64,000 nucleotides of DNA from Microbulbifer flavimaris. Its GTDB lineage: Bacteria; Pseudomonadota; Gammaproteobacteria; Pseudomonadales; Cellvibrionaceae. The position numbers and the translations under genes are program-made. The stretch spans positions 434,001-498,000 of the forward strand of contig NZ_LRFG02000001.1 in the NCBI RefSeq assembly GCF_001641755.2, read 5' to 3'. The notes below the pieces were generated by a model. It saw nothing but the letters and a program-made list of their open reading frames with translations, ran no database searches and was not told where the DNA came from. This document shows positions 1 through 64,000 of this stretch, one piece after another (the stretch's first letter is position 1; every line of letters begins with the position of its first letter).

Positions 1-2
1 TG

Positions 3-1001
3 CCCCTGACTACCGCGCTGTTCGAGCTGAAAGGGCAGGGGATGACCAATGCCATCGTCACCGATCTGGATTTCTCCAACGTGACCACGGTCTGGTCCGG
101 TGTGATTGCCATGACACTGTTCCACGTGACCATCTACGGTGCCAACCAGATGATGGTGCAGCGCACCCTGGCGGCGAAGAACATCGGTGATGCCAAGAAG
201 TCGTTCATGATGATGGGCTACGGTGCCTTCTTCATCTACTTCCTGTTTATCTCCCTCGGTGTGTTGTTCTACTTTTTTTACCAGGGCAGGGAATTCGAGA
301 ACGGCAACACCATCATCCTGCAGTTTGCGGCGGAGTATGGTTTTCCTGGCTTGATGGGCCTGATTGCGGCGGCAGTGCTGGCAGCCAGCATGTCGAGCCT
401 CGACTCGGCGCTGAACTCCATGTCGACGGTTTCCACGCTGGATTTCTACAAGCGCTTTTTCCGCAAGGATGCGGACGATCGGCACTATCTGGTGGTGTCG
501 CGCCTGTTTACCATTTTCTGGGCGGCGCTGATCATCATTCCGGCGATGATGTTTGCCTCGAGCAGCGGCAGTATCCTCGAGATTTTGAGTAAACTCGGCT
601 CCTACTTCGTGGGTGCCAAGCTCAGTATGTTTGCCCTGGGCTTCTTCACCAAGAACACCACCGAACGCGGCCTACTGGTGGGCGTTGCGGTGGGCTTCGC
701 GGTGCTGATCTACGTGGCCAACTTTACCGACGTGGCCTGGCCCTGGTATGCCGCTATTGGTGGGGTGGTGAACATGGTGGTTTCCTATGTGGCCAGCCGC
801 GTCCTCGATGGCACCCAGGCGGAATACTCTGAGTACACCATCGCCGGCCAGAAGAAACTGTTCGCCGAGAGCGGCCGCGCGGAAAAAGAAGGCAACTGGT
901 ATGTACTGCCAGGGAGGGTCGACCGCCAGGCATACGGGTTGCTGGTGTTCTTCGCCCTTTCGGTCGCCTTCCTAGTGTTGTTTAACCAGGCCATTTCCTG
1001 A
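3..1001 (+). CDS. Sodium:solute symporter family protein, C-terminal part (5' end outside window)
   Basis: The reading frame is open from base 3, so the gene starts before the window; the ATG at 42 is internal. About 332 residues are visible with several hydrophobic segments, including one around residues 65-90 and one near the C-terminus. A small/serine-rich helix containing SSLDSALNSMSTV matches the conserved region of the SSS (solute:sodium symporter) family. Such proteins import sugars, amino acids, carboxylates or other small solutes with sodium across the inner membrane. The substrate cannot be told from this fragment. It lies just ahead of a SnoaL-fold protein and a TonB receptor, suggesting an uptake and catabolism locus that continues to the left. 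Confidence 0.85.
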   Translation, partial: PLTTALFELKGQGMTNAIVTDLDFSNVTTVWSGVIAMTLFHVTIYGANQMMVQRTLAAKNIGDAKKSFMMMGYGAFFIYFLFISLGVLFYFFYQGREFENGNTIILQFAAEYGFPGLMGLIAAAVLAASMSSLDSALNSMSTVSTLDFYKRFFRKDADDRHYLVVSRLFTIFWAALIIIPAMMFASSSGSILEILSKLGSYFVGAKLSMFALGFFTKNTTERGLLVGVAVGFAVLIYVANFTDVAWPWYAAIGGVVNMVVSYVASRVLDGTQAEYSEYTIAGQKKLFAESGRAEKEGNWYVLPGRVDRQAYGLLVFFALSVAFLVLFNQAIS

Positions 1002-1059
1002 AATTGATTTTGCGGGGGCACCCGGTGGTGTACCCGCTTTTGTGGAGTTCGTTCAAGCC

Positions 1060-2118
1060 ATGAAAGACTATTTTGACAATGCGCCCGCCAAGGGGCCCGA
1101 AGGCGACCTACGTGGATTCGACCCGGAATTCACCGACATCGTCGATTACATCCTGCGTATTACCTACCGTATCTGGGAGGGCAAGCAGGTTGGCCTGTGC
1201 CACGACTACTACTCGGAAGACTGCCCGGTATATACCCTGGGCGGTTATGTGGAGGGCGCCGAGGCAGTGATGCAGAACACCCTCAAGACCCTGTCTGGTT
1301 ACCCGGATCGCACTTTGCACGCGGACAACATCATCTGGGGTGGCGACGATGAGACCGGGTACCACTCCTCGCACCTGATCTGCTCTAACATGACCAATTT
1401 GGGACCGAACGAATTCGGCCCGGCCACTGGCAAGCGGGTGCAAATCCAGGTGATCGCGCACTGCGTGTGCAAAGGCAACAAGATTGTCGAGGAGTGGTTG
1501 GTGCGCGATAACTATTCACTGGCTGAACAGCTGGGCTACGAGCCATTGGAAGTGGCCAGCGAACTGGCGCAGAAGCCGCTGGACCCATCCGGTAAGTTTG
1601 CCAAGTGGCTGGTCAGCGAGCACAAGCGCGTTTCCGCTAGCGGCCGCGAGCGTGTGGCCTATCCGTCCGTGGCGGAGGACCGCGCCGCCTTCATCGAGAC
1701 TGCGCTGCACAATATCTGGAATGCGCGCATGCTCGGTGACTGCAATCTCGTGTATGCGGAGAATGCTCGCCTGCACGCCTCGGCCCGCGATGACCTCGAG
1801 GGCGTGACCAATATCTCCCGTTTCTACATGGAAATCCTCGGTGCCATGCCGGATGCGAAGATTTCTGCGGATTACAGTTGTGTGAATTCCATGAACGACA
1901 GCGACCCGCACGCGGCGGTGCGATGGGTGATCGCCGGCCACCACACCGGCAACGGCCGCTGGGGCGAGGCAACTGGTACGCCGCTGGTGATCCTGGGAGA
2001 GAGCCACTATCGCTTCGAGGATGGCAAGGTGGTCGAGGAGTGGCTGGTATTCGACGAGCTTGCAGTCCTGACCCAGGTGCAGCGCGCGCGCTTGGCGCAG
2101 GCGGCAAGCCAGGAATAA
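1060..2118 (+). CDS. Tandem SnoaL-like (NTF2-fold) protein
   Basis: A 352-residue soluble protein with two copies of a SnoaL/NTF2-like fold. Copy one covers about residues 25-165 and copy two about 210-340. Both halves end in the same kind of strand (KIVEEWLVRDNY and KVVEEWLVFDEL), which shows the internal duplication. SnoaL-type domains act as polyketide cyclases, dehydratases or isomerases, or just bind small ligands, so the reaction is unknown. I chose the ATG at 1060 because GGAG lies at 1044-1047; an in-frame GTG at 1042 would add six residues. It follows the symporter by about 60 bases and probably shares its transcript. No signal peptide is seen, so it should be cytoplasmic. Confidence 0.75.
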   Translation: MKDYFDNAPAKGPEGDLRGFDPEFTDIVDYILRITYRIWEGKQVGLCHDYYSEDCPVYTLGGYVEGAEAVMQNTLKTLSGYPDRTLHADNIIWGGDDETGYHSSHLICSNMTNLGPNEFGPATGKRVQIQVIAHCVCKGNKIVEEWLVRDNYSLAEQLGYEPLEVASELAQKPLDPSGKFAKWLVSEHKRVSASGRERVAYPSVAEDRAAFIETALHNIWNARMLGDCNLVYAENARLHASARDDLEGVTNISRFYMEILGAMPDAKISADYSCVNSMNDSDPHAAVRWVIAGHHTGNGRWGEATGTPLVILGESHYRFEDGKVVEEWLVFDELAVLTQVQRARLAQAASQE

Positions 2119-2241
2119 CACCTGGACCCCCTTGCGGTGGATGGGGTGTCCGCGTGCCGCAGGCAGGGAGCCAGCGGCGCAGATCGGTCGGCAGGTCGTC
2201 AGGATGGGGCCGGACTGGCAGGTCGTCTTCTGCAAAAAGTT

Positions 2242-2270
2242 TTGATTACTTTTTGCATTCGAAGTACAAG
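2242..2270 (+). promoter_or_regulatory. Promoter-like element upstream of first TonB receptor
   Basis: TTGATT (2242-2247), a 17-base gap and TACAAG (2265-2270) fit a sigma-70 promoter. Bases 2250-2269 match 18 of 20 positions of 17157-17176, which sits in the same place ahead of the second TonB receptor. The conserved block covers the spacer and the -10 box, so it may also hold a regulator site. Confidence 0.5.
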
Positions 2271-2388
2271 GTGCATGGAAATATGGTGGTGATATATTGC
2301 ACAGCCTCTGAATTCCACGCGACGCAGGATGGGTTGCGCTTTGCACGTTGGAGTAGATCGTGTCTTTGATAATAAAGAGAGCAAAGCT

Positions 2389-4875
2389 ATGTACAACGAT
2401 AACAACCGCGTCTTTCGCCGCAATGTGCTGGCGGCGTCTATCGTGGCGACCGCTGCCGGCAGCCCGGTGGCTTTCGCGCAGGACCAGGAACAGAGCCGCA
2501 CCGTCGAGGAGGTGATTGTCACCGCGACCAAGCGAGAAACCAGCTTGCAGGACACGCCGGTGGCAGTGACTGCGGTGTCTGGCGAAATGCTCACCGAACT
2601 GGGTATCCAGAGCAGTATTGACCTGGTCAAAGTGGCGCCGGGTCTGAAGGTGTCCTGGCAGGGCCCCTGGCCCAGCTTCAAGATGCGCGGCGGCGGTGTG
2701 GCCGGCCTGAACGGCCCAGCAGTTCCCTTATACACCAATGGTCTGGCCGGTGGCACCAGCTGGGCTGGCTGGCTGGATGTGGAGCGCGTGGAGGTGATGC
2801 GCGGCCCGCAGGGCACCCTGTACGGCGCCAACACCCTGGGCGGCCTAGTGAACATCATCCATAAGAAGCCCGATACCGAGGCCTTTGACTACGGTGTCAC
2901 GGTAACCGCCGGTGATTACAACCTGCTGAAGCAGGAGGGTTTTGTAAACCTGCCGCTGTCCGACAAGCTGGCCGTGCGCCTGACTGCCAGCAACACCGAC
3001 CAGGATCCGCTGATTGAGAACAAGGGCAACCCGGAAGGCGGCCTGCGCGACGAAAACAACAACTATGTACGCGCTCAGCTGTTCTTTGCGCCCACCGACA
3101 CTGTGGACATGAACCTGTCATACAGCAAGTGGCATAACGACTCCATGGGTAACGCCAACTACGGCTACCACTACGTGGGCATCCCCATCAATTCCGACAC
3201 CGGCCGTGCGTCACCCTTCGGTGATGTGCTGGATCCGCGTAAGGGTACGATAGCGGGCAATGAGGCTGCTGGTGGGCGCACCTACCACAACGGCAACCCA
3301 GCCACCAACCCCACTGGCTATTATGAAGTGGATGGTGATTTCGAGAACACCTGGCAGAACGACACCGAGACACTGGAGTTCGAACTGAACTGGGACGTCG
3401 GCTTCGCTGACCTGACCCTGCGTGCGCGCCACAGTGAAACCGAGAACCTGAATGTCTGGGATGTGGACCAGAGTGACGCAATCGATCCCGCCCTCTGGGA
3501 CCCGCGCACCTTCGCCGACTCCGGCTGGGTCAGCGGTCGCCGCTGGACTGGTGTGATCGACGGTAACACCGGCGTGAGCGAAGGTGATCAGGTGGATGTG
3601 GTGCTGAACTCCAATTCCGACGGTGCTTTCCGCTGGGGTCTGGGTTTCTACTGGGCTGACGCTTCTGATCCGGATAAAAACAACGGTACATACGTCTGGG
3701 CCTATAACGACGCCAATGACATGAGCGCCAACTACGTGCCCTCGTGGACCTACTGGGACTTCTACGGCAGCAAGTCGCGCGCCATATACGCCAATGCGGA
3801 ATACGATCTCACCGAGGATCTGACCGTCTCTGCCGGTGTTCGCCGCCAGGAAGACTCCGGTTTTGGTTACCGCAATTACAGCGCCGACCCCGACTGGTGC
3901 TGGTGCTACTACGCCCCGGCCTCCTACGTGAAGCCGGTTTCCGGCTACACCGATGCCAGTTACTACACAGAAACGGCGGAGTGGTCCCGCAACGAGTACA
4001 ACGACGTCGGCCACACCGACTACAAGCTGGCGTTCAACTACGTCCTGAATGATGAAATCAACTTTTACGGCAGCTTCTCCACCGGTTACATTCCCGGCGG
4101 TGCCTCGGGTACCCAGATCCTGGACCCCAATGAACTGGATGCCTTCGAGTTTGGTATGAAGTCAGACCTTCTCGACAGCCTGCGCCTGAACATGGCGCTG
4201 TATCACAGTGAGTACACCGGGCTTTCCTACACCGTGTACGAGCAGACGGCAAACACGATTCTGTCTCGCCAGGAGTCCGGCGGTAGCCTGACTTCCCAGG
4301 GCCTGGAGGTGGAATTGCTGTGGCTGCCCACCGATGCACTGAGCATCAATGCGGGCCTGGTGTTGGATGACACCACCCTGGACGAGTATGCCCTGACCGA
4401 GTCGCGCTTTTTTGAGGGGCCCTACAATGAGGAGGGTGGTTACTACCCGGTCAGGGTCGGCCGCAGCGGCTGGTTCGCCGACGGTGACACCGATCGCCCG
4501 GTTGCGCCCCCGACCTATATCCTGGACGGAAAAGAGGCCGCTTTCTCGCCGGGTTACATCGTGAACCTTGATGTGGCTTACATGGTGGACCTCGGCGATA
4601 TGGGTACCCTTACTCCGGGTATCACCCTGTACCATCAGGCTGACTACAAGACCATGAACGAGGACTTCCCGTTCAGCCGCCAGGACGGTTACACGACCGT
4701 CGACCTGCGCGCCACCTGGGAGACGCCGGTTGAAAACCTGGCTGTGAAGGCCTATGTCAATAACGCCACCGATGAGTTGTACAAGGTTTCGCAGAACGTG
4801 TTCAGCAACGGTCGCATCATGGCAGACTATGGTCGCCAGCGCACCGCAGGAATCCGTGTAGGCTACAACTTCTAA
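2389..4875 (+). CDS. TonB-dependent outer-membrane receptor
   Basis: An 828-residue protein. It has an N-terminal signal peptide (VLAASIVATAAGSPVAFAQ), a TonB-box-like segment VEEVIVTATKRE, a plug domain (about residues 45-165, with RVEVMRGPQGTLYG and the following GGLVNI), and a long beta-barrel ending in the aromatic residue typical of outer-membrane proteins (VGYNF). It imports a substrate across the outer membrane using TonB energy; the VTATKRE type is common for carbohydrate, terpenoid or aromatic uptake in marine gammaproteobacteria and need not be an iron receptor. The ATG at 2389 was chosen because the signal peptide starts there and AAGAGAG lies just upstream. A terminator follows at 4915. 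The substrate is unknown. Confidence 0.93.
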   Translation: MYNDNNRVFRRNVLAASIVATAAGSPVAFAQDQEQSRTVEEVIVTATKRETSLQDTPVAVTAVSGEMLTELGIQSSIDLVKVAPGLKVSWQGPWPSFKMRGGGVAGLNGPAVPLYTNGLAGGTSWAGWLDVERVEVMRGPQGTLYGANTLGGLVNIIHKKPDTEAFDYGVTVTAGDYNLLKQEGFVNLPLSDKLAVRLTASNTDQDPLIENKGNPEGGLRDENNNYVRAQLFFAPTDTVDMNLSYSKWHNDSMGNANYGYHYVGIPINSDTGRASPFGDVLDPRKGTIAGNEAAGGRTYHNGNPATNPTGYYEVDGDFENTWQNDTETLEFELNWDVGFADLTLRARHSETENLNVWDVDQSDAIDPALWDPRTFADSGWVSGRRWTGVIDGNTGVSEGDQVDVVLNSNSDGAFRWGLGFYWADASDPDKNNGTYVWAYNDANDMSANYVPSWTYWDFYGSKSRAIYANAEYDLTEDLTVSAGVRRQEDSGFGYRNYSADPDWCWCYYAPASYVKPVSGYTDASYYTETAEWSRNEYNDVGHTDYKLAFNYVLNDEINFYGSFSTGYIPGGASGTQILDPNELDAFEFGMKSDLLDSLRLNMALYHSEYTGLSYTVYEQTANTILSRQESGGSLTSQGLEVELLWLPTDALSINAGLVLDDTTLDEYALTESRFFEGPYNEEGGYYPVRVGRSGWFADGDTDRPVAPPTYILDGKEAAFSPGYIVNLDVAYMVDLGDMGTLTPGITLYHQADYKTMNEDFPFSRQDGYTTVDLRATWETPVENLAVKAYVNNATDELYKVSQNVFSNGRIMADYGRQRTAGIRVGYNF

Positions 4876-4914
4876 GGGGGCTTTCCCTCTCGGCCAGGGA
4901 TGGCTGTTAAATTG

Positions 4915-4945
4915 AAAAGCCACGTCACTATGCGTGGCTTTTTTC
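4915..4945 (+). terminator. Rho-independent terminator after TonB receptor
   Basis: AAAAGCCACG and CGTGGCTTTT form a 10-bp stem around an 8-base loop, followed by a T run. It separates the receptor gene from the sulfotransferase gene, which must then have its own promoter or depend on readthrough. Confidence 0.85.
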
Positions 4946-4991
4946 TTGGCCCTTTCCCGACTCACTTGTTGGCGCACAACGTTCGATCACC

Positions 4992-6857
4992 ATGCAATTT
5001 CAAGATTTACTGAAATCCGGACTTTCATTCTACCGCCAGGGCCAACAGGCTGAGGCTGAGCAAAAATTCCGCGCGGTTCTGGCGCAGGATCCCAGTCACG
5101 TGGCGGCACTCAACCTGCTGGGGATGCTGTGCGTGAACAGCGGCCGGGCGGAAGAGGCGGTTACGCACATATCCAGGGCGCTGGAAGTCCGGCCGCAGGA
5201 TCATCAGGCGCTTAGTAATCTCGGCCTCGCCTATCGCAAAAGCGGGCAGCTCGAGCAAGCGGAGAAAAGCCTTCGCAGTGCGTTAAATATCAATGCGGAA
5301 AATCCGCCAGCATGGAACAACCTAGGCAGCGTGTTCAAGGACACAGGCCGATTCCAGGAGGCGATCAAGTGCTTTGAACAAGCATTAAAAAGAAACCCCA
5401 ATTTCCCACTCTGCTGGAGCAACCTGGCGCACGCATTCACCGAGCTGGATCGATTGGAAGATGCTAAGCGGGCCGCAGAGCGCGCACTGCAGCTCGATCC
5501 TGCCTTGGCAGAGGCGCACTACAATCGCGGCGAAATCTGCCGTCGGGCATCGCAATATAGCGAGGCCGCCAAGGCCTACGGAACCGCCTTGCAATACAAC
5601 CCTGACTTTTACGAAGCTCTGCTCGGTCTGGCCACCGCACAACGGGAGGTAGAGGACACGCAGGCGGCCCTGGACACCCTGCAGCACCTGCTACAACGCA
5701 AGCCCGACCACGCCCAGGCCCATTGCAGTCTGGGGGTCATTTATGAACAGGCCGGCGACAAGCCTCGCGCTGTGGAATGCTTCAAAGAGGCTATCCGGCT
5801 GGCTCCCGACGTCATTACGCCCCACTATCACTTGGCGCAAATGAAGGGTCGCACCAGCACGCCAGAGGAGTTGACGCACATGGAGCAGCTGCGTTCCCGG
5901 CCGGGTATTGAAGACGATGAGGCCGATGCTGCGTATCTGTATTTTGGCCTGGCGGAAGCCTACGATAAAAATGGCAAAGTCGATAAAGCCTTTGCCGCGT
6001 GGGATAAGGCCAACAACTTCCGGGCCAGGCGGTTTCCCTACGATGAACAAAAGAGAACGGCAGACAAAGATGCACTCCTGGCGAGCGCCAGACGATTCAA
6101 AACACTGGCGGATACCTTCGTCGTCCCGGGAGTCTCTCCCCATATGCTCTTTGTCATCGGCATGCCCCGCTCGGGTACTTCCCTGACCGATCAGATACTA
6201 GCATCGCATTCTGCAATTGGTAGCCTGGGCGAGGTGAGCCTGGCTTACGACATGACAAACCGGGTCAAAGAGCTCACCGGGACCGCCTATCCGGCAGGGA
6301 TGGGCCAATTGACTGAACAACAGCTGGCGCAGCTCGCCGGCGAATATCGACAACGCATTCCGCGCAAATTGGCAAGTTCGTGCATTGTGCTGGATAAAAC
6401 GCCGATGAATTACCAGTGTCTCGGATTGCTCGCGGAAGCTTTTCCCGATGCCCAGTTCATTCATTGTAAGCGCAATCCCATTGACAACTGTTTCTCGATA
6501 TTCAAGCTGCCCTTTGCTCACAACCAGGAATACTCCCACAGCCTGGCGGCGCTGGCGCATCACTACCGGCTGTATGAAGACATGATGGGCTGCTGGAGAG
6601 ATCTTTATCCCGACCGGATCCTCGATGTCCGCTATGAGGACACCGTTGCCGACTTGGAGTCGCAGGCACGACGCATGGCGGCCTTTATTGGTATCGACTT
6701 TGAGCAGGACATGCTGTCTTTCTATGAGGCGAAACGGCAGGTCCGCACACCCAGTGCCAGCCAGGTGCGTCAACCTATCTACAAGAGTGCAGTCGGAGCC
6801 TGGCGTCCCTATCAGAAACACTTGCAGACACTGATTGATGCACTGGGCGAAAAATAG
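4992..6857 (+). CDS. TPR-repeat sulfotransferase family protein
   Basis: A 621-residue protein. Residues 1 to about 300 are tandem tetratricopeptide repeats (pattern ALNLLGMLCVNSGRAEEAV, repeated about every 34 residues). From about residue 385 a sulfotransferase domain begins with the phosphosulfate-binding loop VIGMPRSGTSLTDQIL and continues to the 3'-phosphate-binding segment KRNPIDNCFSIF. The family transfers sulfate from PAPS to a protein, glycan or small molecule, and the TPRs would bind a partner. No signal peptide is visible. It lies 116 bases after the TonB receptor, behind a terminator. A related gene stands next to the second TonB receptor (15084-16964). The acceptor is unknown. 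Confidence 0.9.
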   Translation: MQFQDLLKSGLSFYRQGQQAEAEQKFRAVLAQDPSHVAALNLLGMLCVNSGRAEEAVTHISRALEVRPQDHQALSNLGLAYRKSGQLEQAEKSLRSALNINAENPPAWNNLGSVFKDTGRFQEAIKCFEQALKRNPNFPLCWSNLAHAFTELDRLEDAKRAAERALQLDPALAEAHYNRGEICRRASQYSEAAKAYGTALQYNPDFYEALLGLATAQREVEDTQAALDTLQHLLQRKPDHAQAHCSLGVIYEQAGDKPRAVECFKEAIRLAPDVITPHYHLAQMKGRTSTPEELTHMEQLRSRPGIEDDEADAAYLYFGLAEAYDKNGKVDKAFAAWDKANNFRARRFPYDEQKRTADKDALLASARRFKTLADTFVVPGVSPHMLFVIGMPRSGTSLTDQILASHSAIGSLGEVSLAYDMTNRVKELTGTAYPAGMGQLTEQQLAQLAGEYRQRIPRKLASSCIVLDKTPMNYQCLGLLAEAFPDAQFIHCKRNPIDNCFSIFKLPFAHNQEYSHSLAALAHHYRLYEDMMGCWRDLYPDRILDVRYEDTVADLESQARRMAAFIGIDFEQDMLSFYEAKRQVRTPSASQVRQPIYKSAVGAWRPYQKHLQTLIDALGEK

Positions 6858-6900
6858 CTTCGGACGCCTGGTCCGTGGCGATCTATTGGCTTCGCGGTCC

Positions 6901-6940
6901 AGTTCGGTCTTGCCGGCGTGAGCCAAACCTGAACCGAACT
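6901..6940. repeat. Inverted repeat between convergent genes
   Basis: AGTTCGGT (6901-6908) and ACCGAACT (6933-6940) are perfect inverted arms 24 bases apart. They lie between the ends of the convergent sulfotransferase and LysR genes. This could be a weak bidirectional terminator, but there is no clear T run. Confidence 0.4.
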
Positions 6941-6948
6941 TGCTGATA

Positions 6949-7818
6949 TCAGGACGCCTTCAGGCCGCTCTGCAAGTGTTCCGCCAGGCGCACCGCCGCC
7001 TGAGAAGGGCGCCGGCTCTTAAAGTGGAGCCCGATAGCGATTTCACCGAGCTTGGGCAGGTTGCGCGAGGGGCGGAGTACACGCAATGATTCCGGCACGG
7101 TACTACGAGTGAGGGCAGTGATGCCGAGTCCCGCCTCGAGTGCTGATTGAATGCCACTCAGATCAGGTATCGTAAAGATGTTTCTTGACTCAATCCCGGC
7201 TGATTTCAGTACCGACTCCGCGCGTTTCCGGTAAACGCAGCCTTTGGGGGCGAGAACCAGCGGCAAAGGCTTGAGCAGCTGGGCTGAATGCTTGTGGCTC
7301 GCCACCCAGACGAGGTCATCCTTGATCACTAGTTTACCGTCGGTCTCCTGCGATTCTTCCTGTAGCGCCAAAATAAGGTCAAAGCTGTCACGACGTCCTT
7401 TAGCGAGCAGGTTACGGCTGAGGTCACTGGTGATCTCCAGTGACACATCTGGATAGCTTTGGGAAAAATTCCCGATAATTCGCGGTAGCAGTGCGCTGGC
7501 GAACTCACTGGGGATGCCAAGGTGCAATTTCCCGGTGACAGAGTTACCGCTGAATTCGAAGACCAGCTCATCATTCAGGGCGAGTATCTTCCGGGCCTGC
7601 TCAAAAACCCGTAATCCGCTTTCGGTCAGGTTGAGGCTTCGTCCGGAACGCAGGAGCAACTGTCGTCCAAGTCTTTCCTCCAGTTCCTTCACCTGGCGGC
7701 TGATGGCTGGTTGGGTGCGCGCAAGCAGCTCAGCAGCCTGACTGAAGCTTCCACTATCGACTACGGTGACAAGCGTCCTCAGCCACTCTGTCGGAATATT
7801 CTTGTGAGATAGTTGCAT
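6949..7818 (-). CDS. LysR family transcriptional regulator (probable regulator of the glycine operon)
   Basis: A 289-residue LysR protein. The winged helix-turn-helix is at about residues 8-66 (FSQAAELLARTQPAISRQVKELEERLG) and is followed by a periplasmic-binding-like effector domain. It is transcribed away from glyA, with 94 bases between the starts, which is the classical layout for a LysR protein that controls its divergent neighbour. It does not look like E. coli GcvA in its N-terminal sequence. The effector is therefore unknown, though glycine, serine or a methylated glycine is a fair guess from context. Confidence 0.88.
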   Translation of the reverse strand: MQLSHKNIPTEWLRTLVTVVDSGSFSQAAELLARTQPAISRQVKELEERLGRQLLLRSGRSLNLTESGLRVFEQARKILALNDELVFEFSGNSVTGKLHLGIPSEFASALLPRIIGNFSQSYPDVSLEITSDLSRNLLAKGRRDSFDLILALQEESQETDGKLVIKDDLVWVASHKHSAQLLKPLPLVLAPKGCVYRKRAESVLKSAGIESRNIFTIPDLSGIQSALEAGLGITALTRSTVPESLRVLRPSRNLPKLGEIAIGLHFKSRRPSQAAVRLAEHLQSGLKAS

Positions 7819-7862
7819 AAGAAAATGTTATATAAATATTAAAACTATAAACTTAAAAAATT

Positions 7863-7878
7863 CTATCAGTGCGGATAG
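7863..7878. promoter_or_regulatory. Candidate operator in the LysR/glyA intergenic region
   Basis: CTATC, six bases and GATAG form a perfect inverted repeat in the 94-base divergent region. A second imperfect dyad, TTATA/TATAA with 13 bases between, lies at 7828-7850 in an AT-rich stretch. Either could bind the LysR protein. The spacing is not the textbook T-N11-A, so this is tentative. Confidence 0.35.
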
Positions 7879-7912
7879 CATCGCTCAATAAATAATAATC
7901 AAGGAGCGGTAA

Positions 7913-9193
7913 ATGGATCCCGTTGAGACTTTTCTAAAGACAACTGACTCAGAAATATTTCAGGCGATTGAGGCTGAGCGCGAGCGTCAGGAAGCGCATA
8001 TCGAGCTGATAGCTTCAGAGAACTACGCCAGTAAAGCCGTAATGGCTGCACAGGGATCGGTCCTTACCAACAAATATGCGGAGGGATATCCGGGCAAGCG
8101 CTATTACGGTGGCTGTGAGCATGTTGATGTGGTCGAGAGCTTGGCCATTGATCGGGCGAGAGCACTATTCAATGCTGAGTATGCCAATGTCCAACCTCAT
8201 TCTGGTTCCCAGGCCAATGCGGCGGTCTACATGGCCCTGCTCAAGCCTGGTGATACTTTTCTGGGCTTGTCTCTCGATCATGGTGGCCATCTAACCCATG
8301 GGGCGAAACCCAATTTCTCCGGCCGGATCTACAACGCCGTCCAGTATGGACTAAACGAACAAACGGGAGAGGTGGATTACGGCGAGGTTGAGCGGCTGGC
8401 GCTGGAGCACCAGCCCAAAATGATCGTGGCTGGCTTCTCTGCCTATTCACAGGTGATGGACTGGGCTCGTTTCAGGCAGATTGCTGACAGGGTGGGAGCC
8501 TACCTCTTCGTGGACATGGCTCATGTGGCTGGCCTGGTTGCAGCGGGGCTGTACCCCAACCCTGTACCGATTGCAGATGTGGTGACGACCACTACGCATA
8601 AGACCCTTCGCGGTCCACGCGGTGGGCTGATTCTGTCCCGCGATGCAGAAGGATTGGGCAAGAAGTTCAACTCATTGATCTTTCCGGGTATTCAGGGCGG
8701 TCCGCTTACGCAGGTGATTGCCGCCAAGGCAGTTGCGTTTCGCGAAGCCCTGTCTCCTGATTTCTCGGCTTATCAGCAGCGAGTCATCGCCAATGCCAAA
8801 GCAATGGCATCGGTATTGATGGCCCGCGGTTTTGACATCGTCTCCGGCGGCACGGAAAACCATCTGATGTTGATCGATCTGAGTAAACGTGGCTTTACCG
8901 GAAAGGCAGCTGATGCGGCGCTTGGTGCCGCTAATATCACGGTCAACAAGAACACTGTTCCCAATGATCCTCAGTCCCCGTTCGTGACCAGTGGTGTCCG
9001 CATCGGGACTCCGGCAATCACGAGTCGAGGCATGGGTACCGCTGAAGCTGAACTGTTGGCCACCTGGATATGTGACATCCTCGAAAATCTTGACGAATCC
9101 GAGAAGCTGCAAGCCGAGCAGGATCGGATTCGCGTGGCAGTGAAAGCGCTGTGTGCGCGTTTCCCGGTTTACGGTTCTTGTGGCGAGGCCTGA
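7913..9193 (+). CDS. glyA: Serine hydroxymethyltransferase
   Basis: A 426-residue PLP enzyme that interconverts glycine plus 5,10-methylene-THF with serine. Full-length GlyA features are present: the N-terminal [12 protein letters not shown] segment, the [13 protein letters not shown] motif, and the PLP lysine K230 in [15 protein letters not shown] strong ribosome site (AAGGAG) lies eight bases before the ATG. It is the first gene of the glyA-sdaA-gcvT-gcvH-gcvP operon. Here it probably makes serine, using the methylene-THF that the glycine cleavage system produces. A housekeeping glyA copy elsewhere in the genome would be expected. Confidence 0.97.
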
Positions 9194-9195
9194 AT

Positions 9196-10596
9196 ATGTC
9201 TCTGAGTGTTTTTGATCTTTTCAAGATTGGTATCGGTCCATCGAGCTCCCACACGGTCGGGCCCATGAAGGCAGCGAGTGAATTTCTGAAGCTGCTGGAT
9301 GCGGCAGGCCGCTTCAACGACGTTGCCCGAGTGACTGCCCATATGTTTGGTTCTCTTGGTGCCACAGGTGTTGGGCATGGAACCACCAAGGCTGTGATGC
9401 TTGGATTGGAGGGCGAGAACCCAGAGACGGTTGACACAACCACTGTTGATGAGCGTGTGGCTGCTATTAAGCAGCAATCCACTCTAGCTCTGGGTGGGCG
9501 ACGGAGAATCGCTTTTGATGAAGAGCAGGATTTGCTCTTGATTGGTGAAGAGGAGCTCCCCCTGCACGCCAATGGGATGCGCTTCAGCGCCCATGACACC
9601 AATGGCAGGTTGATTATTGAGGAAGTTTATTACTCTATCGGCGGCGGTTTTGTGGTGACCGAGAAAGAGGCAGGTGCGGAAAATGCCCTTGAGCAGACCC
9701 GCTCGGTTCGCTACGAGTTTCAAACGGCAGAGGAACTGCTGGATATTTGCGATCGTGAGGGTATGAATATCAGCGACGTGATGCTGGCGAATGAGGCTGC
9801 ATGGCGGTCTGAGCCGGAAACCCGCGCTGGCTTGATGAAAATCTGGCAGGTGATGCAGGGCTGCGTTGCCAATGGCATCGAAAACGAGGGGACTCTGCCG
9901 GGCGGACTCAGTGTTAAGCGCAGGGCTGCCGACTTGTACCGGCAACTGCGTGGCCGGCCGGAAGCATGCCTCTCAGATCCCCTGGCAGCACTCGACTGGG
10001 TCACCCTTTACGCCCTTGCTGTCAATGAAGAGAACGCTGCGGGTGGCCGGATCGTGACAGCGCCCACCAATGGTGCTGCAGGAATCATACCGGCGGTCCT
10101 CCATTACTTCATGCGCTTTTCCAAGCGTCCTACCGATGATGATGTGATCTGTTTTCTGCTGACGGCGGCTGCTGTGGGAATACTCTTTAAGAAAAATGCT
10201 TCCATCAGTGGTGCAGAAGTCGGTTGCCAGGGTGAGGTGGGCTCGGCCTGCTCTATGGCTGCTGCTGGCCTTGCTGAGGTGCTCGGAGGCACCCCCCGGC
10301 AGGTGGAAAATGCCGCGGAAATCGCCATGGAGCACAACCTGGGGCTTACCTGTGATCCGGTGGGTGGCCTGGTTCAGGTCCCCTGCATCGAGCGTAATGC
10401 CATGGCCTCGGTCAAGGCGATCAGTGCTGCTCGTATGGCGTTACGTGGTGATGGCGAGCATCTTGTATCGCTCGACAAGGTCATACGCACCATGCGTGAT
10501 ACGGGCCGCGATATGCAGGACAAGTATAAGGAAACCGCCCGTGGTGGCCTGGCAGTCAATGTGATCGATCTCCCGGTGAGTGTTATCGAATGTTAA
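9196..10596 (+). CDS. sdaA: L-serine dehydratase (iron-sulfur, single chain)
   Basis: A 466-residue L-serine ammonia-lyase that converts serine to pyruvate and ammonia using a [4Fe-4S] cluster. The N-terminal beta domain begins [20 protein letters not shown], the family signature. Cysteines in [21 protein letters not shown] and VPCIERN are candidate cluster ligands. The ATG at 9196 is two bases after the glyA stop and matches the family start; an upstream in-frame ATG at 9151 lies inside glyA and is less likely. Between glyA and gcvT it completes a route from glycine through serine to pyruvate. Confidence 0.95.
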
Positions 10597-10610
10597 ACGG
10601 ACAGCAAAAT

Positions 10611-11726
10611 ATGAATAACGAATTGCGCAAGACCCCCCTGTACGATCTGCACACCGAGCTTGGTGGAAAACTGGTGCCATTTGCGGGGTACGCCATGCCG
10701 GTCCAATACCAGTCGGGCATCGTGCACGAGCACCTGCATACCCGTGAAGCAGTGGGGGTATTTGATGTTTCGCATATGGGGCAGTTGGTCGTGCGCGGCA
10801 GTGGAGCTGCGGCAGGGTTGGAAGAGCTTCTGCCCATCGACATCGATGCCCTTGAGATCAATCAACAATGTTATGCGGTGATGACGACAGAAGATGGCGG
10901 CATCCTCGATGACCTCATCATCACCCGCTGGGCTGAGGATGAGTTTTTCCTGGTTGTGAATGCAGCTACCGCAGCTGCGGACATTGCTCACCTGCAGAAG
11001 CGCCTTCGCGGAAGTGATATCCGCGTGCTTGGTCAGCAGGCATTGCTCGCGGTCCAGGGCCCGATGGCGGGTGAAATCCTCGGTGAACTGTCCCCGGCTA
11101 TCCGTGCGCTGACATTTATGCATGGTATGCGAACAGAACTCCTTGGTGAGGAGTGCTATATCACCCGATCTGGCTACACCGGAGAGGATGGCTTTGAGAT
11201 ATCAATTCCTGCACAGGTTGTGGATACGTTTACCCGCAAGCTGCTCGAAGATGGTCGCATACAGATGATTGGCCTCGGTGCCCGTGACACCCTGCGTCTT
11301 GAGGCCGGTCTGTGTCTTTACGGCGCTGATATGGACCGTACAACCTCGCCAGTCGAAGCCGGCTTGCTCTGGAGTATTGGTAAATGCCGCCGACCAGGTG
11401 GGACAAAGGTCGGTGGCTTCCTCGGCGCTGACATCGTGCTTGCACATATTGTCGAGGGGGTGTCACGCAGGCGTGTTGGTTTTACGGTGCAAGGCAGGAT
11501 ACCAGTGCGGACCGGCACAGACCTTGTCGATGAGGCAGGAAATGTCGTTGGCAGGGTTACCAGTGGCGGCTACGGGCCGACACTTGGCGCGGGCATTGGT
11601 ATGGGGTATGTGGATCGGGGCTACGAGAAAGCCGGAACAGAGCTGCAGGCACTGGTAAGAGGAAAGATCATCCCGATTACCGTGGCGAAGACACCATTTG
11701 TCCCCCAGCGCTATTACCGCGGCTGA
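10611..11726 (+). CDS. gcvT: Glycine cleavage system T protein (aminomethyltransferase)
   Basis: A 371-residue protein that moves the aminomethyl carbon from lipoylated GcvH to tetrahydrofolate, releasing ammonia. Family features seen are KTPLYDLHTELGGK near the start, GVFDVSHMGQ, and the GYTGEDGFEI motif in the folate-binding core. The start at 10611 agrees with the family; an in-frame ATG at 10590 overlaps the end of sdaA and would add seven residues. The C-terminal barrel ends at a normal place (PFVPQRYYRG). It is the third gene in the operon. Confidence 0.95.
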   Translation: MNNELRKTPLYDLHTELGGKLVPFAGYAMPVQYQSGIVHEHLHTREAVGVFDVSHMGQLVVRGSGAAAGLEELLPIDIDALEINQQCYAVMTTEDGGILDDLIITRWAEDEFFLVVNAATAAADIAHLQKRLRGSDIRVLGQQALLAVQGPMAGEILGELSPAIRALTFMHGMRTELLGEECYITRSGYTGEDGFEISIPAQVVDTFTRKLLEDGRIQMIGLGARDTLRLEAGLCLYGADMDRTTSPVEAGLLWSIGKCRRPGGTKVGGFLGADIVLAHIVEGVSRRRVGFTVQGRIPVRTGTDLVDEAGNVVGRVTSGGYGPTLGAGIGMGYVDRGYEKAGTELQALVRGKIIPITVAKTPFVPQRYYRG

Positions 11727-11756
11727 GCCGCTGACTGGAGAAAAGCATTTAAAATA

Positions 11757-12143
11757 ATGAGTATAGAGATTATGAAAAACGTCAGGTTTTCCGATAGCCA
11801 TGAGTGGTTTGCTGCTGAGGGTGACGTGGTGACTGTGGGTATTACGGATTATGCCCAGTCCCAACTGGGGGATGTGGTTTATGTAGAGTTGCCTGAGGAG
11901 GGCGCGGAGCTAACAGCAGGCGATGAGGTTGCGGTGATTGAATCGGTCAAGGCCGCCGGAGATATTTCCATTCCGTTTGATGCCACTGTATTGGCAGTTA
12001 ACGACGCGCTGGAGGGGGACCCTGAGCTCGTAAACCGCGATCCGATGGGAGAGGGCTGGTTCATGCGAGTCCGCCTTGCCAAGGAGGGTGATCTGGAAAC
12101 GCTGCTGAACGCCGGGGCTTATGCCGATCTGGTGGGTGGCTAA
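11757..12143 (+). CDS. gcvH: Glycine cleavage system H protein
   Basis: A 128-residue lipoyl-carrier protein that shuttles the aminomethyl group between GcvP and GcvT. It has the diagnostic SHEWF motif near the N-terminus. The lipoylated lysine is K65 in [11 protein letters not shown], and the C-terminal region ENLLNAGAY-like ([13 protein letters not shown]) is typical. The start may be the ATG at 11757 or at 11772; the latter gives [12 protein letters not shown], close to other GcvH proteins. It is followed 19 bases later by gcvP. Confidence 0.96.
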
Positions 12144-12162
12144 AAACTGGAGACTGGAAGCG

Positions 12163-15057
12163 ATGCTGCAAGCCAAGAAAACCATCCGCGACCTTGAAGG
12201 TCGCGACGAGTTCACCCATCGTCATATCGGTCCGGGTGAGCGAGATGTTGTTGAGATGCTCGACAAGCTGGGGCACAGTAGTCTGGCGGATTTTATCAAC
12301 GAGGTAGTGCCGGACGGTATCCGGATGTCCTCAGAGTTAGCGCTTGCGGAGGGGCTGCCGGAACATGAGGCGCTTGAGATGCTGCGGGGATTGGCGGCCC
12401 AGAATCAGACCTTCCGCTCATTTATCGGCCAGGGGTATTACGGAACCCGCACGCCTAATGTGGTGTTGAGAAATATTCTCGAAAATCCCGCCTGGTACAC
12501 CGCATACACCCCATATCAGCCAGAAATTTCCCAGGGGCGGCTGGAGGCCCTGTTCAATTTCCAGACGATGGTCAGTGACCTCACCGGTATGGATCTTGCG
12601 AATGCATCCATGCTGGATGAGGCTACAGCTGCCGCAGAGGCAATGACACTGTGTCAACGCATGTCGAAGTCCAGGGCACGCACTTTTTTCGTGGACAGGG
12701 ATTGCCTGCCGCAGACCATCCGGGTACTGCAAACCCGCGCAGAGCCATTGGGCATTGAGCTGATCGTTGGGGACCCTTCTTCCGAGCTGGAGGCCAGCGA
12801 GGTTTTTGGTGCGCTGCTGCAGTACCCAGGGGCAAGCGGAGAGGTGCGGGATTATCGCGCAGTAATAGACACGGTTCACGAGCACCGTGGCCTGGTCGCG
12901 ATGGCCGCAGATATTCTCAGCCTGGTGATGCTTACCCCGCCGGGGCAGTTGGGTGCGGATGTGGCTGTGGGGTCCACTCAGCGGTTTGGTGTGCCCATGG
13001 GCTTTGGTGGCCCCCATGCGGCCTATATGGCGACCCGCGAATCCTACAAGCGTTCCCTGCCGGGTCGCCTCGTGGGCCAGTCCGTCGACGGCGCTGGCAG
13101 GGCTGCCTACCGGCTTGCGCTACAGACCCGCGAGCAGCATATCCGCCGGGAAAAGGCCACCTCTAACATCTGTACAGCCCAGGTGTTGCTGGCGGTCATG
13201 GCTGCGATGTATGCGGTGTATCATGGCCCGCAGGGCCTGCGGATGATCGCCGGTCGGGTCCATTGCTTGACCACTGTACTGGCGCTTGGCCTGGAGGAGC
13301 TTGGTGTAGAGGTGGAGAACGAAACATGGTTCGACACCCTTACCGTATCCACCCCTGGTGGCGCTGAGCACGTTCATGCCGCAGCCCACCGCGTCGGCAT
13401 GAATCTGCGAAAGATTGATGATGGTAGAGTAGGGATTTCGCTGGATGAAACGGCGACCACTACAGATATTGAAAATCTCTGGCGTCTGTTTGACGCCGGG
13501 TGTGGCCTCGATTTTTCCGAGATCGAGACCAGAGCGGAGCCAGTTTTGCCCTCTGCACTGGTCCGCTCCGGTACGTTTCTTAGCCAGCAAGTATTCAGCC
13601 GCTACCAGTCTGAAACAGAAATGCTGCGCTATCTCCGCGCACTGGCAGACCGGGATATCGCCCTCGACCGTTCAATGATTCCGCTGGGCTCCTGTACCAT
13701 GAAGCTGAATGCGACGGCGGAAATGCTCCCGGTTACATGGCCCGAATTTGCCAATGTACACCCCCTCGCCCCGGCCGAACAGGTCACGGGTTACGCGACT
13801 CTGGTTAGTGAGCTCGAGGCCATGCTGTGTGAGATCACCGGCTACGATGCTGTATCCCTTCAGCCGAACGCGGGCTCACAGGGTGAATATGCCGGGCTGC
13901 TGGCGATTCGCGCTTATCACGCCAGTCGCGGCGAGGGGCAGCGCGATATCTGCCTAATTCCAAGCTCCGCCCATGGCACCAACCCGGCGTCGGCGCAGAT
14001 GTGTGGCATGCGAGTGGTCGTGGTGCAATGTGATACAAACGGTAATGTGTGCCTGGACGACCTGCGCGAAAAGGCCAGTGAGCATGCGGAACGGCTCGCG
14101 GCCATCATGGTGACATACCCTTCTACTCACGGGGTATTCGAGGAAGGGATCGGCGAAATTGCAAATATCGTGCACCGTCACGGTGGCCAGGTATATATCG
14201 ATGGCGCCAATCTGAATGCAATGGTCGGGCTTTGCCAGCCGGGTCAATTTGGCGGTGACGTTTCGCACCTGAACCTGCACAAGACTTTCTGTATTCCCCA
14301 TGGAGGTGGCGGCCCGGGCGTCGGCCCGGTTGCGGTCCGGGAGCACCTGTCAGAATTTCTTCCGGGCGCTGTAGCAATGGAGGGAAGAGTGGATGCCCAA
14401 AGTGATCGTCATGGCCCGCCAGTATCGGCGGCGACGGCGGGCAGCGCCAGTATCCTGCCGATCACCTGGATGTATATCCGCATGATGGGAAGGGAGGGGC
14501 TGCCCAAGGCCACCGAACTGGCGATTCTGAATGCCAATTATATTGCTGCACGCCTCGAAGATAGCTACCCAATCCTCTACCGGGGGAAAAGTGGCCGCGT
14601 TGCGCATGAGTGCATAGTTGATCTCCGTCCACTGAAGGAAGTGAGTGGGATTTCCGTGGAGGACGTTGCCAAGCGCTTGATTGACTACGGTTTCCATGCG
14701 CCAACCATGTCATTTCCAGTGGCTGGGACCCTGATGATCGAGCCAACTGAAAGCGAGTCACGAGCCGAGCTGGATCGTTTCTGCGATGCGATGATTCAGA
14801 TACGGGAAGAGGTCGCACGTGTGGAGCGCGGCGAGTGGCCTGTAGACAACAACCCCCTTGTTAACGCCCCCCATACAGCTGAGATATTGACCCTGGAGAA
14901 TTGGCCTCACCCTTACAGTCGCACCGAAGCGGTTTATCCGTTGGAGTGCCTCCGTGAGAAAAAGTACTGGCCGCCGGTTGGTCGGGTCGACAATGTGTAT
15001 GGGGATAAAAATCTCGTCTGTTCCTGCCCCTCTATTGCAGACTACATCGAGGGTTGA
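12163..15057 (+). CDS. gcvP: Glycine dehydrogenase (decarboxylating), P protein
   Basis: A 964-residue PLP enzyme, the long single-chain form, that decarboxylates glycine and passes the aminomethyl group to GcvH. Its N-terminal [12 protein letters not shown] motif is typical, and the PLP lysine is K707 in [18 protein letters not shown]. The C-terminus carries the usual [11 protein letters not shown] segment. The ATG at 12163 has GGAAG just upstream; an upstream in-frame start at 12121 lies within gcvH. The lipoamide dehydrogenase (L protein) is not in this operon and must come from elsewhere. It ends the operon, 26 bases before the convergent sulfotransferase gene. Confidence 0.97.
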
Positions 15058-15083
15058 CTGCCGCTAGCCAATTGCGCGCGCCG

Positions 15084-16964
15084 CTACTCCGCAGCGGTGC
15101 GCAGGCGGGCACGATGTTCTCGTTCCACGCCCTCCAGGGCTTTGATCAGTGGGGCTAGGGCATCCTGGTACTGTTGCCATCGCCCCAGCCCCTGGCTATT
15201 GATCGGACGTCGCACCTGTGCGGCGCTCGGGGTTCTCACCGGCCGCCGTGTTTGGTGTGGTGACAGGCATGGCTCGGCAAAAGGCAGTGTCAGGGCATCG
15301 AGCATTTCACGAATCGTGCCCTTTGCATCCCTGACCAGATCCTCATAGAGCAGTGGTATGCATTGACCAGGGTAGCACCTCTGCCAGTGACGCTGGAGGC
15401 GTGTAAAGTTGTTGAGGCGTTGCTCAAGATGCTCGAAGCAGTGTGCGTAATCGTGCTCTCGGGAGAGCGGGTGTTGCAGTAGTGACACAGCGGTATCGAG
15501 CGGCGAGCGCTGGCAGAGGACAAACCTTGCGGTGGGTAGCAGCTCTGCCAGCATGCCCAGAAACTGGTGGTTACCCGGGGTGGTCTCGACGATGACCTTC
15601 TTGCCGCCCGTCACAGTTTTTGCCTGAAGAGACTGCACTAGCTGGTTGCGCATGTTCTCCTTAGCCGCTGCGCCGAGGGCATGGAATTCGAGTTGGGATT
15701 CTGTCGAGTCACCCTCACGGAACCTGCCCAAGACTTTTCCCACAGCACCGCTTTCACCCAGCGCTTCAATATCCGGATGGCTCGCCAGTATCTGCTCCAC
15801 TAGGCTCGTACCGGAGCGGGGCATCCCAACCACAAAGATGATTTTTGGGGGTTCCCCTGGGGCACCAATTCTTTGCTCATGCAGCGGATGGCAGCGGATC
15901 ATTAAGTCGGTATGCCTGCAATCAGCCTCAGGGCAATATCTGGATGAGGGGGCCAGTAGTTGCCGGGCAGTCAGCACTTCACGAATGCTCTTGTGAGGTT
16001 GCTTTTGCTGCTCGTATAAACGGCCGAGGGCAAAATGCAGGCGAATGCGTTCCTGCTCGTCATTTGCTTGCTGTAATGCCTGGTGAATACGGCACTCGTC
16101 TTCTGCAGACAAAACCGTACTTTTCAGAAATGTGAGATGGAACAGGGCATCTGAGGAGTGCGGGTGATGTTGTAACACTTTCCTGAGCTGCTCCTCAGCT
16201 TCCTGCAGCTCGCCGAGCTGTTCCAGTTGCACCGCGAGGTTGACCCTGGCCATACAGTGATCCGGCGCGTATCGAAGTGCGGAGCGGAAAGCGGCTACGG
16301 CATCGTTGGATTTATGCTGGCGGACTCTCGCGATGGCGAGGCAATTCATCAGCTCGGCATCACCGGGAAATTGTTGCAGGGCGGACCTGGCCAGCTGCTC
16401 AGCCTTTTCAGCGGCATTCAATCCCAATAATGACTCCACCATCCCGCGAGCCACGCTGGTGCTGCGATTGCCCGCTGCGAAAGCGGCTTCAAAGTGTGCC
16501 AGGGCAAGCTTCGGACTGGAGTTGACCGCCAGCCAGCCCAAGTTTTCTCGCACACCCGGGTGCCGGGGGGCCACGGAACAGGCGCGTTCCAGCATCTCCA
16601 GGGCCTCCGCTTTACTTCCCTGTAGCCGGAGGCTGTTACCGACAGCATTAAGGTAGTCGGGGTTTTCAGGTTCTGCATCCAGGCAGCGATTAAATTGCTC
16701 CAGTGCTTCCGGAAGGTAGCCTTGCTGTGCCTTGGCAGCGCCAAGGTTGAAGCGGCAAAAAAGACTGCTGGGGGCAAGCCTAAGCGCCCTTTCCAGTAGT
16801 GACTCTGCTTCTTGCCATCGCCCCTGGCGGAGAAGGATCTCACTGGCGATCTCGAAGGCGGCAAGGGGAGGGGTGGGTGAGAGCAATGCCTCGCGGCAAC
16901 TGGCGAGAGCGGCGTCCAACTGTCCCTGGCGATAGTAAGCAATGGCTTGTAGTGGCGTGTTCAT
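15084..16964 (-). CDS. TPR-repeat sulfotransferase family protein
   Basis: A 626-residue relative of the protein at 4992-6857. Tetratricopeptide repeats fill about the first 300 residues. The sulfotransferase domain starts with the PAPS loop VVGMPRSGTSLVEQILASH at about residue 375 and has CQRSPLDTAVSLLQHPL as the 3'-phosphate site. I chose the ATG at 16964 (MNTPLQAIAYYRQGQ), where the first TPR starts; a TTG at 17027 in frame is less likely. It stands divergent from the TonB receptor at 17240, with a 275-base gap. This is the second receptor and TPR-sulfotransferase pair in the window. Confidence 0.88.
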   Translation of the reverse strand: MNTPLQAIAYYRQGQLDAALASCREALLSPTPPLAAFEIASEILLRQGRWQEAESLLERALRLAPSSLFCRFNLGAAKAQQGYLPEALEQFNRCLDAEPENPDYLNAVGNSLRLQGSKAEALEMLERACSVAPRHPGVRENLGWLAVNSSPKLALAHFEAAFAAGNRSTSVARGMVESLLGLNAAEKAEQLARSALQQFPGDAELMNCLAIARVRQHKSNDAVAAFRSALRYAPDHCMARVNLAVQLEQLGELQEAEEQLRKVLQHHPHSSDALFHLTFLKSTVLSAEDECRIHQALQQANDEQERIRLHFALGRLYEQQKQPHKSIREVLTARQLLAPSSRYCPEADCRHTDLMIRCHPLHEQRIGAPGEPPKIIFVVGMPRSGTSLVEQILASHPDIEALGESGAVGKVLGRFREGDSTESQLEFHALGAAAKENMRNQLVQSLQAKTVTGGKKVIVETTPGNHQFLGMLAELLPTARFVLCQRSPLDTAVSLLQHPLSREHDYAHCFEHLEQRLNNFTRLQRHWQRCYPGQCIPLLYEDLVRDAKGTIREMLDALTLPFAEPCLSPHQTRRPVRTPSAAQVRRPINSQGLGRWQQYQDALAPLIKALEGVEREHRARLRTAAE

Positions 16965-17148
16965 AGGTTGAATTACGCCCTCTCGTGATTCCGAAGTCAA
17001 TTTTGGGGGCGATAGGCGCCAATTCAACAGATTTGTGATGGTTACTGATAGTCCTTGTAACTAATTGATTTATATCACTTTATTTCTGTTGGGTGAGTTT
17101 GTGGTGGGTTTTTCAAGGGGTGTAATCGATGCTTCTAAGGACTCTTGT

Positions 17149-17177
17149 TTGACAGAATTTTGAATTCGAAGTACAAA
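17149..17177 (+). promoter_or_regulatory. Promoter of second TonB receptor with shared element
   Basis: TTGACA (17149-17154), 17 bases and TACAAA (17172-17177) make a good sigma-70 promoter. Bases 17157-17176 match 18 of 20 positions of the block at 2250-2269 ahead of the first TonB receptor. This suggests that one regulator controls both genes. Confidence 0.6.
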
Positions 17178-17239
17178 TTGGATCGTGCTGCAGCGGTTTT
17201 TTGCAGATAAGAATAAATAGCGCGACTCAGGAGAGCACA

Positions 17240-19546
17240 ATGTTACCAATGAGAAATGCCCTTTATTTGGGGATAAGCCTGGCAATTTCCGGCAGCGTGG
17301 TAGCGCAGGAACCGGCCGATGCTAATGGCGAAAAACAGAGTAAGTCCAATGGCGCAGTCGAGGAGGTAATCGTTACCGCGACCAAGCGGGAAGCCAGTGT
17401 GCAGGATGTCTCTGTATCAGTGACTGCTCTTGGTGAGGAAGCCCTGAAGCTCGGTGGTATTGAGGATGTCACTCGTCTTGAAAATGTGGTGCCGGGCATG
17501 CAGTTCGGTCAGTCCGGTAGTGAGGTCCGGTTAGCCATCCGTGGTACGCGTACCAACAATGTCGGTTCCGAAGCAGAGCAGGTAGTTGGTATTTTTGAGG
17601 ACGGCGTCTATGTCGCCACCACGACCCAGGCGATGGGGGCCTACGTGGATGTCGACCGAGTCGAGGTATTGCGAGGGCCGCAGGGAACACTTTATGGCCG
17701 GAATACCTTCGGCGGTACCATCAATATTCATACTCGAGCGCCGGACTTTGAGTCCGTCAGTGGATACGTGTCCGCACTGGGTGGTTCCTATAACCGCCGT
17801 AAGTTGGAAGGCGCTGTGAACCTGCCGATCAGTGAAGATATGGCAGTCCGTTTTGCAATGATGGACGAAGCGCACGACGGCTACATCGAGAACACTTTCA
17901 AAGACGGTGCCAGCGATGACCTCAATGATAAGGACATCAGCTATTTGCGCAGCAGCTTCCGCTGGCAGCCGACAGATCAACTGGATATTACTCTTCGTGC
18001 GGGCAGCTCAGAGCAGACGGGTAACGGCTCAGCCATCTGGGGTTACCAGCAGATCGGGGCCTATAGCGATGGGGTTTACCTGGACGGCCACCAGTGGGCG
18101 CCTGAAGACGCTTCCGGAAACTTCGACCAGGGGCCGTGGAAAGTCTCCCGCAATATGGCGTCCAGTGTCGACCTGAAATCGAATTTCGGTACCTTGAATG
18201 TCGACTACGATCTCGGCTTTGCGTCTGTGAAGTACACGGCCAACTATACCGACTTTGATGGAGAGCAGACCTACGACCCGGACTACACCGATGGTGGTGA
18301 TGGCATTACCAGCGGTTTTGTAGGCTGGATTTCCTCCCAGGAAACGCAGTCTCATGAGGTACAGCTGAGTTCCAATGGTGATGGCGCATTGGAATGGATG
18401 CTCGGAGCCTATTACTTTGAGCAGGCGAGTGGATGGAACTGGCTGGAGCGTAATGCAGGCAGCCCGGAGATTCCCCACTGGGATAATCAGGGTGATTACA
18501 CCAGTGATTCGACCGGCTATTTTGGCCACGCTACCTATCATGCCACCGACGATACACGCCTAGTGGCCGGTGTGCGCTATGCGGAAGACAGCAAGCAGCA
18601 GCGCGACCCGCTAGACTGGAGCACCTGGCGCTGGGATCCCGAAGCCGGGGAGCCCGTAGTCGACGCCCTCGAAGGGCAGGGGGTTCCTGGCGAGTGGAGC
18701 GATGTCCTGTGGAAAGCCGCAGTCGAACACGACCTGTCGGATGATGTGATGGTCTATGCACAGGCCTCTACTGGCTACCGTGCCGGTGGCATCAACTTTG
18801 TCCTCGACGGTGTTCCCCTGACCTATGACCCTGAAACTGTCACAGCGTGGGAAGCGGGCTATAAAAGCAGCTGGTTCGATAATTCGCTGGTGCTAAACCT
18901 GGCGACTTATCTCAACCAGTATCGCAACATGCAGGCCCAATCCTTCGTGGTATTGAATGGCACTGCCAGTGAGTTTACCGAGAACGGTGGTGAGCTGGAC
19001 TCCGCAGGCCTTGAGGTGGAGGCTACCTGGATTCCCAGTGAAAACTGGCGAATCTCAGCATCAGCCTCCTTTATGAATGCCGAGTTCGACCAGTACGAAG
19101 TATCGAAGGTTGCTGGACTGGGTAGCCTGGACGGACGCCAGGATTTGGATGACCCGAACGAACCGTTGCTTAATCTTGAGGGGTACAGGCCCGCACTGGC
19201 CCCGGAAATGACGCTGGGGCTGCAGGTTAGCTATGACTTCATACTCGATAACGGCAGCCGCGTTCGTCCATATCTGCAGACCTATTACTCTTCTGACTAC
19301 TATGCCTATGACATCAACGTGGAAGGTGCGAAACAGGAGGCTTACACCAAAACGGACCTGCGCCTGATCTGGGAGTCGCCCTCCGCATCTACGGAAGTGC
19401 AGGCCTTTGTTCTCAATATGGAAGACGAGGCAGTACTCAATCGGGTTGTGGTATTCAATCCAAGCGCGAATCCAGAGATTGCCTCTCTGCAGGCAAACTG
19501 GGGCAATCCCCGCACCTGGGGGATGAACATTTCGTACAATTTCTGA
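17240..19546 (+). CDS. TonB-dependent outer-membrane receptor
   Basis: A 768-residue receptor. It has a signal peptide (LYLGISLAISGSVVAQ), a TonB-box-like VEEVIVTATKRE, a plug domain with VDRVEVLRGPQGTLYGRN and GGTINIHTRAPDF, and a beta-barrel ending in NISYNF. The ATG at 17240 follows AGGAGAG by five bases; an upstream in-frame start at 17201 is inferior. It is divergent from a TPR-sulfotransferase gene and shares a promoter block with the receptor at 2389. A strong terminator follows. The transported substrate is not evident, and there is no iron-related gene nearby. Confidence 0.94.
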   Translation: MLPMRNALYLGISLAISGSVVAQEPADANGEKQSKSNGAVEEVIVTATKREASVQDVSVSVTALGEEALKLGGIEDVTRLENVVPGMQFGQSGSEVRLAIRGTRTNNVGSEAEQVVGIFEDGVYVATTTQAMGAYVDVDRVEVLRGPQGTLYGRNTFGGTINIHTRAPDFESVSGYVSALGGSYNRRKLEGAVNLPISEDMAVRFAMMDEAHDGYIENTFKDGASDDLNDKDISYLRSSFRWQPTDQLDITLRAGSSEQTGNGSAIWGYQQIGAYSDGVYLDGHQWAPEDASGNFDQGPWKVSRNMASSVDLKSNFGTLNVDYDLGFASVKYTANYTDFDGEQTYDPDYTDGGDGITSGFVGWISSQETQSHEVQLSSNGDGALEWMLGAYYFEQASGWNWLERNAGSPEIPHWDNQGDYTSDSTGYFGHATYHATDDTRLVAGVRYAEDSKQQRDPLDWSTWRWDPEAGEPVVDALEGQGVPGEWSDVLWKAAVEHDLSDDVMVYAQASTGYRAGGINFVLDGVPLTYDPETVTAWEAGYKSSWFDNSLVLNLATYLNQYRNMQAQSFVVLNGTASEFTENGGELDSAGLEVEATWIPSENWRISASASFMNAEFDQYEVSKVAGLGSLDGRQDLDDPNEPLLNLEGYRPALAPEMTLGLQVSYDFILDNGSRVRPYLQTYYSSDYYAYDINVEGAKQEAYTKTDLRLIWESPSASTEVQAFVLNMEDEAVLNRVVVFNPSANPEIASLQANWGNPRTWGMNISYNF

Positions 19547-19579
19547 CCTCTCCTCTCCACGATTTCTCGTGACATTGAT

Positions 19580-19602
19580 GCCCGGCTTGGCCGGGCTTTT
19601 TT
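19580..19602 (+). terminator. Rho-independent terminator after TonB receptor
   Basis: GCCCGGC, a 3-base loop (TTG) and GCCGGGC followed by TTTTTT. It lies 34 bases after the receptor stop codon. Confidence 0.9.
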
Positions 19603-19940
19603 GCTGACGTCAGAGGGACTTACTGGGAGAAAGGCAGTACCTATACCTGATACAGCTAGATGTTTTACTCCAGTATAAATGGGGTTTTGTAACGCTCGAT
19701 TAATGGTCATTCGGTGCTCGCCCGGGCGCCACTGTTCTTAGGGTGATCTGGGACTGCAATATTCACGTGATAACTCGGCAAGGTTGATCTATTTTTAACC
19801 ATATGTTGCTCTGTTCATTGTTGTTAGACCTTTCACGGCACATGTTACGGGATCTAGTTGATAATGTTCGTGGCTGATGGAGATACATCAATGGGTTTTC
19901 TTTGCAGGCTTTACGTGGCCATTCCGACCATTTTCAGAAG

Positions 19941-19967
19941 AAGCCCGCTTTTAAGTGGGCTTTTTTG
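19941..19967 (+). terminator. Orphan rho-independent terminator
   Basis: AGCCCGC and GTGGGCT pair (one G-T pair) around TTTTAA and are followed by a run of T. No protein gene lies between this and the previous terminator at 19580-19602, which hints at a small RNA upstream. Confidence 0.65.
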
Positions 19968-20134
19968 TGCTGATGATTCAAGTGGGCGTAGCACCGAGCG
20001 GTGGCGATTGATGCCAGGGAGTGCCTTCGGTTTCAGCATCCGCGCTGGTGTTGAGCGGATTACTTGGTCATGCAGAATGAGCGGAAATTTTTTAATTTTT
20101 ACAAGACAAGAGCAGAAGCTCCGCTTTCGTCCTC

Positions 20135-20164
20135 TATTCCTATTCCTATTCCTCTCCCTCTCCC
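20135..20164. repeat. Hexamer tandem repeat
   Basis: Three perfect copies of TATTCC followed by two copies of TCTCCC, a 30-base pure-pyrimidine tract apart from the A in each of the first three units. It lies just after the 3' end of the hydrolase pseudogene. Confidence 0.7.
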
Positions 20165-20222
20165 TATCACGCAGCACTGATAAAGAAGGGCTTCACATCC
20201 GAAGCAATACAGTAATTCTCCA

Positions 20223-21078
20223 CTAGCCCTCCTTCAACTCTCGATACTCCGACAGTGCTTCGGGGTCTTCGTAAAGGAATCCACGCAGGAAACGGTCAAT
20301 AGCCTGTCCGATGTCGGGGTGCGTCCAATTGGTGTGTAAGGGTGGCTCCAAATGTCCACGCCTACAGGTTTGATCCGGTGGGGAAGATAATGAGAAGTGA
20401 TTGGCGTCTGTTAGTAGGAGGAGGGTATCGTTGTCCTTGCATTCCGGCATGGCCTTATGGAATGTCTGCTCGATAGGGCAGTTGTCGAGGTATTTGAACC
20501 GTTGCAGTTCCGCTGTGGGCGATGCAGCCGTCCTTTTCGCCTCCGATCATGAGGAGAAGGACTCCGGGGCTGATCGGCAGCAGGGTCTCTTCCGGCCAGT
20601 CCAAGGCAGTAGGGGCGCCGGTGCGGGCGCCGTAGGCAAAGACGGCGCGCAGGGCCGGGAACCAATCAGGGTTGGCGTTGAGCAGCGCCATAGTGCCGCC
20701 GGCGCTGTGGCCAGCGAAAGCCAGCCGACCCAGGTCGAGCTAGCCGGCCAATAAGCCCTCGCCATTCAGACGCTGGAGCATGGCTAAGAGTGCCGGCAAG
20801 GCGAGGACAGACAGGCGATGACTTAATTGCTCTGGTGTGAGTCGGTCCAGGTCGATACCCGATGTTGCGGCCGTGTGCCCGGTCATCTCCTCGGAAACCA
20901 GCTGGTTGGTCGCAGTAACGACACCGGTAGGAGCCACTGTTTCCGCCATCCAGCGATAGCCGCTGGGATCGACATTGATGCCATTGAAAAGGATGAGCAC
21001 CGGGTCAGCAGCAAAGGTCCCGTACAGGGGGGTTGCGTCGCTATCGTGCTCTTCAAACGCGTCCCGGTATTTAGGCGC
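20223..21078 (-). pseudogene. Alpha/beta-hydrolase (chlorophyllase/lipase-like) pseudogene
   Basis: Pieces of one alpha/beta-hydrolase can be read on this strand. First comes ATPLYGTFAADPVLILFNG, then an in-frame TAG at 20740-20742. Past it the same frame gives LDLGRLAFAGHSAGGTMALL, with the nucleophile elbow GHSAGG intact. A frameshift between about 20480 and 20525 moves to PIEQTFHKAMPECKDNDTL and DANHF, the histidine region, ending at 20223. The 5' end is lost: the frame begins after a stop at 21079-21081 with no start codon. With one nonsense codon, one frameshift and no start, this is a decayed gene. It borders the tRNA array. Confidence 0.75.
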
Positions 21079-21518
21079 TTAGTAGATTCTGGCAATGCCT
21101 CCATTTCAACCGGTTCTCAATGCAATCAATGATAAGCGCGCACGGGAGTCCAGTTTTGGGTACCTCTGTGCTGAGCGTTACTCTCTTGCTAAGAAGAATA
21201 TGCCCTGCCACCCAGGCGAATGCAGGTAGGGATCAGTATCGGGCACTGGTGTTTTCAGCCTGCCCGGGGATGAGACAGCAAAAAGGACGCCATATTGCCG
21301 GTGTGCACTATTTGTTCGTTGCTTATTCAGAAGCAGGCGCTAGAATTCCTGCATTGTCCAAGGAGAACACCGTGACCAGGTTATCAAGCTACCTCGACCG
21401 AATAGGCCATGCCGCCCCACAAGGGGCGCGGGCGTGGACTATTTGCGTCGAGAAAAAACTCTGTTAACGGCCTCCTGAATCCCGGGAGGCGCGAGCCTTC
21501 TGGAGTCGGCCCCCGTAG
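21079..21518. other. 440-base region without recognised gene
   Basis: A 115-codon open frame exists on the plus strand (21120-21467), but it has no ribosome site, no recognisable motif and a composition that looks out of frame. I see no tRNA here. The region separates the pseudogene from the terminator ahead of the tRNA array. Confidence 0.3.
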
Positions 21519-21548
21519 CCCCCGTAGGTTCGCCTTCGGGGGTTTTTT
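21519..21548 (+). terminator. Rho-independent terminator just before first array tRNA
   Basis: CCCCCG and CGGGGG form the stem and TTTTTT follows at 21543-21548. It sits seven bases before tRNA-Thr(CGT), so it ends a transcript coming from the left and insulates the array. Confidence 0.75.
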
Positions 21549-21555
21549 GTTTTCA

Positions 21556-21631
21556 GGGCTCATAGCTCATCCGGTAAGAGCTCTCGCCTCGTAAGCGAGG
21601 GGAGGGGGTTCGAGTCCCCCGGGGCCCACCA
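21556..21631 (+). tRNA. tRNA-Thr(CGT)
   Basis: A 76-base cloverleaf with anticodon loop CTCGTAA on stem CTCGC/GCGAG, anticodon CGT (codon ACG), and encoded CCA. The acceptor has one mismatch at the 7/66 position. It stands 756 bases ahead of the rest of the array. Confidence 0.85.
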
Positions 21632-22235
21632 GTTGGATGGAAAGAGCATGCTCCATATCGACGCGCGAGAAGGGGCCAAAAGAGGGATGGCAACTTGCCT
21701 GCAGCTCGGATTGACACTGTAGAAATCGAGTACCGTGTCAGCGATGTAGAGAACAGTAAGTTGCTGAACGGCAAGTTCTTTTGAGAGGGAAAATGTTGAG
21801 AAGAATTCTGAGAACGGGACAGCACTAAGCGTATGAAATCACGCTTCGACCGGCACTCATGCCCAAAATTTAATGCTGAAGTTGCGGCAGGAATTCGCTC
21901 GCTTATTTTATGCGTAACCTATTGAAAAATATGGTAAAAATGTAAATTTATGGGTTGCAAAACAACTTTTTCGTGATAGCTTTAAAAAGAACATGAGGCA
22001 TCCGATATTGCTCTGCCTCCAAAGTTTTCTGCCGCGAAGCGGCGCTCATAACTGGTGACTCAAGTGTTATCAAGACTGCAATGCCATAAGACCATGCTCG
22101 GGACGGCCCAGAATCTGGGACGGGACCAGTATGCCTGTGCATTGCCCAGCAGTTTTGTGCGTTGGCCATCAATGAATCCGTCGAAAGGTGCAGAGATTGA
22201 TTTTGGTGACCGCATGAAAGCGTAGTTCGACCTGT
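21632..22235. other. Spacer between tRNA-Thr and the main array
   Basis: About 600 bases with no convincing gene. An AT-rich stretch at 21915-21955 could hold a promoter, but the -35/-10 spacing I can find (TTGAAA, 15 bases, TAAATT) is poor. Several short frames on both strands lack ribosome sites or known motifs. Confidence 0.3.
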
Positions 22236-22317
22236 CCGGTCGGCTGCGCGCCAACCGGATTTTTGAACACGACGTGTGAAAAACCCGGTTGGCGAATCCC
22301 GCCATCCGGGTTTTTTT
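22236..22317. terminator. Double hairpin / large inverted repeat ahead of main tRNA array
   Basis: Two terminator-like hairpins lie in tandem. The first (22236-22264) has the stem CCGGT/ACCGG followed by ATTTTTG. The second (22281-22317) has the stem AACCCGG/CCGGGTT, an inner GGCG/CGCC pair, and seven T. They also contain perfect 10-base inverted arms to each other (22249-22258 with 22285-22294), so an alternative large stem can form. This could be switch-like, or simply a two-way terminator. Confidence 0.6.
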
Positions 22318-22386
22318 ATGGCGGGTAAAAGTGCGCTGGCACTGACACCCAGCACGTTTGTTTAACAATCTGGTCGCTTTTTCTGA

Positions 22387-22461
22387 TGCGGTGTAGCTCA
22401 GCGGTAGAGCAAGCCCCCGATAAGGGTCAGGTCGGCAGTTCGAATCTGTCCGCCGCAACCA
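22387..22461 (+). tRNA. tRNA-Ile(GAT)
   Basis: 75 bases, acceptor TGCGGTG/CGCCGCA, anticodon loop CCGATAA (anticodon GAT), T-loop TTCGAAT, encoded CCA. The start at T1, paired with A72, is unusual for Ile in gammaproteobacteria. Confidence 0.85.
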
Positions 22462-22470
22462 GAATACATT

Positions 22471-22547
22471 GTCCCCATCGTCTAACTGGTCGAGGACAGT
22501 TGCCTTTCAAGCAGCAGATACGGGTTCGAGTCCCGTTGGGGATACCA
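22471..22547 (+). tRNA. tRNA-Glu(TTC)
   Basis: 77 bases, acceptor GTCCCCA, anticodon loop CTTTCAA (TTC) on stem GTTGC/GCAGC, encoded CCA. It is close to ordinary bacterial tRNA-Glu. Confidence 0.9.
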
Positions 22548-22564
22548 ATTTCAGATTCCATCGT

Positions 22565-22639
22565 TGGCGTATGGTAGAGCGGTGATACACCGGCCTTTTA
22601 AGCCGGCATACGCGGGTTCGAATCCCGCTGCGCCAACCA
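22565..22639 (+). tRNA. tRNA-Lys(TTT)
   Basis: 75 bases, acceptor TGGCGTA/TGCGCCA, anticodon loop CTTTTAA on stem CCGGC/GCCGG, encoded CCA. The D-arm is reduced (GTA/TAC) and the acceptor is unlike the usual GGGTCG-type tRNA-Lys. Confidence 0.85.
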
Positions 22640-22651
22640 TGGGTTTTGATT

Positions 22652-22727
22652 GGGTCAGTAACTCAACTGGCAGAGTGCCGGTCTCCAAAACCGGTCGTTG
22701 CAGGTTCGATCCCTGCCTGGCCCGCCA
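22652..22727 (+). tRNA. tRNA-Trp(CCA)
   Basis: 76 bases, acceptor GGGTCAG/CTGGCCC, anticodon loop CTCCAAA (CCA) on stem CCGGT/ACCGG, discriminator G, encoded CCA. Confidence 0.9.
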
Positions 22728-22733
22728 ATCCTT

Positions 22734-22808
22734 TGCGGAGTAGAGCAGTGGTAGCTCGGCGCCCTCATGAGGCGTAGGTCCCCAGTTCGAGCCTGGGCTC
22801 CGCAATCA
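22734..22808 (+). tRNA. tRNA-Met(CAT), 3' end TCA instead of CCA
   Basis: 75 bases, acceptor TGCGGAG/CTCCGCA, anticodon loop CTCATGA (CAT). The 3' end reads ATCA, so CCA is not correctly encoded and would need CCA-adding repair. The D-arm resembles phage initiator-like tRNAs. However, T1-A72 pairs and there are no three G-C pairs in the anticodon stem, so initiator function is doubtful. Confidence 0.8.
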
Positions 22809-22811
22809 TTC

Positions 22812-22885
22812 TGCATTGTTAGCTCAGTGGGTAGAGTACCTGGTTGAAGCCCAGGGCGCGCAAGTTCGACTCTTGCACGATGCAC
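22812..22885 (+). tRNA. tRNA-Phe(GAA), no encoded CCA
   Basis: 74 bases to the discriminator, acceptor TGCATTG/CGATGCA, anticodon loop TTGAAGC (GAA) on stem CCTGG/CCAGG. The bases after the discriminator are CGG, so no CCA is encoded. Positions 37 and 38 (G, C) are atypical for tRNA-Phe. Confidence 0.78.
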
Positions 22886-22892
22886 CGGTCAT

Positions 22893-22968
22893 TGGCGAGT
22901 AGCAAAGTGGTAATGCACCCGGCTGTTAACCGGGAGACTCGCGGGTTCGACCCCCGCCTCGCCAGCCA
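22893..22968 (+). tRNA. tRNA-Asn(GTT)
   Basis: 76 bases, acceptor TGGCGAG/CTCGCCA, discriminator G, anticodon loop CTGTTAA (GTT) on stem CCCGG/CCGGG, encoded CCA. Confidence 0.9.
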
Positions 22969-23000
22969 AACAGAGGGCCGCGTCTCTTCAACGCGGATCA

Positions 23001-23098
23001 GGCGATCAGGATTACCTGTTCACCTGGTGGCAGCGTGCCAGGCAGGTCCCGATCTGGGTACGGAATCAGTGCCCTGACGGTTTCACGCTGTGATCGCC
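23001..23098 (+). ncRNA. Candidate structured RNA in tRNA array
   Basis: GGCGATCA (23001-23008) and TGATCGCC (23091-23098) form a perfect 8-bp closing helix around about 82 bases. Inside lies a strong hairpin, TGGCA-GCG-TGCCA, extended by CCTG/CAGG. The size and 8-bp closing stem recall an oversized tRNA. However, there is no normal anticodon arm or TTCRA loop, so I only call it a structured element. It is located between tRNA-Asn and tRNA-His. Confidence 0.35.
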
Positions 23099-23103
23099 CT
23101 GAT

Positions 23104-23179
23104 GGCGGCCGTGGCAGAGCGGCTATGCGCGAGGATGTGGCCCTCGTACACACCGGTTCGAATCCGGTCGGTCGCCCCA
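23104..23179 (+). tRNA. tRNA-His(GTG)
   Basis: 76 bases including the extra 5' G(-1), which can pair with discriminator C73, the identity element of bacterial tRNA-His. Acceptor GCGGCCG/CGGTCGC, anticodon loop ATGTGGC (GTG) on stem CGAGG/CCTCG, encoded CCA. Confidence 0.9.
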
Positions 23180-23188
23180 AAGTTGAAT

Positions 23189-23267
23189 GCACCCGTGGCC
23201 AAACTGGATTGAAGGCATCGGCCTACGAAGCCGGGGATTGCAGGTTCGAATCCTGCCGGGTGCGCCA
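23189..23267 (+). tRNA. tRNA-Arg(ACG)
   Basis: 79 bases, acceptor GCACCCG/CGGGTGC, discriminator G, anticodon loop CTACGAA (ACG), T-loop TTCGAAT, encoded CCA. It has the same anticodon as the separate tRNA-Arg at 33565-33641 but a different body. Confidence 0.9.
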
Positions 23268-23454
23268 GTCAAGCAGCGGTCAAATCCTTCTCCCGAATCG
23301 TTGCATGGGGGGCTGCCACAGGGTAGTCATGTTCACCGCGTTGGTGGGGCGGTGAAAGGTTTCGGAGGGTCGACCCGAGTGCGCAGAGGCCCTGGCCCGC
23401 AATGCTGACACGAAGATTTCTCGCGCTCGAATCCTCTGTCCGGGACCAATCGAT

Positions 23455-23543
23455 GGAGACATGGCAGAGTGGTTGATTGCGCCGGACTGCTAATCCGGGG
23501 GCCCCCGGGGGCCGCGGAGGTTCGAATCCTCCTGTCTCCGCCA
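23455..23543 (+). tRNA. tRNA-Ser(GCT)
   Basis: 89 bases with a long GC-rich variable arm, acceptor GGAGACA/TGTCTCC, discriminator G, anticodon loop CTGCTAA (GCT), encoded CCA. A normal class II tRNA. Confidence 0.92.
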
Positions 23544-23613
23544 AAGATGAGTTCCGGTGTGGCCGGGCTCAGTGACTCTCCTGCCAGATGATTGGGAAGG
23601 AGAAATTTTTTCA

Positions 23614-23700
23614 GGAAGGTTGGCAGAGTGGCAATGCTCCGGTCTCGAAAGCCGGTGGCCCGTTAACGGGACGCAGGTTCGATTCCTGTACCTTCCGCCA
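23614..23700 (+). tRNA. tRNA-Ser(CGA)
   Basis: 87 bases with a long variable arm containing CCCGTTAACGGG, acceptor GGAAGGT/ACCTTCC, anticodon loop CTCGAAA (CGA), discriminator G, encoded CCA. Confidence 0.92.
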
Positions 23701-23714
23701 GACACGTTCATCAT

Positions 23715-23791
23715 GCGCCGGTGGTGGATGGGTAGACGCGGCAGGTTTAAACCCTGCTTTATTGCGGGTTCGAAGCCCGCCCGGCGCACCA
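23715..23791 (+). tRNA. tRNA-Leu(TAA) with short variable loop
   Basis: 77 bases, acceptor GCGCCGG/CCGGCGC, discriminator A, anticodon loop TTTAAAC (TAA) on stem GCAGG/CCTGC, encoded CCA. The D-arm is of Leu type (GGTAGACGC). The variable region is only six bases, while bacterial tRNA-Leu normally has a long arm. Confidence 0.85.
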
Positions 23792-23797
23792 GTTATT

Positions 23798-23874
23798 GCC
23801 CCGTTGGTGGAATAGGCAGACACGCCTGGTTTAGGCCCAGGTCATTGGGGGTTCGACTCCCTCACGGGGTACCA
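23798..23874 (+). tRNA. tRNA-Leu(TAG) with short variable loop
   Basis: 77 bases, acceptor GCCCCGT/ACGGGGT (G1-T72 wobble), anticodon loop TTTAGGC (TAG) on stem CCTGG/CCAGG, discriminator A, encoded CCA. The variable region is five bases, again lacking the class II arm. Confidence 0.85.
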
Positions 23875-23883
23875 GACAGAAGA

Positions 23884-23961
23884 GTCAGGCTGGCGAAATT
23901 GGTAGACGCGCGTGCTTCAAACGTAGATCCATTCCCGGTTCAAGTCCGGTGCCGGGCACCA
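23884..23961 (+). tRNA. tRNA-Leu(CAA) with short variable loop, degenerate
   Basis: 78 bases, acceptor GTCAGGC/GCCGGGC with one mismatch, Leu-type D-arm, encoded CCA. Aligned to its two neighbours the anticodon loop is TTCAAAC, giving CAA; the anticodon stem then has two mismatches. A one-base shifted reading would give anticodon TCA, but that breaks the alignment with the other Leu genes. The variable region is short. Confidence 0.65.
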
Positions 23962-24016
23962 GCTGTTTGATCCTGTCCGTAAGTGAAATCTTTTTTACAA
24001 CCAATAGGGGGTCTCT

Positions 24017-24148
24017 GTGATAAAAGCGCAGAAGAATCGCAATTTTGTGGCCAAATACGCACGGCAGTTCAACCGCGCATCTGTCCACCGCAACCGAAAA
24101 GCCGATCTCAAGGCAGGTCGTAATCAGAAACACAAAGGGCGCTATTGA
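24017..24148 (+). CDS. Small basic protein inside the tRNA array
   Basis: A 43-residue, strongly basic protein (Lys/Arg/His/Asn-rich; it begins IKAQKNRNFVAKYARQFN and ends QKHKGRY). The GTG start at 24017 has a strong ribosome site, AGGGGG, five bases upstream. It fills the gap between tRNA-Leu(CAA) and tRNA-Gln. The pattern NFVAK...FN...H...K...KHKG reminds me of tiny uncharacterised proteins seen in phages and tRNA arrays; this is from memory and not checked. The charge suggests RNA or ribosome binding. There is no catalytic motif, and no function is assigned. Confidence 0.6.
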   Translation: MIKAQKNRNFVAKYARQFNRASVHRNRKADLKAGRNQKHKGRY

Positions 24149-24193
24149 CCGGCACCCTTATCAGGTACGGAGCAATCGCTGCACGGTAACAAT

Positions 24194-24269
24194 TGGCCGT
24201 TGTGAGTAATTGGCAACTCGCAAGATTCTGAGTCTTGAGTTCCCGGTTCGAATCCGGGACGGCCTGCCA
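24194..24269 (+). tRNA. tRNA-Gln(CTG)
   Basis: 76 bases, acceptor TGGCCGT/ACGGCCT with a T1-T72 mismatch, discriminator G, anticodon loop TTCTGAG (CTG) on stem CAAGA/TCTTG, T-loop TTCGAAT, encoded CCA. Confidence 0.85.
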
Positions 24270-24718
24270 TCTTTGCCGGCTTGCCGGCAGCAGTTTTGGT
24301 GCCGGAAAACCGGTACCGGGGGTCCGCCCCCGATAACCTAGTGTGAGCTGGGGAAAGCGGTGCCTACCTTGCGGGGCCGCGCCGGACTACCGGTCAGTGC
24401 GGAAAAGCCGAGACGCTAAGTCATTCTCCTCGGGGGTGACAGCCGTGACGATGTGTGTGTTTGAGGGGCAGGCGATGCTGGCTCCGAAGGTAACGGGTGG
24501 TGCTGACCTGCATACAACCAGAACATTGAGCGGTGGCGACAAAGGGTAGGGATGTCAGTTTGAGGCGGCAGCCGAGGGCGCATTCCAGAGACAACGGTTC
24601 CGAGTTGACGGGATCGGGAATTTCAGTGTGGTAGCCGGCAGGTGAAACACAGGCGGAGCGTAGCATTTCGCGGTTCAAAAGACCGTGAAACTACCGGGCA
24701 CGCGCTTCGTGGCAGGGT
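24270..24718. other. 450-base spacer in tRNA array
   Basis: No tRNA or recognised protein was found. GC-rich short palindromes (GCCGGC, CCGGAAAACCGG) occur at the left end. A 24-codon frame (24475-24549) with GAGGGG upstream is possible but unsupported. The bases at 24671-24690 form a CGGT/ACCG hairpin that resembles a tRNA arm but has no partner arms. Confidence 0.3.
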
Positions 24719-24789
24719 AAGCATTTAGCTCAGATGGTAGAGCGTTGATCCTATAGTCAATGGCGCTGGTTCGATTCCGGCAATGTTTC
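24719..24789 (+). tRNA. Degenerate tRNA, isotype unresolved (Ile-TAT-like)
   Basis: Acceptor AAGCATT/AATGTTT, D-arm GCTC/GAGC and T-arm GCTGG-TTCGATT-CCGGC all fold. The anticodon stem TTGAT/GTCAA leaves a 6-base loop CCTATA, or an 8-base loop if the T-G pair opens; no 7-base loop is possible. There is no T33 and no encoded CCA. TAT (Ile) is the nearest reading, and CTA (amber) is contained in the 8-base loop. It is probably a decayed or unusual tRNA. Confidence 0.55.
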
Positions 24790-25008
24790 TAAAAATGCAA
24801 AGACGTGTCCAGGTCTTGTCGAAAATGGCTTAATGCCGCGGTCCGCAGGGATAACGCGGCCAGGGGGAGAGCCGCAAGCTCGACCCTTGTTGAATCAGAA
24901 ACGCACGGTGGTGTTAGCACACCTTGATTGCCCGCAAGGCAGACGGTAGTGGAAGATTCGAGTAGGCAGGATTGATACGGGATTCGCCACCCGTCAAAAA
25001 AGGCAGCC
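24790..25008. other. Spacer in tRNA array without recognised gene
   Basis: Contains a GCCGCG/CGCGGC dyad with a 14-base loop and a T-arm-like hairpin (GCAAG-CTCGACC-CTTGT), but no complete cloverleaf. It could be a tRNA relic. Confidence 0.25.
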
Positions 25009-25116
25009 ATGCAACCTACTGTCTTGCGCCCATTGGCGGATGCAGTGGATACGGGATTAACGGCAGCCCGCAAGCATGCCGGTAAGGTCCTCAAAGGGTT
25101 GTGTCAGTGGCTATAG
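25009..25116 (+). CDS. Possible 35-residue peptide in tRNA array
   Basis: An ATG frame with AAAGGCAG just upstream. The product would be basic and partly amphipathic (it starts MQPTVLRPLADAV and ends GKVLKGLCQWL). It ends 17 bases before tRNA-Cys. No family is recognised and the frame could be chance, but it fits an otherwise empty gap. Confidence 0.3.
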   Translation: MQPTVLRPLADAVDTGLTAARKHAGKVLKGLCQWL

Positions 25117-25133
25117 TCTCAGGCCACCATATT

Positions 25134-25208
25134 GTCCCGTTGGCCGAGTGCGATAGGCGGCGGTCTGCAACACCGCACAGGGCGGTTCAAATCCGCCACG
25201 GGACTCCA
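25134..25208 (+). tRNA. tRNA-Cys(GCA)
   Basis: 75 bases, acceptor GTCCCGT/ACGGGAC, discriminator T (the Cys identity base U73), anticodon loop CTGCAAC (GCA) on stem GCGGT/ACCGC, encoded CCA. Confidence 0.92.
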
Positions 25209-25298
25209 GTTTTAAAAAGATCGCAGAGTCAGCAACGTGACTGCATAGCAGGCAGTCGTTATTTGCATACAGCTGGCTCCATCAATTGCCAGTATTTT

Positions 25299-25375
25299 GC
25301 CCTGTTAGCATAGCGGTCCAATGCACTCGCCTGTCGAGCGATAGATCACTGGTTCGAATCCGGTACAGGGCGCCA
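25299..25375 (+). tRNA. tRNA-Asp(GTC)
   Basis: 77 bases, acceptor GCCCTGT/ACAGGGC, discriminator G, anticodon loop CTGTCGA (GTC), T-loop TTCGAAT, encoded CCA. Confidence 0.9.
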
Positions 25376-25381
25376 CTTCAT

Positions 25382-25459
25382 CGGCGTATAGCTCAGCCTG
25401 AGTAGAGCGCTACCTTTGGGAGGTAGATGTCGCAGGTTCGAATCCTGCTGCGCCGACCA
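25382..25459 (+). tRNA. tRNA-Pro(TGG)
   Basis: 78 bases, acceptor CGGCGTA/TGCGCCG, discriminator A, anticodon loop TTTGGGA (TGG) on stem CTACC/GGTAG, encoded CCA. Close to ordinary bacterial tRNA-Pro. Confidence 0.92.
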
Positions 25460-25511
25460 GATTGGATCAGCGTGCTGTTCCGGCAGAAGGCAAAATATCC
25501 TTCTCCAATCA
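25460..25511 (+). ncRNA. Candidate structured spacer RNA
   Basis: GATTGGA at 25460-25466 pairs with TCCAATC at the end of the element, directly next to an inner hairpin GAAGG/CCTTC with an 8-base loop. The 5' side carries a further CAGC/GCTG hairpin. It follows tRNA-Pro without a gap and may be a tRNA-processing element or a relic. Confidence 0.3.
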
Positions 25512-25551
25512 ACCGCCCTCCGGGTCGATCCCCGTTCCCCACGTGAAATAT

Positions 25552-25625
25552 GCGGCCATGGCTGAGTGGCGAGGTGCCGGCCTTCCAAGCCCAGGACGCG
25601 GGTTCGAATCCCGCTGGCCGCTCCA
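25552..25625 (+). tRNA. tRNA-Gly(TCC)
   Basis: 74 bases, acceptor GCGGCCA/TGGCCGC, discriminator T, anticodon loop CTTCCAA (TCC), encoded CCA. The two outer pairs of the anticodon stem are mismatched. Confidence 0.85.
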
Positions 25626-25702
25626 ACTTGTAGACCGACTATCGATTCATTGCGGTGGTCGCAGATGCCCCAGTGTTGGCAATGACACAGGACACATATT
25701 TC

Positions 25703-25780
25703 GCCCGCGTAGCTCAGTTGGTCAGAGCGCCTGCCTTGTAAGCAGGAAGTCGAAGGTTCAAATCCGTTCCGTGGGCACCA
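25703..25780 (+). tRNA. tRNA-Thr(TGT)
   Basis: 78 bases, acceptor GCCCGCG/CGTGGGC, discriminator A, anticodon loop CTTGTAA (TGT) on stem CCTGC/GCAGG, encoded CCA. The 3' strand of the T-stem carries one extra base (a bulged G). Confidence 0.87.
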
Positions 25781-25793
25781 ATTCCACAAACAT

Positions 25794-25871
25794 GATCCCG
25801 TAGCTCAACTGGAACAGAGCTCAGGCCTCCGAAGCCTGTGGTTGCCGGTTCGAGTCCGGCCGGGATCGCCA
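25794..25871 (+). tRNA. tRNA-Arg(CCG)
   Basis: 78 bases, acceptor GATCCCG/CGGGATC, discriminator G, anticodon loop CTCCGAA (CCG) on stem CAGGC/GCCTG, encoded CCA. Confidence 0.9.
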
Positions 25872-25890
25872 ACCATCGCGAGGAGACAAT

Positions 25891-26181
25891 ATGCGACTCA
25901 TCATTGGGGCTCGCGATCATGGCGCGGGCCTGGCCACAACAAACTATGTCAGCGCCAAGCGCATCATGCGCGAATTCCCAGTTTCCATCCTACAGGTCGT
26001 GCAACCGCTACCGAGTCGGGAAAACCTGATCGGTTTTCTGTCCTGGTGCAATGGTCGGCACTGTCTACCGCTGCGGGTAGTGCTGAATCAGGTGTCCCCT
26101 GAGGATCGCCGCCTGGCTATGCAGTACCTCATTGCCCGGGGATACCGTACTGCAGATCGTGTGACATTCATGAAGCTCTAA
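25891..26181 (+). CDS. Hypothetical protein between array tRNAs
   Basis: A 96-residue protein (it begins MRLIIGARDHGAGLATTNY). The ATG has a good ribosome site (GAGGAG, about seven bases upstream), and the frame exactly fills the gap between tRNA-Arg(CCG) and tRNA-Arg(TCT), ending one base before the latter. It has no signal peptide or clear membrane segment. I recognise no domain. The tight fit and ribosome site argue for a real gene that travels with the array. Confidence 0.6.
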   Translation: MRLIIGARDHGAGLATTNYVSAKRIMREFPVSILQVVQPLPSRENLIGFLSWCNGRHCLPLRVVLNQVSPEDRRLAMQYLIARGYRTADRVTFMKL

Positions 26182-26182
26182 G

Positions 26183-26258
26183 GCGCCCGTAGCTCAATTG
26201 GCAGAGCAGGACCCTTCTAAGGTCTCGGTTGGGGGTTCGAATCCCTCCGGGCGTGCCA
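26183..26258 (+). tRNA. tRNA-Arg(TCT)
   Basis: 76 bases, acceptor GCGCCCG/CGGGCGT (G1-T72 wobble), discriminator G, anticodon loop CTTCTAA (TCT) on stem GGACC/GGTCT, encoded CCA. Last tRNA of the array. Confidence 0.9.
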
Positions 26259-26294
26259 GAAAAAGCGACCAGTTTTTACTCTAAGGAAAGAACA

Positions 26295-26852
26295 ATGGCT
26301 CGAGTACTGTATCTAGATGCTGGTGGTAGACCTATTCGTTGGATAAATCTCCAGCGCGCTGCCTATCTCTACGCAAAAGATCAGGTTTTGTGGGATCTGG
26401 GCACATTCAAGATAACGCTGCGCGGCGGTTACAGAAGGTGCGGTGTTCGCTCGATGCTTTCGATTGCGCCGGTGATCGCTGGACGCAGTATCAACCGCGT
26501 GGGTTCAAAGCTTCGCCCTGCTCTTACGAACCAGAGCCTTTTCGCCCGTGACCAGTTCACGTGCCTCTACTGTGGTGTGACCTTTTCCTTCTCTCAGCTG
26601 ACGAGGGATCATGTAATGCCGGTTTCCCGTGGCGGCGCTGATAGTTGGGAGAATGTAGTGGCCGCCTGCAAGGGCTGCAACAACCGAAAGGGTGCGATGA
26701 CACCGGATGAGGCGGGTATGCCGCTGCTGGCGGTGCCGTTCACGCCCAATCCCTACGAGGCGATCATGCTGCAGGCGCATCAGATACTGGCGGATCAGAT
26801 GGAGTATCTGAGTTCCGGATTTAGCGACAGGCGCAACTGGAAATCGGCATAA
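26295..26852 (+). CDS. HNH endonuclease
   Basis: A 185-residue protein with a C-terminal HNH nuclease domain from about residue 88. It has CLYCG, then the TRDHVMPVSRGG segment (the catalytic DH), then WENVVAACKGCNNRKG (the second CxxC and the conserved NN-K). The four cysteines bind a structural zinc and the histidines bind the catalytic metal. The N-terminal half is of the kind found in stand-alone McrA-like HNH proteins. The ATG at 26295 follows AAGGAAAG. It begins 36 bases after the last tRNA, so it may be cotranscribed. HNH enzymes usually nick or cut DNA; a homing or mobility role is likely, but an RNA target cannot be excluded. Confidence 0.88.
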   Translation: MARVLYLDAGGRPIRWINLQRAAYLYAKDQVLWDLGTFKITLRGGYRRCGVRSMLSIAPVIAGRSINRVGSKLRPALTNQSLFARDQFTCLYCGVTFSFSQLTRDHVMPVSRGGADSWENVVAACKGCNNRKGAMTPDEAGMPLLAVPFTPNPYEAIMLQAHQILADQMEYLSSGFSDRRNWKSA

Positions 26853-26929
26853 GTGGTTGCGGGGAATAGTGAAACTTGAGTGATTAATGGTTGTACGCCA
26901 AGCAGGCATGTGACCAAAGGGTGAAAGAG

Positions 26930-27463
26930 ATGTTGAGTACTAAAGTGATTATCAAATGGACCTTGTCTTTTCTGAAAGAGGACTGGGGAATCAGGGATTA
27001 TCCGGTAAGAATTCGAGAGCAGATCAGGGCCGAGCAGACTAAAGAAGGGCTTTATATGCCGCGATTTATCGCCCAGATCGAGAACTGGTGGCAAATCTCA
27101 GGTATTGGAGAAACCCGAGAAGAGGCCCTGATGGACCTTGGTAGGTCACTCGCAACCGTAAAGGAGAGACGGGGATGGCTCCCAAGGCCTGGAACGGGAC
27201 TGCCGATAGAATTTGCACCCAGTGATGAAATCGAGCGCTACTGGGGGGTTGTTAGCCGGATCATAACCGAGGTGCTGGAATATGACCCCGATGACATTTT
27301 TATCACAGATGGCTCTTCGCTCTGGGACTTCTCCTAGGAAGGAGACTCCATCGAAACTTTAAGAGAACGCGTTTCGAAGATATTCAACGTGGATATTTCT
27401 CACATCGAAAGCGGAAATATCGCAGAAATAGCTCGATTTATAGCTGAGGCAAAAGATCGTTGA
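26930..27463 (+). pseudogene. Unknown protein interrupted by in-frame TAG
   Basis: The frame from the ATG at 26930 gives 135 residues and meets TAG at 27335-27337. The same frame continues for 41 codons of good protein-like sequence to TGA at 27461. The sequence across the stop (ITDGSSLWDFS, stop, EGDSIETLRERVSKIFNVD) reads as one helical domain, so this is either a nonsense mutation or amber readthrough. The middle part (YMPRFIAQIENWWQISGIGETREEALMDL) resembles HicB-like folds, which is only a weak hint. It lies between the HNH gene and rtcB and ends 50 bases before rtcB. Confidence 0.55.
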
Positions 27464-27512
27464 AGCCGGCAGAAATAGACAACTTATCAATGAATTGATC
27501 CAGGAAAAGATC

Positions 27513-28720
27513 ATGCCAGTCAAAATGGTACTGAATGCGAAAGCATCCCCGGGCACTGTCCCGGTCAAAATTTACACGAAAGAAGTTGAACACGCTGCGC
27601 TAGAGCAGCTGAAGAATATTGCCCAGCTTCCGATTGTGCACTCCCATGTGGCGGCAATGCCGGATGTGCATCTGGGTAAAGGCGCCACGGTTGGTTCTGT
27701 CATTCCAACCGTTGGTGCAATCATTCCAGCGGCCGTTGGGGTCGATATCGGGTGCGGAATGAATGCGGTGCGGACATCACTACGTGCCAATCAGTTGCCC
27801 GATAGCCTCAAGTCAGTTCGGGCGGCCATCGAGGCCAGGGTGCCAGTGGGTTTTGCCCGGCACAAGATGGTCAATGCGAGGGAGTCAGCCTGCAAGGGCC
27901 TCGCTCCCGGAGCGGATCGATTATTCGAAAAGCACCCTGCGCTGCTAAAGATGTTGCGGGATCCCCAGCGCACCTGGGTTACCCAGGTGGGCACCCTTGG
28001 TGGAGGGAACCATTTCATCGAGATCTGTCTTGATGAGAGCGATCAGGTATGGGTCATGCTGCACTCTGGAAGTCGGGTATCGGCAATGCGATCGGGCAAC
28101 ATTTCATCAAGCTGGCCAGAAAGGATATGGCAGTACATATCCACAAGTTGCCGGACCGTGACCTGGCCTACTTCAGTGAGGGCAGTCAGCACTTCGATGA
28201 CTACGTGGAGGCAGTTAACTGGGGGCAGGAATACGCCCGCGTAAACAGACAGGAGATGATGAAACTTGTCATCAGTTGTCTGCGTGAATACTTGCCGCCG
28301 TTTACGCTGACGTCCGAAGCCATCAACTGTCACCACAACTATGTGGTGCGGGAAGCACACTTTGGTCGCGATGTGTTTGTAACCCGCAAGGGCGCCATCA
28401 GTGCACAGCGAGACCAGCTGGGCATCATCCCCGGTTCGATGGGCACCCGGTCCTATATCGTACGGGGAAAGGGGAACCCGGAGTCGTTCTGCTCCTGTGC
28501 CCATGGCGCCGGACGGAAAATGAGCCGCAATGCAGCGCGCAAGCGTTTTACCCGGCGTGATCTTGAGGAACAGACAAAGGGGGTCGATTGTCGAAAGGAC
28601 AGTGGGGTGCTCGATGAGATCCCGGCTGCCTATAAAGATATCGACCGTGCCATGGAAAATCAGTCAGACCTGGTGGACGTAGTTCACACGCTGCGACAGG
28701 TGATCTGTGTGAAGGGATGA
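27513..28720 (+). pseudogene. rtcB: RtcB-type RNA ligase, interrupted by a frameshift
   Basis: RtcB joins RNA 2',3'-cyclic-phosphate ends to 5'-OH ends with GTP and Mn2+, repairing cleaved tRNA and other RNAs. All key parts are present: PDVHLGKGATVGSV, the metal cysteine in VGVDIGCGMNAV, GGGNHFIE, and the GMP-accepting histidine in CAHGAGRKMSR. The conserved HSGSRGIGNAIG is broken near 28074-28080, where one base is missing and the reading frame changes. The halves are 27513 to about 28076 and about 28077 to 28720. With one base restored the protein would be 402 residues, the normal length. This is a recent mutation, a sequencing error or, less likely, frameshifting. The start ATG at 27513 follows AGGAAAAG. 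Confidence 0.85.
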
Positions 28721-28747
28721 GTGCCTGTTAGGGCACATAAAGCGGAT

Positions 28748-29743
28748 ATGGATATCGAGCTAGCAAAAGAGATCATGGCGTGCCTCCCCGAGGGGCGCAC
28801 CCGGTTCTATTACTTCAAGGACAGGTACGCCCTGTTGCTGCTCCGTCAGGCCTGCAAGGAACAGCAGTCTATAAGGGCGCTGAGGCAGGGGCAGTATGCC
28901 AGGTTGCTGGATAAAGCGGCTGTGGGGGAGGTCATCCGTCGCTCTGGGAACGGCAGGCTCACCCCTGAGCAGCTGGTTAATTACTGGCCCGCTCAATTTC
29001 ACTGCTACCGATTGAGTCTGGGGCTCTGGGGAAGTGATAGGAAGAGTCGTTATTACCAGACGTCGCGAACAGGCTACAACCTTGTGTTGCAGATGAACTT
29101 TTCTAATCAGCATGACCTGTGCTACCGGCGCTATAAAATTGCTGATGACGAGGGCTGCTTTGATTCCTACGAGCACCCAACAAGTGATACACGGAATACC
29201 ATGGCATGGTCGCGGATTGATCTCGACCTGGAAACTGATACCGCGCTGATTGAAGAGGTCCAGACAGACTGGTTACGGTTTGCCAGGGAAGCTTATGATG
29301 ATGCACAAAACATCCGTAAGGCAAAGTCGAAAGTAGACAGGGAAAAGCAAGAGCGCTATTGGTTTTACGATTTTACGCCTGAGCAGGCTACAGAATATTT
29401 TGAGATCGCGGTCAGGGAGCATCTTGCAATCTGGGATGAGGCTGTTCTCTCGGCCACTTTAGAGTTCCTCTTGCATGAGATCGGCATCCGGAAGGTCTAT
29501 TTTCATAGCTGGGAAACTGGCCGGAGAGTAAAGCACTGTGCGCCGCCACGGTCGGTATACAGGAATTTGCCCAGAAGGTTCTGTTTCCAGTCCGTATCTG
29601 AAGGTCCAGGGTTTCTGATTGAGGACAAGTCCTCCAGGAGGAAAATGAAGAAGATCGACCGGCAATCCTGGTATCTATTGGATTTCTCTGGGGTTAGTGG
29701 TGGGGCAGGTATCAACCGTGACTGCCAGCTACTTACCGCCTGA
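28748..29743 (+). CDS. Hypothetical protein downstream of rtcB
   Basis: A 331-residue cytoplasmic protein. A GTG at 28721, immediately after the rtcB stop and preceded by AAGGGAT, could be the true start and would add nine residues. I see no enzyme domain I can name with confidence. The segment ALIEEVQTDWLRFA, followed by LEFLLHEIGIRKVYFHSWETGRRVK, resembles the (I)EE(I/V)QSDW pattern of domains in large phage polyvalent proteins; this is from memory. The C-terminal part is basic (SSRRKMKKIDR). Its direct coupling to rtcB suggests a role in the same RNA-repair module. Confidence 0.7.
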   Translation: MDIELAKEIMACLPEGRTRFYYFKDRYALLLLRQACKEQQSIRALRQGQYARLLDKAAVGEVIRRSGNGRLTPEQLVNYWPAQFHCYRLSLGLWGSDRKSRYYQTSRTGYNLVLQMNFSNQHDLCYRRYKIADDEGCFDSYEHPTSDTRNTMAWSRIDLDLETDTALIEEVQTDWLRFAREAYDDAQNIRKAKSKVDREKQERYWFYDFTPEQATEYFEIAVREHLAIWDEAVLSATLEFLLHEIGIRKVYFHSWETGRRVKHCAPPRSVYRNLPRRFCFQSVSEGPGFLIEDKSSRRKMKKIDRQSWYLLDFSGVSGGAGINRDCQLLTA

Positions 29744-29885
29744 CAGTCGCTCTCTTGGCGGGGTTACCGGGTTATGCCCTGAGAGACCATTTTCCCAGGT
29801 ATTTTCGGCTGAGCAATTTTCAGCGTGAGAGTATAGAAACCGGATTGTGTGGATTTTAAGTCAGGGATTTGTTGGAGAGTTTCAT

Positions 29886-30500
29886 ATGGATGTGGGAAAC
29901 AACAAAAGTTCAATGCGGATGCGGGCGGACAGGATCAAGCCGTATCAGTGTAAGCAGCTGATCGCGGTCATCGAAGATCCGCACGATATCAAGAATATCG
30001 GCACGGTGATCCGTAATGTTAACGCCCTAGGGGTGGAGAAAGCGTATATCGTGGACCCGAAAAGGAGCCTTCCAGCGGACTGGCAAGCAATGCGGGAGCG
30101 CAAGTCCCTCTCAGGAACCTCAGTTTCAGCGATTAAATGGACATTCGTGAAGCGGTTTGACAGCACGGAACAATGTCTTGAGCACCTAGAGAGCAACAAC
30201 TTCAGCTCAATCGTAACCTCACCCCATATAAAGGGGAGCCGCAACGTTGTCCTCCATGAGGGTGACTACACAATATTTCCCAAGCTGGCTGTGTGGTTTG
30301 GGAGTGAGTCCCGTGGCGTCACTGACCTGGCAGTGCGGCGCAGTGAGCTCTGCGTGAATATTCCGATGCTGGGCATGATCGAAAGCTTAAACCTGGGAAC
30401 CACTTCCGGGATTGTGCTGTACGAGATTACGAAGCAAAGAAGAGCCTATCAAAGAATGTATAAGTACAAGAATAGGCGGGGAAGAAGGTTTCTAGCGTAG
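29886..30500 (+). CDS. SpoU/TrmH-family RNA 2'-O-methyltransferase
   Basis: A 204-residue SPOUT-class methyltransferase that transfers methyl from S-adenosylmethionine to a ribose 2'-OH. The three family motifs are clear: DIKNIGTVIRNVNALG (motif 1), AVWFGSESRGV (motif 2) and NIPMLGMIESLNLGTTSGI (motif 3, forming the knotted AdoMet site). Its short size and lack of an N-terminal extension fit TrmH-like enzymes that methylate G18 in the tRNA D-loop, although TrmL-type wobble-base targets are also possible. The ATG at 29886 has GGAGAG seven bases upstream. It closes the tRNA island and points to modification of the array's own tRNAs. Confidence 0.88.
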   Translation: MDVGNNKSSMRMRADRIKPYQCKQLIAVIEDPHDIKNIGTVIRNVNALGVEKAYIVDPKRSLPADWQAMRERKSLSGTSVSAIKWTFVKRFDSTEQCLEHLESNNFSSIVTSPHIKGSRNVVLHEGDYTIFPKLAVWFGSESRGVTDLAVRRSELCVNIPMLGMIESLNLGTTSGIVLYEITKQRRAYQRMYKYKNRRGRRFLA

Positions 30501-30516
30501 AGAAAATGTTCACTCC

Positions 30517-31599
30517 CTAGGGCTTGGCGCCGGGAGGTTCCGACAGGGCTTTCAGGTTTTCCAGTACTTTCTCGGCCCTGGCGATATTGGTCAGCAATTC
30601 GGCATTATCCGGATCCAGGGCTTTAGCTTCACGCCAGACTTCCACCGCTCGCTCGATTTTGCCTTCGCTGTAGAGATCATTGCCCCGCTTGATCGCGGCT
30701 TCGATTCGCGCATCCAGCTGGGATTGGAACTGTGATTGCAGGGGCGATAGCTGCGGATCTTGCGGCGACTGTTGCTGTAGCCTGTTCAGGTGTTGCCGTG
30801 CGCTGAGCAAGTCACCGGTATCCAGTGCTCGTTGTAATTCCTGGACAGGAGACTTTGGATCTTTCTTCGGGGCGCTGCTGGCCACCTGGCGCTTCGTCTT
30901 GGCAAGGTGGCGGTTGGCCACGGCCAGGTCCTGGTCGATCTGTTCGCGCTGATCAGGTTCTTGCAGCAGGTCGTTGCCATACAGGCGCCGTGCTACCCTC
31001 AGGCCGCGTGCGGCCAGGGTATAGTCCCCCCGTTGTAATGCCTCTTGCGCATGGTCCTGCAGTGCCTGTGCGGACCCACGGCATTTGCGGTGGAAGTTCT
31101 GAAGCTCCAGCCAGGTCAGCACGTCTGGGCCATTAAGCTGCCGCAGGCGCTGGTAGGCCTCCGCTTCCTTCAGCAATTGTTCGCCGCGCTGGATAGCCAG
31201 TTCCATACGCACGCGTTCTTCACGTAACTGGCGCCGCTCTGAAAACTTTTGCCGTGCAGTGTTCAGTTCCTGACTGTCTGGCAGTAGGTCTGTGCCAACC
31301 TGTAAAACCCGCTCGGCCTCGTGCCATTCGCTCTGTTTTTCCAGGCGGCTCGCGGTGCGGATTGCATCGCGTTCAAACTGCTGCAGCCTGTTCTTTAATT
31401 TCCGGATCTGTTGCTGCTGGGCCGCTGTGGCTGTGTCCAGTGCCTGCAGGCGTTCGAGTTCCTTGGACTGTTCGCGCAACTGTTGCAGCGTTTCGGACGG
31501 GAATCCCTCCAGCGCCTGCTGCTGGGTCGGCATCAGGCTGCAGGCCTGCAGCAGCGGTAATAGCAAAAAGCATAAAAGGACTAAATGGCGATTACACAT
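30517..31599 (-). CDS. TPR/coiled-coil lipoprotein
   Basis: A 360-residue protein with a lipoprotein signal peptide (LLCFLLLPLLQAC, Cys20). The mature part is rich in Gln, Arg and Glu with long coiled-coil helices. A TPR-like C-terminal region has KRGNDLYSEGKIERAVEVW. It should be anchored to a membrane and face the periplasm. Its start overlaps the end of the cyclase gene by eight bases, so the two are cotranscribed. A role in sensing or presenting envelope signals to the cyclase is a fair inference. Confidence 0.8.
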   Translation of the reverse strand: MCNRHLVLLCFLLLPLLQACSLMPTQQQALEGFPSETLQQLREQSKELERLQALDTATAAQQQQIRKLKNRLQQFERDAIRTASRLEKQSEWHEAERVLQVGTDLLPDSQELNTARQKFSERRQLREERVRMELAIQRGEQLLKEAEAYQRLRQLNGPDVLTWLELQNFHRKCRGSAQALQDHAQEALQRGDYTLAARGLRVARRLYGNDLLQEPDQREQIDQDLAVANRHLAKTKRQVASSAPKKDPKSPVQELQRALDTGDLLSARQHLNRLQQQSPQDPQLSPLQSQFQSQLDARIEAAIKRGNDLYSEGKIERAVEVWREAKALDPDNAELLTNIARAEKVLENLKALSEPPGAKP

Positions 31600-33115
31600 G
31601 GGCGACTGCCTGCCGGCGCAGTTTGCGGGGCCGGTTGTCTAGTATTCTCTGCAGGTTAGCGCGCAGCTGTGCTTGATCGTTCTGATGGAGATCCCGCACA
31701 GAGTAGATTCCCACTGGCGTTGACTTGCCGCGAATTGTCAGGGTCCGCTCGGGCTGTGCGTTGATGCGCTGCTGCAGCATGGAGAACATTTTTCTCTGGA
31801 TGATGATTTGATCCGCCTGGGCTTCGCTGCACAAACGAGATGCCAGGTTGACGGCATCGCCGACCACTGTGTATTCCATCCGCTCGTCGGAGCCCAGGTT
31901 GCCGGCCAGCATCGCGCCACAGTTGATGCCGATGCGAAAATGCACCTCGGGCCGGCCCTCGGCACGGCGCTGCTGGTTCAACTGCGTCGCCAGCTGCTGA
32001 ATCAACACTGCGCAGCTGACCGCATTGAATGCGTGGTCGGTATCGTCTTCCAGCACACCAAACGCCAGCATGGCGCAGTCGCCGATAAACTTGTCGACCA
32101 CGCCGCCGTACAAGGAGCAGGCTTGTGAAATATATGAGAAGTATTCGTTTAACAGCTCGGAAACCTGGCTCGGCTGCAGCTTCTCTGACATCGCGGTGAA
32201 GCCGGTAATATCGGCGAACAGTACTGTTGCCTCGATCGGTCGGTCGACCAACCGGACCTCGTCGAGGTTGGCCAGTACCTTGTCGGCAACGTTTTTTGAC
32301 ACATAGCGGGAGAAGACCTGCTCTACCTGCGACTTTCTCAGCAGCCCGGCCGCCATATTGTTGAACCCTTCGAAAAGGTAGCCGATTTCGTCATTGCGCT
32401 GCTGATCGATTCGGGTTGCAAAATCCCCGCGGTCGATGGCCTGGGTCGCTTTCATCAGATGGTGGATTGGCAGGGACAGGCGCCGGCTGAGCCAATAGGC
32501 CAGCAAGGACGCCAGCACAGTCATAGCCAGGGTGGCATAGACAATGGCATCGCGGGCGCTCGTTGCCGCCTGGTCCATCTGTGAAGCCGATAGGGTCACC
32601 ACCACCGATCCAACCCGGACGTCCGAGTAGGTAGCCGGGGCGATAAAACTGATCAACCGTTCCTGTGACCCTTCAGCTGTATCCCGGAACCAGGGCCGTG
32701 ATATGACCCCGGCAGCCTCGAAAGGAGAGTCGGTCAGGTCCGGCTGGATGCCGGTCGTGGACAAGGGTTCGCCGCTGCGCGCGTAGATCCCCGCACCGAG
32801 GATCTTCTCGTCCTGGCCGAGGTTGGTGGTCAGCATACGCAGGTTCAGGCTGTTCTCAGACAGGATCGGTTCACTGGCCAGTTTCGCCAGCTGCAACGCC
32901 ATGGTGTTGCCGAAATCGTGCAGTTGCGTCTTGATCAGGCGATTCTGGTTATCGCTGATAAACAGCCCAAGGCTCGTCATACCCAGCACCAGCAGCAGGG
33001 TCATGACCAGCGCCAGTTTGAACGCAATCGGGATGCGGCGGGGTAACAGGTGGATCAGGCGCACCCGTAGACCGCGAGCGGTGCGCCGCAAAGTGCCTTT
33101 GGCCTTGGTGATCAA
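31592..33115 (-). CDS. Membrane-bound class III adenylate/guanylate cyclase with HAMP domain
   Basis: A 507-residue inner-membrane protein. It has a transmembrane helix at about residues 28-52, a periplasmic sensor region, a second helix at about 188-210, a HAMP domain, and a catalytic class III cyclase domain from about 290. The metal-binding aspartates lie in VLFADITGFTAMSEK and VDKFIGDCAMLAF, and the transition-state residues in VVGDAVNLASRL. It makes cAMP or cGMP in response to an envelope signal. The start is a TTG at 33115, preceded by AAGGAGAG about ten bases away; no better ATG exists. It shares an operon with the TPR lipoprotein. Confidence 0.92.
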   Translation of the reverse strand: MITKAKGTLRRTARGLRVRLIHLLPRRIPIAFKLALVMTLLLVLGMTSLGLFISDNQNRLIKTQLHDFGNTMALQLAKLASEPILSENSLNLRMLTTNLGQDEKILGAGIYARSGEPLSTTGIQPDLTDSPFEAAGVISRPWFRDTAEGSQERLISFIAPATYSDVRVGSVVVTLSASQMDQAATSARDAIVYATLAMTVLASLLAYWLSRRLSLPIHHLMKATQAIDRGDFATRIDQQRNDEIGYLFEGFNNMAAGLLRKSQVEQVFSRYVSKNVADKVLANLDEVRLVDRPIEATVLFADITGFTAMSEKLQPSQVSELLNEYFSYISQACSLYGGVVDKFIGDCAMLAFGVLEDDTDHAFNAVSCAVLIQQLATQLNQQRRAEGRPEVHFRIGINCGAMLAGNLGSDERMEYTVVGDAVNLASRLCSEAQADQIIIQRKMFSMLQQRINAQPERTLTIRGKSTPVGIYSVRDLHQNDQAQLRANLQRILDNRPRKLRRQAVAHV

Positions 33116-33523
33116 CGGGTGGCTCTCCTTCTTATTGTCACCGGTACCCGGTTGGTGAGAGTGAGAACACTATACCAGTTCTTGGGCGGTTTTATGACCA
33201 GTGTTGACCCCTGACCGATTGGTCATGCTGGCGCAACGAGAAATGTAGTGGGCCATAAGCCGGGGGCTCGGGTCTGGAGCTCCTGCGGGGCAGGCAGAGC
33301 CACGGATCGTAGCGATTCAGGCCAATTAATGACCGCTTCCACGGTTGGGGGCATTTCTTGACCGGGTACTGATCTACAGATATCGAATTTGTTGAGTCAT
33401 GACGGAGTAGGGCGGATCGACATAATTCGCGCCAGTGTATGCGCTACTCCCAGGGATGACTCATACCATCAATGGCGTCCGAAGTAGCTGGGGGTAATTT
33501 TTCATTCACCGCCGGAGCCGCAA
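33116..33523. other. Intergenic region without recognised gene
   Basis: About 400 bases between the cyclase start and the tRNA-Arg terminator. I see no ORF, tRNA or repeat of note. It should contain the cyclase promoter. Confidence 0.4.
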
Positions 33524-33558
33524 ATTAAAAAGGCCCCGTCCTTTCGGATGGGGCCTTC
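33524..33558 (-). terminator. Terminator of tRNA-Arg
   Basis: AAGGCCCC (33530-33537) and GGGGCCTT (33550-33557) form an 8-bp stem. On the minus strand it is followed by a T run, seven bases after the tRNA 3' end. Confidence 0.85.
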
Positions 33559-33564
33559 TTGATC

Positions 33565-33641
33565 TGGCGCGCTCGGGAGGATTCGAACCTCCGACCGCCT
33601 GGTTCGTAGCCAGGTACTCTATCCAGCTGAGCTACGAGCGC
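33565..33641 (-). tRNA. tRNA-Arg(ACG)
   Basis: A standard 77-base tRNA with anticodon loop CTACGAA (ACG), acceptor GCGCTCG/CGAGCGC, T-loop TTCGAAT and encoded CCA. It is a typical chromosomal gammaproteobacterial gene, unlike the array copy at 23189-23267 that has the same anticodon. Confidence 0.95.
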
Positions 33642-33954
33642 GTTGCGGAGCGCACAATAGTGATCTTCTCCCGTCCGGTCAAGCCAATGTTGGTGCTTTC
33701 TTTGCTGATCAGCGGGTATCAGGGTCAGATATTGGTTGCTCAAGGCCATGTTGGATTACATAGCAATATTTGATCGCTTTTTGAGCAATGCCGGTGGGGA
33801 CGAGCTGCCCCGCTGTGCCGTAAGTACCGCTGTGTACGCTGCTGGCCTGGATTGATTGGTCATTGCTTGAGGGGAGCTGAGCCGGTTCAGGCGCGCAGGC
33901 CTGCATTGAGCTTTTGCTGCTGCCGCCTTAGCATCACGGCCCATCGAGAGAGCT
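33642..33954. other. Intergenic region between tRNA-Arg and aruI
   Basis: About 310 bases. It should hold the tRNA-Arg promoter on the minus strand and the aruI promoter on the plus strand, but I cannot identify either with confidence. No ORF is convincing. Confidence 0.4.
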
Positions 33955-35574
33955 GTGAGTGATTCAGGTATGGCGGTAACCGGCGGTGTGGCTTTAGTGA
34001 AGCTTTTACAGAATTACGGGATCGATACGGTATTCGGGATACCCGGTGTCCATACCCTGGAGCTGTATAGAGGCCTGCCGGAGACCGATATTCGGCATGT
34101 GCTCACTCGCCACGAGCAGGGTGCGGGATTTATGGCCGATGGCTATGCGCGGGTCAGCGGTAAACCGGGCGTCTGTTTTTTGATTACAGGGCCGGGCCTG
34201 ACCAACGCTGCCACCGCCATTGGGCAGGCCTATGCCGATTCAATCCCAATGCTGGTGATCACCAGCGTCAACGAAAGCTGCACGCTGGGGAAGGGGCGGG
34301 GTCGTTTGCATGAGACCCAGGACCAGCGTGCCATCAGCGCTCCCCTGACGGCTTTCAGTGCCACCGCGCTCAGCCCGGAAGATATTCCCGATCTGTTAGC
34401 CCGGGCCTTCTCTGTATTCAACAGCCAGCGACCGCGACCGGTGCATATCGAGGTGCCGATGGATGTGCTCGCTGCACCGGTAGCCTATGACTGGACAAGC
34501 AACGTTGCAGTCTGCGCGAAGCGCCCGGCCCCCTGTGCCGCGGATGTCGAAGCGGCGGTGGAGTTACTGGAGGGTGCCAGAAAGCCGATGATTATTGCCG
34601 GTGGTGGTGCCATCAATGCTGCCACCGAACTGCAAGCACTGGCTGAGGCTGTGCAAGCGCCACTATTCACCACCGTTGCAGGCAAGGGCATCTTGCCTCC
34701 GGGACACCCGCTGGCCGGCGGCGCGACCCTGTGTACACCCGCTGTCTGGGAATTCGTGGCTGATGCGGACCTGGTTCTGGCGATCGGTACCGAGCTGGCG
34801 GACACCGATATGTGGAGGGATACGTTACCGATCAGGGGTTCTCTCATCCGTATCGATATCGATAGTGAGAAAATGAACGATCTCTATCCGCCGACTTTGC
34901 CCATAGTCGCTGACAGCCGCCAGTCGGCCAGCGCGATGCTGGCTGCCTGGGGGCAGCGCCAGTCTCAAACGGACAGTGCATGGCTGGAGCGGCTGCGACA
35001 GTTACCAGCTCTGGTAAAGCAGGGGCATGCCCCACTGCAGGAGCAGCATCAGCAGGTGCTGGATTGCATCGCGGGAGCCTTGCCGGAGGACGCTCTGGTG
35101 GCCACTGATATGACGCAAATTGCCTACACCGGTAATTACGTTTTTGAAAGCGCCGAGCCGCGCAAGTGGCTGCACCCCACTGGTTACGGAACTCTCGGGT
35201 ATGGATTGCCGGCAGGCATCGGCGCGAAGATTGCGCGTCCCGATCAGCCGGCGCTGGTGATCGCAGGCGATGGTGGGTTTCTTTATACCCTGCAGGAACT
35301 GGCCACGGCGGTGGAGGAGATCGGTAGTGCCCTGGTGGTGTTGGTCTACAACAACTCGAGTCTCGGGCAGATTCGTGACGACATGCTGGAGCGCAAAATA
35401 AAGCCTGTGGGTGTGCTGCCCCGAAATCCGGATTTCGCGGGTCTGGCGCGGGCCTTCGGTTGTCAGGTTTACAAACCGGCCACACTGGACGGGCTGAGTG
35501 CGGATTTGCAGCGGGCTTTCGATTTCGCCGGAGTCAGTTTTATCGATGTCTATGCCGAGAAAATCAGTGCCTGA
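33955..35574 (+). CDS. aruI: 5-guanidino-2-oxopentanoate decarboxylase (AruI-like ThDP enzyme)
   Basis: A 539-residue thiamine-diphosphate enzyme of the acetolactate synthase/pyruvate oxidase superfamily. The ThDP-activating glutamate is in TRHEQGAGFMADGYAR, and the diphosphate-binding motif starts at IAGDGGFLYTLQELATA. In Pseudomonas, AruI decarboxylates the 2-oxo acid formed from arginine to 4-guanidinobutyraldehyde. The assignment rests mainly on the next gene, which closely resembles AruH. The GTG at 33955 follows GAGAG; an ATG at 33970 is an alternative. Other ThDP decarboxylases would look similar, so the substrate is an inference from context. Confidence 0.82.
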   Translation: MSDSGMAVTGGVALVKLLQNYGIDTVFGIPGVHTLELYRGLPETDIRHVLTRHEQGAGFMADGYARVSGKPGVCFLITGPGLTNAATAIGQAYADSIPMLVITSVNESCTLGKGRGRLHETQDQRAISAPLTAFSATALSPEDIPDLLARAFSVFNSQRPRPVHIEVPMDVLAAPVAYDWTSNVAVCAKRPAPCAADVEAAVELLEGARKPMIIAGGGAINAATELQALAEAVQAPLFTTVAGKGILPPGHPLAGGATLCTPAVWEFVADADLVLAIGTELADTDMWRDTLPIRGSLIRIDIDSEKMNDLYPPTLPIVADSRQSASAMLAAWGQRQSQTDSAWLERLRQLPALVKQGHAPLQEQHQQVLDCIAGALPEDALVATDMTQIAYTGNYVFESAEPRKWLHPTGYGTLGYGLPAGIGAKIARPDQPALVIAGDGGFLYTLQELATAVEEIGSALVVLVYNNSSLGQIRDDMLERKIKPVGVLPRNPDFAGLARAFGCQVYKPATLDGLSADLQRAFDFAGVSFIDVYAEKISA

Positions 35575-35634
35575 ATACTGGCGACCAGTGTTGGTGCCGT
35601 CAGAGAGTCAAATAAAAAAGATCAGACAGTAACT

Positions 35635-36822
35635 ATGAAGTACTCAGATTTGACCCGACGTATTGCCGGGGAGGGTTCCAGCGCCTGGGATATTCATTTC
35701 CGGGCCCAGGAACGATTGGCCCGTGGCGAGGACGTGGTCATTCTCTCGGTGGGAGATCCGGACTTCGATACACCGGCTGCCATCGTGGACACTGCCTGCA
35801 CCGAGCTTAAAGCCGGTGCCACCCATTACGCGGATCATCGTGGAGAGCAGGAGCTGCAACAGGTTCTGGCAGCTCGTCATACTGCCCAGACCGGTGTTTC
35901 GACGGACCCCGAACAGGTGGTTGTGGTGGCGGGGGCACAGTGCGGGCTTTATGTGGCTGCCCAGTGCCTGCTCGACTCGGGCGACGAAGTCATCGTTCCT
36001 GAACCCATGTATGTCACCTACGAGGCTTTCCTGCAGGCCACCGGAGCCCGGGTAGTCAACGTGCCTCTGCTGCCCGAGCGGCACTTCAACGTCGACCCTG
36101 AAGCCATTGCGGCGAAAGTGACGGAGCGCACCCGAGCCATTTTCATCAATAGCCCGCACAACCCAACCGGGGCGGCAGTGGATGAGGCCTCCTGGCGGGC
36201 ACTGGCCGAGCTTTGCGTTGAACACGAGTTGTGGTTGATTACCGATGAGGTCTACGCAGATCTGATGTTCGAGGGCGAGCATTTTCATCCCGGGCAACTA
36301 CCCGGAATGAGTGAGCGCACAGTGACTGTATCCAGCCTTTCGAAATCCCATGCCATGACTGGCTGGCGGCTTGGCTGGGTTATAGGTCCGCAGGAATTCG
36401 CCAGGCATGCGGGTAACCTCACCCTATGCATGCTTTACGGCAGCCCCGCTTTCGTGCAGAGAGCGGCTGTCACTGCCCTTACCGCAGAGATGCCCGAGCT
36501 TGAGGAGATGCGCCAGGCTTACCGCAGGCGCCGCGACCTGATGGTTGCAAGGATTAAATCTATCCCCGGTATCCACTGCCATACGCCGGCAGGCGGAATG
36601 TTTATGATGTTGGACGTGCGTGAGTTGGGTGTGAACGCAGAGACCTTCGCAGAGCGGCTGCTGGACGATTTCGGTGTTTCGGTACTGGTCGGCGAAGCCT
36701 TTGGCCCCAGTGCGCGGGGGCATGTGCGGGCCAGCTTTTGTGTAAGCGAGTCCGACCTCGACAAGGCCTGTTCTAGAATCGCGGCATGTGCGCAGGCACT
36801 CTTGTCGGGGGCATGCGGGTAG
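35635..36822 (+). CDS. aruH: Arginine:pyruvate transaminase (AruH-like, class I/II PLP)
   Basis: A 395-residue fold-type I aminotransferase. It has the NSPHNPTGA motif, the ITDEVYADLMF segment with the PLP-ring aspartate, and the PLP lysine in SSLSKSHAMTGWRLGWV. The start MKYSDLTRRIAGEGSSAWDIH is very close to what I recall of P. aeruginosa AruH (MRYSDFTQRIAG...). It would transfer the amino group of L-arginine to pyruvate, giving 5-guanidino-2-oxopentanoate for AruI. It lies 60 bases after aruI, in the same direction. The regulators and later steps of the pathway are not in the window. Confidence 0.87.
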   Translation: MKYSDLTRRIAGEGSSAWDIHFRAQERLARGEDVVILSVGDPDFDTPAAIVDTACTELKAGATHYADHRGEQELQQVLAARHTAQTGVSTDPEQVVVVAGAQCGLYVAAQCLLDSGDEVIVPEPMYVTYEAFLQATGARVVNVPLLPERHFNVDPEAIAAKVTERTRAIFINSPHNPTGAAVDEASWRALAELCVEHELWLITDEVYADLMFEGEHFHPGQLPGMSERTVTVSSLSKSHAMTGWRLGWVIGPQEFARHAGNLTLCMLYGSPAFVQRAAVTALTAEMPELEEMRQAYRRRRDLMVARIKSIPGIHCHTPAGGMFMMLDVRELGVNAETFAERLLDDFGVSVLVGEAFGPSARGHVRASFCVSESDLDKACSRIAACAQALLSGACG

Positions 36823-36866
36823 GGCCTGCCTGCTCAATTCCCGGGGGCGGCCGGTGTTGTCAGTGC

Positions 36867-38393
36867 TCAGCTGGCAATGGCTGGCTTGCCCTCGCTCGAC
36901 TCTCTGGTATCCCCGCCGCTCTGGCCCTCGAGCTGATTCATTTCCTCGCCGCTGATGCGGACGATACGAATATTCAGGAAGCCATAGGCAAGCGCTACGA
37001 TCGGATTGATCAGGTTGAAAAAGCAGAAAGGCAGGTAGGCCAGAGTGGTCACTTGCAGAGTGTTCGCCATATAAACACCGCAGGCGTTCCAGGGTATCAG
37101 GGGGGAGGTGATGGTGCCGCCATCCTCGAGGCTTCGCGAAAGGTTTACGCTGGCCAGGCCGCGCTTCTTGTACTCCGCTTTCCACATTTGACCGGGCAGT
37201 ACGATCGAAAGGTACTGGTCGCCGGTCAAGACGTTCACTCCGAGGCTGGTTCCCATCGTAGTTGCGATCAGCGAGCCGGTAGAGGAAATCAGTCGTGACA
37301 GTGCGCGCATCAGAAGGTTGATGAAGCCGATGCGTTCCAGTACGCCTGTCATCATCATCGATGCGAGCACCAGCCAAACCATGTTGACCATCGATATCAT
37401 GCCGCCACGGGACAGCAAGCTGTCGACCTGTTCGTTCCCGGTCTGGATTGCGAAACCGTCGTAAAGCGTGATCCAGATTGCCTGGCCCAGGGCGGTAGCC
37501 CCCTCAAGTTCACGCAATCCGATAAACTGCTTGACCACCGGCATTTGGGTCAGCAATGCCAGTACCATCGCCACGATGGTCGCGCCGGTGATGGCCAGGT
37601 AGGCCGGTGCCTTCTTGATGGCAAGAGCCAGCAGGAGGACAACTGGGATGAGGTTATACCACGCGATTGTGTAGGAACCCTCCAGCGCCTGAAGGAATGC
37701 TGTGACATGATTGTGCTGGCTGTCGTCAGTGGAGCTGGTTACGCTTATGAGGAAAAAAACTACCAGCGCAAGGCCGAAGCTTGGCACTGAAACCCAGCTC
37801 ATATTGCGTATGTGGGAAAAAAGGTTGCTTCCGGCAATAGCAGGCGCCAGATTGGTTGTTTCCGACAACGGAGACATCTTGTCACCGAAATAGGCTCCAC
37901 TCACCACTGCCCCCGCAGTGATGGCTGGCGACAGTGAGAAACCGTAGGCCACACCAACCATCGCGACACCGATCGTGGCAGCTGTGGTCCATGAGCTGCC
38001 AATACAGATGGAAACGATGGCGCAGATGAGACAGCAGGTGGGATAAAACCACTGTGGAGACAGCAGTTTCATGCCAACAAACAGCAGCGTCGGCACTGCG
38101 CCAGAGAGCATCATGGCTCCGATCAGGGCGCCAATGGAAAGGAAGATAAGATTGGGGCCGGCTGTGCGGGCGGTAGATTTGACGATGGCTGCTTCGATCT
38201 CCTCCCAGCCAATACCATTCTTCAGGCCGACCAGGGCGGCGAGGAACCCGGTCATCATCATCGCTACTTGCGTAGCACCGGCCAGCGAATTGCTGCCAAA
38301 CAATCCGATGGCGCCGCCCAACACAAGAAGTAACACAGCGCCAAGTAATACGGCATCTAGTGCGCTGAGTGGGTGCTCCTTCGGTTGATCCAT
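36867..38393 (-). CDS. NhaC-family Na+/H+ antiporter
   Basis: A 508-residue inner-membrane protein with about eleven or twelve hydrophobic helices. Family features include the GSSWTTAATIGVAMVG helix, the GAYFGDKMSPLSETTNLAPA motif that is diagnostic for NhaC-type antiporters, and a second inverted half with VLTGDQYLSIVLPGQMW. It exchanges sodium, or sometimes an organic acid or amino acid, for protons. It is convergent with aruH and may serve arginine metabolism, but that is only positional. The ATG at 38393 is preferred over a TTG two codons upstream. Confidence 0.9.
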   Translation of the reverse strand: MDQPKEHPLSALDAVLLGAVLLLVLGGAIGLFGSNSLAGATQVAMMMTGFLAALVGLKNGIGWEEIEAAIVKSTARTAGPNLIFLSIGALIGAMMLSGAVPTLLFVGMKLLSPQWFYPTCCLICAIVSICIGSSWTTAATIGVAMVGVAYGFSLSPAITAGAVVSGAYFGDKMSPLSETTNLAPAIAGSNLFSHIRNMSWVSVPSFGLALVVFFLISVTSSTDDSQHNHVTAFLQALEGSYTIAWYNLIPVVLLLALAIKKAPAYLAITGATIVAMVLALLTQMPVVKQFIGLRELEGATALGQAIWITLYDGFAIQTGNEQVDSLLSRGGMISMVNMVWLVLASMMMTGVLERIGFINLLMRALSRLISSTGSLIATTMGTSLGVNVLTGDQYLSIVLPGQMWKAEYKKRGLASVNLSRSLEDGGTITSPLIPWNACGVYMANTLQVTTLAYLPFCFFNLINPIVALAYGFLNIRIVRISGEEMNQLEGQSGGDTRESSEGKPAIAS

Positions 38394-38574
38394 TCTCAAT
38401 TCCAGGGATTATTGTGCTTCGTTGTTCCAGAAAGCACCGTTGCTAGCTGGAAAAGAGGCGTACCAGCCTACCATGCCTCTGTGCCCTGATGTACCCGGGC
38501 GATCGAAGGGGAAGTCATCATCTCGCCGAACGGCAGACAGCGGCAGTGGGTAGGTGATGGGAGGCGGATGGGAA

Positions 38575-38590
38575 GGGGAATGGATTCCCC
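38575..38590. repeat. Short palindrome between NhaC and M14 genes
   Basis: GGGGAAT, GG, ATTCCCC. It could be a weak terminator for the minus-strand M14 peptidase gene, but there is no T run. Confidence 0.35.
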
Positions 38591-38635
38591 GGCCAGCGTG
38601 GGGTAAGCCAATGGCCGGGGGCTCGTGCTGAGAGC

Positions 38636-40465
38636 TCAGTACTCGATCAGCACCGGATATTTCAAGTAGGCCCCGTCGTAATACGGGCTGCGCTGGTAGA
38701 AAAACTCCAACCTGGCCCTGGGGTCGTTGGCAAACTCCTTGTCCTGAAGTTTTTTCTCAAATTCTCTCTTTAGTACGGAGTCTGCTTCGAGCATTTTTTC
38801 CGCCAGCGGTACCAGGGCGTAGGGCTCATAGTATTCCGTGCGCTGCAATATGCCGTTGAAGAACCCCCACTGGAAAAAGGAATCGGGGCCGCGCGGGTCC
38901 AGCAGCGCGACCGCGAGCTTGCCCAGGGACTGGTCGGTGCTGACTTTGACATAGTCCTCCAGGTCGCGGTCGACCTGATTTTCCGAAAATTTTGCGGAGA
39001 CGCGGAAGTGGCCCTCGAAGGGTTTGGTCGCGAAGTTATGGTCGTCTACATTCAGTTGCGTCAGCGTCGCAGTTGCCCGTTCGGGCTCGGCACCTTCAAT
39101 GCCATGCGCTTTCAGGCGCTCCAGCACCAGTGTTTCTGATTTGGGAATAAAAAATGCCTGCGGCACCCGTACTTCCACACTCTTCACGTTATCGATAAAA
39201 ACGGGCAGGGCCGGGTAGTCTTTGGCCTTGCCGAGCCATACCACCTGCTCGTCGCCAGTGATGGGGTTCTTTTCTTTCTTATAAGCAATGCCTTTGAAGG
39301 GCGCCTTGGTATAGATGGAAGTGTCTGGTGTTTTGTTAGTGCTCCATGCCAGCACCTGGTTCTCGGGGCGGCGCTGCTGGTCGGCGGAGATGGCTTGCTG
39401 TAGCTGCTTGCCGTCTTCTGCCAATGCCTGGAGCGCAGCCTCGATCAAGATATAAGTACCGAGCACCCGCTGGCGGTAGGGTTTCAGCGAGTGGTTCTCC
39501 ACCAGTACGGTAGGCAGGTGGCGGAGGTCACCCAGGCCATTGGAGAAGCGCGGGCTTGCGGTCCAGTGATTGATGCCGTCGGCAAAGTTCTTTGAATTCA
39601 CGCTGAAGATCAGCGGCCCGGGAATATGGCCGGCTTTCTCCAGGTTGGTATCCAGCGTGTTCTGCAGTCGGGTTTCCAGCCACCTGGCAATGGCGGGGGA
39701 ATCGCTGGCAAAGGAGCCATTGTAGCCGTAGGTGATATCGTACTGGTAATCCTCACCGTCGGTGACATGCAAATCCAGGTACAGTGTCGGCTCGTACTTG
39801 TTGATGACCTCCATCACCGCCCGCAATTCCGGTGTATCCAGCTTCGTGTAGTCGCGATTCAGGTTCAGGTTGTTGCTGTTGGTCCGCCAGCCGGCGTTAT
39901 CGGGGCCACGCTGGTTCATGCGGGTGAAAGGGCCGGAGCGCTCATGACCATCCACGTTGAGGATGGGGATCAGCAGCAGGTTGACCTGCCGGATCAGTTG
40001 GCGCAACTCTTTGTCGCCACCGATATAGTCTCGCAACAGCATAAAGCTGGCATCTTTGCCGTCGATCTCGCCAGAGTGGATCCCGGCCTGTACCAGCAGG
40101 GTGGGCTTGCCGTTGGACTTCGGGTCGCTACCCCCCTCCGTGAGTGTCACCAGCTGGACTTTGCGGCCATTTGCGGAGGTGCCGATATCCGTGGCTTTGA
40201 CATTGGGGCTCGCCGCGGTGAGGCGCTGGACAAAATCTCGCGTCTGCTGGTAATTCGGTGTGGAGGCAAAGCCGCTGGTCTCTGCCGGCGTCATCCACTC
40301 TCCTTTTTGCTTGACCAGCTTCTCGGAAGCGCCCTTCCAGGGTAATAGGTCGGGCAGGGGGGCTTCCAGTTCCTGACTTTGTACTGCCTGAGCCCATAGG
40401 GAGGCAGTGGCGAGCAGACAGCCTGCGAAAAGCATTGCGCGCTTACGAGAGATCGCTTTGTGCAT
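38636..40465 (-). CDS. Secreted M14 family zinc carboxypeptidase
   Basis: A 609-residue protein with a signal peptide (RAMLFAGCLLATASLWAQA). An M14 peptidase domain covers about residues 55-340. The zinc ligands are in AGIHSGEIDGKD (H and E) and LYLDLHVTDGED (H). The substrate-binding arginine region is near NLNRDYTKLDTPE. M14 enzymes remove C-terminal residues or trim peptidoglycan peptides. The C-terminal half, of about 250 residues, is beta-rich and of unknown function. The ATG at 40465 starts the signal peptide; a TTG at 40480 would add five residues. It should act in the periplasm or outside. Confidence 0.88.
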   Translation of the reverse strand: MHKAISRKRAMLFAGCLLATASLWAQAVQSQELEAPLPDLLPWKGASEKLVKQKGEWMTPAETSGFASTPNYQQTRDFVQRLTAASPNVKATDIGTSANGRKVQLVTLTEGGSDPKSNGKPTLLVQAGIHSGEIDGKDASFMLLRDYIGGDKELRQLIRQVNLLLIPILNVDGHERSGPFTRMNQRGPDNAGWRTNSNNLNLNRDYTKLDTPELRAVMEVINKYEPTLYLDLHVTDGEDYQYDITYGYNGSFASDSPAIARWLETRLQNTLDTNLEKAGHIPGPLIFSVNSKNFADGINHWTASPRFSNGLGDLRHLPTVLVENHSLKPYRQRVLGTYILIEAALQALAEDGKQLQQAISADQQRRPENQVLAWSTNKTPDTSIYTKAPFKGIAYKKEKNPITGDEQVVWLGKAKDYPALPVFIDNVKSVEVRVPQAFFIPKSETLVLERLKAHGIEGAEPERATATLTQLNVDDHNFATKPFEGHFRVSAKFSENQVDRDLEDYVKVSTDQSLGKLAVALLDPRGPDSFFQWGFFNGILQRTEYYEPYALVPLAEKMLEADSVLKREFEKKLQDKEFANDPRARLEFFYQRSPYYDGAYLKYPVLIEY

Positions 40466-41356
40466 GGGGATGAATTCCAACGGTCAGTGATGAAGTGAAC
40501 TTGTATCTTCTTATGCGCAAGATGATAGAGCATGCCGGCGTTTGTCGCATGCTGAGATGGGCGCGAAAGCGAATTCAGTGGCGTCGGTGCATGACGGCGA
40601 GGGGATACCCCGTATCGCCACCCATCGATCTCTGGCAATGGCGTTTAACAACTGCTGTGTTCCTGGCTGTCGCCAGCCAAAGACACCGAACAGTGGCTAA
40701 TTGAAGATTTTTCATCTGTGAAAAGTTTGAGTCGTGTAGCTTTCCTGATTCAGATCCTCGTGGTGTGCGTAAAATCAGGCTGAATGTTGGCACTGGATCG
40801 CGCAGATTTTGCCTCGACATTGCCGATAGCTAAGGCGGCGTCGATATCTGGCAAGGCAGGGAAATGACTAGTACGTCGTAACTAATTAGCGCGGCGCGTG
40901 AAATCATTCAGTGTATTTTTAATGGTTGAAAGCGCAGCCATTGGCTTCTCAATTTGCCTTGGCCGGGCAGTTCCTGCCGGGGAATGATCACCCAATGGGG
41001 TATCAGGTCAGTGATGTGTGTTTTTTTGTGATCTATTTCTCGATGGATGTATGGTCACGAACAGGTGTTTACAGGTTTTAATTTTGCTGCATACAATCCG
41101 CGGGCCTGTCTCGGTAATGAAACTGTAACTACCGGGCTGCGCATAAATAATCGTATAAAAATGAAATTTTCCGATAACAATAAAAGACAACACGCCAGTC
41201 ACGAGAATTCCCGGAGCCGAAGCCGGGGTCCGAATCCAGCGATGAAGTAAAGTCAGTTTCCGGATACCGGGCTTGCCTGTACAGGTGCTTAGCCTCCCTC
41301 CTGCTGTCCGTTGACGTGTTGCCAAATCAAATTCCCGATGAGAATGAGGTTGGCGC
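40466..41356. other. 890-base intergenic region between divergent secreted-enzyme genes
   Basis: No ORF, tRNA or repeat I can support. It is more AT-rich than the genes and must hold the promoters of the M14 peptidase (minus) and the lectin-lipase (plus). Its length suggests regulated expression. Confidence 0.4.
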
Positions 41357-43903
41357 ATGATGAAGAGAAGTTCACTGATTTTTTCTGTAGTCACTTCACT
41401 GGCATTACTCCAGTTTTCTACCAATACCAACGCAGAGAATTTGCCACCTGACAGGTACACCCTGAAGCTCGCGCACAGCGGCAAGTGTGTCAATGTCCCC
41501 GGTGGCAGCACCTCCAGCAATGTCCAGTTGGATCAACTCGGCTGTTCAGGTTCAGCCGCCCAATACTTCGATATGAGTCCCGCTAGCGATGGTTACTATA
41601 AAATCATCAACGTGAACAGCGGCAAGGCGATGCGGGTGGCGTCTGGCTCGAAGTCGAATGGTGCGGCCATCGTACAGTACACATGGTACAACTACGGTTC
41701 GCAGCATTTCCTGCCACAGAAGAACGGCAGCGGTTATTTGCTTCGAAACCGACACTCTGGCAAGTGTGTGCAGCTTGCGGGAGGTTCTCAGGGTGACGGT
41801 GGCCGGCTGGAACAGATGCCCTGCACGGGGTCTGCCGAACAGACCTTTGCCATCGATCCCACGGTCGACGGCGAGCGCACCCTGGCGTCGGGAAGGTATA
41901 CCGCCAGGGCTGTACACTCGGGCCTGTGCCTCGATGTGCCGTATTCCAGTACGTCCAATGGCAAGCAGCTACAGCAGTGGAGCTGCAACGGCACTGCCGC
42001 GCAGCAGTTCGACTTTATTTATGCCGGTGGTGGTGAATACGAAATCATCAATGCCAACAGCGGTAAGTGCGTGGATATTTACCGGAGTTACACCAGCAAC
42101 GGTACCGATGTGCAGCAGTACAGCTGTAATCAGGGCACCAACCAGCGCTTCCTGATCGAGGGTACTGGAGAGGGGGATTTCTTGATCAAGACAGCCCTCT
42201 CCGGCAACAAGCCAGTCGATGTGTCAAATGTTTCCATGGACGAGGGGGCGAAGATCCACCTCTGGGACGAGCACGGTGGCGAGAACCAGCGCTGGGCGCT
42301 CGACCCGGTGATTCATGATGCGGTCGTTCCGAGTGGTATCTACAAACTGGTGGCAAAGCACAGTGGCAAGTGCCTGGATGTGCCGGGGTCAAGCACCTCG
42401 CCGGGTACCCAGATCCAGCAGTACTCCTGTAACGGTACCAGCGCCCAGACTTTTGAGGTGCTTCACCAGGCTGACGGTTACTATCGTATATCCAACACCA
42501 ACAGCGGCCTTTCTCTGTCGGTGCGGCATTTTTCCGGTTCCTCCGGGGCGGCTATCGAGCAGCAGGAGAATTTCGGTGGCGACAATCAGCTGTTCCGGTT
42601 CGTACCCTTCTCTTCGGGCTATGTCATTCGACCGAAGTCCAGCTATCAATGCCTGGATGTGAACAACAGTCTGTTCAGCTCGGGCTACGAGGAGCTCGAA
42701 CAGTACAGCTGTAATTACGACAGCAACCAGGTCTTCGAGCTGGAGCTTTTATCCACCCCCGCCAGTTTCAGCGCTGCCCAAGCCGTCAACAATGGCACCG
42801 TGGTGTTGTTGCATGGTTTCACGGGTTGGGGCCGCAACGAGCTGTTCGGCTTCAAGTACTGGGGTGGCGGCTGGAAGGGCAAGAAGGACCTGCAGGAGTA
42901 CCTTAAATCCCAGGGACACGAAACCGTCACCCTGGCAGTGGGGCCGCTCAGTTCCAACTGGGACCGCGCGGTGGAGGCTTTTTACCAGCTGAAAGGGGGC
43001 TGCGTTAACTATGGCGCAATCCATGCCGCCACTCATGGTCATGAGCAGTACGGCCGCTGTTTCGAAGGCCTGTTGCCGGACTGGGATGAGACCAGCAAAA
43101 TCCACATCATTGCCCACAGCCAGGGCGGCCAGACGGCGCGCGTGTTGCTGAAGCTGTTGCGCGACGGTTCTCCCGAGGAGAATTATGAGGCCGGGACGGT
43201 GTTCGAGGGGGGCAAGAACTGGATCAAAAGTGTCACCACGGTTTCCACACCCCACAATGGCACCACGCTGACCGAGCTTTTCAATCCGCTGGACATCACC
43301 GAGCAACTGGTAACTTCGATCTATCGGGTGGCCGGTCTGGCCAGTGGTGAGAACGTGGTCTACGACCTGAAACTGGACCAGTGGGCCCTGACCCGGCAGG
43401 CGGGCGAGAGCTGGGGTGACTACTATCAGCGTGTGAAGGACCACCAGCTGTGGGACGAGTCCCTGGATACGTCGCTCTACGACCTGAGCCCGGAAGGCGC
43501 ACCCTATATCTACGGCGGCGCAATCACCTACCCGGACGTCTACTACTTCTCCTATTCGAACCAGTCGACGTTCGAGGGGCTGTTTACGGGCAAGCACTAT
43601 CCCATCGCCTCCACCTTCCTGCCATTCATGCCGCAGTCCCTGTTCATGGGGCAGTACCAGAACAGTGACCTGGGGGTGGACCAGGACTGGTTCGCCAATG
43701 ACAGTGTGGTCAACACCAACAGCATGGTGGCCCCGGGCGATGCGCCAGTCCAGCCCTACAATGGACTGCCAGTGCCCGGGGTCTGGCAGCATATGGGCAG
43801 CAAGTCCGGCTGGGACCATTTGGATGTAACGGGCATGTTTACCCTGAAGGACATCAACCCGATGTACCTGAATCACGTAGAAACCCTGAAATCCCTGGAT
43901 TGA
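41357..43903 (+). CDS. Secreted ricin-lectin / family I.5-like lipase fusion
   Basis: An 848-residue protein with a signal peptide (SLIFSVVTSLALLQFSTNTNA). Three ricin-type (beta-trefoil) lectin modules with repeated HSGKCVDV and QxW-like QQFD/QRF motifs fill residues 30-465. A lipase domain from about 480 to the end closely follows thermoalkalophilic Bacillus/Geobacillus lipases, with VVLLHGFTGWGRNELFGFKYW, the nucleophile S588 in AHSQGGQ (Ala for the first Gly, as in that family), D782 in NDSVVN and H821 in WDHLD. The zinc-site histidines in HAATHGHEQYGR and the aspartate in KLDQWAL are kept. The lectins would bind polysaccharide and the lipase would hydrolyse esters outside the cell. Confidence 0.9.
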   Translation: MMKRSSLIFSVVTSLALLQFSTNTNAENLPPDRYTLKLAHSGKCVNVPGGSTSSNVQLDQLGCSGSAAQYFDMSPASDGYYKIINVNSGKAMRVASGSKSNGAAIVQYTWYNYGSQHFLPQKNGSGYLLRNRHSGKCVQLAGGSQGDGGRLEQMPCTGSAEQTFAIDPTVDGERTLASGRYTARAVHSGLCLDVPYSSTSNGKQLQQWSCNGTAAQQFDFIYAGGGEYEIINANSGKCVDIYRSYTSNGTDVQQYSCNQGTNQRFLIEGTGEGDFLIKTALSGNKPVDVSNVSMDEGAKIHLWDEHGGENQRWALDPVIHDAVVPSGIYKLVAKHSGKCLDVPGSSTSPGTQIQQYSCNGTSAQTFEVLHQADGYYRISNTNSGLSLSVRHFSGSSGAAIEQQENFGGDNQLFRFVPFSSGYVIRPKSSYQCLDVNNSLFSSGYEELEQYSCNYDSNQVFELELLSTPASFSAAQAVNNGTVVLLHGFTGWGRNELFGFKYWGGGWKGKKDLQEYLKSQGHETVTLAVGPLSSNWDRAVEAFYQLKGGCVNYGAIHAATHGHEQYGRCFEGLLPDWDETSKIHIIAHSQGGQTARVLLKLLRDGSPEENYEAGTVFEGGKNWIKSVTTVSTPHNGTTLTELFNPLDITEQLVTSIYRVAGLASGENVVYDLKLDQWALTRQAGESWGDYYQRVKDHQLWDESLDTSLYDLSPEGAPYIYGGAITYPDVYYFSYSNQSTFEGLFTGKHYPIASTFLPFMPQSLFMGQYQNSDLGVDQDWFANDSVVNTNSMVAPGDAPVQPYNGLPVPGVWQHMGSKSGWDHLDVTGMFTLKDINPMYLNHVETLKSLD

Positions 43904-43969
43904 CCTGCCCCGTTCTGCAGAGTGGGATCATGGAAAGTGAACCCCTGAAGTAATGAAGGGGGTCATCGA

Positions 43970-44001
43970 GGCCAGCTCGTATGTCGGGCTGGCCTTTTTT
44001 T
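43970..44001 (+). terminator. Rho-independent terminator after lipase
   Basis: GGCCAGC and GCTGGCC form the stem with an 11-base loop and are followed by seven T. Confidence 0.9.
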
Positions 44002-44188
44002 GGTCCTCCGGTATCTGCAGCCGCGCCAACCAGCGGGCTCGCCTCTGGTTCCGGTCGCTTAATAACCGGAAATTCCGCTGCCGGCTGGACCGAATTTTCT
44101 TCAATTGAGGCGGCGACAAGCAGTTGGCACCTAATAATATTCGGAATAATATAGTTTTTGCCTAATCATAATCTGCAATAGGAATCAA

Positions 44189-44671
44189 ATGGTAAGCTCT
44201 ATTTCGTCTCTGGATCGTACGGATATCGCCATCCTGCGGGTGCTGCAGGCCGAGGGGCGTATCAGCAATGTGGAGCTGTCCGACCGGGTGCATCTGTCAC
44301 CACCGGCCACCCTGGCACGGGTCAGGCGGCTGGAGGAAGAGGGCTATATCAGCGGCTATGCCGCAATGCTCAATCGGGAGAAGCTGGGGCACGACAACCT
44401 GGCCCTGATCGAGATCGCCCTGGAGCTGCATCAGTACGAGCGTATCACCGAAGTGCTTGATCAACTGGTGGCGATGCCAGAGGTGCTCGAGTGCTATCAC
44501 GTGACCGGTGAATACGACTACATGATCAAGGTTTCCACCGTGAACAACCGGGCCCTCGACCACTTCATTGCCAAGAGACTGATCCCGCTCCCCGGGATAG
44601 CACGGATTCATACCAGCATCGTTTTGAAGGCCCTCAAGCAGACAACGGAGCTGGACTTACCGGAGCCCTAG
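44189..44671 (+). CDS. mdeR: Lrp/AsnC-family regulator, probable MdeR
   Basis: A 160-residue Lrp/AsnC protein with an N-terminal winged helix (LDRTDIAILRVLQAEGRISNVELSDRVHLSPPATLARVRRL, residues 7-48, read in parts) and a C-terminal RAM ligand domain (ALIEIAL to TSIVLKALK). It lies 50 bases ahead of the methionine gamma-lyase gene, on the same strand. The order mdeR, mdeA, mdeB is known from Pseudomonas putida, where the Lrp-type protein activates the operon. There the gene is divergent, as far as I remember; here it is upstream and co-directional. Confidence 0.85.
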   Translation: MVSSISSLDRTDIAILRVLQAEGRISNVELSDRVHLSPPATLARVRRLEEEGYISGYAAMLNREKLGHDNLALIEIALELHQYERITEVLDQLVAMPEVLECYHVTGEYDYMIKVSTVNNRALDHFIAKRLIPLPGIARIHTSIVLKALKQTTELDLPEP

Positions 44672-44721
44672 GCGCGGTCGCATGTGTGGCCGCCGGATGA
44701 ATAACGATAAGAGAGGCACAC

Positions 44722-45906
44722 ATGTGGGAATCAAAGAATATCGAGACCAACGTCATTCACGGCGGCAAGAAGTCACAGGGCGAGCACGGTCCGCTCTCCA
44801 CACCGATTTACCAGACCTCGACGTTTGTTTTCGACAATGTGCAGCAGGGCGCCGACCGCTTTGCCGGTGAGGACCAGGGGCACATCTACTCCAGGCTGGG
44901 CAACCCCACGGTGGACGAGCTGGAAGCGCGCATGGCGGTGCTGGAAGAGACCGAAGCTGCAGCCGCTTTTGGCTCCGGCATGGGCGCCGTTTCTGCGGCC
45001 ATTTTTGCGCTGCTCAAGGCCGGTGACCACCTGATTACCTCCCATCGCCTCTATGGCTGCACCTTCGCGCTGTTCAATCATCAATTGCCGGCGCTGGGTA
45101 TCGAGGTGAGCTTTGTAGATCTGGCGGATGCGCAGGCGGTACGGGCGGCGATCAAGCCGAATACCAAAGTCATCTATGGCGAGACCCCGATTAATCCATG
45201 CCTGACGGTCATTGACCTGGACACGATCGGGAGTATCGGACGCGAGAGCGATATCACCACCGTAATCGACAATACCTTCATGTCCCCGGTTCTGCAGCGC
45301 CCAGCAAACCACGGTATTGACCTGGTACTGCATTCCGCCACCAAGTACCTCAATGGCCATGGCGATGTTGTGGCGGGGATCCTGTGCGGCGCAGCGGAGC
45401 TGATCAATCACATCAAGATGACCACCCGTAAGGATATGGGGGCGATTATGAGTCCCCACGATGCGTGGCTGGTGATGCGGGGTCTGAAAACCCTGCACTT
45501 GCGTGTTGAGCGCCACAGCGAGAATGCGCAGGTCGTTGCCGAATATCTGCAGAGCCACAGCAGCATCGAAAAAGTCTATTACCCCGGCCTGCCGGATCAT
45601 CCGGGTTACCCACTACTGGGCAAGCAGATGAAGGGAGCCGGCGGTGTGATGGCGTTCGAGCTCAAATGCAGCTTTGAGCAGGCCGTGTCCTTTATCAACG
45701 GACTCAAGATGTGCAAGCGCGCAGTGAGCCTCGGTGATGCCGAAACACTGATTCAGCACCCGGCATCCATGACCCACTCCACTTACGAGCCGGAAGAACT
45801 GGCCGAGGCGGGCATTTCTCGTACGCTGATCCGTCTGGCGGTGGGCCTGGAAAATGCCGAGGATATCCTGGCGGACCTCCAGCAGGCCCTGGACAGCATA
45901 CGCTAA
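44722..45906 (+). CDS. mdeA: Methionine gamma-lyase
   Basis: A 394-residue PLP enzyme of the Cys/Met metabolism family. It splits L-methionine into methanethiol, 2-oxobutyrate and ammonia. The PLP lysine is K208 in HSATKYLNGHGD. C113 in LYGCTFALFNH corresponds to the Cys116 that marks true methionine gamma-lyases, rather than cystathionine enzymes, in P. putida. The ribosome site GAGAGGC precedes the ATG. It sits between an Lrp regulator and an AceE-like gene whose product can use the 2-oxobutyrate, which supports the substrate call. Confidence 0.93.
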   Translation: MWESKNIETNVIHGGKKSQGEHGPLSTPIYQTSTFVFDNVQQGADRFAGEDQGHIYSRLGNPTVDELEARMAVLEETEAAAAFGSGMGAVSAAIFALLKAGDHLITSHRLYGCTFALFNHQLPALGIEVSFVDLADAQAVRAAIKPNTKVIYGETPINPCLTVIDLDTIGSIGRESDITTVIDNTFMSPVLQRPANHGIDLVLHSATKYLNGHGDVVAGILCGAAELINHIKMTTRKDMGAIMSPHDAWLVMRGLKTLHLRVERHSENAQVVAEYLQSHSSIEKVYYPGLPDHPGYPLLGKQMKGAGGVMAFELKCSFEQAVSFINGLKMCKRAVSLGDAETLIQHPASMTHSTYEPEELAEAGISRTLIRLAVGLENAEDILADLQQALDSIR

Positions 45907-46047
45907 ACGCGGTTACTGAAGCCAGACGAGCCAAGAGAGCTTCACTGGAGAAGCTTCGATCCCGTGCTGATTTACCGGTTTGGGGCGCAGTTTCTCTGTG
46001 GAGGAAAGGTTTTTGCAGTCATCAGCCGGGACGTGCGCACCGTGAAT

Positions 46048-48744
46048 ATGCAGATCAATGCTCGGGAGTTATTTGAGGAAAAGGATCTGGAGCTCCAGGA
46101 GTGGTTGGAGTCACTGGAGGATATCCTTCGTCATCAAGGTGCCGCGCGGGCCAGGGAGATATTGCAGGCGCTGCAGGAGCGCCTTATCGGGCATGGTCTG
46201 CAACTGGATCAGGCTCCGCTGAATACCCCCTATCGAAATACGATTCCTTTATCGAAGCAGCCGGTATATCCGGGTGATCTGGTCATGGAGCAGCGGATAG
46301 AAAACCTGATCCGCTGGAATGCTATGGCCATGGTCTTGCAGGCTGCGGATAGCGGGGCTGGAGTCGGCGGCCACATTGCCACTTATGCTTCAGCCGCATC
46401 CATGCTCGAAGTGGGTTTCAATCATTTCTTCCGTTGCCGTGATGAACAATACGGTGGCGACCTGGTAAACGTGCAGGCCCATGCGGCACCTGGCGTATAT
46501 GCCCGCGCCTACCTGGAAGGGCGCTTGACAGAGCAACAGCTCAGTAATTTTCGTCGGCAGTTGCAGCGGGGTGGCGGGCTCTCCTCCTATCCCCATCCTC
46601 GGCAGATGCCGGATTTCTGGCAGGCGCCTACCGCGTCTATGGGCCTTTCCACTCCCTCCGCTATCTATCAGGCCCGTTTCGCCAAGTATCTCGAAGCTCG
46701 GGGATTGAAACCGGAAAATGGCGGCAAGGTCTGGAATTTCATCGGTGACGGTGAGGCCGATGAACCGGAAGTGCTGGGCACGATCAATCTTGCCTCCCGG
46801 GAAAATCTCGACAACCTGGTGCTGGTTATCAACTGTAACCTGCAGCGCCTCGACGGCCCTGTGCGGGGCAATGGCAAGGTCATTCAGGAGCTGGAGCGCA
46901 GCTTCCGCGGTGCGGACTGGCAGGTGATCAAGGTGGTCTGGGGCAGTGGCTGGGACACCCTGTTGCAGAATGATCGCGACGGTGTGTTGCAGCGCAGAAT
47001 GGACGAGACCCTGGATGGCGATTACCAGTTGTACTCGACCCGTCCAGGCGGCGCGCAGCGCGAGCAGTGGGTGGAAAATTCTCCGGAGCTGCGGGCGCTG
47101 ATGAGCAGCCTGACGGATGATGAAGTCCGCCAGATCAAGCGTGGTGGCCAGGATCCAAAGAAAATCTATGCCGCCTTTGCCAGAGCTGCCGAAAGCCGCG
47201 GCAAGCCGACGGTAATTCTGGTCAAGACCGTGAAGGGTGACGGGCTCGGTGAGTCGACCCAGGGCAAGAACACGGCGCATCAGAAAAAGCAGTTTTCCGA
47301 CGAAGAGCGAATCAGCATTGGCAGGAAGCTCGGTATTCCACTGGGCGATCAGGAGCTTGCCAGTGCCAGCTTTTACCGACCACCGGAAAACTCCGAGGAA
47401 CTGCAGTATCTCTTGAGGAGGCGCGGTGCTCTCGGCGGCGGAATGCCCTCTCGTCGCGTTGATTGCCAGCGATTGCCGGCGCCTGATAGAGCCCGGTTCG
47501 AAGAATTCTTCCGTGGCAGCGGAGCGCGCCCGATCTCGACGACGATGGCAGTGGTCAAGATGATGGCCAAGCTGATCAAAGATCCCCAGATCGGCAAGTA
47601 CATCGTGCCAATCGTTCCGGATGAGGCGCGAACCTTCGGTATGGAAGCCCTGTTCCGCGAAGCAGGTATTTATGCACCGGAAGGGCAAAAGTATCTGCCG
47701 GTCGATGCGGACAGCCTGCTGCCGTATCGCGAAGCCGCAGATGGGCAGATCCTGCAGGAGGGGATCTGTGAAACCGGCGCCATGGCTTCCTTTGTTGCAG
47801 CCGGTACTGCCTATGCCAACCACGGCGTGCCCACGATTCCTCTCTACATTTTCTACAGCATGTTCGGCTTTCAGCGTGTGGGCGACATGATCTGGGCGGC
47901 GGCAGACAGCATGTGCCGCGGTTTTCTGATTGGTGGAACCGCGGGGCGTACCACGCTGAATGGCGAGGGGCTGCAGCACCAGGATGGACACTCCCACATC
48001 CTCGCGTCCACTGTGCCGAATATGCGCAGCTATGATCCGGCCTTCGCCTTTGAGCTGGCAATACTGTTACGCGAGGGGATCGAGGCCATGTACGGGCGCG
48101 GGGAGGAGATCTTCTATTACCTGACCGTGTACAACGAGAACTACCCCATGCCGGCAATGCCCGAGGGAGACGGTGAGCGAATTGAAGAGGGCATCCGCAG
48201 GGGCCTGTATTTATTCAAGGCTGGCGAGGCTGTAGCTGCCGGCCAGCCCGTTGTGCAGCTGTTCGGGAGCGGCAGCATCATGCAGGAGGTACTGAGGGCC
48301 CAGGAGTTGCTGGCGGAGCGTGGAATTCGCGCGGATGTCTGGAGTGTCACCAGTTACACCGAGCTTGCGCGAGATGCTGAACGGGCAGAGCATCAAAACC
48401 GGAAGGAGCCCGGTGAAAGATGTCAGTCCTATCTCGAGAGGGTGCTCTCCGATATAAAAGGTCCGGTGGTCGCATGTACAGACTATATGCGCGCACTGCC
48501 CGCCAGCATCGCCCGCTGGGTGCCCGCGCCCTACATTACCCTCGGCACCGACGGCTTCGGGCTGAGTGAATCCCGCGAGTGTCTGCGCAGGTACTTCGAA
48601 GTGGACGCCGCAAGTATTGTCCACGCAGCCATGACTGCTCTGTGTGATGAGGGCGAGCTCCATGCGGATGACGTGGCCGCTCACCGCGAGTCTCTGGGCC
48701 TCGAAGGCAAGTTCCCGCGGGCGATGGATGGCCAGTTTCAGTAA
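46048..48744 (+). CDS. mdeB: AceE-like 2-oxo acid dehydrogenase E1 (probably 2-oxobutyrate), MdeB
   Basis: An 898-residue homodimeric E1 enzyme of the pyruvate dehydrogenase type. It has HIATYASAASMLEVGFNHFF near the start, the ThDP motif FIGDGEADEPEVLG, and the phosphorylation-loop-free C-terminal domain of bacterial AceE. Its position after methionine gamma-lyase matches P. putida mdeB, whose product oxidatively decarboxylates 2-oxobutyrate to propionyl-CoA together with housekeeping E2 and E3. No E2 or E3 is present here. The start is uncertain: ATG 46048 fits the family, while a GTG at 45964 has a better placed GGAGAAG and would add 28 residues. Confidence 0.88.
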   Translation: MQINARELFEEKDLELQEWLESLEDILRHQGAARAREILQALQERLIGHGLQLDQAPLNTPYRNTIPLSKQPVYPGDLVMEQRIENLIRWNAMAMVLQAADSGAGVGGHIATYASAASMLEVGFNHFFRCRDEQYGGDLVNVQAHAAPGVYARAYLEGRLTEQQLSNFRRQLQRGGGLSSYPHPRQMPDFWQAPTASMGLSTPSAIYQARFAKYLEARGLKPENGGKVWNFIGDGEADEPEVLGTINLASRENLDNLVLVINCNLQRLDGPVRGNGKVIQELERSFRGADWQVIKVVWGSGWDTLLQNDRDGVLQRRMDETLDGDYQLYSTRPGGAQREQWVENSPELRALMSSLTDDEVRQIKRGGQDPKKIYAAFARAAESRGKPTVILVKTVKGDGLGESTQGKNTAHQKKQFSDEERISIGRKLGIPLGDQELASASFYRPPENSEELQYLLRRRGALGGGMPSRRVDCQRLPAPDRARFEEFFRGSGARPISTTMAVVKMMAKLIKDPQIGKYIVPIVPDEARTFGMEALFREAGIYAPEGQKYLPVDADSLLPYREAADGQILQEGICETGAMASFVAAGTAYANHGVPTIPLYIFYSMFGFQRVGDMIWAAADSMCRGFLIGGTAGRTTLNGEGLQHQDGHSHILASTVPNMRSYDPAFAFELAILLREGIEAMYGRGEEIFYYLTVYNENYPMPAMPEGDGERIEEGIRRGLYLFKAGEAVAAGQPVVQLFGSGSIMQEVLRAQELLAERGIRADVWSVTSYTELARDAERAEHQNRKEPGERCQSYLERVLSDIKGPVVACTDYMRALPASIARWVPAPYITLGTDGFGLSESRECLRRYFEVDAASIVHAAMTALCDEGELHADDVAAHRESLGLEGKFPRAMDGQFQ

Positions 48745-49026
48745 GGAGCCGGTCCGGGAGCCAGGTTTGAAGGGCTTGGGGCAGGGGGCGTGGAGCGCCT
48801 CCCTCTGTCCCGGAGCTGTCCCCGGGCTAAGGGCATCCCGCTGCTGTTGCCTGGGATGCTTGTGCTGTCTTGTGGCTAATCGTTAGCCGCGTTTTTGTCC
48901 CTTCCCAGTTCATCGTCTCGCTGGTCATGAGAGCGCGCTCTCTCACGTCTCTCCGTCCGAAGTTAAAGTCACCGCATTATCCCTCCCGCCCACAGTCCTG
49001 TTGACCCACCTGAATGCGCTGCTATC
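48745..49026. other. Intergenic region between mdeB and tetR-type gene
   Basis: About 300 bases with no convincing gene or terminator. It is expected to contain the promoter of the efflux operon at its right end. Confidence 0.35.
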
Positions 49027-49058
49027 ATACCGTCCAGTTGGTTGGTTTTGACCGGTAT
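49027..49058. promoter_or_regulatory. Candidate TetR operator
   Basis: ATACCG and CGGTAT form inverted arms 20 bases apart, just upstream of the TetR gene (ATG 49074). The position suits autorepression of the tetR-MFP-RND operon. Confidence 0.35.
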
Positions 49059-49073
49059 CTCCTGGAGGGTCAC

Positions 49074-49610
49074 ATGTCCAAGGTCGACAAAGACACCATC
49101 ATCCGTGCCGCCGAAGAGGTGGTGCGGGAGCGTGGCGCGCGCAAGTTAACGCTGGACGCGGTGGCCGCCCAGTGCGGGTTGAGCAAGGGTGGCTTGCTGC
49201 ATCACTTCCGCACCAAGCAGGCCCTGTTGCAGGCCATGCTGGAGTCGTCCATCGGCTGTGAGGCTGAGCTGACCGCGGAGTATGCGGCCAGCGGTGGCGA
49301 TACCAGTGGCCCGCTGGCGTCCCGAATCTGTTCCGCCTTCGCCATGATGGAAGACGACAAGGGGCTGCCCCGGGCTCTGATCGCAGCAGTGGCTGAAGAC
49401 CCGGCATTGCTGGAGCCGATCAAGGCAAAGGAGGCCAGAGCCCGCGAAGACCTGGCGGCTAGCTGTAGCGACCCGGACCTCGCGCTGTTGTTGCTGCTGG
49501 CGACGCGCGGGCTCTTCCTCGGACGTGTGCTCGGTGTCCTGGAGCCTGATGACCCCATTTTCGAGCGCCTGCGCAAGCGGCTGCTCGCCCTGGCGGCTGA
49601 CCTCGATTGA
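49074..49610 (+). CDS. TetR family transcriptional regulator
   Basis: A 178-residue repressor. The N-terminal TetR helix-turn-helix (IIRAAEEVVRERGARKLTL, then VAAQCGLSKGGLLHHFRTK) covers residues 8-53, and a helical ligand domain follows. The ATG at 49074 has TGGAGGG five bases upstream; an earlier in-frame ATG at 49014 is not needed. It stands 51 bases ahead of an RND efflux pair in the same direction and most likely represses it until a drug or other ligand binds. Confidence 0.92.
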   Translation: MSKVDKDTIIRAAEEVVRERGARKLTLDAVAAQCGLSKGGLLHHFRTKQALLQAMLESSIGCEAELTAEYAASGGDTSGPLASRICSAFAMMEDDKGLPRALIAAVAEDPALLEPIKAKEARAREDLAASCSDPDLALLLLLATRGLFLGRVLGVLEPDDPIFERLRKRLLALAADLD

Positions 49611-49661
49611 CCCTCTGGTTGATCTCTCTGATTTCCCCATTCGAGTTTCTGGATACTGAAT

Positions 49662-50759
49662 ATGAAACTTCCCGGTAGTGCCCATTTGCCACTGGTCTTT
49701 CTGCTTGCGCTGACTGCGTTGATCACGGCTTGCTCCGATTCATCAGGCGGTGATGAGCCGGTGGAGCGCGTTTGGCCGGTAAAAATTGCCTCCGTGGCGA
49801 GCGCCGATGGCATGTCAGCACGTCAGTTTGCCGGGCGGGTGAAAGCGGTTCAGACCGTGGACCTGTCTTTCCAGGTGGGCGGCAAGCTGCAGGAGATGAA
49901 GTTCAGTGAAGGGGAGATCGTCCCCAAGGGCAGGCTGATTGCCGCATTGGATGATCGGGATTTTCGCCGTCGTGTCAAAGAAGCCACGGTCAACCTTCAG
50001 CTGCTGGAGAAGACGGTCGAGCGGCAACGTGCCTTGAAAGAGCGCAATGTTATTTCGGCACAACAGCTGGACGAGACAGAGACCAACTACGACCTGGCAA
50101 AAGTGGCGCTGGAAAATGCCGAGCAAGACCTCGCCTATACCCGCCTGATGGTGCCTTTCGATGCGCTGGTCACCCGCCAGTTGGTGGAGAATTACACCAA
50201 TGTGCAGAGAGGGCAGGGCGTCGTGCGATTGCAAAACGTATCGGAAGTTCGCGTGCAGGTATCTGTTCCTGAAAAGCTGCTGGCGACAATCGATGCCGAG
50301 CGCGTGGAATCTATCACCGCAAGCTTTGAATTCCTGCCGGGTCAGGAATTTCCCCTGGAATACCGTGAGCACCAGGCTGAAGCCGACAGCGTGACCCAGA
50401 CCTATATCGTTGAGCTGGGAATGCCCCGTCCGGAGAAGGTGCAGATACTGCCGGGAATGACTGCACGGGTGAAGTTGCGGCTCAAGCAGGACCAGGGCGA
50501 GCTGCGGGTGCCGCTCTCCGCGGTACAGACCAATGCCGACGGCACACCCTACGTCTGGCAAATCAACAGCGACCAGAGCGTTTCCCGTGTGGATGTTGAG
50601 CTTGGTGGCACCGATGGCGACTCTGTCCAGGTGACCGAGGGGCTGCAGCCCGGGAGCATGCTGGTGGCAGCTGGCGGCCAGCATCTCTATGAGGGGGCAA
50701 AGGTGCGGAACTATGCCGCAAAAGCCGCGGGTCAACCTGCTGCCGAGCCCGGGCAGTAA
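49662..50759 (+). CDS. RND efflux periplasmic adaptor (MFP) lipoprotein
   Basis: A 365-residue membrane-fusion protein with a lipoprotein signal (LLALTALITAC, lipid on Cys24). The lipoyl-like half-domain (FAGRVKAVQTVDLSFQVGGKLQEM) and an alpha-hairpin (VKEATVNLQLLEKTVERQRALKERNV, read in parts) are as in AcrA/MexA. It links the inner-membrane pump to an outer-membrane TolC-type channel, whose gene is not in the window. The RND pump gene follows 24 bases later. Confidence 0.94.
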   Translation: MKLPGSAHLPLVFLLALTALITACSDSSGGDEPVERVWPVKIASVASADGMSARQFAGRVKAVQTVDLSFQVGGKLQEMKFSEGEIVPKGRLIAALDDRDFRRRVKEATVNLQLLEKTVERQRALKERNVISAQQLDETETNYDLAKVALENAEQDLAYTRLMVPFDALVTRQLVENYTNVQRGQGVVRLQNVSEVRVQVSVPEKLLATIDAERVESITASFEFLPGQEFPLEYREHQAEADSVTQTYIVELGMPRPEKVQILPGMTARVKLRLKQDQGELRVPLSAVQTNADGTPYVWQINSDQSVSRVDVELGGTDGDSVQVTEGLQPGSMLVAAGGQHLYEGAKVRNYAAKAAGQPAAEPGQ

Positions 50760-50783
50760 AGTGGTTTTGTTGGGGGAAATGCG

Positions 50784-53700
50784 GTGAAGATTTCAGAGGT
50801 GTTTATCCGGCAGCCCGTCTACAGCTGGCTGCTAATGCTCATATGTCTGTTCGGTGGTCTATGGGGAATAGCCGATATTGGACGCCTGGAAGATCCGGCA
50901 TTCACGATCAAGGAAGCGCGGATATTTACCGCCTATCCGGGTGCCAGCGCCTTGCAGGTCGAGGAAGAGGTGACGGAGAAGCTCGAAGTCGCTATCCAGC
51001 AACTGGCACAGCTTAAGGACATTACTTCAACCTCGCGGCCTGGAATGTCTGAGATCCGCGTGGAGATCAAGGATCATTATGACTCGAGCCAGTTGACCCA
51101 GATCTGGGACGAGCTGCGCCGCAAGGTGCGAGACGTCCAGGGGCTGCTGCCCCGAGGTGCTCTGCCGCCGGTTGTGAACGACGATTTCGGGGAAGTCTTC
51201 GGGATTTATTACGCGGTTACCGGGGAGGGGTTCTCCCACAGTGAAATGCGTGAGATCAGCAAGGGCATTCGCCGGGAATTGCTTACCGTGGACGGTGTGA
51301 CGAAGGTGTCCCGCTCCGGTGCAATCGATGAAGTTGCCTACCTGGATATCGACGAGTCACGCCTGGCCCAGCTGGGATTTTCCCTGGATGACCTCTCACA
51401 GGTGTTACAGGCAGAGAGCGCGATTCAGCAGGTGGGTGAGATCGAAGGAAAAGATCTGCGCACCCGTATTGTGGTGGATAACCAGGCCAATGACCTGGAA
51501 AGCATTCGCAATATCCTGATTGGCGTTCCCGGTTCCACGGCCATGCTGGCGGTTCGGGATATCGCCGATGTGTCTATCGGCTATGAACAGAGTCCGGACT
51601 TTATTGCGCGCCATGATGGCAAGCCAGCCATCCTCCTTGGCGTTGCCGGTGGGCAGGATACCAACATCGTTGACGTGGGCGCGGCCGTCGAGGAGAAGCT
51701 GGCGCAGCTGGCACAGGGCTTACCGCTGGGTGTGGAAATCTTCCCGATCTATGAGCAGCACCGGGTTGTCGAAGAGAGTGTAAACGGCTTTCTGTTCAAC
51801 CTGGTTTCCTCGGTGGTCATCGTCATTCTGGTGCTGTGCCTGTTTATGGGCTGGCGCTCGGGTGTCGTGGTGGGCACGGTACTGGCACTCACGGTGCTGG
51901 GCACTGTGTTCATCATGAATCTGATGGGCCTCAACCTGCAGCGGATCTCGCTCGGCGCACTGATTATCGCCATGGGTATGCTGGTGGATAACGCCATCGT
52001 GGTGGCCGAGGGGATGCTGATGGGGGTGGAGAAAAAAGAGAAACCCCGCAACGCTGCCGCCCGGGTCGTACGCCAAACATTCTGGCCCCTTCTCGGTGCC
52101 ACGATTATCGGCATCATGGCTTTCTCGGGTATCGGTTTGTCAGATGACGCCACCGGAGAGTTTCTGTTCTCGCTGTTCGCCGTTATCGGTATCTCCCTGC
52201 TGTTGAGCTGGATACTGGCCATTACCATCACCCCTTACCTGGGTTATCACCTGTTCAAACCGGCCAAAGACAGCGATTCCGATGACCCCTACCAGGGCCG
52301 GTTTTATCGGATGTATGCCAATGCGTTGTCGGGTGCCCTCCGCCGTCGCGGTACAACGATTGCCGCTTTGCTGGCGGTGACCGTCGTCAGTTATGCGGCC
52401 TTCGGCTTCGTCAAGCAGGGCTTTTTCCCCAACTCCAATTCGCCCCTGTTTTACGTCAACTATTTCATGCCGCAGGGTAGTGATATCAAACGGACGGATC
52501 GAGCCCTGAAGGAGGCGACGGATTTTTTCCAGTCTAAGGAGGGGGTGGTTTCTGTCACCGCAGTGGCTGGTCGTGGCGCCGATCGCTTTATGCTGACCTA
52601 TGCGCCGGAACCGCCCAACCCGTCTTACGGCCAGTTGATTGTTCGCACTGAGACTCGCGAGCAGATCTCGCCCCTGATAGAGCAGGCGAAACAAGCGCTG
52701 CGCAATCAACAGCCGGATGCACTGATTACCTTCAAGCGCATTGTGTTCGGCCCCGGTGGCGGTGCGGACGTGGAAGTGCGTATCTCCGGGCCTGACTTCA
52801 ATACGCTGCGAGCGTTGGCAGGCAATGTGGAAACGGTTTTCCGCAAAGAGGAGCTGGCGGATATTCGCCACAACTGGCGGGGACGTGAGCCGGTTATTCG
52901 CGCACACCTTGATGATGAGCGGGCGAGATTGGCGGGCGTCACCAATGCGGATATCAGTCGTACAGTGCAGTTCGCCACCCAGGGTTATCGGGTGGGGGAC
53001 TTTGAGAGTGGCGATCGCATTATCCCCATTGTCGCGCGGCTGCCGCGGGATGATCGCAATCAGGTGGGGTCATTGACAGACCGGTTGGTGTGGAGCCCCA
53101 ACGAGCGCGGATATATCCCCGCGGGGCAGCTGGTGGAAAAATTCGAAACCACCGCTGAAGAGGGCCTGATACAGCGTCGTAATCGTGTACCCACAATTAC
53201 CATCAGCGGTGATGCCCCCGGGGGCGTTACGGCGATGGCGGCTTTCGGCAAGGTTCGCGAAAATGTTGATAGCATTCCACTGCCAGCAGGGTACACCCTG
53301 GAATACGGGGGTGAATACGAACGATCCAGCGACGCACAGAAATCACTGGGCAAGGGACTGCCAATCGGATTCCTGATCATGATTCTGGTGTCGGTGCTGC
53401 TGTTCGGCACCGTGCGCGAACCGGTGATCATCTGGCTGGTGGTGCCAATGTCGCTGGTAGGGGTTGTGATTGGACTGCTGTTGTCTGGCCTGCCTTTCGG
53501 CTTTATGTCCCTTCTGGGTGTGTTGAGCCTCTCGGGGATGCTTATCAAAAATGCTGTGGTACTGGTGGATGAAATCCAGGCCCAGAGCCATGCCGGCCTG
53601 CCGCGCCTGAGTGCTATTCAGCAGGCCAGCGTGAGCCGTTTGCGGCCCGTGTTCCTTGCCGCGGTCACCACCATCCTGGGCATGTCTCCACTGCTGTTTG

Positions 53701-53834
53701 ATGCCTTCTTTGCCGACATGGCGGTCACCATTATGGGTGGCCTGGGCTTCGCCACGGTATTGACGCTGATTGCTGTGCCGGTGCTTTATGCGGTATTCCA
53801 TCGGGTCAGGGCCGATGAGGTGGTCGAGCGGTAA
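50784..53834 (+). CDS. RND family multidrug efflux permease
   Basis: A 1016-residue inner-membrane proton-driven pump of the AcrB/HAE type. It has twelve transmembrane helices in two halves, each with a large periplasmic loop. The TM4 proton-relay region has GALIIAMGMLVDNAIVVAEG with the paired acidic residues. The second half carries GVLSLSGMLIKNAVVLVDE. The start is a GTG at 50784, with GGGGGAA upstream. It exports drugs, bile-salt-like compounds or other amphiphiles together with the adaptor encoded just before. At slightly over 1000 residues it fits the shorter MexF/VexF-like relatives. Confidence 0.95.
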   Translation: MKISEVFIRQPVYSWLLMLICLFGGLWGIADIGRLEDPAFTIKEARIFTAYPGASALQVEEEVTEKLEVAIQQLAQLKDITSTSRPGMSEIRVEIKDHYDSSQLTQIWDELRRKVRDVQGLLPRGALPPVVNDDFGEVFGIYYAVTGEGFSHSEMREISKGIRRELLTVDGVTKVSRSGAIDEVAYLDIDESRLAQLGFSLDDLSQVLQAESAIQQVGEIEGKDLRTRIVVDNQANDLESIRNILIGVPGSTAMLAVRDIADVSIGYEQSPDFIARHDGKPAILLGVAGGQDTNIVDVGAAVEEKLAQLAQGLPLGVEIFPIYEQHRVVEESVNGFLFNLVSSVVIVILVLCLFMGWRSGVVVGTVLALTVLGTVFIMNLMGLNLQRISLGALIIAMGMLVDNAIVVAEGMLMGVEKKEKPRNAAARVVRQTFWPLLGATIIGIMAFSGIGLSDDATGEFLFSLFAVIGISLLLSWILAITITPYLGYHLFKPAKDSDSDDPYQGRFYRMYANALSGALRRRGTTIAALLAVTVVSYAAFGFVKQGFFPNSNSPLFYVNYFMPQGSDIKRTDRALKEATDFFQSKEGVVSVTAVAGRGADRFMLTYAPEPPNPSYGQLIVRTETREQISPLIEQAKQALRNQQPDALITFKRIVFGPGGGADVEVRISGPDFNTLRALAGNVETVFRKEELADIRHNWRGREPVIRAHLDDERARLAGVTNADISRTVQFATQGYRVGDFESGDRIIPIVARLPRDDRNQVGSLTDRLVWSPNERGYIPAGQLVEKFETTAEEGLIQRRNRVPTITISGDAPGGVTAMAAFGKVRENVDSIPLPAGYTLEYGGEYERSSDAQKSLGKGLPIGFLIMILVSVLLFGTVREPVIIWLVVPMSLVGVVIGLLLSGLPFGFMSLLGVLSLSGMLIKNAVVLVDEIQAQSHAGLPRLSAIQQASVSRLRPVFLAAVTTILGMSPLLFDAFFADMAVTIMGGLGFATVLTLIAVPVLYAVFHRVRADEVVER

Positions 53835-53866
53835 GCCGGTAACTTCGTTGCCGAGGTGGTGCTTTT

Positions 53867-54616
53867 CTATAGCTGCCAGCCGAAGGTTTCCAGCAGCGTC
53901 AGAAACTCTCCGCGGGGCGCTTCACGCAGCACCAGTGTTTCACCGGTGACAGGGTGAGGCAGCTGTAGCTCGATGGCGTGGAGTAATAAGCGACTGCAGC
54001 CCAGGTGTTCCGCAAAAAAACGGTTGTGTGTTGATTTGCCGTATTTGGGGCAGCCGATAAGCGGGTGTGAAATATGCTTGAAGTGACGCCGGATCTGATG
54101 GCGGCGTCCTGTCTTCAACTGTACTTCGACCAGGGAATATCGGCTGGTGGGATAGCGGTCAACTTCGCACGGGAGCTCGATGGTTTCAAGCCGCCGGAAC
54201 AGGGTGACGGCCTCCTGTCGCGGTTGATCGGCCCTCGGTCGTTTCCTCTGGTGCTTGAAATCATTCACCGGTGGCAACGGGTGATCGATGATCCCTTTTT
54301 CCGGACAGTAGCCCCGGCATACGGCGACATATTTCTTCACCGCCCTCTCACTTTCCAGTAGCGACTGCGCCTTTGCTGCCACTTCACCGCTCTTGGCAAA
54401 CAGAATGACGCCGGACGTGGGTTTGTCCAGGCGATGGATGGGGTACAGGTAGGTGCCCGTTTGGTCGCGCAGGTACTGGAGCAGGAACCGGGTCTCGTGC
54501 CGATCGATGCTCGATCGGTGCACGAGCCAACCCTCTGGCTTGTAGGCCGCCACGAGATCTGCATCTTCATAAATCACTTCCGGGGGCCCGACAGCTTTCT
54601 TATCGGCTTGTGTCAT
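53867..54616 (-). CDS. truC: tRNA pseudouridine(65) synthase TruC
   Basis: A 249-residue RluA-family pseudouridine synthase. The catalytic aspartate is in YLYPIHRLDKPTSGVILFAKS, and the KTGRRHQIRRHFKHISHPLIG segment is the usual RNA-binding loop of this group. The length and the N-terminal VIYEDADLVAAYKPEGWLVH match TruC, which modifies U65 in the T-stem of some tRNAs. It is convergent with the efflux operon and 20 bases downstream of a YchJ-like gene on the same strand. Confidence 0.9.
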   Translation of the reverse strand: MTQADKKAVGPPEVIYEDADLVAAYKPEGWLVHRSSIDRHETRFLLQYLRDQTGTYLYPIHRLDKPTSGVILFAKSGEVAAKAQSLLESERAVKKYVAVCRGYCPEKGIIDHPLPPVNDFKHQRKRPRADQPRQEAVTLFRRLETIELPCEVDRYPTSRYSLVEVQLKTGRRHQIRRHFKHISHPLIGCPKYGKSTHNRFFAEHLGCSRLLLHAIELQLPHPVTGETLVLREAPRGEFLTLLETFGWQL

Positions 54617-54635
54617 GGGTAGTCACTGTTCCGGA

Positions 54636-55016
54636 TCAGGGCCACTCTGAGAGCGGCTCGACGTAGACCCAACGTTTTTTGTGGAGCTTGAACAGGGAGA
54701 TTTCATGCAGAGCCCGCTCACTGTCACCGTCACGGAACCAGGCCCGGAACTCCACCACTGAGCGTTTCAGGCCCTGCTTGCTGCGCACCACCTCAAGGCG
54801 GGTCCACTCGGTATTCAGATCCTCCGCGCTGAGTTCAGGGCGTGTGTCTGGGTGCCAGGTCTGCCGCAGGTAGGGCAGGTTGCCCATCACATAAGCCGTG
54901 TAGCGACTGCGCATCAGGGCTTCCGCCGACTGCGGGTAAGCCTTGCCGGAGAGGTAGAGGCCACAGCAGCGATCAAATGGCTTTCCGGTCCCGCAGGGGC
55001 AGGGGGAATCGGTCAT
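54636..55016 (-). CDS. YchJ family SEC-C motif protein
   Basis: A 126-residue protein with an N-terminal zinc-binding SEC-C motif (CPCGTGKPFDRCC) and a short NTF2-like C-terminal domain (UPF0225/YchJ family). The function is unknown in the family. The ATG at 55016 is chosen because GGAGAG lies six bases upstream and the SEC-C motif follows at once; an ATG at 55031 is also in frame. It is probably cotranscribed with truC. Confidence 0.9.
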   Translation of the reverse strand: MTDSPCPCGTGKPFDRCCGLYLSGKAYPQSAEALMRSRYTAYVMGNLPYLRQTWHPDTRPELSAEDLNTEWTRLEVVRSKQGLKRSVVEFRAWFRDGDSERALHEISLFKLHKKRWVYVEPLSEWP

Positions 55017-55202
55017 GTGGTTACTCTCCATACTTGCTGCAAACGGCGATTGCAGGCTTGCCGTTGGGGCTCGGCCTGCGGGGCGCCATTTTGCGGCAGG
55101 GTGGTGGAAATCTCCAGATGCGGTACTGCCAGATCGGTTTGCCTGCAGCGGCCCATGGGATATCCTCCAGAGTGTTTGAATGACTCGTAGAGAAGAATAA
55201 TC

Positions 55203-55964
55203 ATGCCCAGAGCCATATACCGAACAGTTTTATCACTCGTTGCATTACCGTTGGCGATGCTCTGCTCCCCTGCCAGTGCCGATATCCCGGCGGACTCCGA
55301 ACAGCTGATCATCACCCTGACACGTGACTGGGATGCGCCAACGGGCCACGCTTTCCGCTTCGAGCGCCGCGGCGACCGCTGGCATCAGGTGGGCATGGAG
55401 ACACCGGTGAATGTGGGGCGCGCTGGCCTGGCCTGGGGCATCGGCCTGCATCCGCAGCAGCCCGGTCAGCAGAAGGTGGAGGGCGATGGTCGTGCGCCGG
55501 CGGGCATATTTCGCCTGGGTGACGCGTTTGGTTATGGTGCGGAGCTGGCCACTGGCCTGAACTATCAACCCATGTCCGCGGAACACTACTGCATCGACGT
55601 GAAGGGTTCCCCCTACTACAACCAGACTGTGGACGCCGGGGAAGTTGGTGCCGAGGCTGTTCGAGGCTCCAGTGAGGGAATGCGCCGGGATCTCCATTAC
55701 GGCGACGACCAGTATAAAAAGGGGATTTTTGTCGCGCACAACCCCAAGAACGTGGATGGGGCGGGGAGCTGTATTTTTATTCATCTCTGGAGCGGACCGG
55801 GTGAGCCCACTGCCGGCTGCACGGCTTATGCAGAACCGGCACTGGACGACGTCCTGCTGTGGCTGCAGCGGGATGCAAACCCGCTCTATATCGCCTTGCC
55901 AAAAGCATCCTACAGGGCGTTGCAGGAAGACTGGCAGCTGCCCCAGGTACGATGGTCACAGTGA
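55203..55964 (+). CDS. L,D-transpeptidase-like secreted protein
   Basis: A 253-residue protein with a signal peptide (LSLVALPLAMLCSPASA). A YkuD-like L,D-transpeptidase domain has the catalytic region FIHLWSGPGEPTAGCTA, with the histidine and cysteine of the family and the usual G-C-T/S context. It would act on peptidoglycan peptides in the periplasm, or be a related amidase-type enzyme with the same fold. The secreted hydrolase gene that follows overlaps its end by 13 bases, suggesting a shared transcript. Confidence 0.85.
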   Translation: MPRAIYRTVLSLVALPLAMLCSPASADIPADSEQLIITLTRDWDAPTGHAFRFERRGDRWHQVGMETPVNVGRAGLAWGIGLHPQQPGQQKVEGDGRAPAGIFRLGDAFGYGAELATGLNYQPMSAEHYCIDVKGSPYYNQTVDAGEVGAEAVRGSSEGMRRDLHYGDDQYKKGIFVAHNPKNVDGAGSCIFIHLWSGPGEPTAGCTAYAEPALDDVLLWLQRDANPLYIALPKASYRALQEDWQLPQVRWSQ

Positions 55965-56788
55965 TCCGATCAAGCCGCACTTTCAGGTTGTTGCCGGTAC
56001 TGCTCGCTTTTCTCTCGGGAACTGTCGCCGCGGCCAGCAACCTCGAATGGCAAATTCAGAACTCCCTTTGGTCTCGTGCGAGCGCAGATACGCAGGTCAC
56101 AGGGCATGATGGGACTCTCCTGGTATTGTTCCCGGGTTACTCCGTACAGCGGCGCTGGGCCGAGCAATGGGCTGAGGCTTTAGCGGTAAGCGCCGAGGCC
56201 AGGGACGTGGCGGAGATCTGGGTCTTTGCCGGGCCGGAGTCGGTATTTTATGAATCGCGGGCGTTGCCGGTTGCGGCCAGCCTCGATCGACTGCAGCGGG
56301 GAAGGAAGTTCGAGCGGGTTGTAGTGGTTGCGCATTCCAGTGGCAGCTTTCCTGCGCATCTATGGCTGAATCAATTGTCTCTCAGGGCGGCGCTGACGCA
56401 GCGTTACCGTGACCGTGTCGATTATGTCAATCTCGATGGCGGCAGCGGGGAAGGGCTTCCCGGTGGCGACCTCTCGCTCAGCAATGGCGCTCTCGCGATG
56501 GCTGGGCAATGGCTCGCTGTATCGGTGCGGGACAGTGCCACTGGCAGTTTTTCCGCCAATCATGAGGATATGGTTGCTTTGGCCTCAAGGCACCCTGAAC
56601 AATTTACCCATCGCCTCCTCGAAGCTGAGCCCGGTTGCTCAGCTGGGGCTGGTTGGTGTCTGCACGATGTGCCGATCAATCGCCGGCCACACAATAGCGA
56701 GACTTTTGATCTCCAGCGCGACTACACGACATTCAACTCCGGGCATCCCGTCAACACGGACTGGTGGCCGACGGGTTCAGAAAAGTGA
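55952..56788 (+). CDS. Secreted alpha/beta-hydrolase-like protein
   Basis: A 278-residue protein with an N-terminal signal peptide (LLPVLLAFLSGTVAAAS). The sequence VVVVAHSSGSFPAHLWL carries a nucleophile elbow (AHSSG, close to GxSxG), so a serine-hydrolase role is possible. An aspartate and histidine later in the chain could complete the triad, but I cannot place them with certainty. The start is taken at ATG 55952, overlapping the transpeptidase gene; a GTG at 55961 is another option. The substrate is unknown. Confidence 0.65.
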   Translation: MVTVIRSSRTFRLLPVLLAFLSGTVAAASNLEWQIQNSLWSRASADTQVTGHDGTLLVLFPGYSVQRRWAEQWAEALAVSAEARDVAEIWVFAGPESVFYESRALPVAASLDRLQRGRKFERVVVVAHSSGSFPAHLWLNQLSLRAALTQRYRDRVDYVNLDGGSGEGLPGGDLSLSNGALAMAGQWLAVSVRDSATGSFSANHEDMVALASRHPEQFTHRLLEAEPGCSAGAGWCLHDVPINRRPHNSETFDLQRDYTTFNSGHPVNTDWWPTGSEK

Positions 56789-56928
56789 TTGCGCATCGCC
56801 CGGCCCGATGGATCCCATCGGTGAAGCATTTTGCCCTCCGGGAAGTTCCCCTCTGAAGTCACCACGCATGACCAGAAAGTGGTGGCTCGCCGTTCACTGG
56901 CCGCTGTAAAAGGATCGAACAGCTCTCA

Positions 56929-56965
56929 ACTCTCTTTTCTTTCTTTTCTTTTTTTCCTTTCTTTC
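56929..56965. repeat. 37-base pure pyrimidine tract
   Basis: An unbroken run of C and T (repeated CTTTT units) in the gap ahead of the M14 peptidase gene. It could form an unusual DNA structure or act in the mRNA leader. Confidence 0.75.
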
Positions 56966-57053
56966 CATTTACTCATTGCATCCCCTTCATGAGTTATGGA
57001 ATATTTTATTCAGACAGTCTTTTGAAAAATCAATAACGAGAAGAGTGTGAAAC

Positions 57054-58460
57054 ATGGCCAGACGATTTTCCCTGTTGCTGGGTGTACTCCTGACCCTGTG
57101 CAGCGCCCAGCTGCTGGCAGCGGCTGGAGGCAAGACCTACCTGGACTACAAGGTTCCCGGCCTCGACAAGGCGGTAATCCGGCAGGGGGATATCTTGCCG
57201 CTGGTGCAGGAGCTGCGAAAATCACCGTTGCTGCGGGTTGAGGAAATCGCACATTCCTACGAAGGGCGTCCCATTGTCAGCATTGCTATCGGGCAGGGGG
57301 ATACACGGGTAATGATGTGGTCCCAGATGCACGGTGATGAACCCACGGCTACGCCGGCGCTGTTCGATTTCCTCGCTTATATCACCGCACCAGAGCAGGC
57401 CAAATGGCGCGAGGGTTGGATGGATGATCTGACCCTGGTGATGGTTCCCATGCTCAACCCGGACGGTGCCGAGCGGAATACTCGCCACAATGCACAGAGC
57501 TTTGATGTAAATCGCGATGCCAAGGCGCTGCAGTCTCCTGAGGGGCGTGCGTTGATGAGCCTGGCCAAGTCCTTCGATCCGGACTTCGGTTTCAACCTGC
57601 ACGATCAGAGCCGTCACTACGGCGTGGGGCAGACCGACAAAATGGCGACCATCTCTGTTCTGGCGCCCGCCTACAATGAGGCCCGCGAGGTAAACGCGAG
57701 CCGCGAGCGGGCGATGAAGCTGATCGGCCAGCTGGTGCAGGAGATTGAGCCATTTATCGGTGAGCACGTCGCCAAGTACGATGACACCTATGCCTGGCGG
57801 GCCTTCGGTGACACTTTTTCGGAAATGGGGATCAGCACTATCCTGATTGAGTCCGGTGCGCATCCGAATGACCCCAACCGCCAGGTTGCCCGCCATATGA
57901 ACTTTGAAATGCTGGTGGCCGCCATCGACAGTATTGCCAGCGGCAGTTACGAGTCCGTCTCTGTCGATGTCTATGAAGCGATCCCCTTCAATGAGGAGGA
58001 TGCTTTTGTGGATGTGAAAATTGACAATATCCGCGCTGGCGATGGGAGCGAGGCCTACCGTACCGATATCGCCATCAATCGCCGCTACGGGTCAGTGAGA
58101 GTGGTCGATGCGGGTGACCTGTCCAATCTGCACGGTGCCCTGAGTTTCGATGCCGAGGGTGCCCGTTATCAGGCACCCAAAGCCTACTCCCTCCAGGAGA
58201 CATTGGAATTGACTGATCAGCGCTACCTGGAATTCCTGCGCCGCGGCTACGGTTACTTCGTCGGTGATAGCGAATTATTGGTCAAGGAAACACAGCTCCC
58301 GGTGGTTGTGAATCCGCCAAACCCTCAGGGTGAGCGCCCGGCTCGCCGCCACAGTGCCACTTTCCTGCTCAGCGATGAGTCCGGTGTGCGGCTGGCGGTG
58401 CTCAATGGCGAGTTGGTGGATGTGCGTGGCGGTAATCGCCTGCAGCTGGCTCTCGACTGA
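57054..58460 (+). CDS. Secreted M14 family metallopeptidase
   Basis: A 468-residue protein with a signal peptide (SLLLGVLLTLCSAQLLAAA). The M14 domain has MWSQMHGDEPTATPAL (the zinc ligands H and E) and FGFNLHDQSRHYGVG (the third zinc ligand H), and a likely catalytic glutamate near ISTILIESGAHP. It differs from the M14 enzyme at 38636 in length and in the motif around the first zinc ligands. A beta-rich C-terminal part follows. It should trim peptides in the periplasm or outside the cell. It has its own AT/CT-rich upstream region. Confidence 0.88.
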   Translation: MARRFSLLLGVLLTLCSAQLLAAAGGKTYLDYKVPGLDKAVIRQGDILPLVQELRKSPLLRVEEIAHSYEGRPIVSIAIGQGDTRVMMWSQMHGDEPTATPALFDFLAYITAPEQAKWREGWMDDLTLVMVPMLNPDGAERNTRHNAQSFDVNRDAKALQSPEGRALMSLAKSFDPDFGFNLHDQSRHYGVGQTDKMATISVLAPAYNEAREVNASRERAMKLIGQLVQEIEPFIGEHVAKYDDTYAWRAFGDTFSEMGISTILIESGAHPNDPNRQVARHMNFEMLVAAIDSIASGSYESVSVDVYEAIPFNEEDAFVDVKIDNIRAGDGSEAYRTDIAINRRYGSVRVVDAGDLSNLHGALSFDAEGARYQAPKAYSLQETLELTDQRYLEFLRRGYGYFVGDSELLVKETQLPVVVNPPNPQGERPARRHSATFLLSDESGVRLAVLNGELVDVRGGNRLQLALD

Positions 58461-58475
58461 TAGTCTTTTCCCGTT

Positions 58476-58497
58476 GCCGGAGCCCATGGGCTCCGGC
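58476..58497. terminator. Palindromic hairpin after M14 gene
   Basis: A perfect 22-base palindrome with the arms GCCGGAGCCC and GGGCTCCGGC around AT, followed by a pyrimidine-rich stretch. It is a likely terminator for the M14 peptidase gene. Confidence 0.6.
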
Positions 58498-58698
58498 TCT
58501 TCCCTGTCCCGTCTTCCTCCTCCACCCACGTCACTCACTGCCCTTTGATGCTCCCGGGACGGCATCTGTCAATGGGATTTGCAGCCATCGGCCGCGTCGA
58601 TGGGTTCAAACTGTCCAACTCAGTCCCCCGCCATAAACTATCGGAATTCAATGATTTTGCCGTGGCGCGAGCTATGGCAGCACGGGAATGGTCGACAC

Positions 58699-60102
58699 AT
58701 GAATGACAGCAAACTCTGGCAAGCCGATAAGCGACACTGGATGCACCCCTGGACCCACTTCGATTCATTTCAGGAGGAAGGTTCCCTGATCCTGTCCAGG
58801 GCCAGGGGCAATCGGCTCTGGGATAGCAGTAGCAAGAGCTACTTCGATGCGGTGGGAGGGCTCTGGTGTACCAATATCGGCCTGGGGCGGGAAGAGATGG
58901 CGGAAACCATCGCCGAGCAGGTGCGACAACTGGCCTATGCAAACCCTTTCGTGGATATGGCCAACGAGCCGGCGATCACACTGGCTGCCAAGCTGGCTAA
59001 GCTGGCGCCCGGTGATATCAATCGCGTGTTTTTCAGTTGCGGGGGTTCCACCGCGGTGGATACGGCATTCCGGCTGGTGCATTTCTACCAGAACTGTCGG
59101 GGCAAGCGGGACAAGAAACATATTATCGCCCGTCGCGGTGGCTATCACGGCAGTACTTACGCGGCTATGTCGATCACCGGCAAATCCGGGGACAAGATTC
59201 CGGAGTTCGATTACATCAGCGATACCATTCACCACCTTTCGTGCCCGAATTTTTATCGCGCTCCGCAGGGGATGGATGAGCAGCAGTTCTGTGACTTCCT
59301 GGTGGAGGAATTCCAGCAGAAAGTCGATGAGCTGGGTGCGGACAAAATCGCCGCATTCTTCGCTGAGCCAATCCTGGGCTCCGGTGGCGTCATCGTGCCA
59401 CCGGCGGATTATAACCGGCGCATCTGGGAGCTCTGCCGGGCCAATGACATTCTCTACGTCGCTGACGAGGTGGTTACCGCATTTGGCAGGGTGGGGCACT
59501 GGTTTGCGTCAGAGGACATGTTCGGTGTGCAGCCGGATATCATCACCTGTGCCAAGGGGCTGACTTCCGGCTATCTGCCATTGGGGGCAACGCTTTTCTC
59601 GGATCGTATTTATGAGGTCATTTCCACTGGCGATTCCGATCGCTATTTTGCCAGCGGGTACACCTATTCCGGGCACCCGGTTGCCTGTGCCGCGGCCCTG
59701 AAGAATATCGAGATCATCGAGCGTGAAAACCTCCTGCAGCGGGTTGTCGAGGTGGGTGCCTATTTTGAAGAACGCCTGCAGACCCTGCGGGACCTGCCCC
59801 TGGTCGGTGATGTGCGCGGCAAGCGTTTTATGATGTGCGTCGAGAATGTGCGTAACAAGGCAACGCGGGAAGTCTTTCCGGATAGTCTCAATATTGGCAA
59901 GTGGATTTCAGACCGGGCCGAGGAGAGGGGCCTGATCGTGCGACCCATTGTGCACCTGAATGTCATGTCCCCACCTCTCACCATGGATCACGAGGAGGTG
60001 GACTTCGTGGTGGAGAAACTCGGCCAGGCCATCGAGCAGACCCATCGGGACCTGGTTGCCGCCGGCCACCTGCCATCCTCGACCAGCGCGGTGGCAGGAT
60101 AA
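58699..60102 (+). CDS. Class III aminotransferase
   Basis: A 467-residue PLP enzyme of the omega-amino-acid aminotransferase group. It has RVFFSCGGSTAVDTAFRL (cofactor phosphate site), YVADEVVTAFGRVGHWF (PLP-ring aspartate) and the PLP lysine in ITCAKGLTSGYLPLGA. Such enzymes move an amino group from a terminal amine (putrescine, beta-alanine, taurine, 4-aminobutyrate or an aromatic amine) to pyruvate or 2-oxoglutarate. The substrate cannot be read from sequence alone. The ATG at 58699 (MNDSKLWQADKRHW) is preferred over an ATG at 58579. It is convergent with a LysR gene. Confidence 0.9.
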   Translation: MNDSKLWQADKRHWMHPWTHFDSFQEEGSLILSRARGNRLWDSSSKSYFDAVGGLWCTNIGLGREEMAETIAEQVRQLAYANPFVDMANEPAITLAAKLAKLAPGDINRVFFSCGGSTAVDTAFRLVHFYQNCRGKRDKKHIIARRGGYHGSTYAAMSITGKSGDKIPEFDYISDTIHHLSCPNFYRAPQGMDEQQFCDFLVEEFQQKVDELGADKIAAFFAEPILGSGGVIVPPADYNRRIWELCRANDILYVADEVVTAFGRVGHWFASEDMFGVQPDIITCAKGLTSGYLPLGATLFSDRIYEVISTGDSDRYFASGYTYSGHPVACAAALKNIEIIERENLLQRVVEVGAYFEERLQTLRDLPLVGDVRGKRFMMCVENVRNKATREVFPDSLNIGKWISDRAEERGLIVRPIVHLNVMSPPLTMDHEEVDFVVEKLGQAIEQTHRDLVAAGHLPSSTSAVAG

Positions 60103-60115
60103 AGTCTTCCCAGGA

Positions 60116-61033
60116 TCAGGCGGGTTCGGCCTCGGCTGCAGCCAGCACGCAGGAGATCTCATCGATCAGGCTCTGTCCGGCCGGCCCCAGTGCCTTGCGG
60201 CGGGACCAGATCAGGTCCGTGCCGTAGGGGTAAGGGGTCAGCTGGAAGTCAGTGGGCAAAACCTTGATAGTGCCGGCGTCCAGATAGGGGCGCGCGATAT
60301 GCAGTGGCACAAAAGCCCAGCCCAGCCCCGCGGTGAGCAACTTCATGAACAGGGAATAGCTCTCCAGGTACCAGATTCGGTCACTGAGGTCGTTCTCCGG
60401 CAGGGAGCCCTGGTCACCGGCGGCGCTGATTCGCAAGTGCAGGTGGTCGTGCAGGTCCTGGCTTGAGACCGATTCCTGCTCGGCTATGGCATGTTGAACC
60501 CCTGCGACCAGTACGAAGCTGCAGCTACCCACTCCGCGGAAGTCGAAGTCCTCCGGATAGTCGCCCTGGCTGAGGATAATTCCGATATCGGCCGCTCCCT
60601 CCCGCACCAGTTTTGCGGCGGAGTCGCCGGAGGCGTGCAGAAGATTGAGAGAGACGGTGGAGTAGCGCTGGTAGAATGGCGACAAGCCCCGCACCAGCCG
60701 ATTCAGGTCGATAGCGGATTCATCAATTGCCACCGTGATGGACTCTTCCAGCCCGGCGCTCAGGCTGTGGCTCTTGGCTTCAAAGCGGGAGTAGGAGTTC
60801 AGCAGGGCGCGTACATCCTGCAGCAGGGCGCGGCCCTGGGCAGTCAGCTTCGGTTCCCGGCCGGATCGATCAAACAGCTGCAGTCCCGTGTCGATTTCCA
60901 GGTTGCTGATCAGTCCGGAGATCGTTGACTGGGCCTTGCCCAGGCTCCGGGCAGCGGCAGAAAACGAGCCACTGCGCGCGGCAGCCTCAAAGGCCTCGAG
61001 CTGCTCCGGGGCAATAAAGAAACGGGAATCCAT
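60116..61033 (-). CDS. LysR family transcriptional regulator
   Basis: A 305-residue LysR protein. The helix-turn-helix is at about residues 10-66 (FSAAARSLGKAQSTISGLISNLE), and a two-lobed effector domain follows. The gene is divergent from the TonB receptor at 61475 and convergent with the aminotransferase, so either could be its target. A perfect T-N11-A dyad is in the region upstream of its start. Confidence 0.9.
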   Translation of the reverse strand: MDSRFFIAPEQLEAFEAAARSGSFSAAARSLGKAQSTISGLISNLEIDTGLQLFDRSGREPKLTAQGRALLQDVRALLNSYSRFEAKSHSLSAGLEESITVAIDESAIDLNRLVRGLSPFYQRYSTVSLNLLHASGDSAAKLVREGAADIGIILSQGDYPEDFDFRGVGSCSFVLVAGVQHAIAEQESVSSQDLHDHLHLRISAAGDQGSLPENDLSDRIWYLESYSLFMKLLTAGLGWAFVPLHIARPYLDAGTIKVLPTDFQLTPYPYGTDLIWSRRKALGPAGQSLIDEISCVLAAAEAEPA

Positions 61034-61474
61034 CGGGTACTCCAGCGTATTGTTATTCTGCTCTCTACCATCCAGCTGAGTCTATAGCTGACATCGGCAT
61101 TGCCGATAGTTGGGACTCTATCAGGCCCGGTTTCCGGTGAAAAGCCCGCATTTGAAGTGGATTGTAGAGCGAAAATTGAGCAGCGAGGGGTTGTCCTGTT
61201 GCGTTGTGCACTGGGATTTATGGAAAAGTGCCTTCGGCTCATTTTATTGAAATAACACTATTTTGATGTTCAAAACAGGTGCCCACGAGGTCTTTTCGGT
61301 TGATATGCGCACTGAGGCGGTGCACCCGTGTCTCCCCTGTTCACTTGTCAAACATCTATCGGTGGGGGCGATGGTTGATATTTTTTTATTGGAGGTTTTG
61401 TGAGTGATGCTCTGGGCATGGGTGGAGGAGTTCGAGCGCCCGGTCAAAACTCCAAGATATGAAAGGAATAGGGT
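61034..61474. other. 440-base region between LysR and third TonB receptor
   Basis: Holds a LysR-type dyad at 61093-61107. No ORF is convincing. The receptor promoter is expected here but I cannot place it. The 20-base block shared by the other two receptors is absent. Confidence 0.4.
61093..61107. promoter_or_regulatory. LysR-type operator candidate (T-N11-A)
   Basis: ATCGGCA, T, TGCCGAT is a perfect 7-bp inverted repeat that contains T (61094), eleven bases and A (61106). It lies 60 bases upstream of the LysR start, the normal place for an autoregulatory and target-activating site. Confidence 0.6.
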
Positions 61475-63988
61475 ATGTTGCCATATAATAAAAAACCGCT
61501 TGCGTTGTTTATCTCATCTCTTGCGCTTGCGTTGGCACCGGTCGCTTATGGCCAGGCAGACGCAGCGTCTCAGGAAACCAGTCCCTCCACGAGCTCAGCT
61601 CAGGCAGAAGAGCAGAGAGCGGCAAAGAAGAAAGCTGCTGAAGGATCTAAACTGGGTGATGCGGCCGTTGAGGAACTCGTCGTCACCGCAACCAAGCGTG
61701 CAGAAGCGGCTTCAGATGTGCCGATGAATATCACCGCCATATCCGGTGAAGCATTGCGCGAGCAGAACATTACCGATGTGAAGCGGCTGATCCAGGACAG
61801 TGTTGAACTCAGTGCGCCAGATAGTGGGGCGCGCTTTGCCGACTCGGTTACGGTACGCGGCCTGAATGTATCTCCGGTGAGTGCCAACAATCTGGAGCAG
61901 TTCGTCAAGAGTACGCTTGCTTACTACATTGACGATACGCCGCTGCCCAAACTGGGTTTTCGTATCAAGGACATCAATCGCGTCGAGAAGCTGCTCGGGC
62001 CTCAAGGGACGCTGTATGGTGCCGGAAGCCTCGGCGGCACTATTCGCTACATCACCAATGAGCCCAAGCTCGATGAATTCGAATTTACTGCCAATACAGC
62101 GGCTTATCAGGTAGATGGTGGTGGCATCAGCAGCGATACCGACTTTGTGGTGAACCTGCCGGTCTCTGATACCTTTGCGGTCCGTGCCTCTGCTGCCTAC
62201 CTGGATGAAGCGGGCTACATTGACCGTGCGGCAAATCCGCCGTGGCGCACTGGTGATGATGCCTATCTCAGTGACCCGAACCCAAGTCAGGCTATTTACG
62301 AAGACGATAACTGGCAGGAAGTAACCACTGCTAAGATCGCCGCACTCTGGGCGCCGACGGACAACATTGACATCAAGCTGACGCACATGGAGCAGGATCA
62401 GCTGGCGCATGGCACTCGTGGCGCGAACCGCTTGCCGCTGTCAGAGGCGGACCCGCGATATGCAGAGGTGGACTTTGGCGATTTTAAGACTCCCTATGCG
62501 ATCAACGACCGAACTATTATCTCGCCACACGAAGAGTATGCCGATAAGGATTTCTCTCTTGATGTGCTGGATGTGACCGTTGATCTAGGCTTTGCGACCC
62601 TGACTTCCAGCACTTCAAACTTTGAAGACACCAGTCAGGGAGAGGCCGATTATACTAGCCAGGGTTACGCATACTATGGATGGGCTGGTTTTGGGCCGGC
62701 CGACACCAACATCACGGCTTACATGACGTTTGACAATTCTTATGAAGGATTTAGTCACGAAACCCGTTTGGTCTCGGCTCCCAATGACAGCTATGAGTGG
62801 ATTCTTGGTTTCTACACCACCGAGCAGGAAAGCTCGATTGCGTTCAGGGAAATCATCCCTACCATTGATCAGGAGCTCTCCTGGAAGCGTGTCGCGAGTG
62901 TAACGGACGTGGGCTATGAGGAAGATTATCGTGGCACCTATTCTGAGGATGCCGTGTTTGGTGAATTTTCTTACAACGTCACTGAAAAGTTGACGTTGAC
63001 AGCGGGGGCGCGGCTTTTTAGCTACGAAGACAAGCGTCACACCATTCTGCTTGACCATACATTTGCCCTTCCAGACCAGGACCTCAGAACAGAGGGCGGC
63101 GATGACAACAAGAGCTTCTTCAAGCTGAATGCCTCTTATGATCTCAACGAGGATATCCTGGCCTACGCAACCTTATCCCAGGGATTCCGCCGGGGTGGGC
63201 GCAACAGCTTCCGTGATTTCGGTGGTTACGAGGTGGCGGACGACTCCAAGTTCTATGAGCCGGACTCCATTGACAACTTCGAGCTGGGCCTGAAGGGTTA
63301 CTTTTTTGACCAGCAGTTGTACCTCCAGACCAATGTTTACCAGATGGTTTGGAATGATCCGCAGACCTACCGCTCGCAAGCAGTTGAGTTTGGTTTTCCG
63401 ATCAATGGCACCGAAAATGGTCCTGATGCAGAGACCAAGGGTTGGGAATTTTCTTCACGCTACAGGCTGAATGATAATTGGTCCCTGACTTACTCTACTG
63501 CAACCACTGAAGGTCGCTTCACGGATACTCTGACTCACTGTATGTACAAGAACACCGGCGGTGATACCGGTGATGACTACGCTTGTCGGACTTGGGTCGA
63601 AGGGGATCTGCTCGGCGGCTCTCCGAAGTGGAAGCACAACGTGGGTGTGAATTTCAGTGGTGAGCTGGTCGGCTTCCCCGTATGGGCATCCCTGCGAGGC
63701 CGTTATGTCAGTGAGACAAACACCGATCGTGAGGACAGTGTCCTGATTACCGACCCTGTGACTGGTGAAGAGAGCAAATCCACCTGGACTCCATGGGTGC
63801 GTCCCGCCTACACCCTGGTCCACGCTAATGCTGGCATGCAATTCGACAAAGTGGCGGCAGGTCTATGGGTGAGCAACCTGCTGAATGACGATCCCATCGT
63901 TTCAAGCCAGTCCGGTGGCGTGCTCGGTCGTCGGATCTTCAATGCCACGCCGCGTACCATAGGTCTCAATCTCTCCTATGACTTCTAA
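61475..63988 (+). CDS. TonB-dependent outer-membrane receptor
   Basis: An 837-residue receptor. It has a signal peptide (LALFISSLALALAPVAYGQ), then an Ala/Glu/Lys-rich linker, a TonB-box-like VEELVVTATKRAEAASDVP, a plug domain with INRVEKLLGPQGTLYGAGSL and a beta-barrel ending in NLSYDF. The extra charged linker between the signal peptide and the plug is absent from the other two receptors in the window. AAAGGAATAGGG precedes the ATG. It is divergent from a LysR gene with a likely operator between them. Its substrate is unknown. Confidence 0.94.
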   Translation: MLPYNKKPLALFISSLALALAPVAYGQADAASQETSPSTSSAQAEEQRAAKKKAAEGSKLGDAAVEELVVTATKRAEAASDVPMNITAISGEALREQNITDVKRLIQDSVELSAPDSGARFADSVTVRGLNVSPVSANNLEQFVKSTLAYYIDDTPLPKLGFRIKDINRVEKLLGPQGTLYGAGSLGGTIRYITNEPKLDEFEFTANTAAYQVDGGGISSDTDFVVNLPVSDTFAVRASAAYLDEAGYIDRAANPPWRTGDDAYLSDPNPSQAIYEDDNWQEVTTAKIAALWAPTDNIDIKLTHMEQDQLAHGTRGANRLPLSEADPRYAEVDFGDFKTPYAINDRTIISPHEEYADKDFSLDVLDVTVDLGFATLTSSTSNFEDTSQGEADYTSQGYAYYGWAGFGPADTNITAYMTFDNSYEGFSHETRLVSAPNDSYEWILGFYTTEQESSIAFREIIPTIDQELSWKRVASVTDVGYEEDYRGTYSEDAVFGEFSYNVTEKLTLTAGARLFSYEDKRHTILLDHTFALPDQDLRTEGGDDNKSFFKLNASYDLNEDILAYATLSQGFRRGGRNSFRDFGGYEVADDSKFYEPDSIDNFELGLKGYFFDQQLYLQTNVYQMVWNDPQTYRSQAVEFGFPINGTENGPDAETKGWEFSSRYRLNDNWSLTYSTATTEGRFTDTLTHCMYKNTGGDTGDDYACRTWVEGDLLGGSPKWKHNVGVNFSGELVGFPVWASLRGRYVSETNTDREDSVLITDPVTGEESKSTWTPWVRPAYTLVHANAGMQFDKVAAGLWVSNLLNDDPIVSSQSGGVLGRRIFNATPRTIGLNLSYDF

Positions 63989-64000
63989 ACACGCCTGATA

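Follow-up and report, generated by a model that had tools for sequence, protein, structure and literature searches.

In Mycobacterium, tRNA array units occur on chromosomes, plasmids, and phages (PMC5966550, PMC12803027). In the parts of these papers that were compared, the units have at least 20 clustered tRNAs that serve most amino acids and are unlike the core tRNAs of the host, carry an HNH endonuclease gene, spread horizontally, and often include a structured RNA of about 430 nucleotides, for which the name GOLLD comes from a reference-list entry. In Anabaena PCC 7120, the compared part of PMC10272220 describes a trn operon of 26 tRNAs that is silent and is induced by translation inhibitors; its repressor, TrcR, also acts on rtcB, a slipin, and HNH genes. 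RNA-repair neighborhoods and jumbo phages have RtcB, RtcA, RlaP, and a CCA-adding enzyme as a common set for tRNA repair (PMC7824862, in part), and in Acidithiobacillus, an array of 26 tRNAs lies in a segment gained by horizontal transfer (PMC5468388, in part).

Here, we describe an island within a 64,000-nucleotide stretch of DNA, which as a whole is called the window. The island shares each of the listed features with the Mycobacterium units, but it also has RtcB, an unnamed protein (X2), a SpoU-type gene, an rRNA-type leader, and, in its relatives, Band_7, none of which appears in the compared text of PMC5966550 and PMC12803027. It resembles the Acidithiobacillus unit as a large array in an apparently acquired segment; RtcB and SpoU, both present in the island, have no occurrence in the compared text on that unit. 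X2, a linked array of 8 to 20 tRNAs with HNH, and GOLLD are absent from the compared text of PMC7824862, the main 2016 survey lying outside this comparison. Among known systems, the closest counterpart of the island is probably the Anabaena trn operon with the TrcR regulon, in which a tRNA operon, rtcB, a slipin (Band_7), and HNH provide equivalent functions. However, in Anabaena a single repressor links genes that lie apart, whereas those of the island and its relatives lie side by side. The first-pass annotation of this DNA knew of no described system with exactly such a composition; the combination of array, HNH, and GOLLD had already been described. New here are the X2 family, with its rtcB linkage and its array loci carrying Band_7/SPFH and HNH-type genes, and the occurrence of an rRNA-type boxA and a clamping inverted repeat at tRNA arrays.

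A divergent tRNA array

ARAGORN made 23 tRNA calls on the plus strand between positions 21556 and 26258. Twenty-two are ordinary tRNAs, all on one strand and serving 17 amino acids (Ala, Val, and Tyr are missing), and the 23rd, at 24719 to 24789, is a tRNA-like element inside the GOLLD RNA with no anticodon assigned and no CCA end. The array of the first-pass annotation, with its 17 amino acids, is real; its count of about 24 tRNA genes compares with these 22 ordinary tRNAs and one tRNA-like element. A lone leading tRNA, Thr(cgt), lies at 21556 to 21631 on the plus strand; its copy in the sister genome G035 is 99% identical and was called Met(cat). The main array (22387 to 26258, plus strand), delimited by the ARAGORN calls and the GOLLD match, has the order Ile, Glu, Lys, Trp, Met, Phe, Asn, His, Arg, Ser, Ser, Leu, Leu, Gln, the tRNA-like element in GOLLD, Cys, Asp, Pro, Gly, Thr, Arg, Arg. 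At least 8 tRNAs were found in none of 100 control windows (19.9 kb each, at fixed coordinates in related genomes, with 2,400 N in total), the largest number being 7.

Eighteen array tRNAs could be compared with core tRNAs of the same anticodon, to which they are 63 to 82% identical. In this set, the anticodon loops are 91% identical to the core, the anticodon stems 46%, and the acceptor arms 57 to 60%. Because the loops are so close to the core, there is no sign of mutations that evade anticodon nucleases, and evasion of this kind was rejected. The ordinary array tRNAs have U33 (21 of 22), a purine at position 37 (22 of 22), and an encoded CCA (20 of 22). The anticodons of 18 of the 22 are also present in the core genome; Thr(cgt), Ile(gat), Ser(cga), and Gln(ctg) are absent from the recovered core set, in the case of Ile(gat) probably through an assembly gap, the tRNAs of the rRNA operon not having been recovered. 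Judged by its sequence, the array is a spare, foreign-looking tRNA set on a patchily distributed island.

GOLLD RNA, boxA leader, and clamp repeat

The GOLLD RNA (RF02032) lies at 24653 to 25125 on the plus strand, with a score of 185.2 bits against a gathering score of 150. This RNA and its tRNA-like element were missed in the first reading. It is 98.5% identical in G035, was found in 2 of 58 relatives, and may store or shield tRNAs.

Twenty-six nucleotides 5' of the main tRNA block, at 22361 to 22368 on the plus strand, is the core of the rRNA-type antitermination motif boxA, TTTAACAA, as in an rRNA-type antiterminated leader. This core occurred in 85 of 20,000 random 250-nucleotide windows. 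Of the 18 readable arrays, 7 have it in the 250 nucleotides upstream, compared with 0 of 40 ordinary tRNAs, and the other 11 lack it. Two array loci (L014 and L039) carry TGCTCTTTAACAATTT, whose letters are identical to those of the E. coli rrnH leader, the reference used here in place of the host rRNA leader. A longer form, GCTCTTTAACA, is found in L014, L039, L058, and L152 and not in the window. A 16S search of G035 gave no match, and a region considered as an rRNA spacer (L219) proved to be a tRNA-Val/Asp region.

The main block is also enclosed by a perfect 16-nucleotide inverted repeat, the same in G035, with its left arm at 22370 to 22385 and its right arm, which begins in the CCA end of the last tRNA, at 26257 to 26272 (both given on the plus strand). 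A 16-nucleotide repeat alone is not rare in 14.5 kb, since 2 of 50 shuffles reached at least 16 nucleotides; its placement at both array ends was seen in 0 of 100 shuffles. Perfect clamps of 14 to 19 nucleotides occur in 5 of the 18 readable arrays and are absent from 13; shuffling each array 100 times gave none. In the window, L093, and L159, both the boxA and the clamp tests were measured from the second tRNA, the start of the main block, and L225 was left out of the 18 because its sequence starts inside the array. Such a clamp resembles the arrangement in rRNA operon leaders.

Protein genes downstream of the array

Five genes follow 3' of the array on the same strand, HNH, X1, rtcB, X2, and a SpoU/TrmH-type gene, in the order first annotated, except that rtcB is not intact and X1 has an in-frame stop. 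The HNH endonuclease (HNH_5/HNH; 26295 to 26852, plus strand) is of a family known from other tRNA arrays. PADLOC gave generic HNH matches only (the best to PtuB, at 26 bits) and no match for X1, the C-terminal half of rtcB, X2, SpoU, or the Band_7, RtcB, and RlaP proteins of relatives, and membership in a defense system was rejected on this result. X1 (26930 to 27337, plus strand) is a rare protein with 13 relatives, 12 of which were aligned with the window sequence (alignment A2). It ends at the stop at 27335 to 27337 and is shorter than its relatives, which mostly have 169 to 180 amino acids, and the open frame resumes past the stop, up to 27463; its structure model is weak (pLDDT, 76; pTM, 0.54). 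A suppressor tRNA for X1 stops was considered and rejected, since no CUA anticodon is among the ARAGORN calls of the array.

Compared with G035, rtcB (27513 to 28720, plus strand) has lost one nucleotide, which splits it into two frames that match PF01139 positions 1 to 190 and 191 to 426; no complete frame spans the full PF01139. Given that the G035 copy is one open frame and that no slippery run was seen by inspection, a programmed frameshift was rejected and the split was read as damage or sequencing error. X2 (28748 to 29743, plus strand) is linked to rtcB in many genomes and belongs to an unnamed family whose fold is predicted to be GNAT-like; the second structural look at this fold relies on the Foldseek ranking in libraries other than the PDB. 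Alignment A1 of the family holds 28 of 120 listed sequences, 271 having been found. X2 had no match in the phage collection, the plasmid collection, or viral contigs (the last with a one-sequence query), and its reading as a viral or plasmid protein was rejected. The last gene (29886 to 30500, plus strand) encodes a SpoU/TrmH-type 2'-O-methyltransferase that belongs to the SpoU superfamily (PF00588, 87.9 bits; cutoff, 29.7); its best NCBIfam match, TrmH, falls under the cutoff for TrmH proper (73.3 bits; cutoff, 227). Among the profiled loci, this gene was observed in the window and G035 only.

Conservation and selection

The island core (21109 to 30486, plus strand) is common to the window and G035, with 93% DNA identity in a 9,397-column alignment, compared with 84.5 to 88% in the flank blocks. 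GOLLD and the tRNAs are its best-conserved parts (main array block, 96.7%), and 22 of 23 array tRNAs are 94 to 100% identical to their counterparts. The dS values are 0.14 to 0.44 in the island and 0.95 in a flanking acetolactate-synthase-like gene; this lower divergence fits horizontal movement. With dN/dS values of 0.07 to 0.13 in all five protein genes, the island shows purifying selection. Among the congeners, G034, G022, and G012 have rtcB-X2 without the array, and G428 has the array and HNH, with rtcB, X1, X2, and SpoU not detected.

Recurrence of arrays with RNA-repair genes

We surveyed the best 80 of 136 confirmed X2 loci. rtcB lies near X2 in 45 of these 80, and same-strand arrays of 8 to 20 tRNAs, always upstream of X2, in 6, compared with none of the 100 control windows (P = 0.007); a smaller control set (0 of 40) gave P = 0.18, short of significance. 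All six array-bearing loci carry Band_7/SPFH and HNH-type genes. Band_7 was present in 6 of 74 loci without arrays (Fisher P = 3e-6), using a profile built from five of the six array-bearing loci; Pfam also detects Band_7 in L011, L014, L039, L053, L057, and L058. rtcB is in 3 of the 6 array-bearing loci and in 42 of the 74 others. One array locus, L011, additionally has RtcA, two RlaP proteins, and a CCA-adding-type enzyme. The pairing of arrays with RNA-repair genes that the first-pass annotation had noticed thus recurs in distant genomes.

Twenty further HNH regions count as 17 new places because of duplicate contigs (L158 is L011, and L171 is apparently L051) and because L159 and L160 are the first and second parts of one place. 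Thirteen have HNH alone, L159 has an array, L173 has an array and repair genes, and L166 and L175 have repair genes only. L053/L057 and L014/L039 are related pairs and the window/L093/L159 a related trio, so the locus counts are not independent. The array HNH family is found in 90 plasmid and 323 phage records, and in 7 of 8 such records examined, arrays of 11 to 39 tRNAs adjoin HNH. Among five plasmid and phage arrays, the four covered by a profile search (L152, L153, L154, and L156; L223 to L225 lay outside it) gave no match to rtcB, Band_7, or X2. Together with the congeners, these cases are in part the separate occurrence that had been named beforehand as counting against a joint module, and across these loci, repair genes appear to be optional in tRNA arrays. 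The earlier idea of a mobile repair module accordingly keeps its co-location and its low dS and is weakened by the broken rtcB and by parts that occur apart.

Proposed function and alternatives

Our main reading, with a probability of about 50%, is that the island combines a stand-by tRNA operon with tRNA repair. From the array, its core divergence, GOLLD, boxA, the clamp, gene order, recurrence, patchiness, and purifying selection, we infer how the island may be triggered, expressed, antiterminated, processed, and used in repair. A repressible promoter would drive a single long noncoding transcript, which a boxA/Nus complex would shield from Rho in the fashion of an rRNA operon, and the terminal stem would fold the precursor for processing into the tRNA set. 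The resulting tRNAs, divergent from the core, would be competent for decoding. RtcB and X2 (elsewhere with Band_7, RtcA, RlaP, and a CCA-adding enzyme) would rejoin or reconstruct tRNAs that stress or anticodon nucleases had cut, new array tRNAs would meanwhile replenish the cellular pool, and HNH, as the mobile partner of the array, would bring about its spread. The presence of similar islands in distant bacteria suggests a kit that keeps protein synthesis running when tRNAs are damaged. A wider reading, which is tentative, is that some tRNA arrays are rRNA-type operons, with boxA and an array-enclosing long-range stem making one protected precursor. Such arrays would supply the RNA of a portable kit for translation rescue. 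Its proteins would be RtcB and GNAT-like X2, often joined by Band_7 as a membrane scaffold; RtcA, RlaP, and a CCA-adding enzyme would be added in fuller versions. If RNA ligases, enzymes that repair 3' ends, and a leader like that of rRNA operons are physically linked to arrays in this way, array function becomes a series of testable steps: the timing of the transcript, its processing, and the breakage that RtcB and X2 mend. X2 becomes a family ready to be named, for which there is both a modeled structure and a partner in the genome, and bacterial arrays become connected to an experimentally studied stress operon of Anabaena.

Against a stand-by kit are the rtcB gene broken in this genome and the X1 stop in both sister genomes, as well as the many arrays without repair genes, the rtcB-X2 pair mostly without an array, the readable arrays that lack the boxA core (11 of 18) or the clamp (13 of 18), and anticodon loops that bear no mark of nuclease evasion. 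The first two would also suit a stranded remnant of counterdefense cargo, in which a phage- or plasmid-borne array and ligase replaced tRNAs destroyed by host anticodon nucleases. The plasmid and phage records of HNH beside arrays agree with this origin, as do, in the compared parts of the sources, jumbo phages that combine tRNAs and RNA ligases (PMC7824862) and the T5 tRNA-Tyr that counteracts retron-Eco7 (PMC11555353). We nevertheless consider it unlikely: X2 is without a match in those collections, the anticodon loops are conserved, unlike the mycobacteriophage case as described in part of PMC10264068, and the dN/dS values indicate lasting selection in two chromosomes.

Selfish spread would have a homing-type HNH nuclease and a tRNA cluster travel together, with tRNA genes as safe recombinogenic sites and repair genes as chance passengers. 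HNH is indeed the most frequent array companion in the compared text of PMC5966550, and the rtcB-X2 pair and the array are also found separately. Against it are the association of Band_7 with array-bearing X2 loci, the excess of arrays over control windows, and the constraint on tRNAs, GOLLD, and leader, and this explanation seems to us improbable. Least credible, and very improbable, is a supplement to codon usage that boosts the decoding of foreign or rare codons; the four anticodons missing from the recovered core set would fit it, but the remaining 18 are already in the core genome, and RtcB, GOLLD, and SpoU would be left unexplained.

Outside the island, the 24th tRNA of the window is a tRNA-Arg(acg) at 33565 to 33641 on the minus strand. 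It was considered as a place for att sites, which we rejected, since a repeat search gave only tRNA-derived matches to tRNA-Arg; an identical copy of this tRNA is present elsewhere in the same genome.

Content of the island

ARAGORN called 23 tRNAs on the plus strand between 21556 and 26258: one stands alone at 21556, and the others are packed closely together at 22387-26258. Of these calls, 22 are ordinary tRNAs, for 17 amino acids, and the 23rd is a tRNA-like element without CCA that is surrounded by GOLLD RNA (24653-25125). The first-pass annotation had the number of amino acids right, and its count of about 24 tRNA genes becomes 22 plus this element. It also placed an HNH gene, X1 (its first unknown, a rare protein), rtcB, X2 (its second unknown, an unnamed family with a predicted GNAT-like fold), and a SpoU/TrmH-type methylase gene 3' of the array on the array strand. 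We found that order, with rtcB broken into two frames by a one-nucleotide deletion and X1 interrupted by an in-frame stop. A second rtcB of the genome is intact and distant (C1:54295-55590; 28-33% protein identity).

Array tRNAs were 63-82% identical to core tRNAs of the same anticodon (18 tRNAs); the loops were 91% identical, the anticodon stems 46%, and the acceptor arms 57-60%. U33 is present in 21/22 array tRNAs, a purine at position 37 in 22/22, and an encoded CCA in 20/22. At the sequence level, this pattern fits tRNAs that would still be able to decode, with a changed body toward charging enzymes and nucleases. Evasion by loop mutation is proposed for mycobacteriophages (PMC10264068). 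The island differs, and nuclease evasion of that kind does not fit anticodon loops that are 91% like core. Some array tRNA-Leu genes are short (72-79 nt), without the usual long variable arm, in the window (23715-23874; 77 and 77 nt) and in loci L093, L159, L014, L039, L011, L053, L058, and L173, whereas those of the plasmid arrays L152-L154 measure 82-88 nt.

Comparison with a sister genome

G035 is a sister genome with the same island (locus L093). Positions 21109-30486 share 93% DNA identity with it, and the flank blocks share 84.5-88%. dS was 0.14-0.44 for the five island protein genes (dN/dS, 0.07-0.13) and 0.95 for an acetolactate-synthase-like gene (ALS) at 33955. Identity reached 98.5% in GOLLD and 96.7% where the main array begins and ranged from 70% to 96% in intergenic pieces; the nearest G035 array tRNA was 94-100% identical for 22/23 window array tRNAs, the sole exception being Gly(tcc) at 84%. 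GOLLD was found in 2/58 relatives; under stricter filters, 1/369 genomes of the class had it, namely that of the window itself. As judged from these sequences, the island is foreign, common to both sister genomes, and constrained.

ALS adjoins the island directly in G035; in the window, the two are separated by block 30605-33683 (two genes and a tRNA-Arg), which lies ~92 kb off in G035. The arrangement of the flanks 20254-21100 and 30605-33683 around tRNA-Arg differs in G035. The leading tRNA (21556-21631) is Thr(cgt) in the window and Met(cat) in G035 at 99% identity, an apparent anticodon change. Elsewhere in the window are three TonB-receptor-like genes (2419-4872, 17201-19546, and 61475-63520), distant paralogues with 27-30% identity to the copy at 17201.

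Recurrence and modularity

Arrays of 8-20 tRNAs occur in 6 of the best 80 of 136 confirmed X2 loci: a Spongiibacteraceae MAG (L011), gammaproteobacterial MAGs (L014 and L039), Cerasicoccus (L053 and L057), and a Woeseiaceae MAG (L058), with L014/L039 and L053/L057 being related sets and thus not independent. At least 8 tRNAs were found in 0/100 control windows (Fisher p 0.007). In all six loci, the array lies upstream of X2 on the same strand, 0.7-4.9 kb away. All six also have a Band_7 gene by Pfam. An HNH-type gene is likewise present in each: profiles detected it in four, Pfam in L053, and 93% identity to the L053 gene in L057. Some of these loci went into the Band_7 and HNH profiles, which biases comparisons within the X2 set in their favour. 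RtcB is close to X2 in three (L011, L014, and L039). The first of these also encodes RtcA, two RlaP proteins, a CCA-adding-type enzyme, and another RtcB. The congener G006 (L095) has X2, two rtcB matches, RlaP, Band_7, HNH, RtcA, and four tRNAs. L095 and L011 (8 tRNAs) are both dense RNA-repair clusters, each with a poly(A)-polymerase/CCA-type enzyme. Among seven loci searched, only L014 carries GOLLD (154.8 bits). In the Hyphomicrobiales loci L017, L020, L045, and L054, X2 adjoins an RsmB/F-type rRNA methylase, hinting at an RNA-related role of X2 independent of arrays; L017 and L020 also have an IMP dehydrogenase gene, and L020 has a GMP synthase gene.

The first-pass annotation proposed a mobile module, to be refuted if related genomes had the array or the protein genes, at random, without the other. 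Each does occur without the other, and array and X2 lie together in the six loci above. Congeners G034, G022, and G012 have rtcB-X2 without an array; congener G428 has 13 tRNAs and HNH, with no rtcB, X1, X2, or SpoU match within the fetched 26 kb. Plasmid/phage arrays (L152, L153, L154, and L156) have HNH only in 4/4 cases, repair genes are present with no tRNAs detected in L166 and L175, and 13/17 new HNH places have neither array nor repair genes. Therefore, the unit is modular, not obligate, with array and HNH as its core and repair genes as recurrent options.

An rRNA-like leader

The boxA core TTTRACAA lies ≤250 nt upstream of 7/18 readable arrays (window, L093, L014, L039, L011, L058, and L152), against a background of 85/20000 random 250-nt windows and 0/40 ordinary tRNAs of control windows. 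A longer form, GCTCTTTAACA, is present in L014, L039, L058, and L152 and is the same in the E. coli rrnH leader; G428 has a variant one letter off. A perfect 14-19-nt inverted repeat, the clamp, was found in 5/18 arrays (window, L093, L159, L014, and L039), whose first arm adjoins boxA or lies close to it and whose second arm comes just past the last tRNA, before HNH. The two lineages have different arm sequences. The boxA of rRNA operons recruits Nus factors, and RNase III acts at their terminal stems. A transcript of the array would, by analogy, be antiterminated and clamped; at the DNA level, the clamp repeats are possibly terminal repeats of a mobile unit. The open-licence literature searched contained no description of an rRNA-type leader on a tRNA array.

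Relation to described systems and proposed role

Published accounts already describe tRNA array units that carry HNH and GOLLD, and a "putative antidefense" role has been proposed (PMC12803027). We found no description of an array combined with RtcB, slipin, and RNA repair in the open-licence literature; the repair linkage may be partly in print already, as the main RNA-repair survey lies beyond that literature. The nearest experimental case is the Anabaena 26-tRNA operon, which is silent until translation is inhibited, with TrcR repressing the operon and the rtcB, slipin, and HNH genes (PMC10272220). Because the window's relatives hold these same functions in cis, the reading we favour is a set of tRNAs kept on stand-by together with repair enzymes. 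Either phage-nuclease attack or translation inhibitors could be its trigger. Methylation of the new tRNAs could be the task of the SpoU enzyme; its gene was found only in the window island and G035 and is therefore not a general part of the unit.
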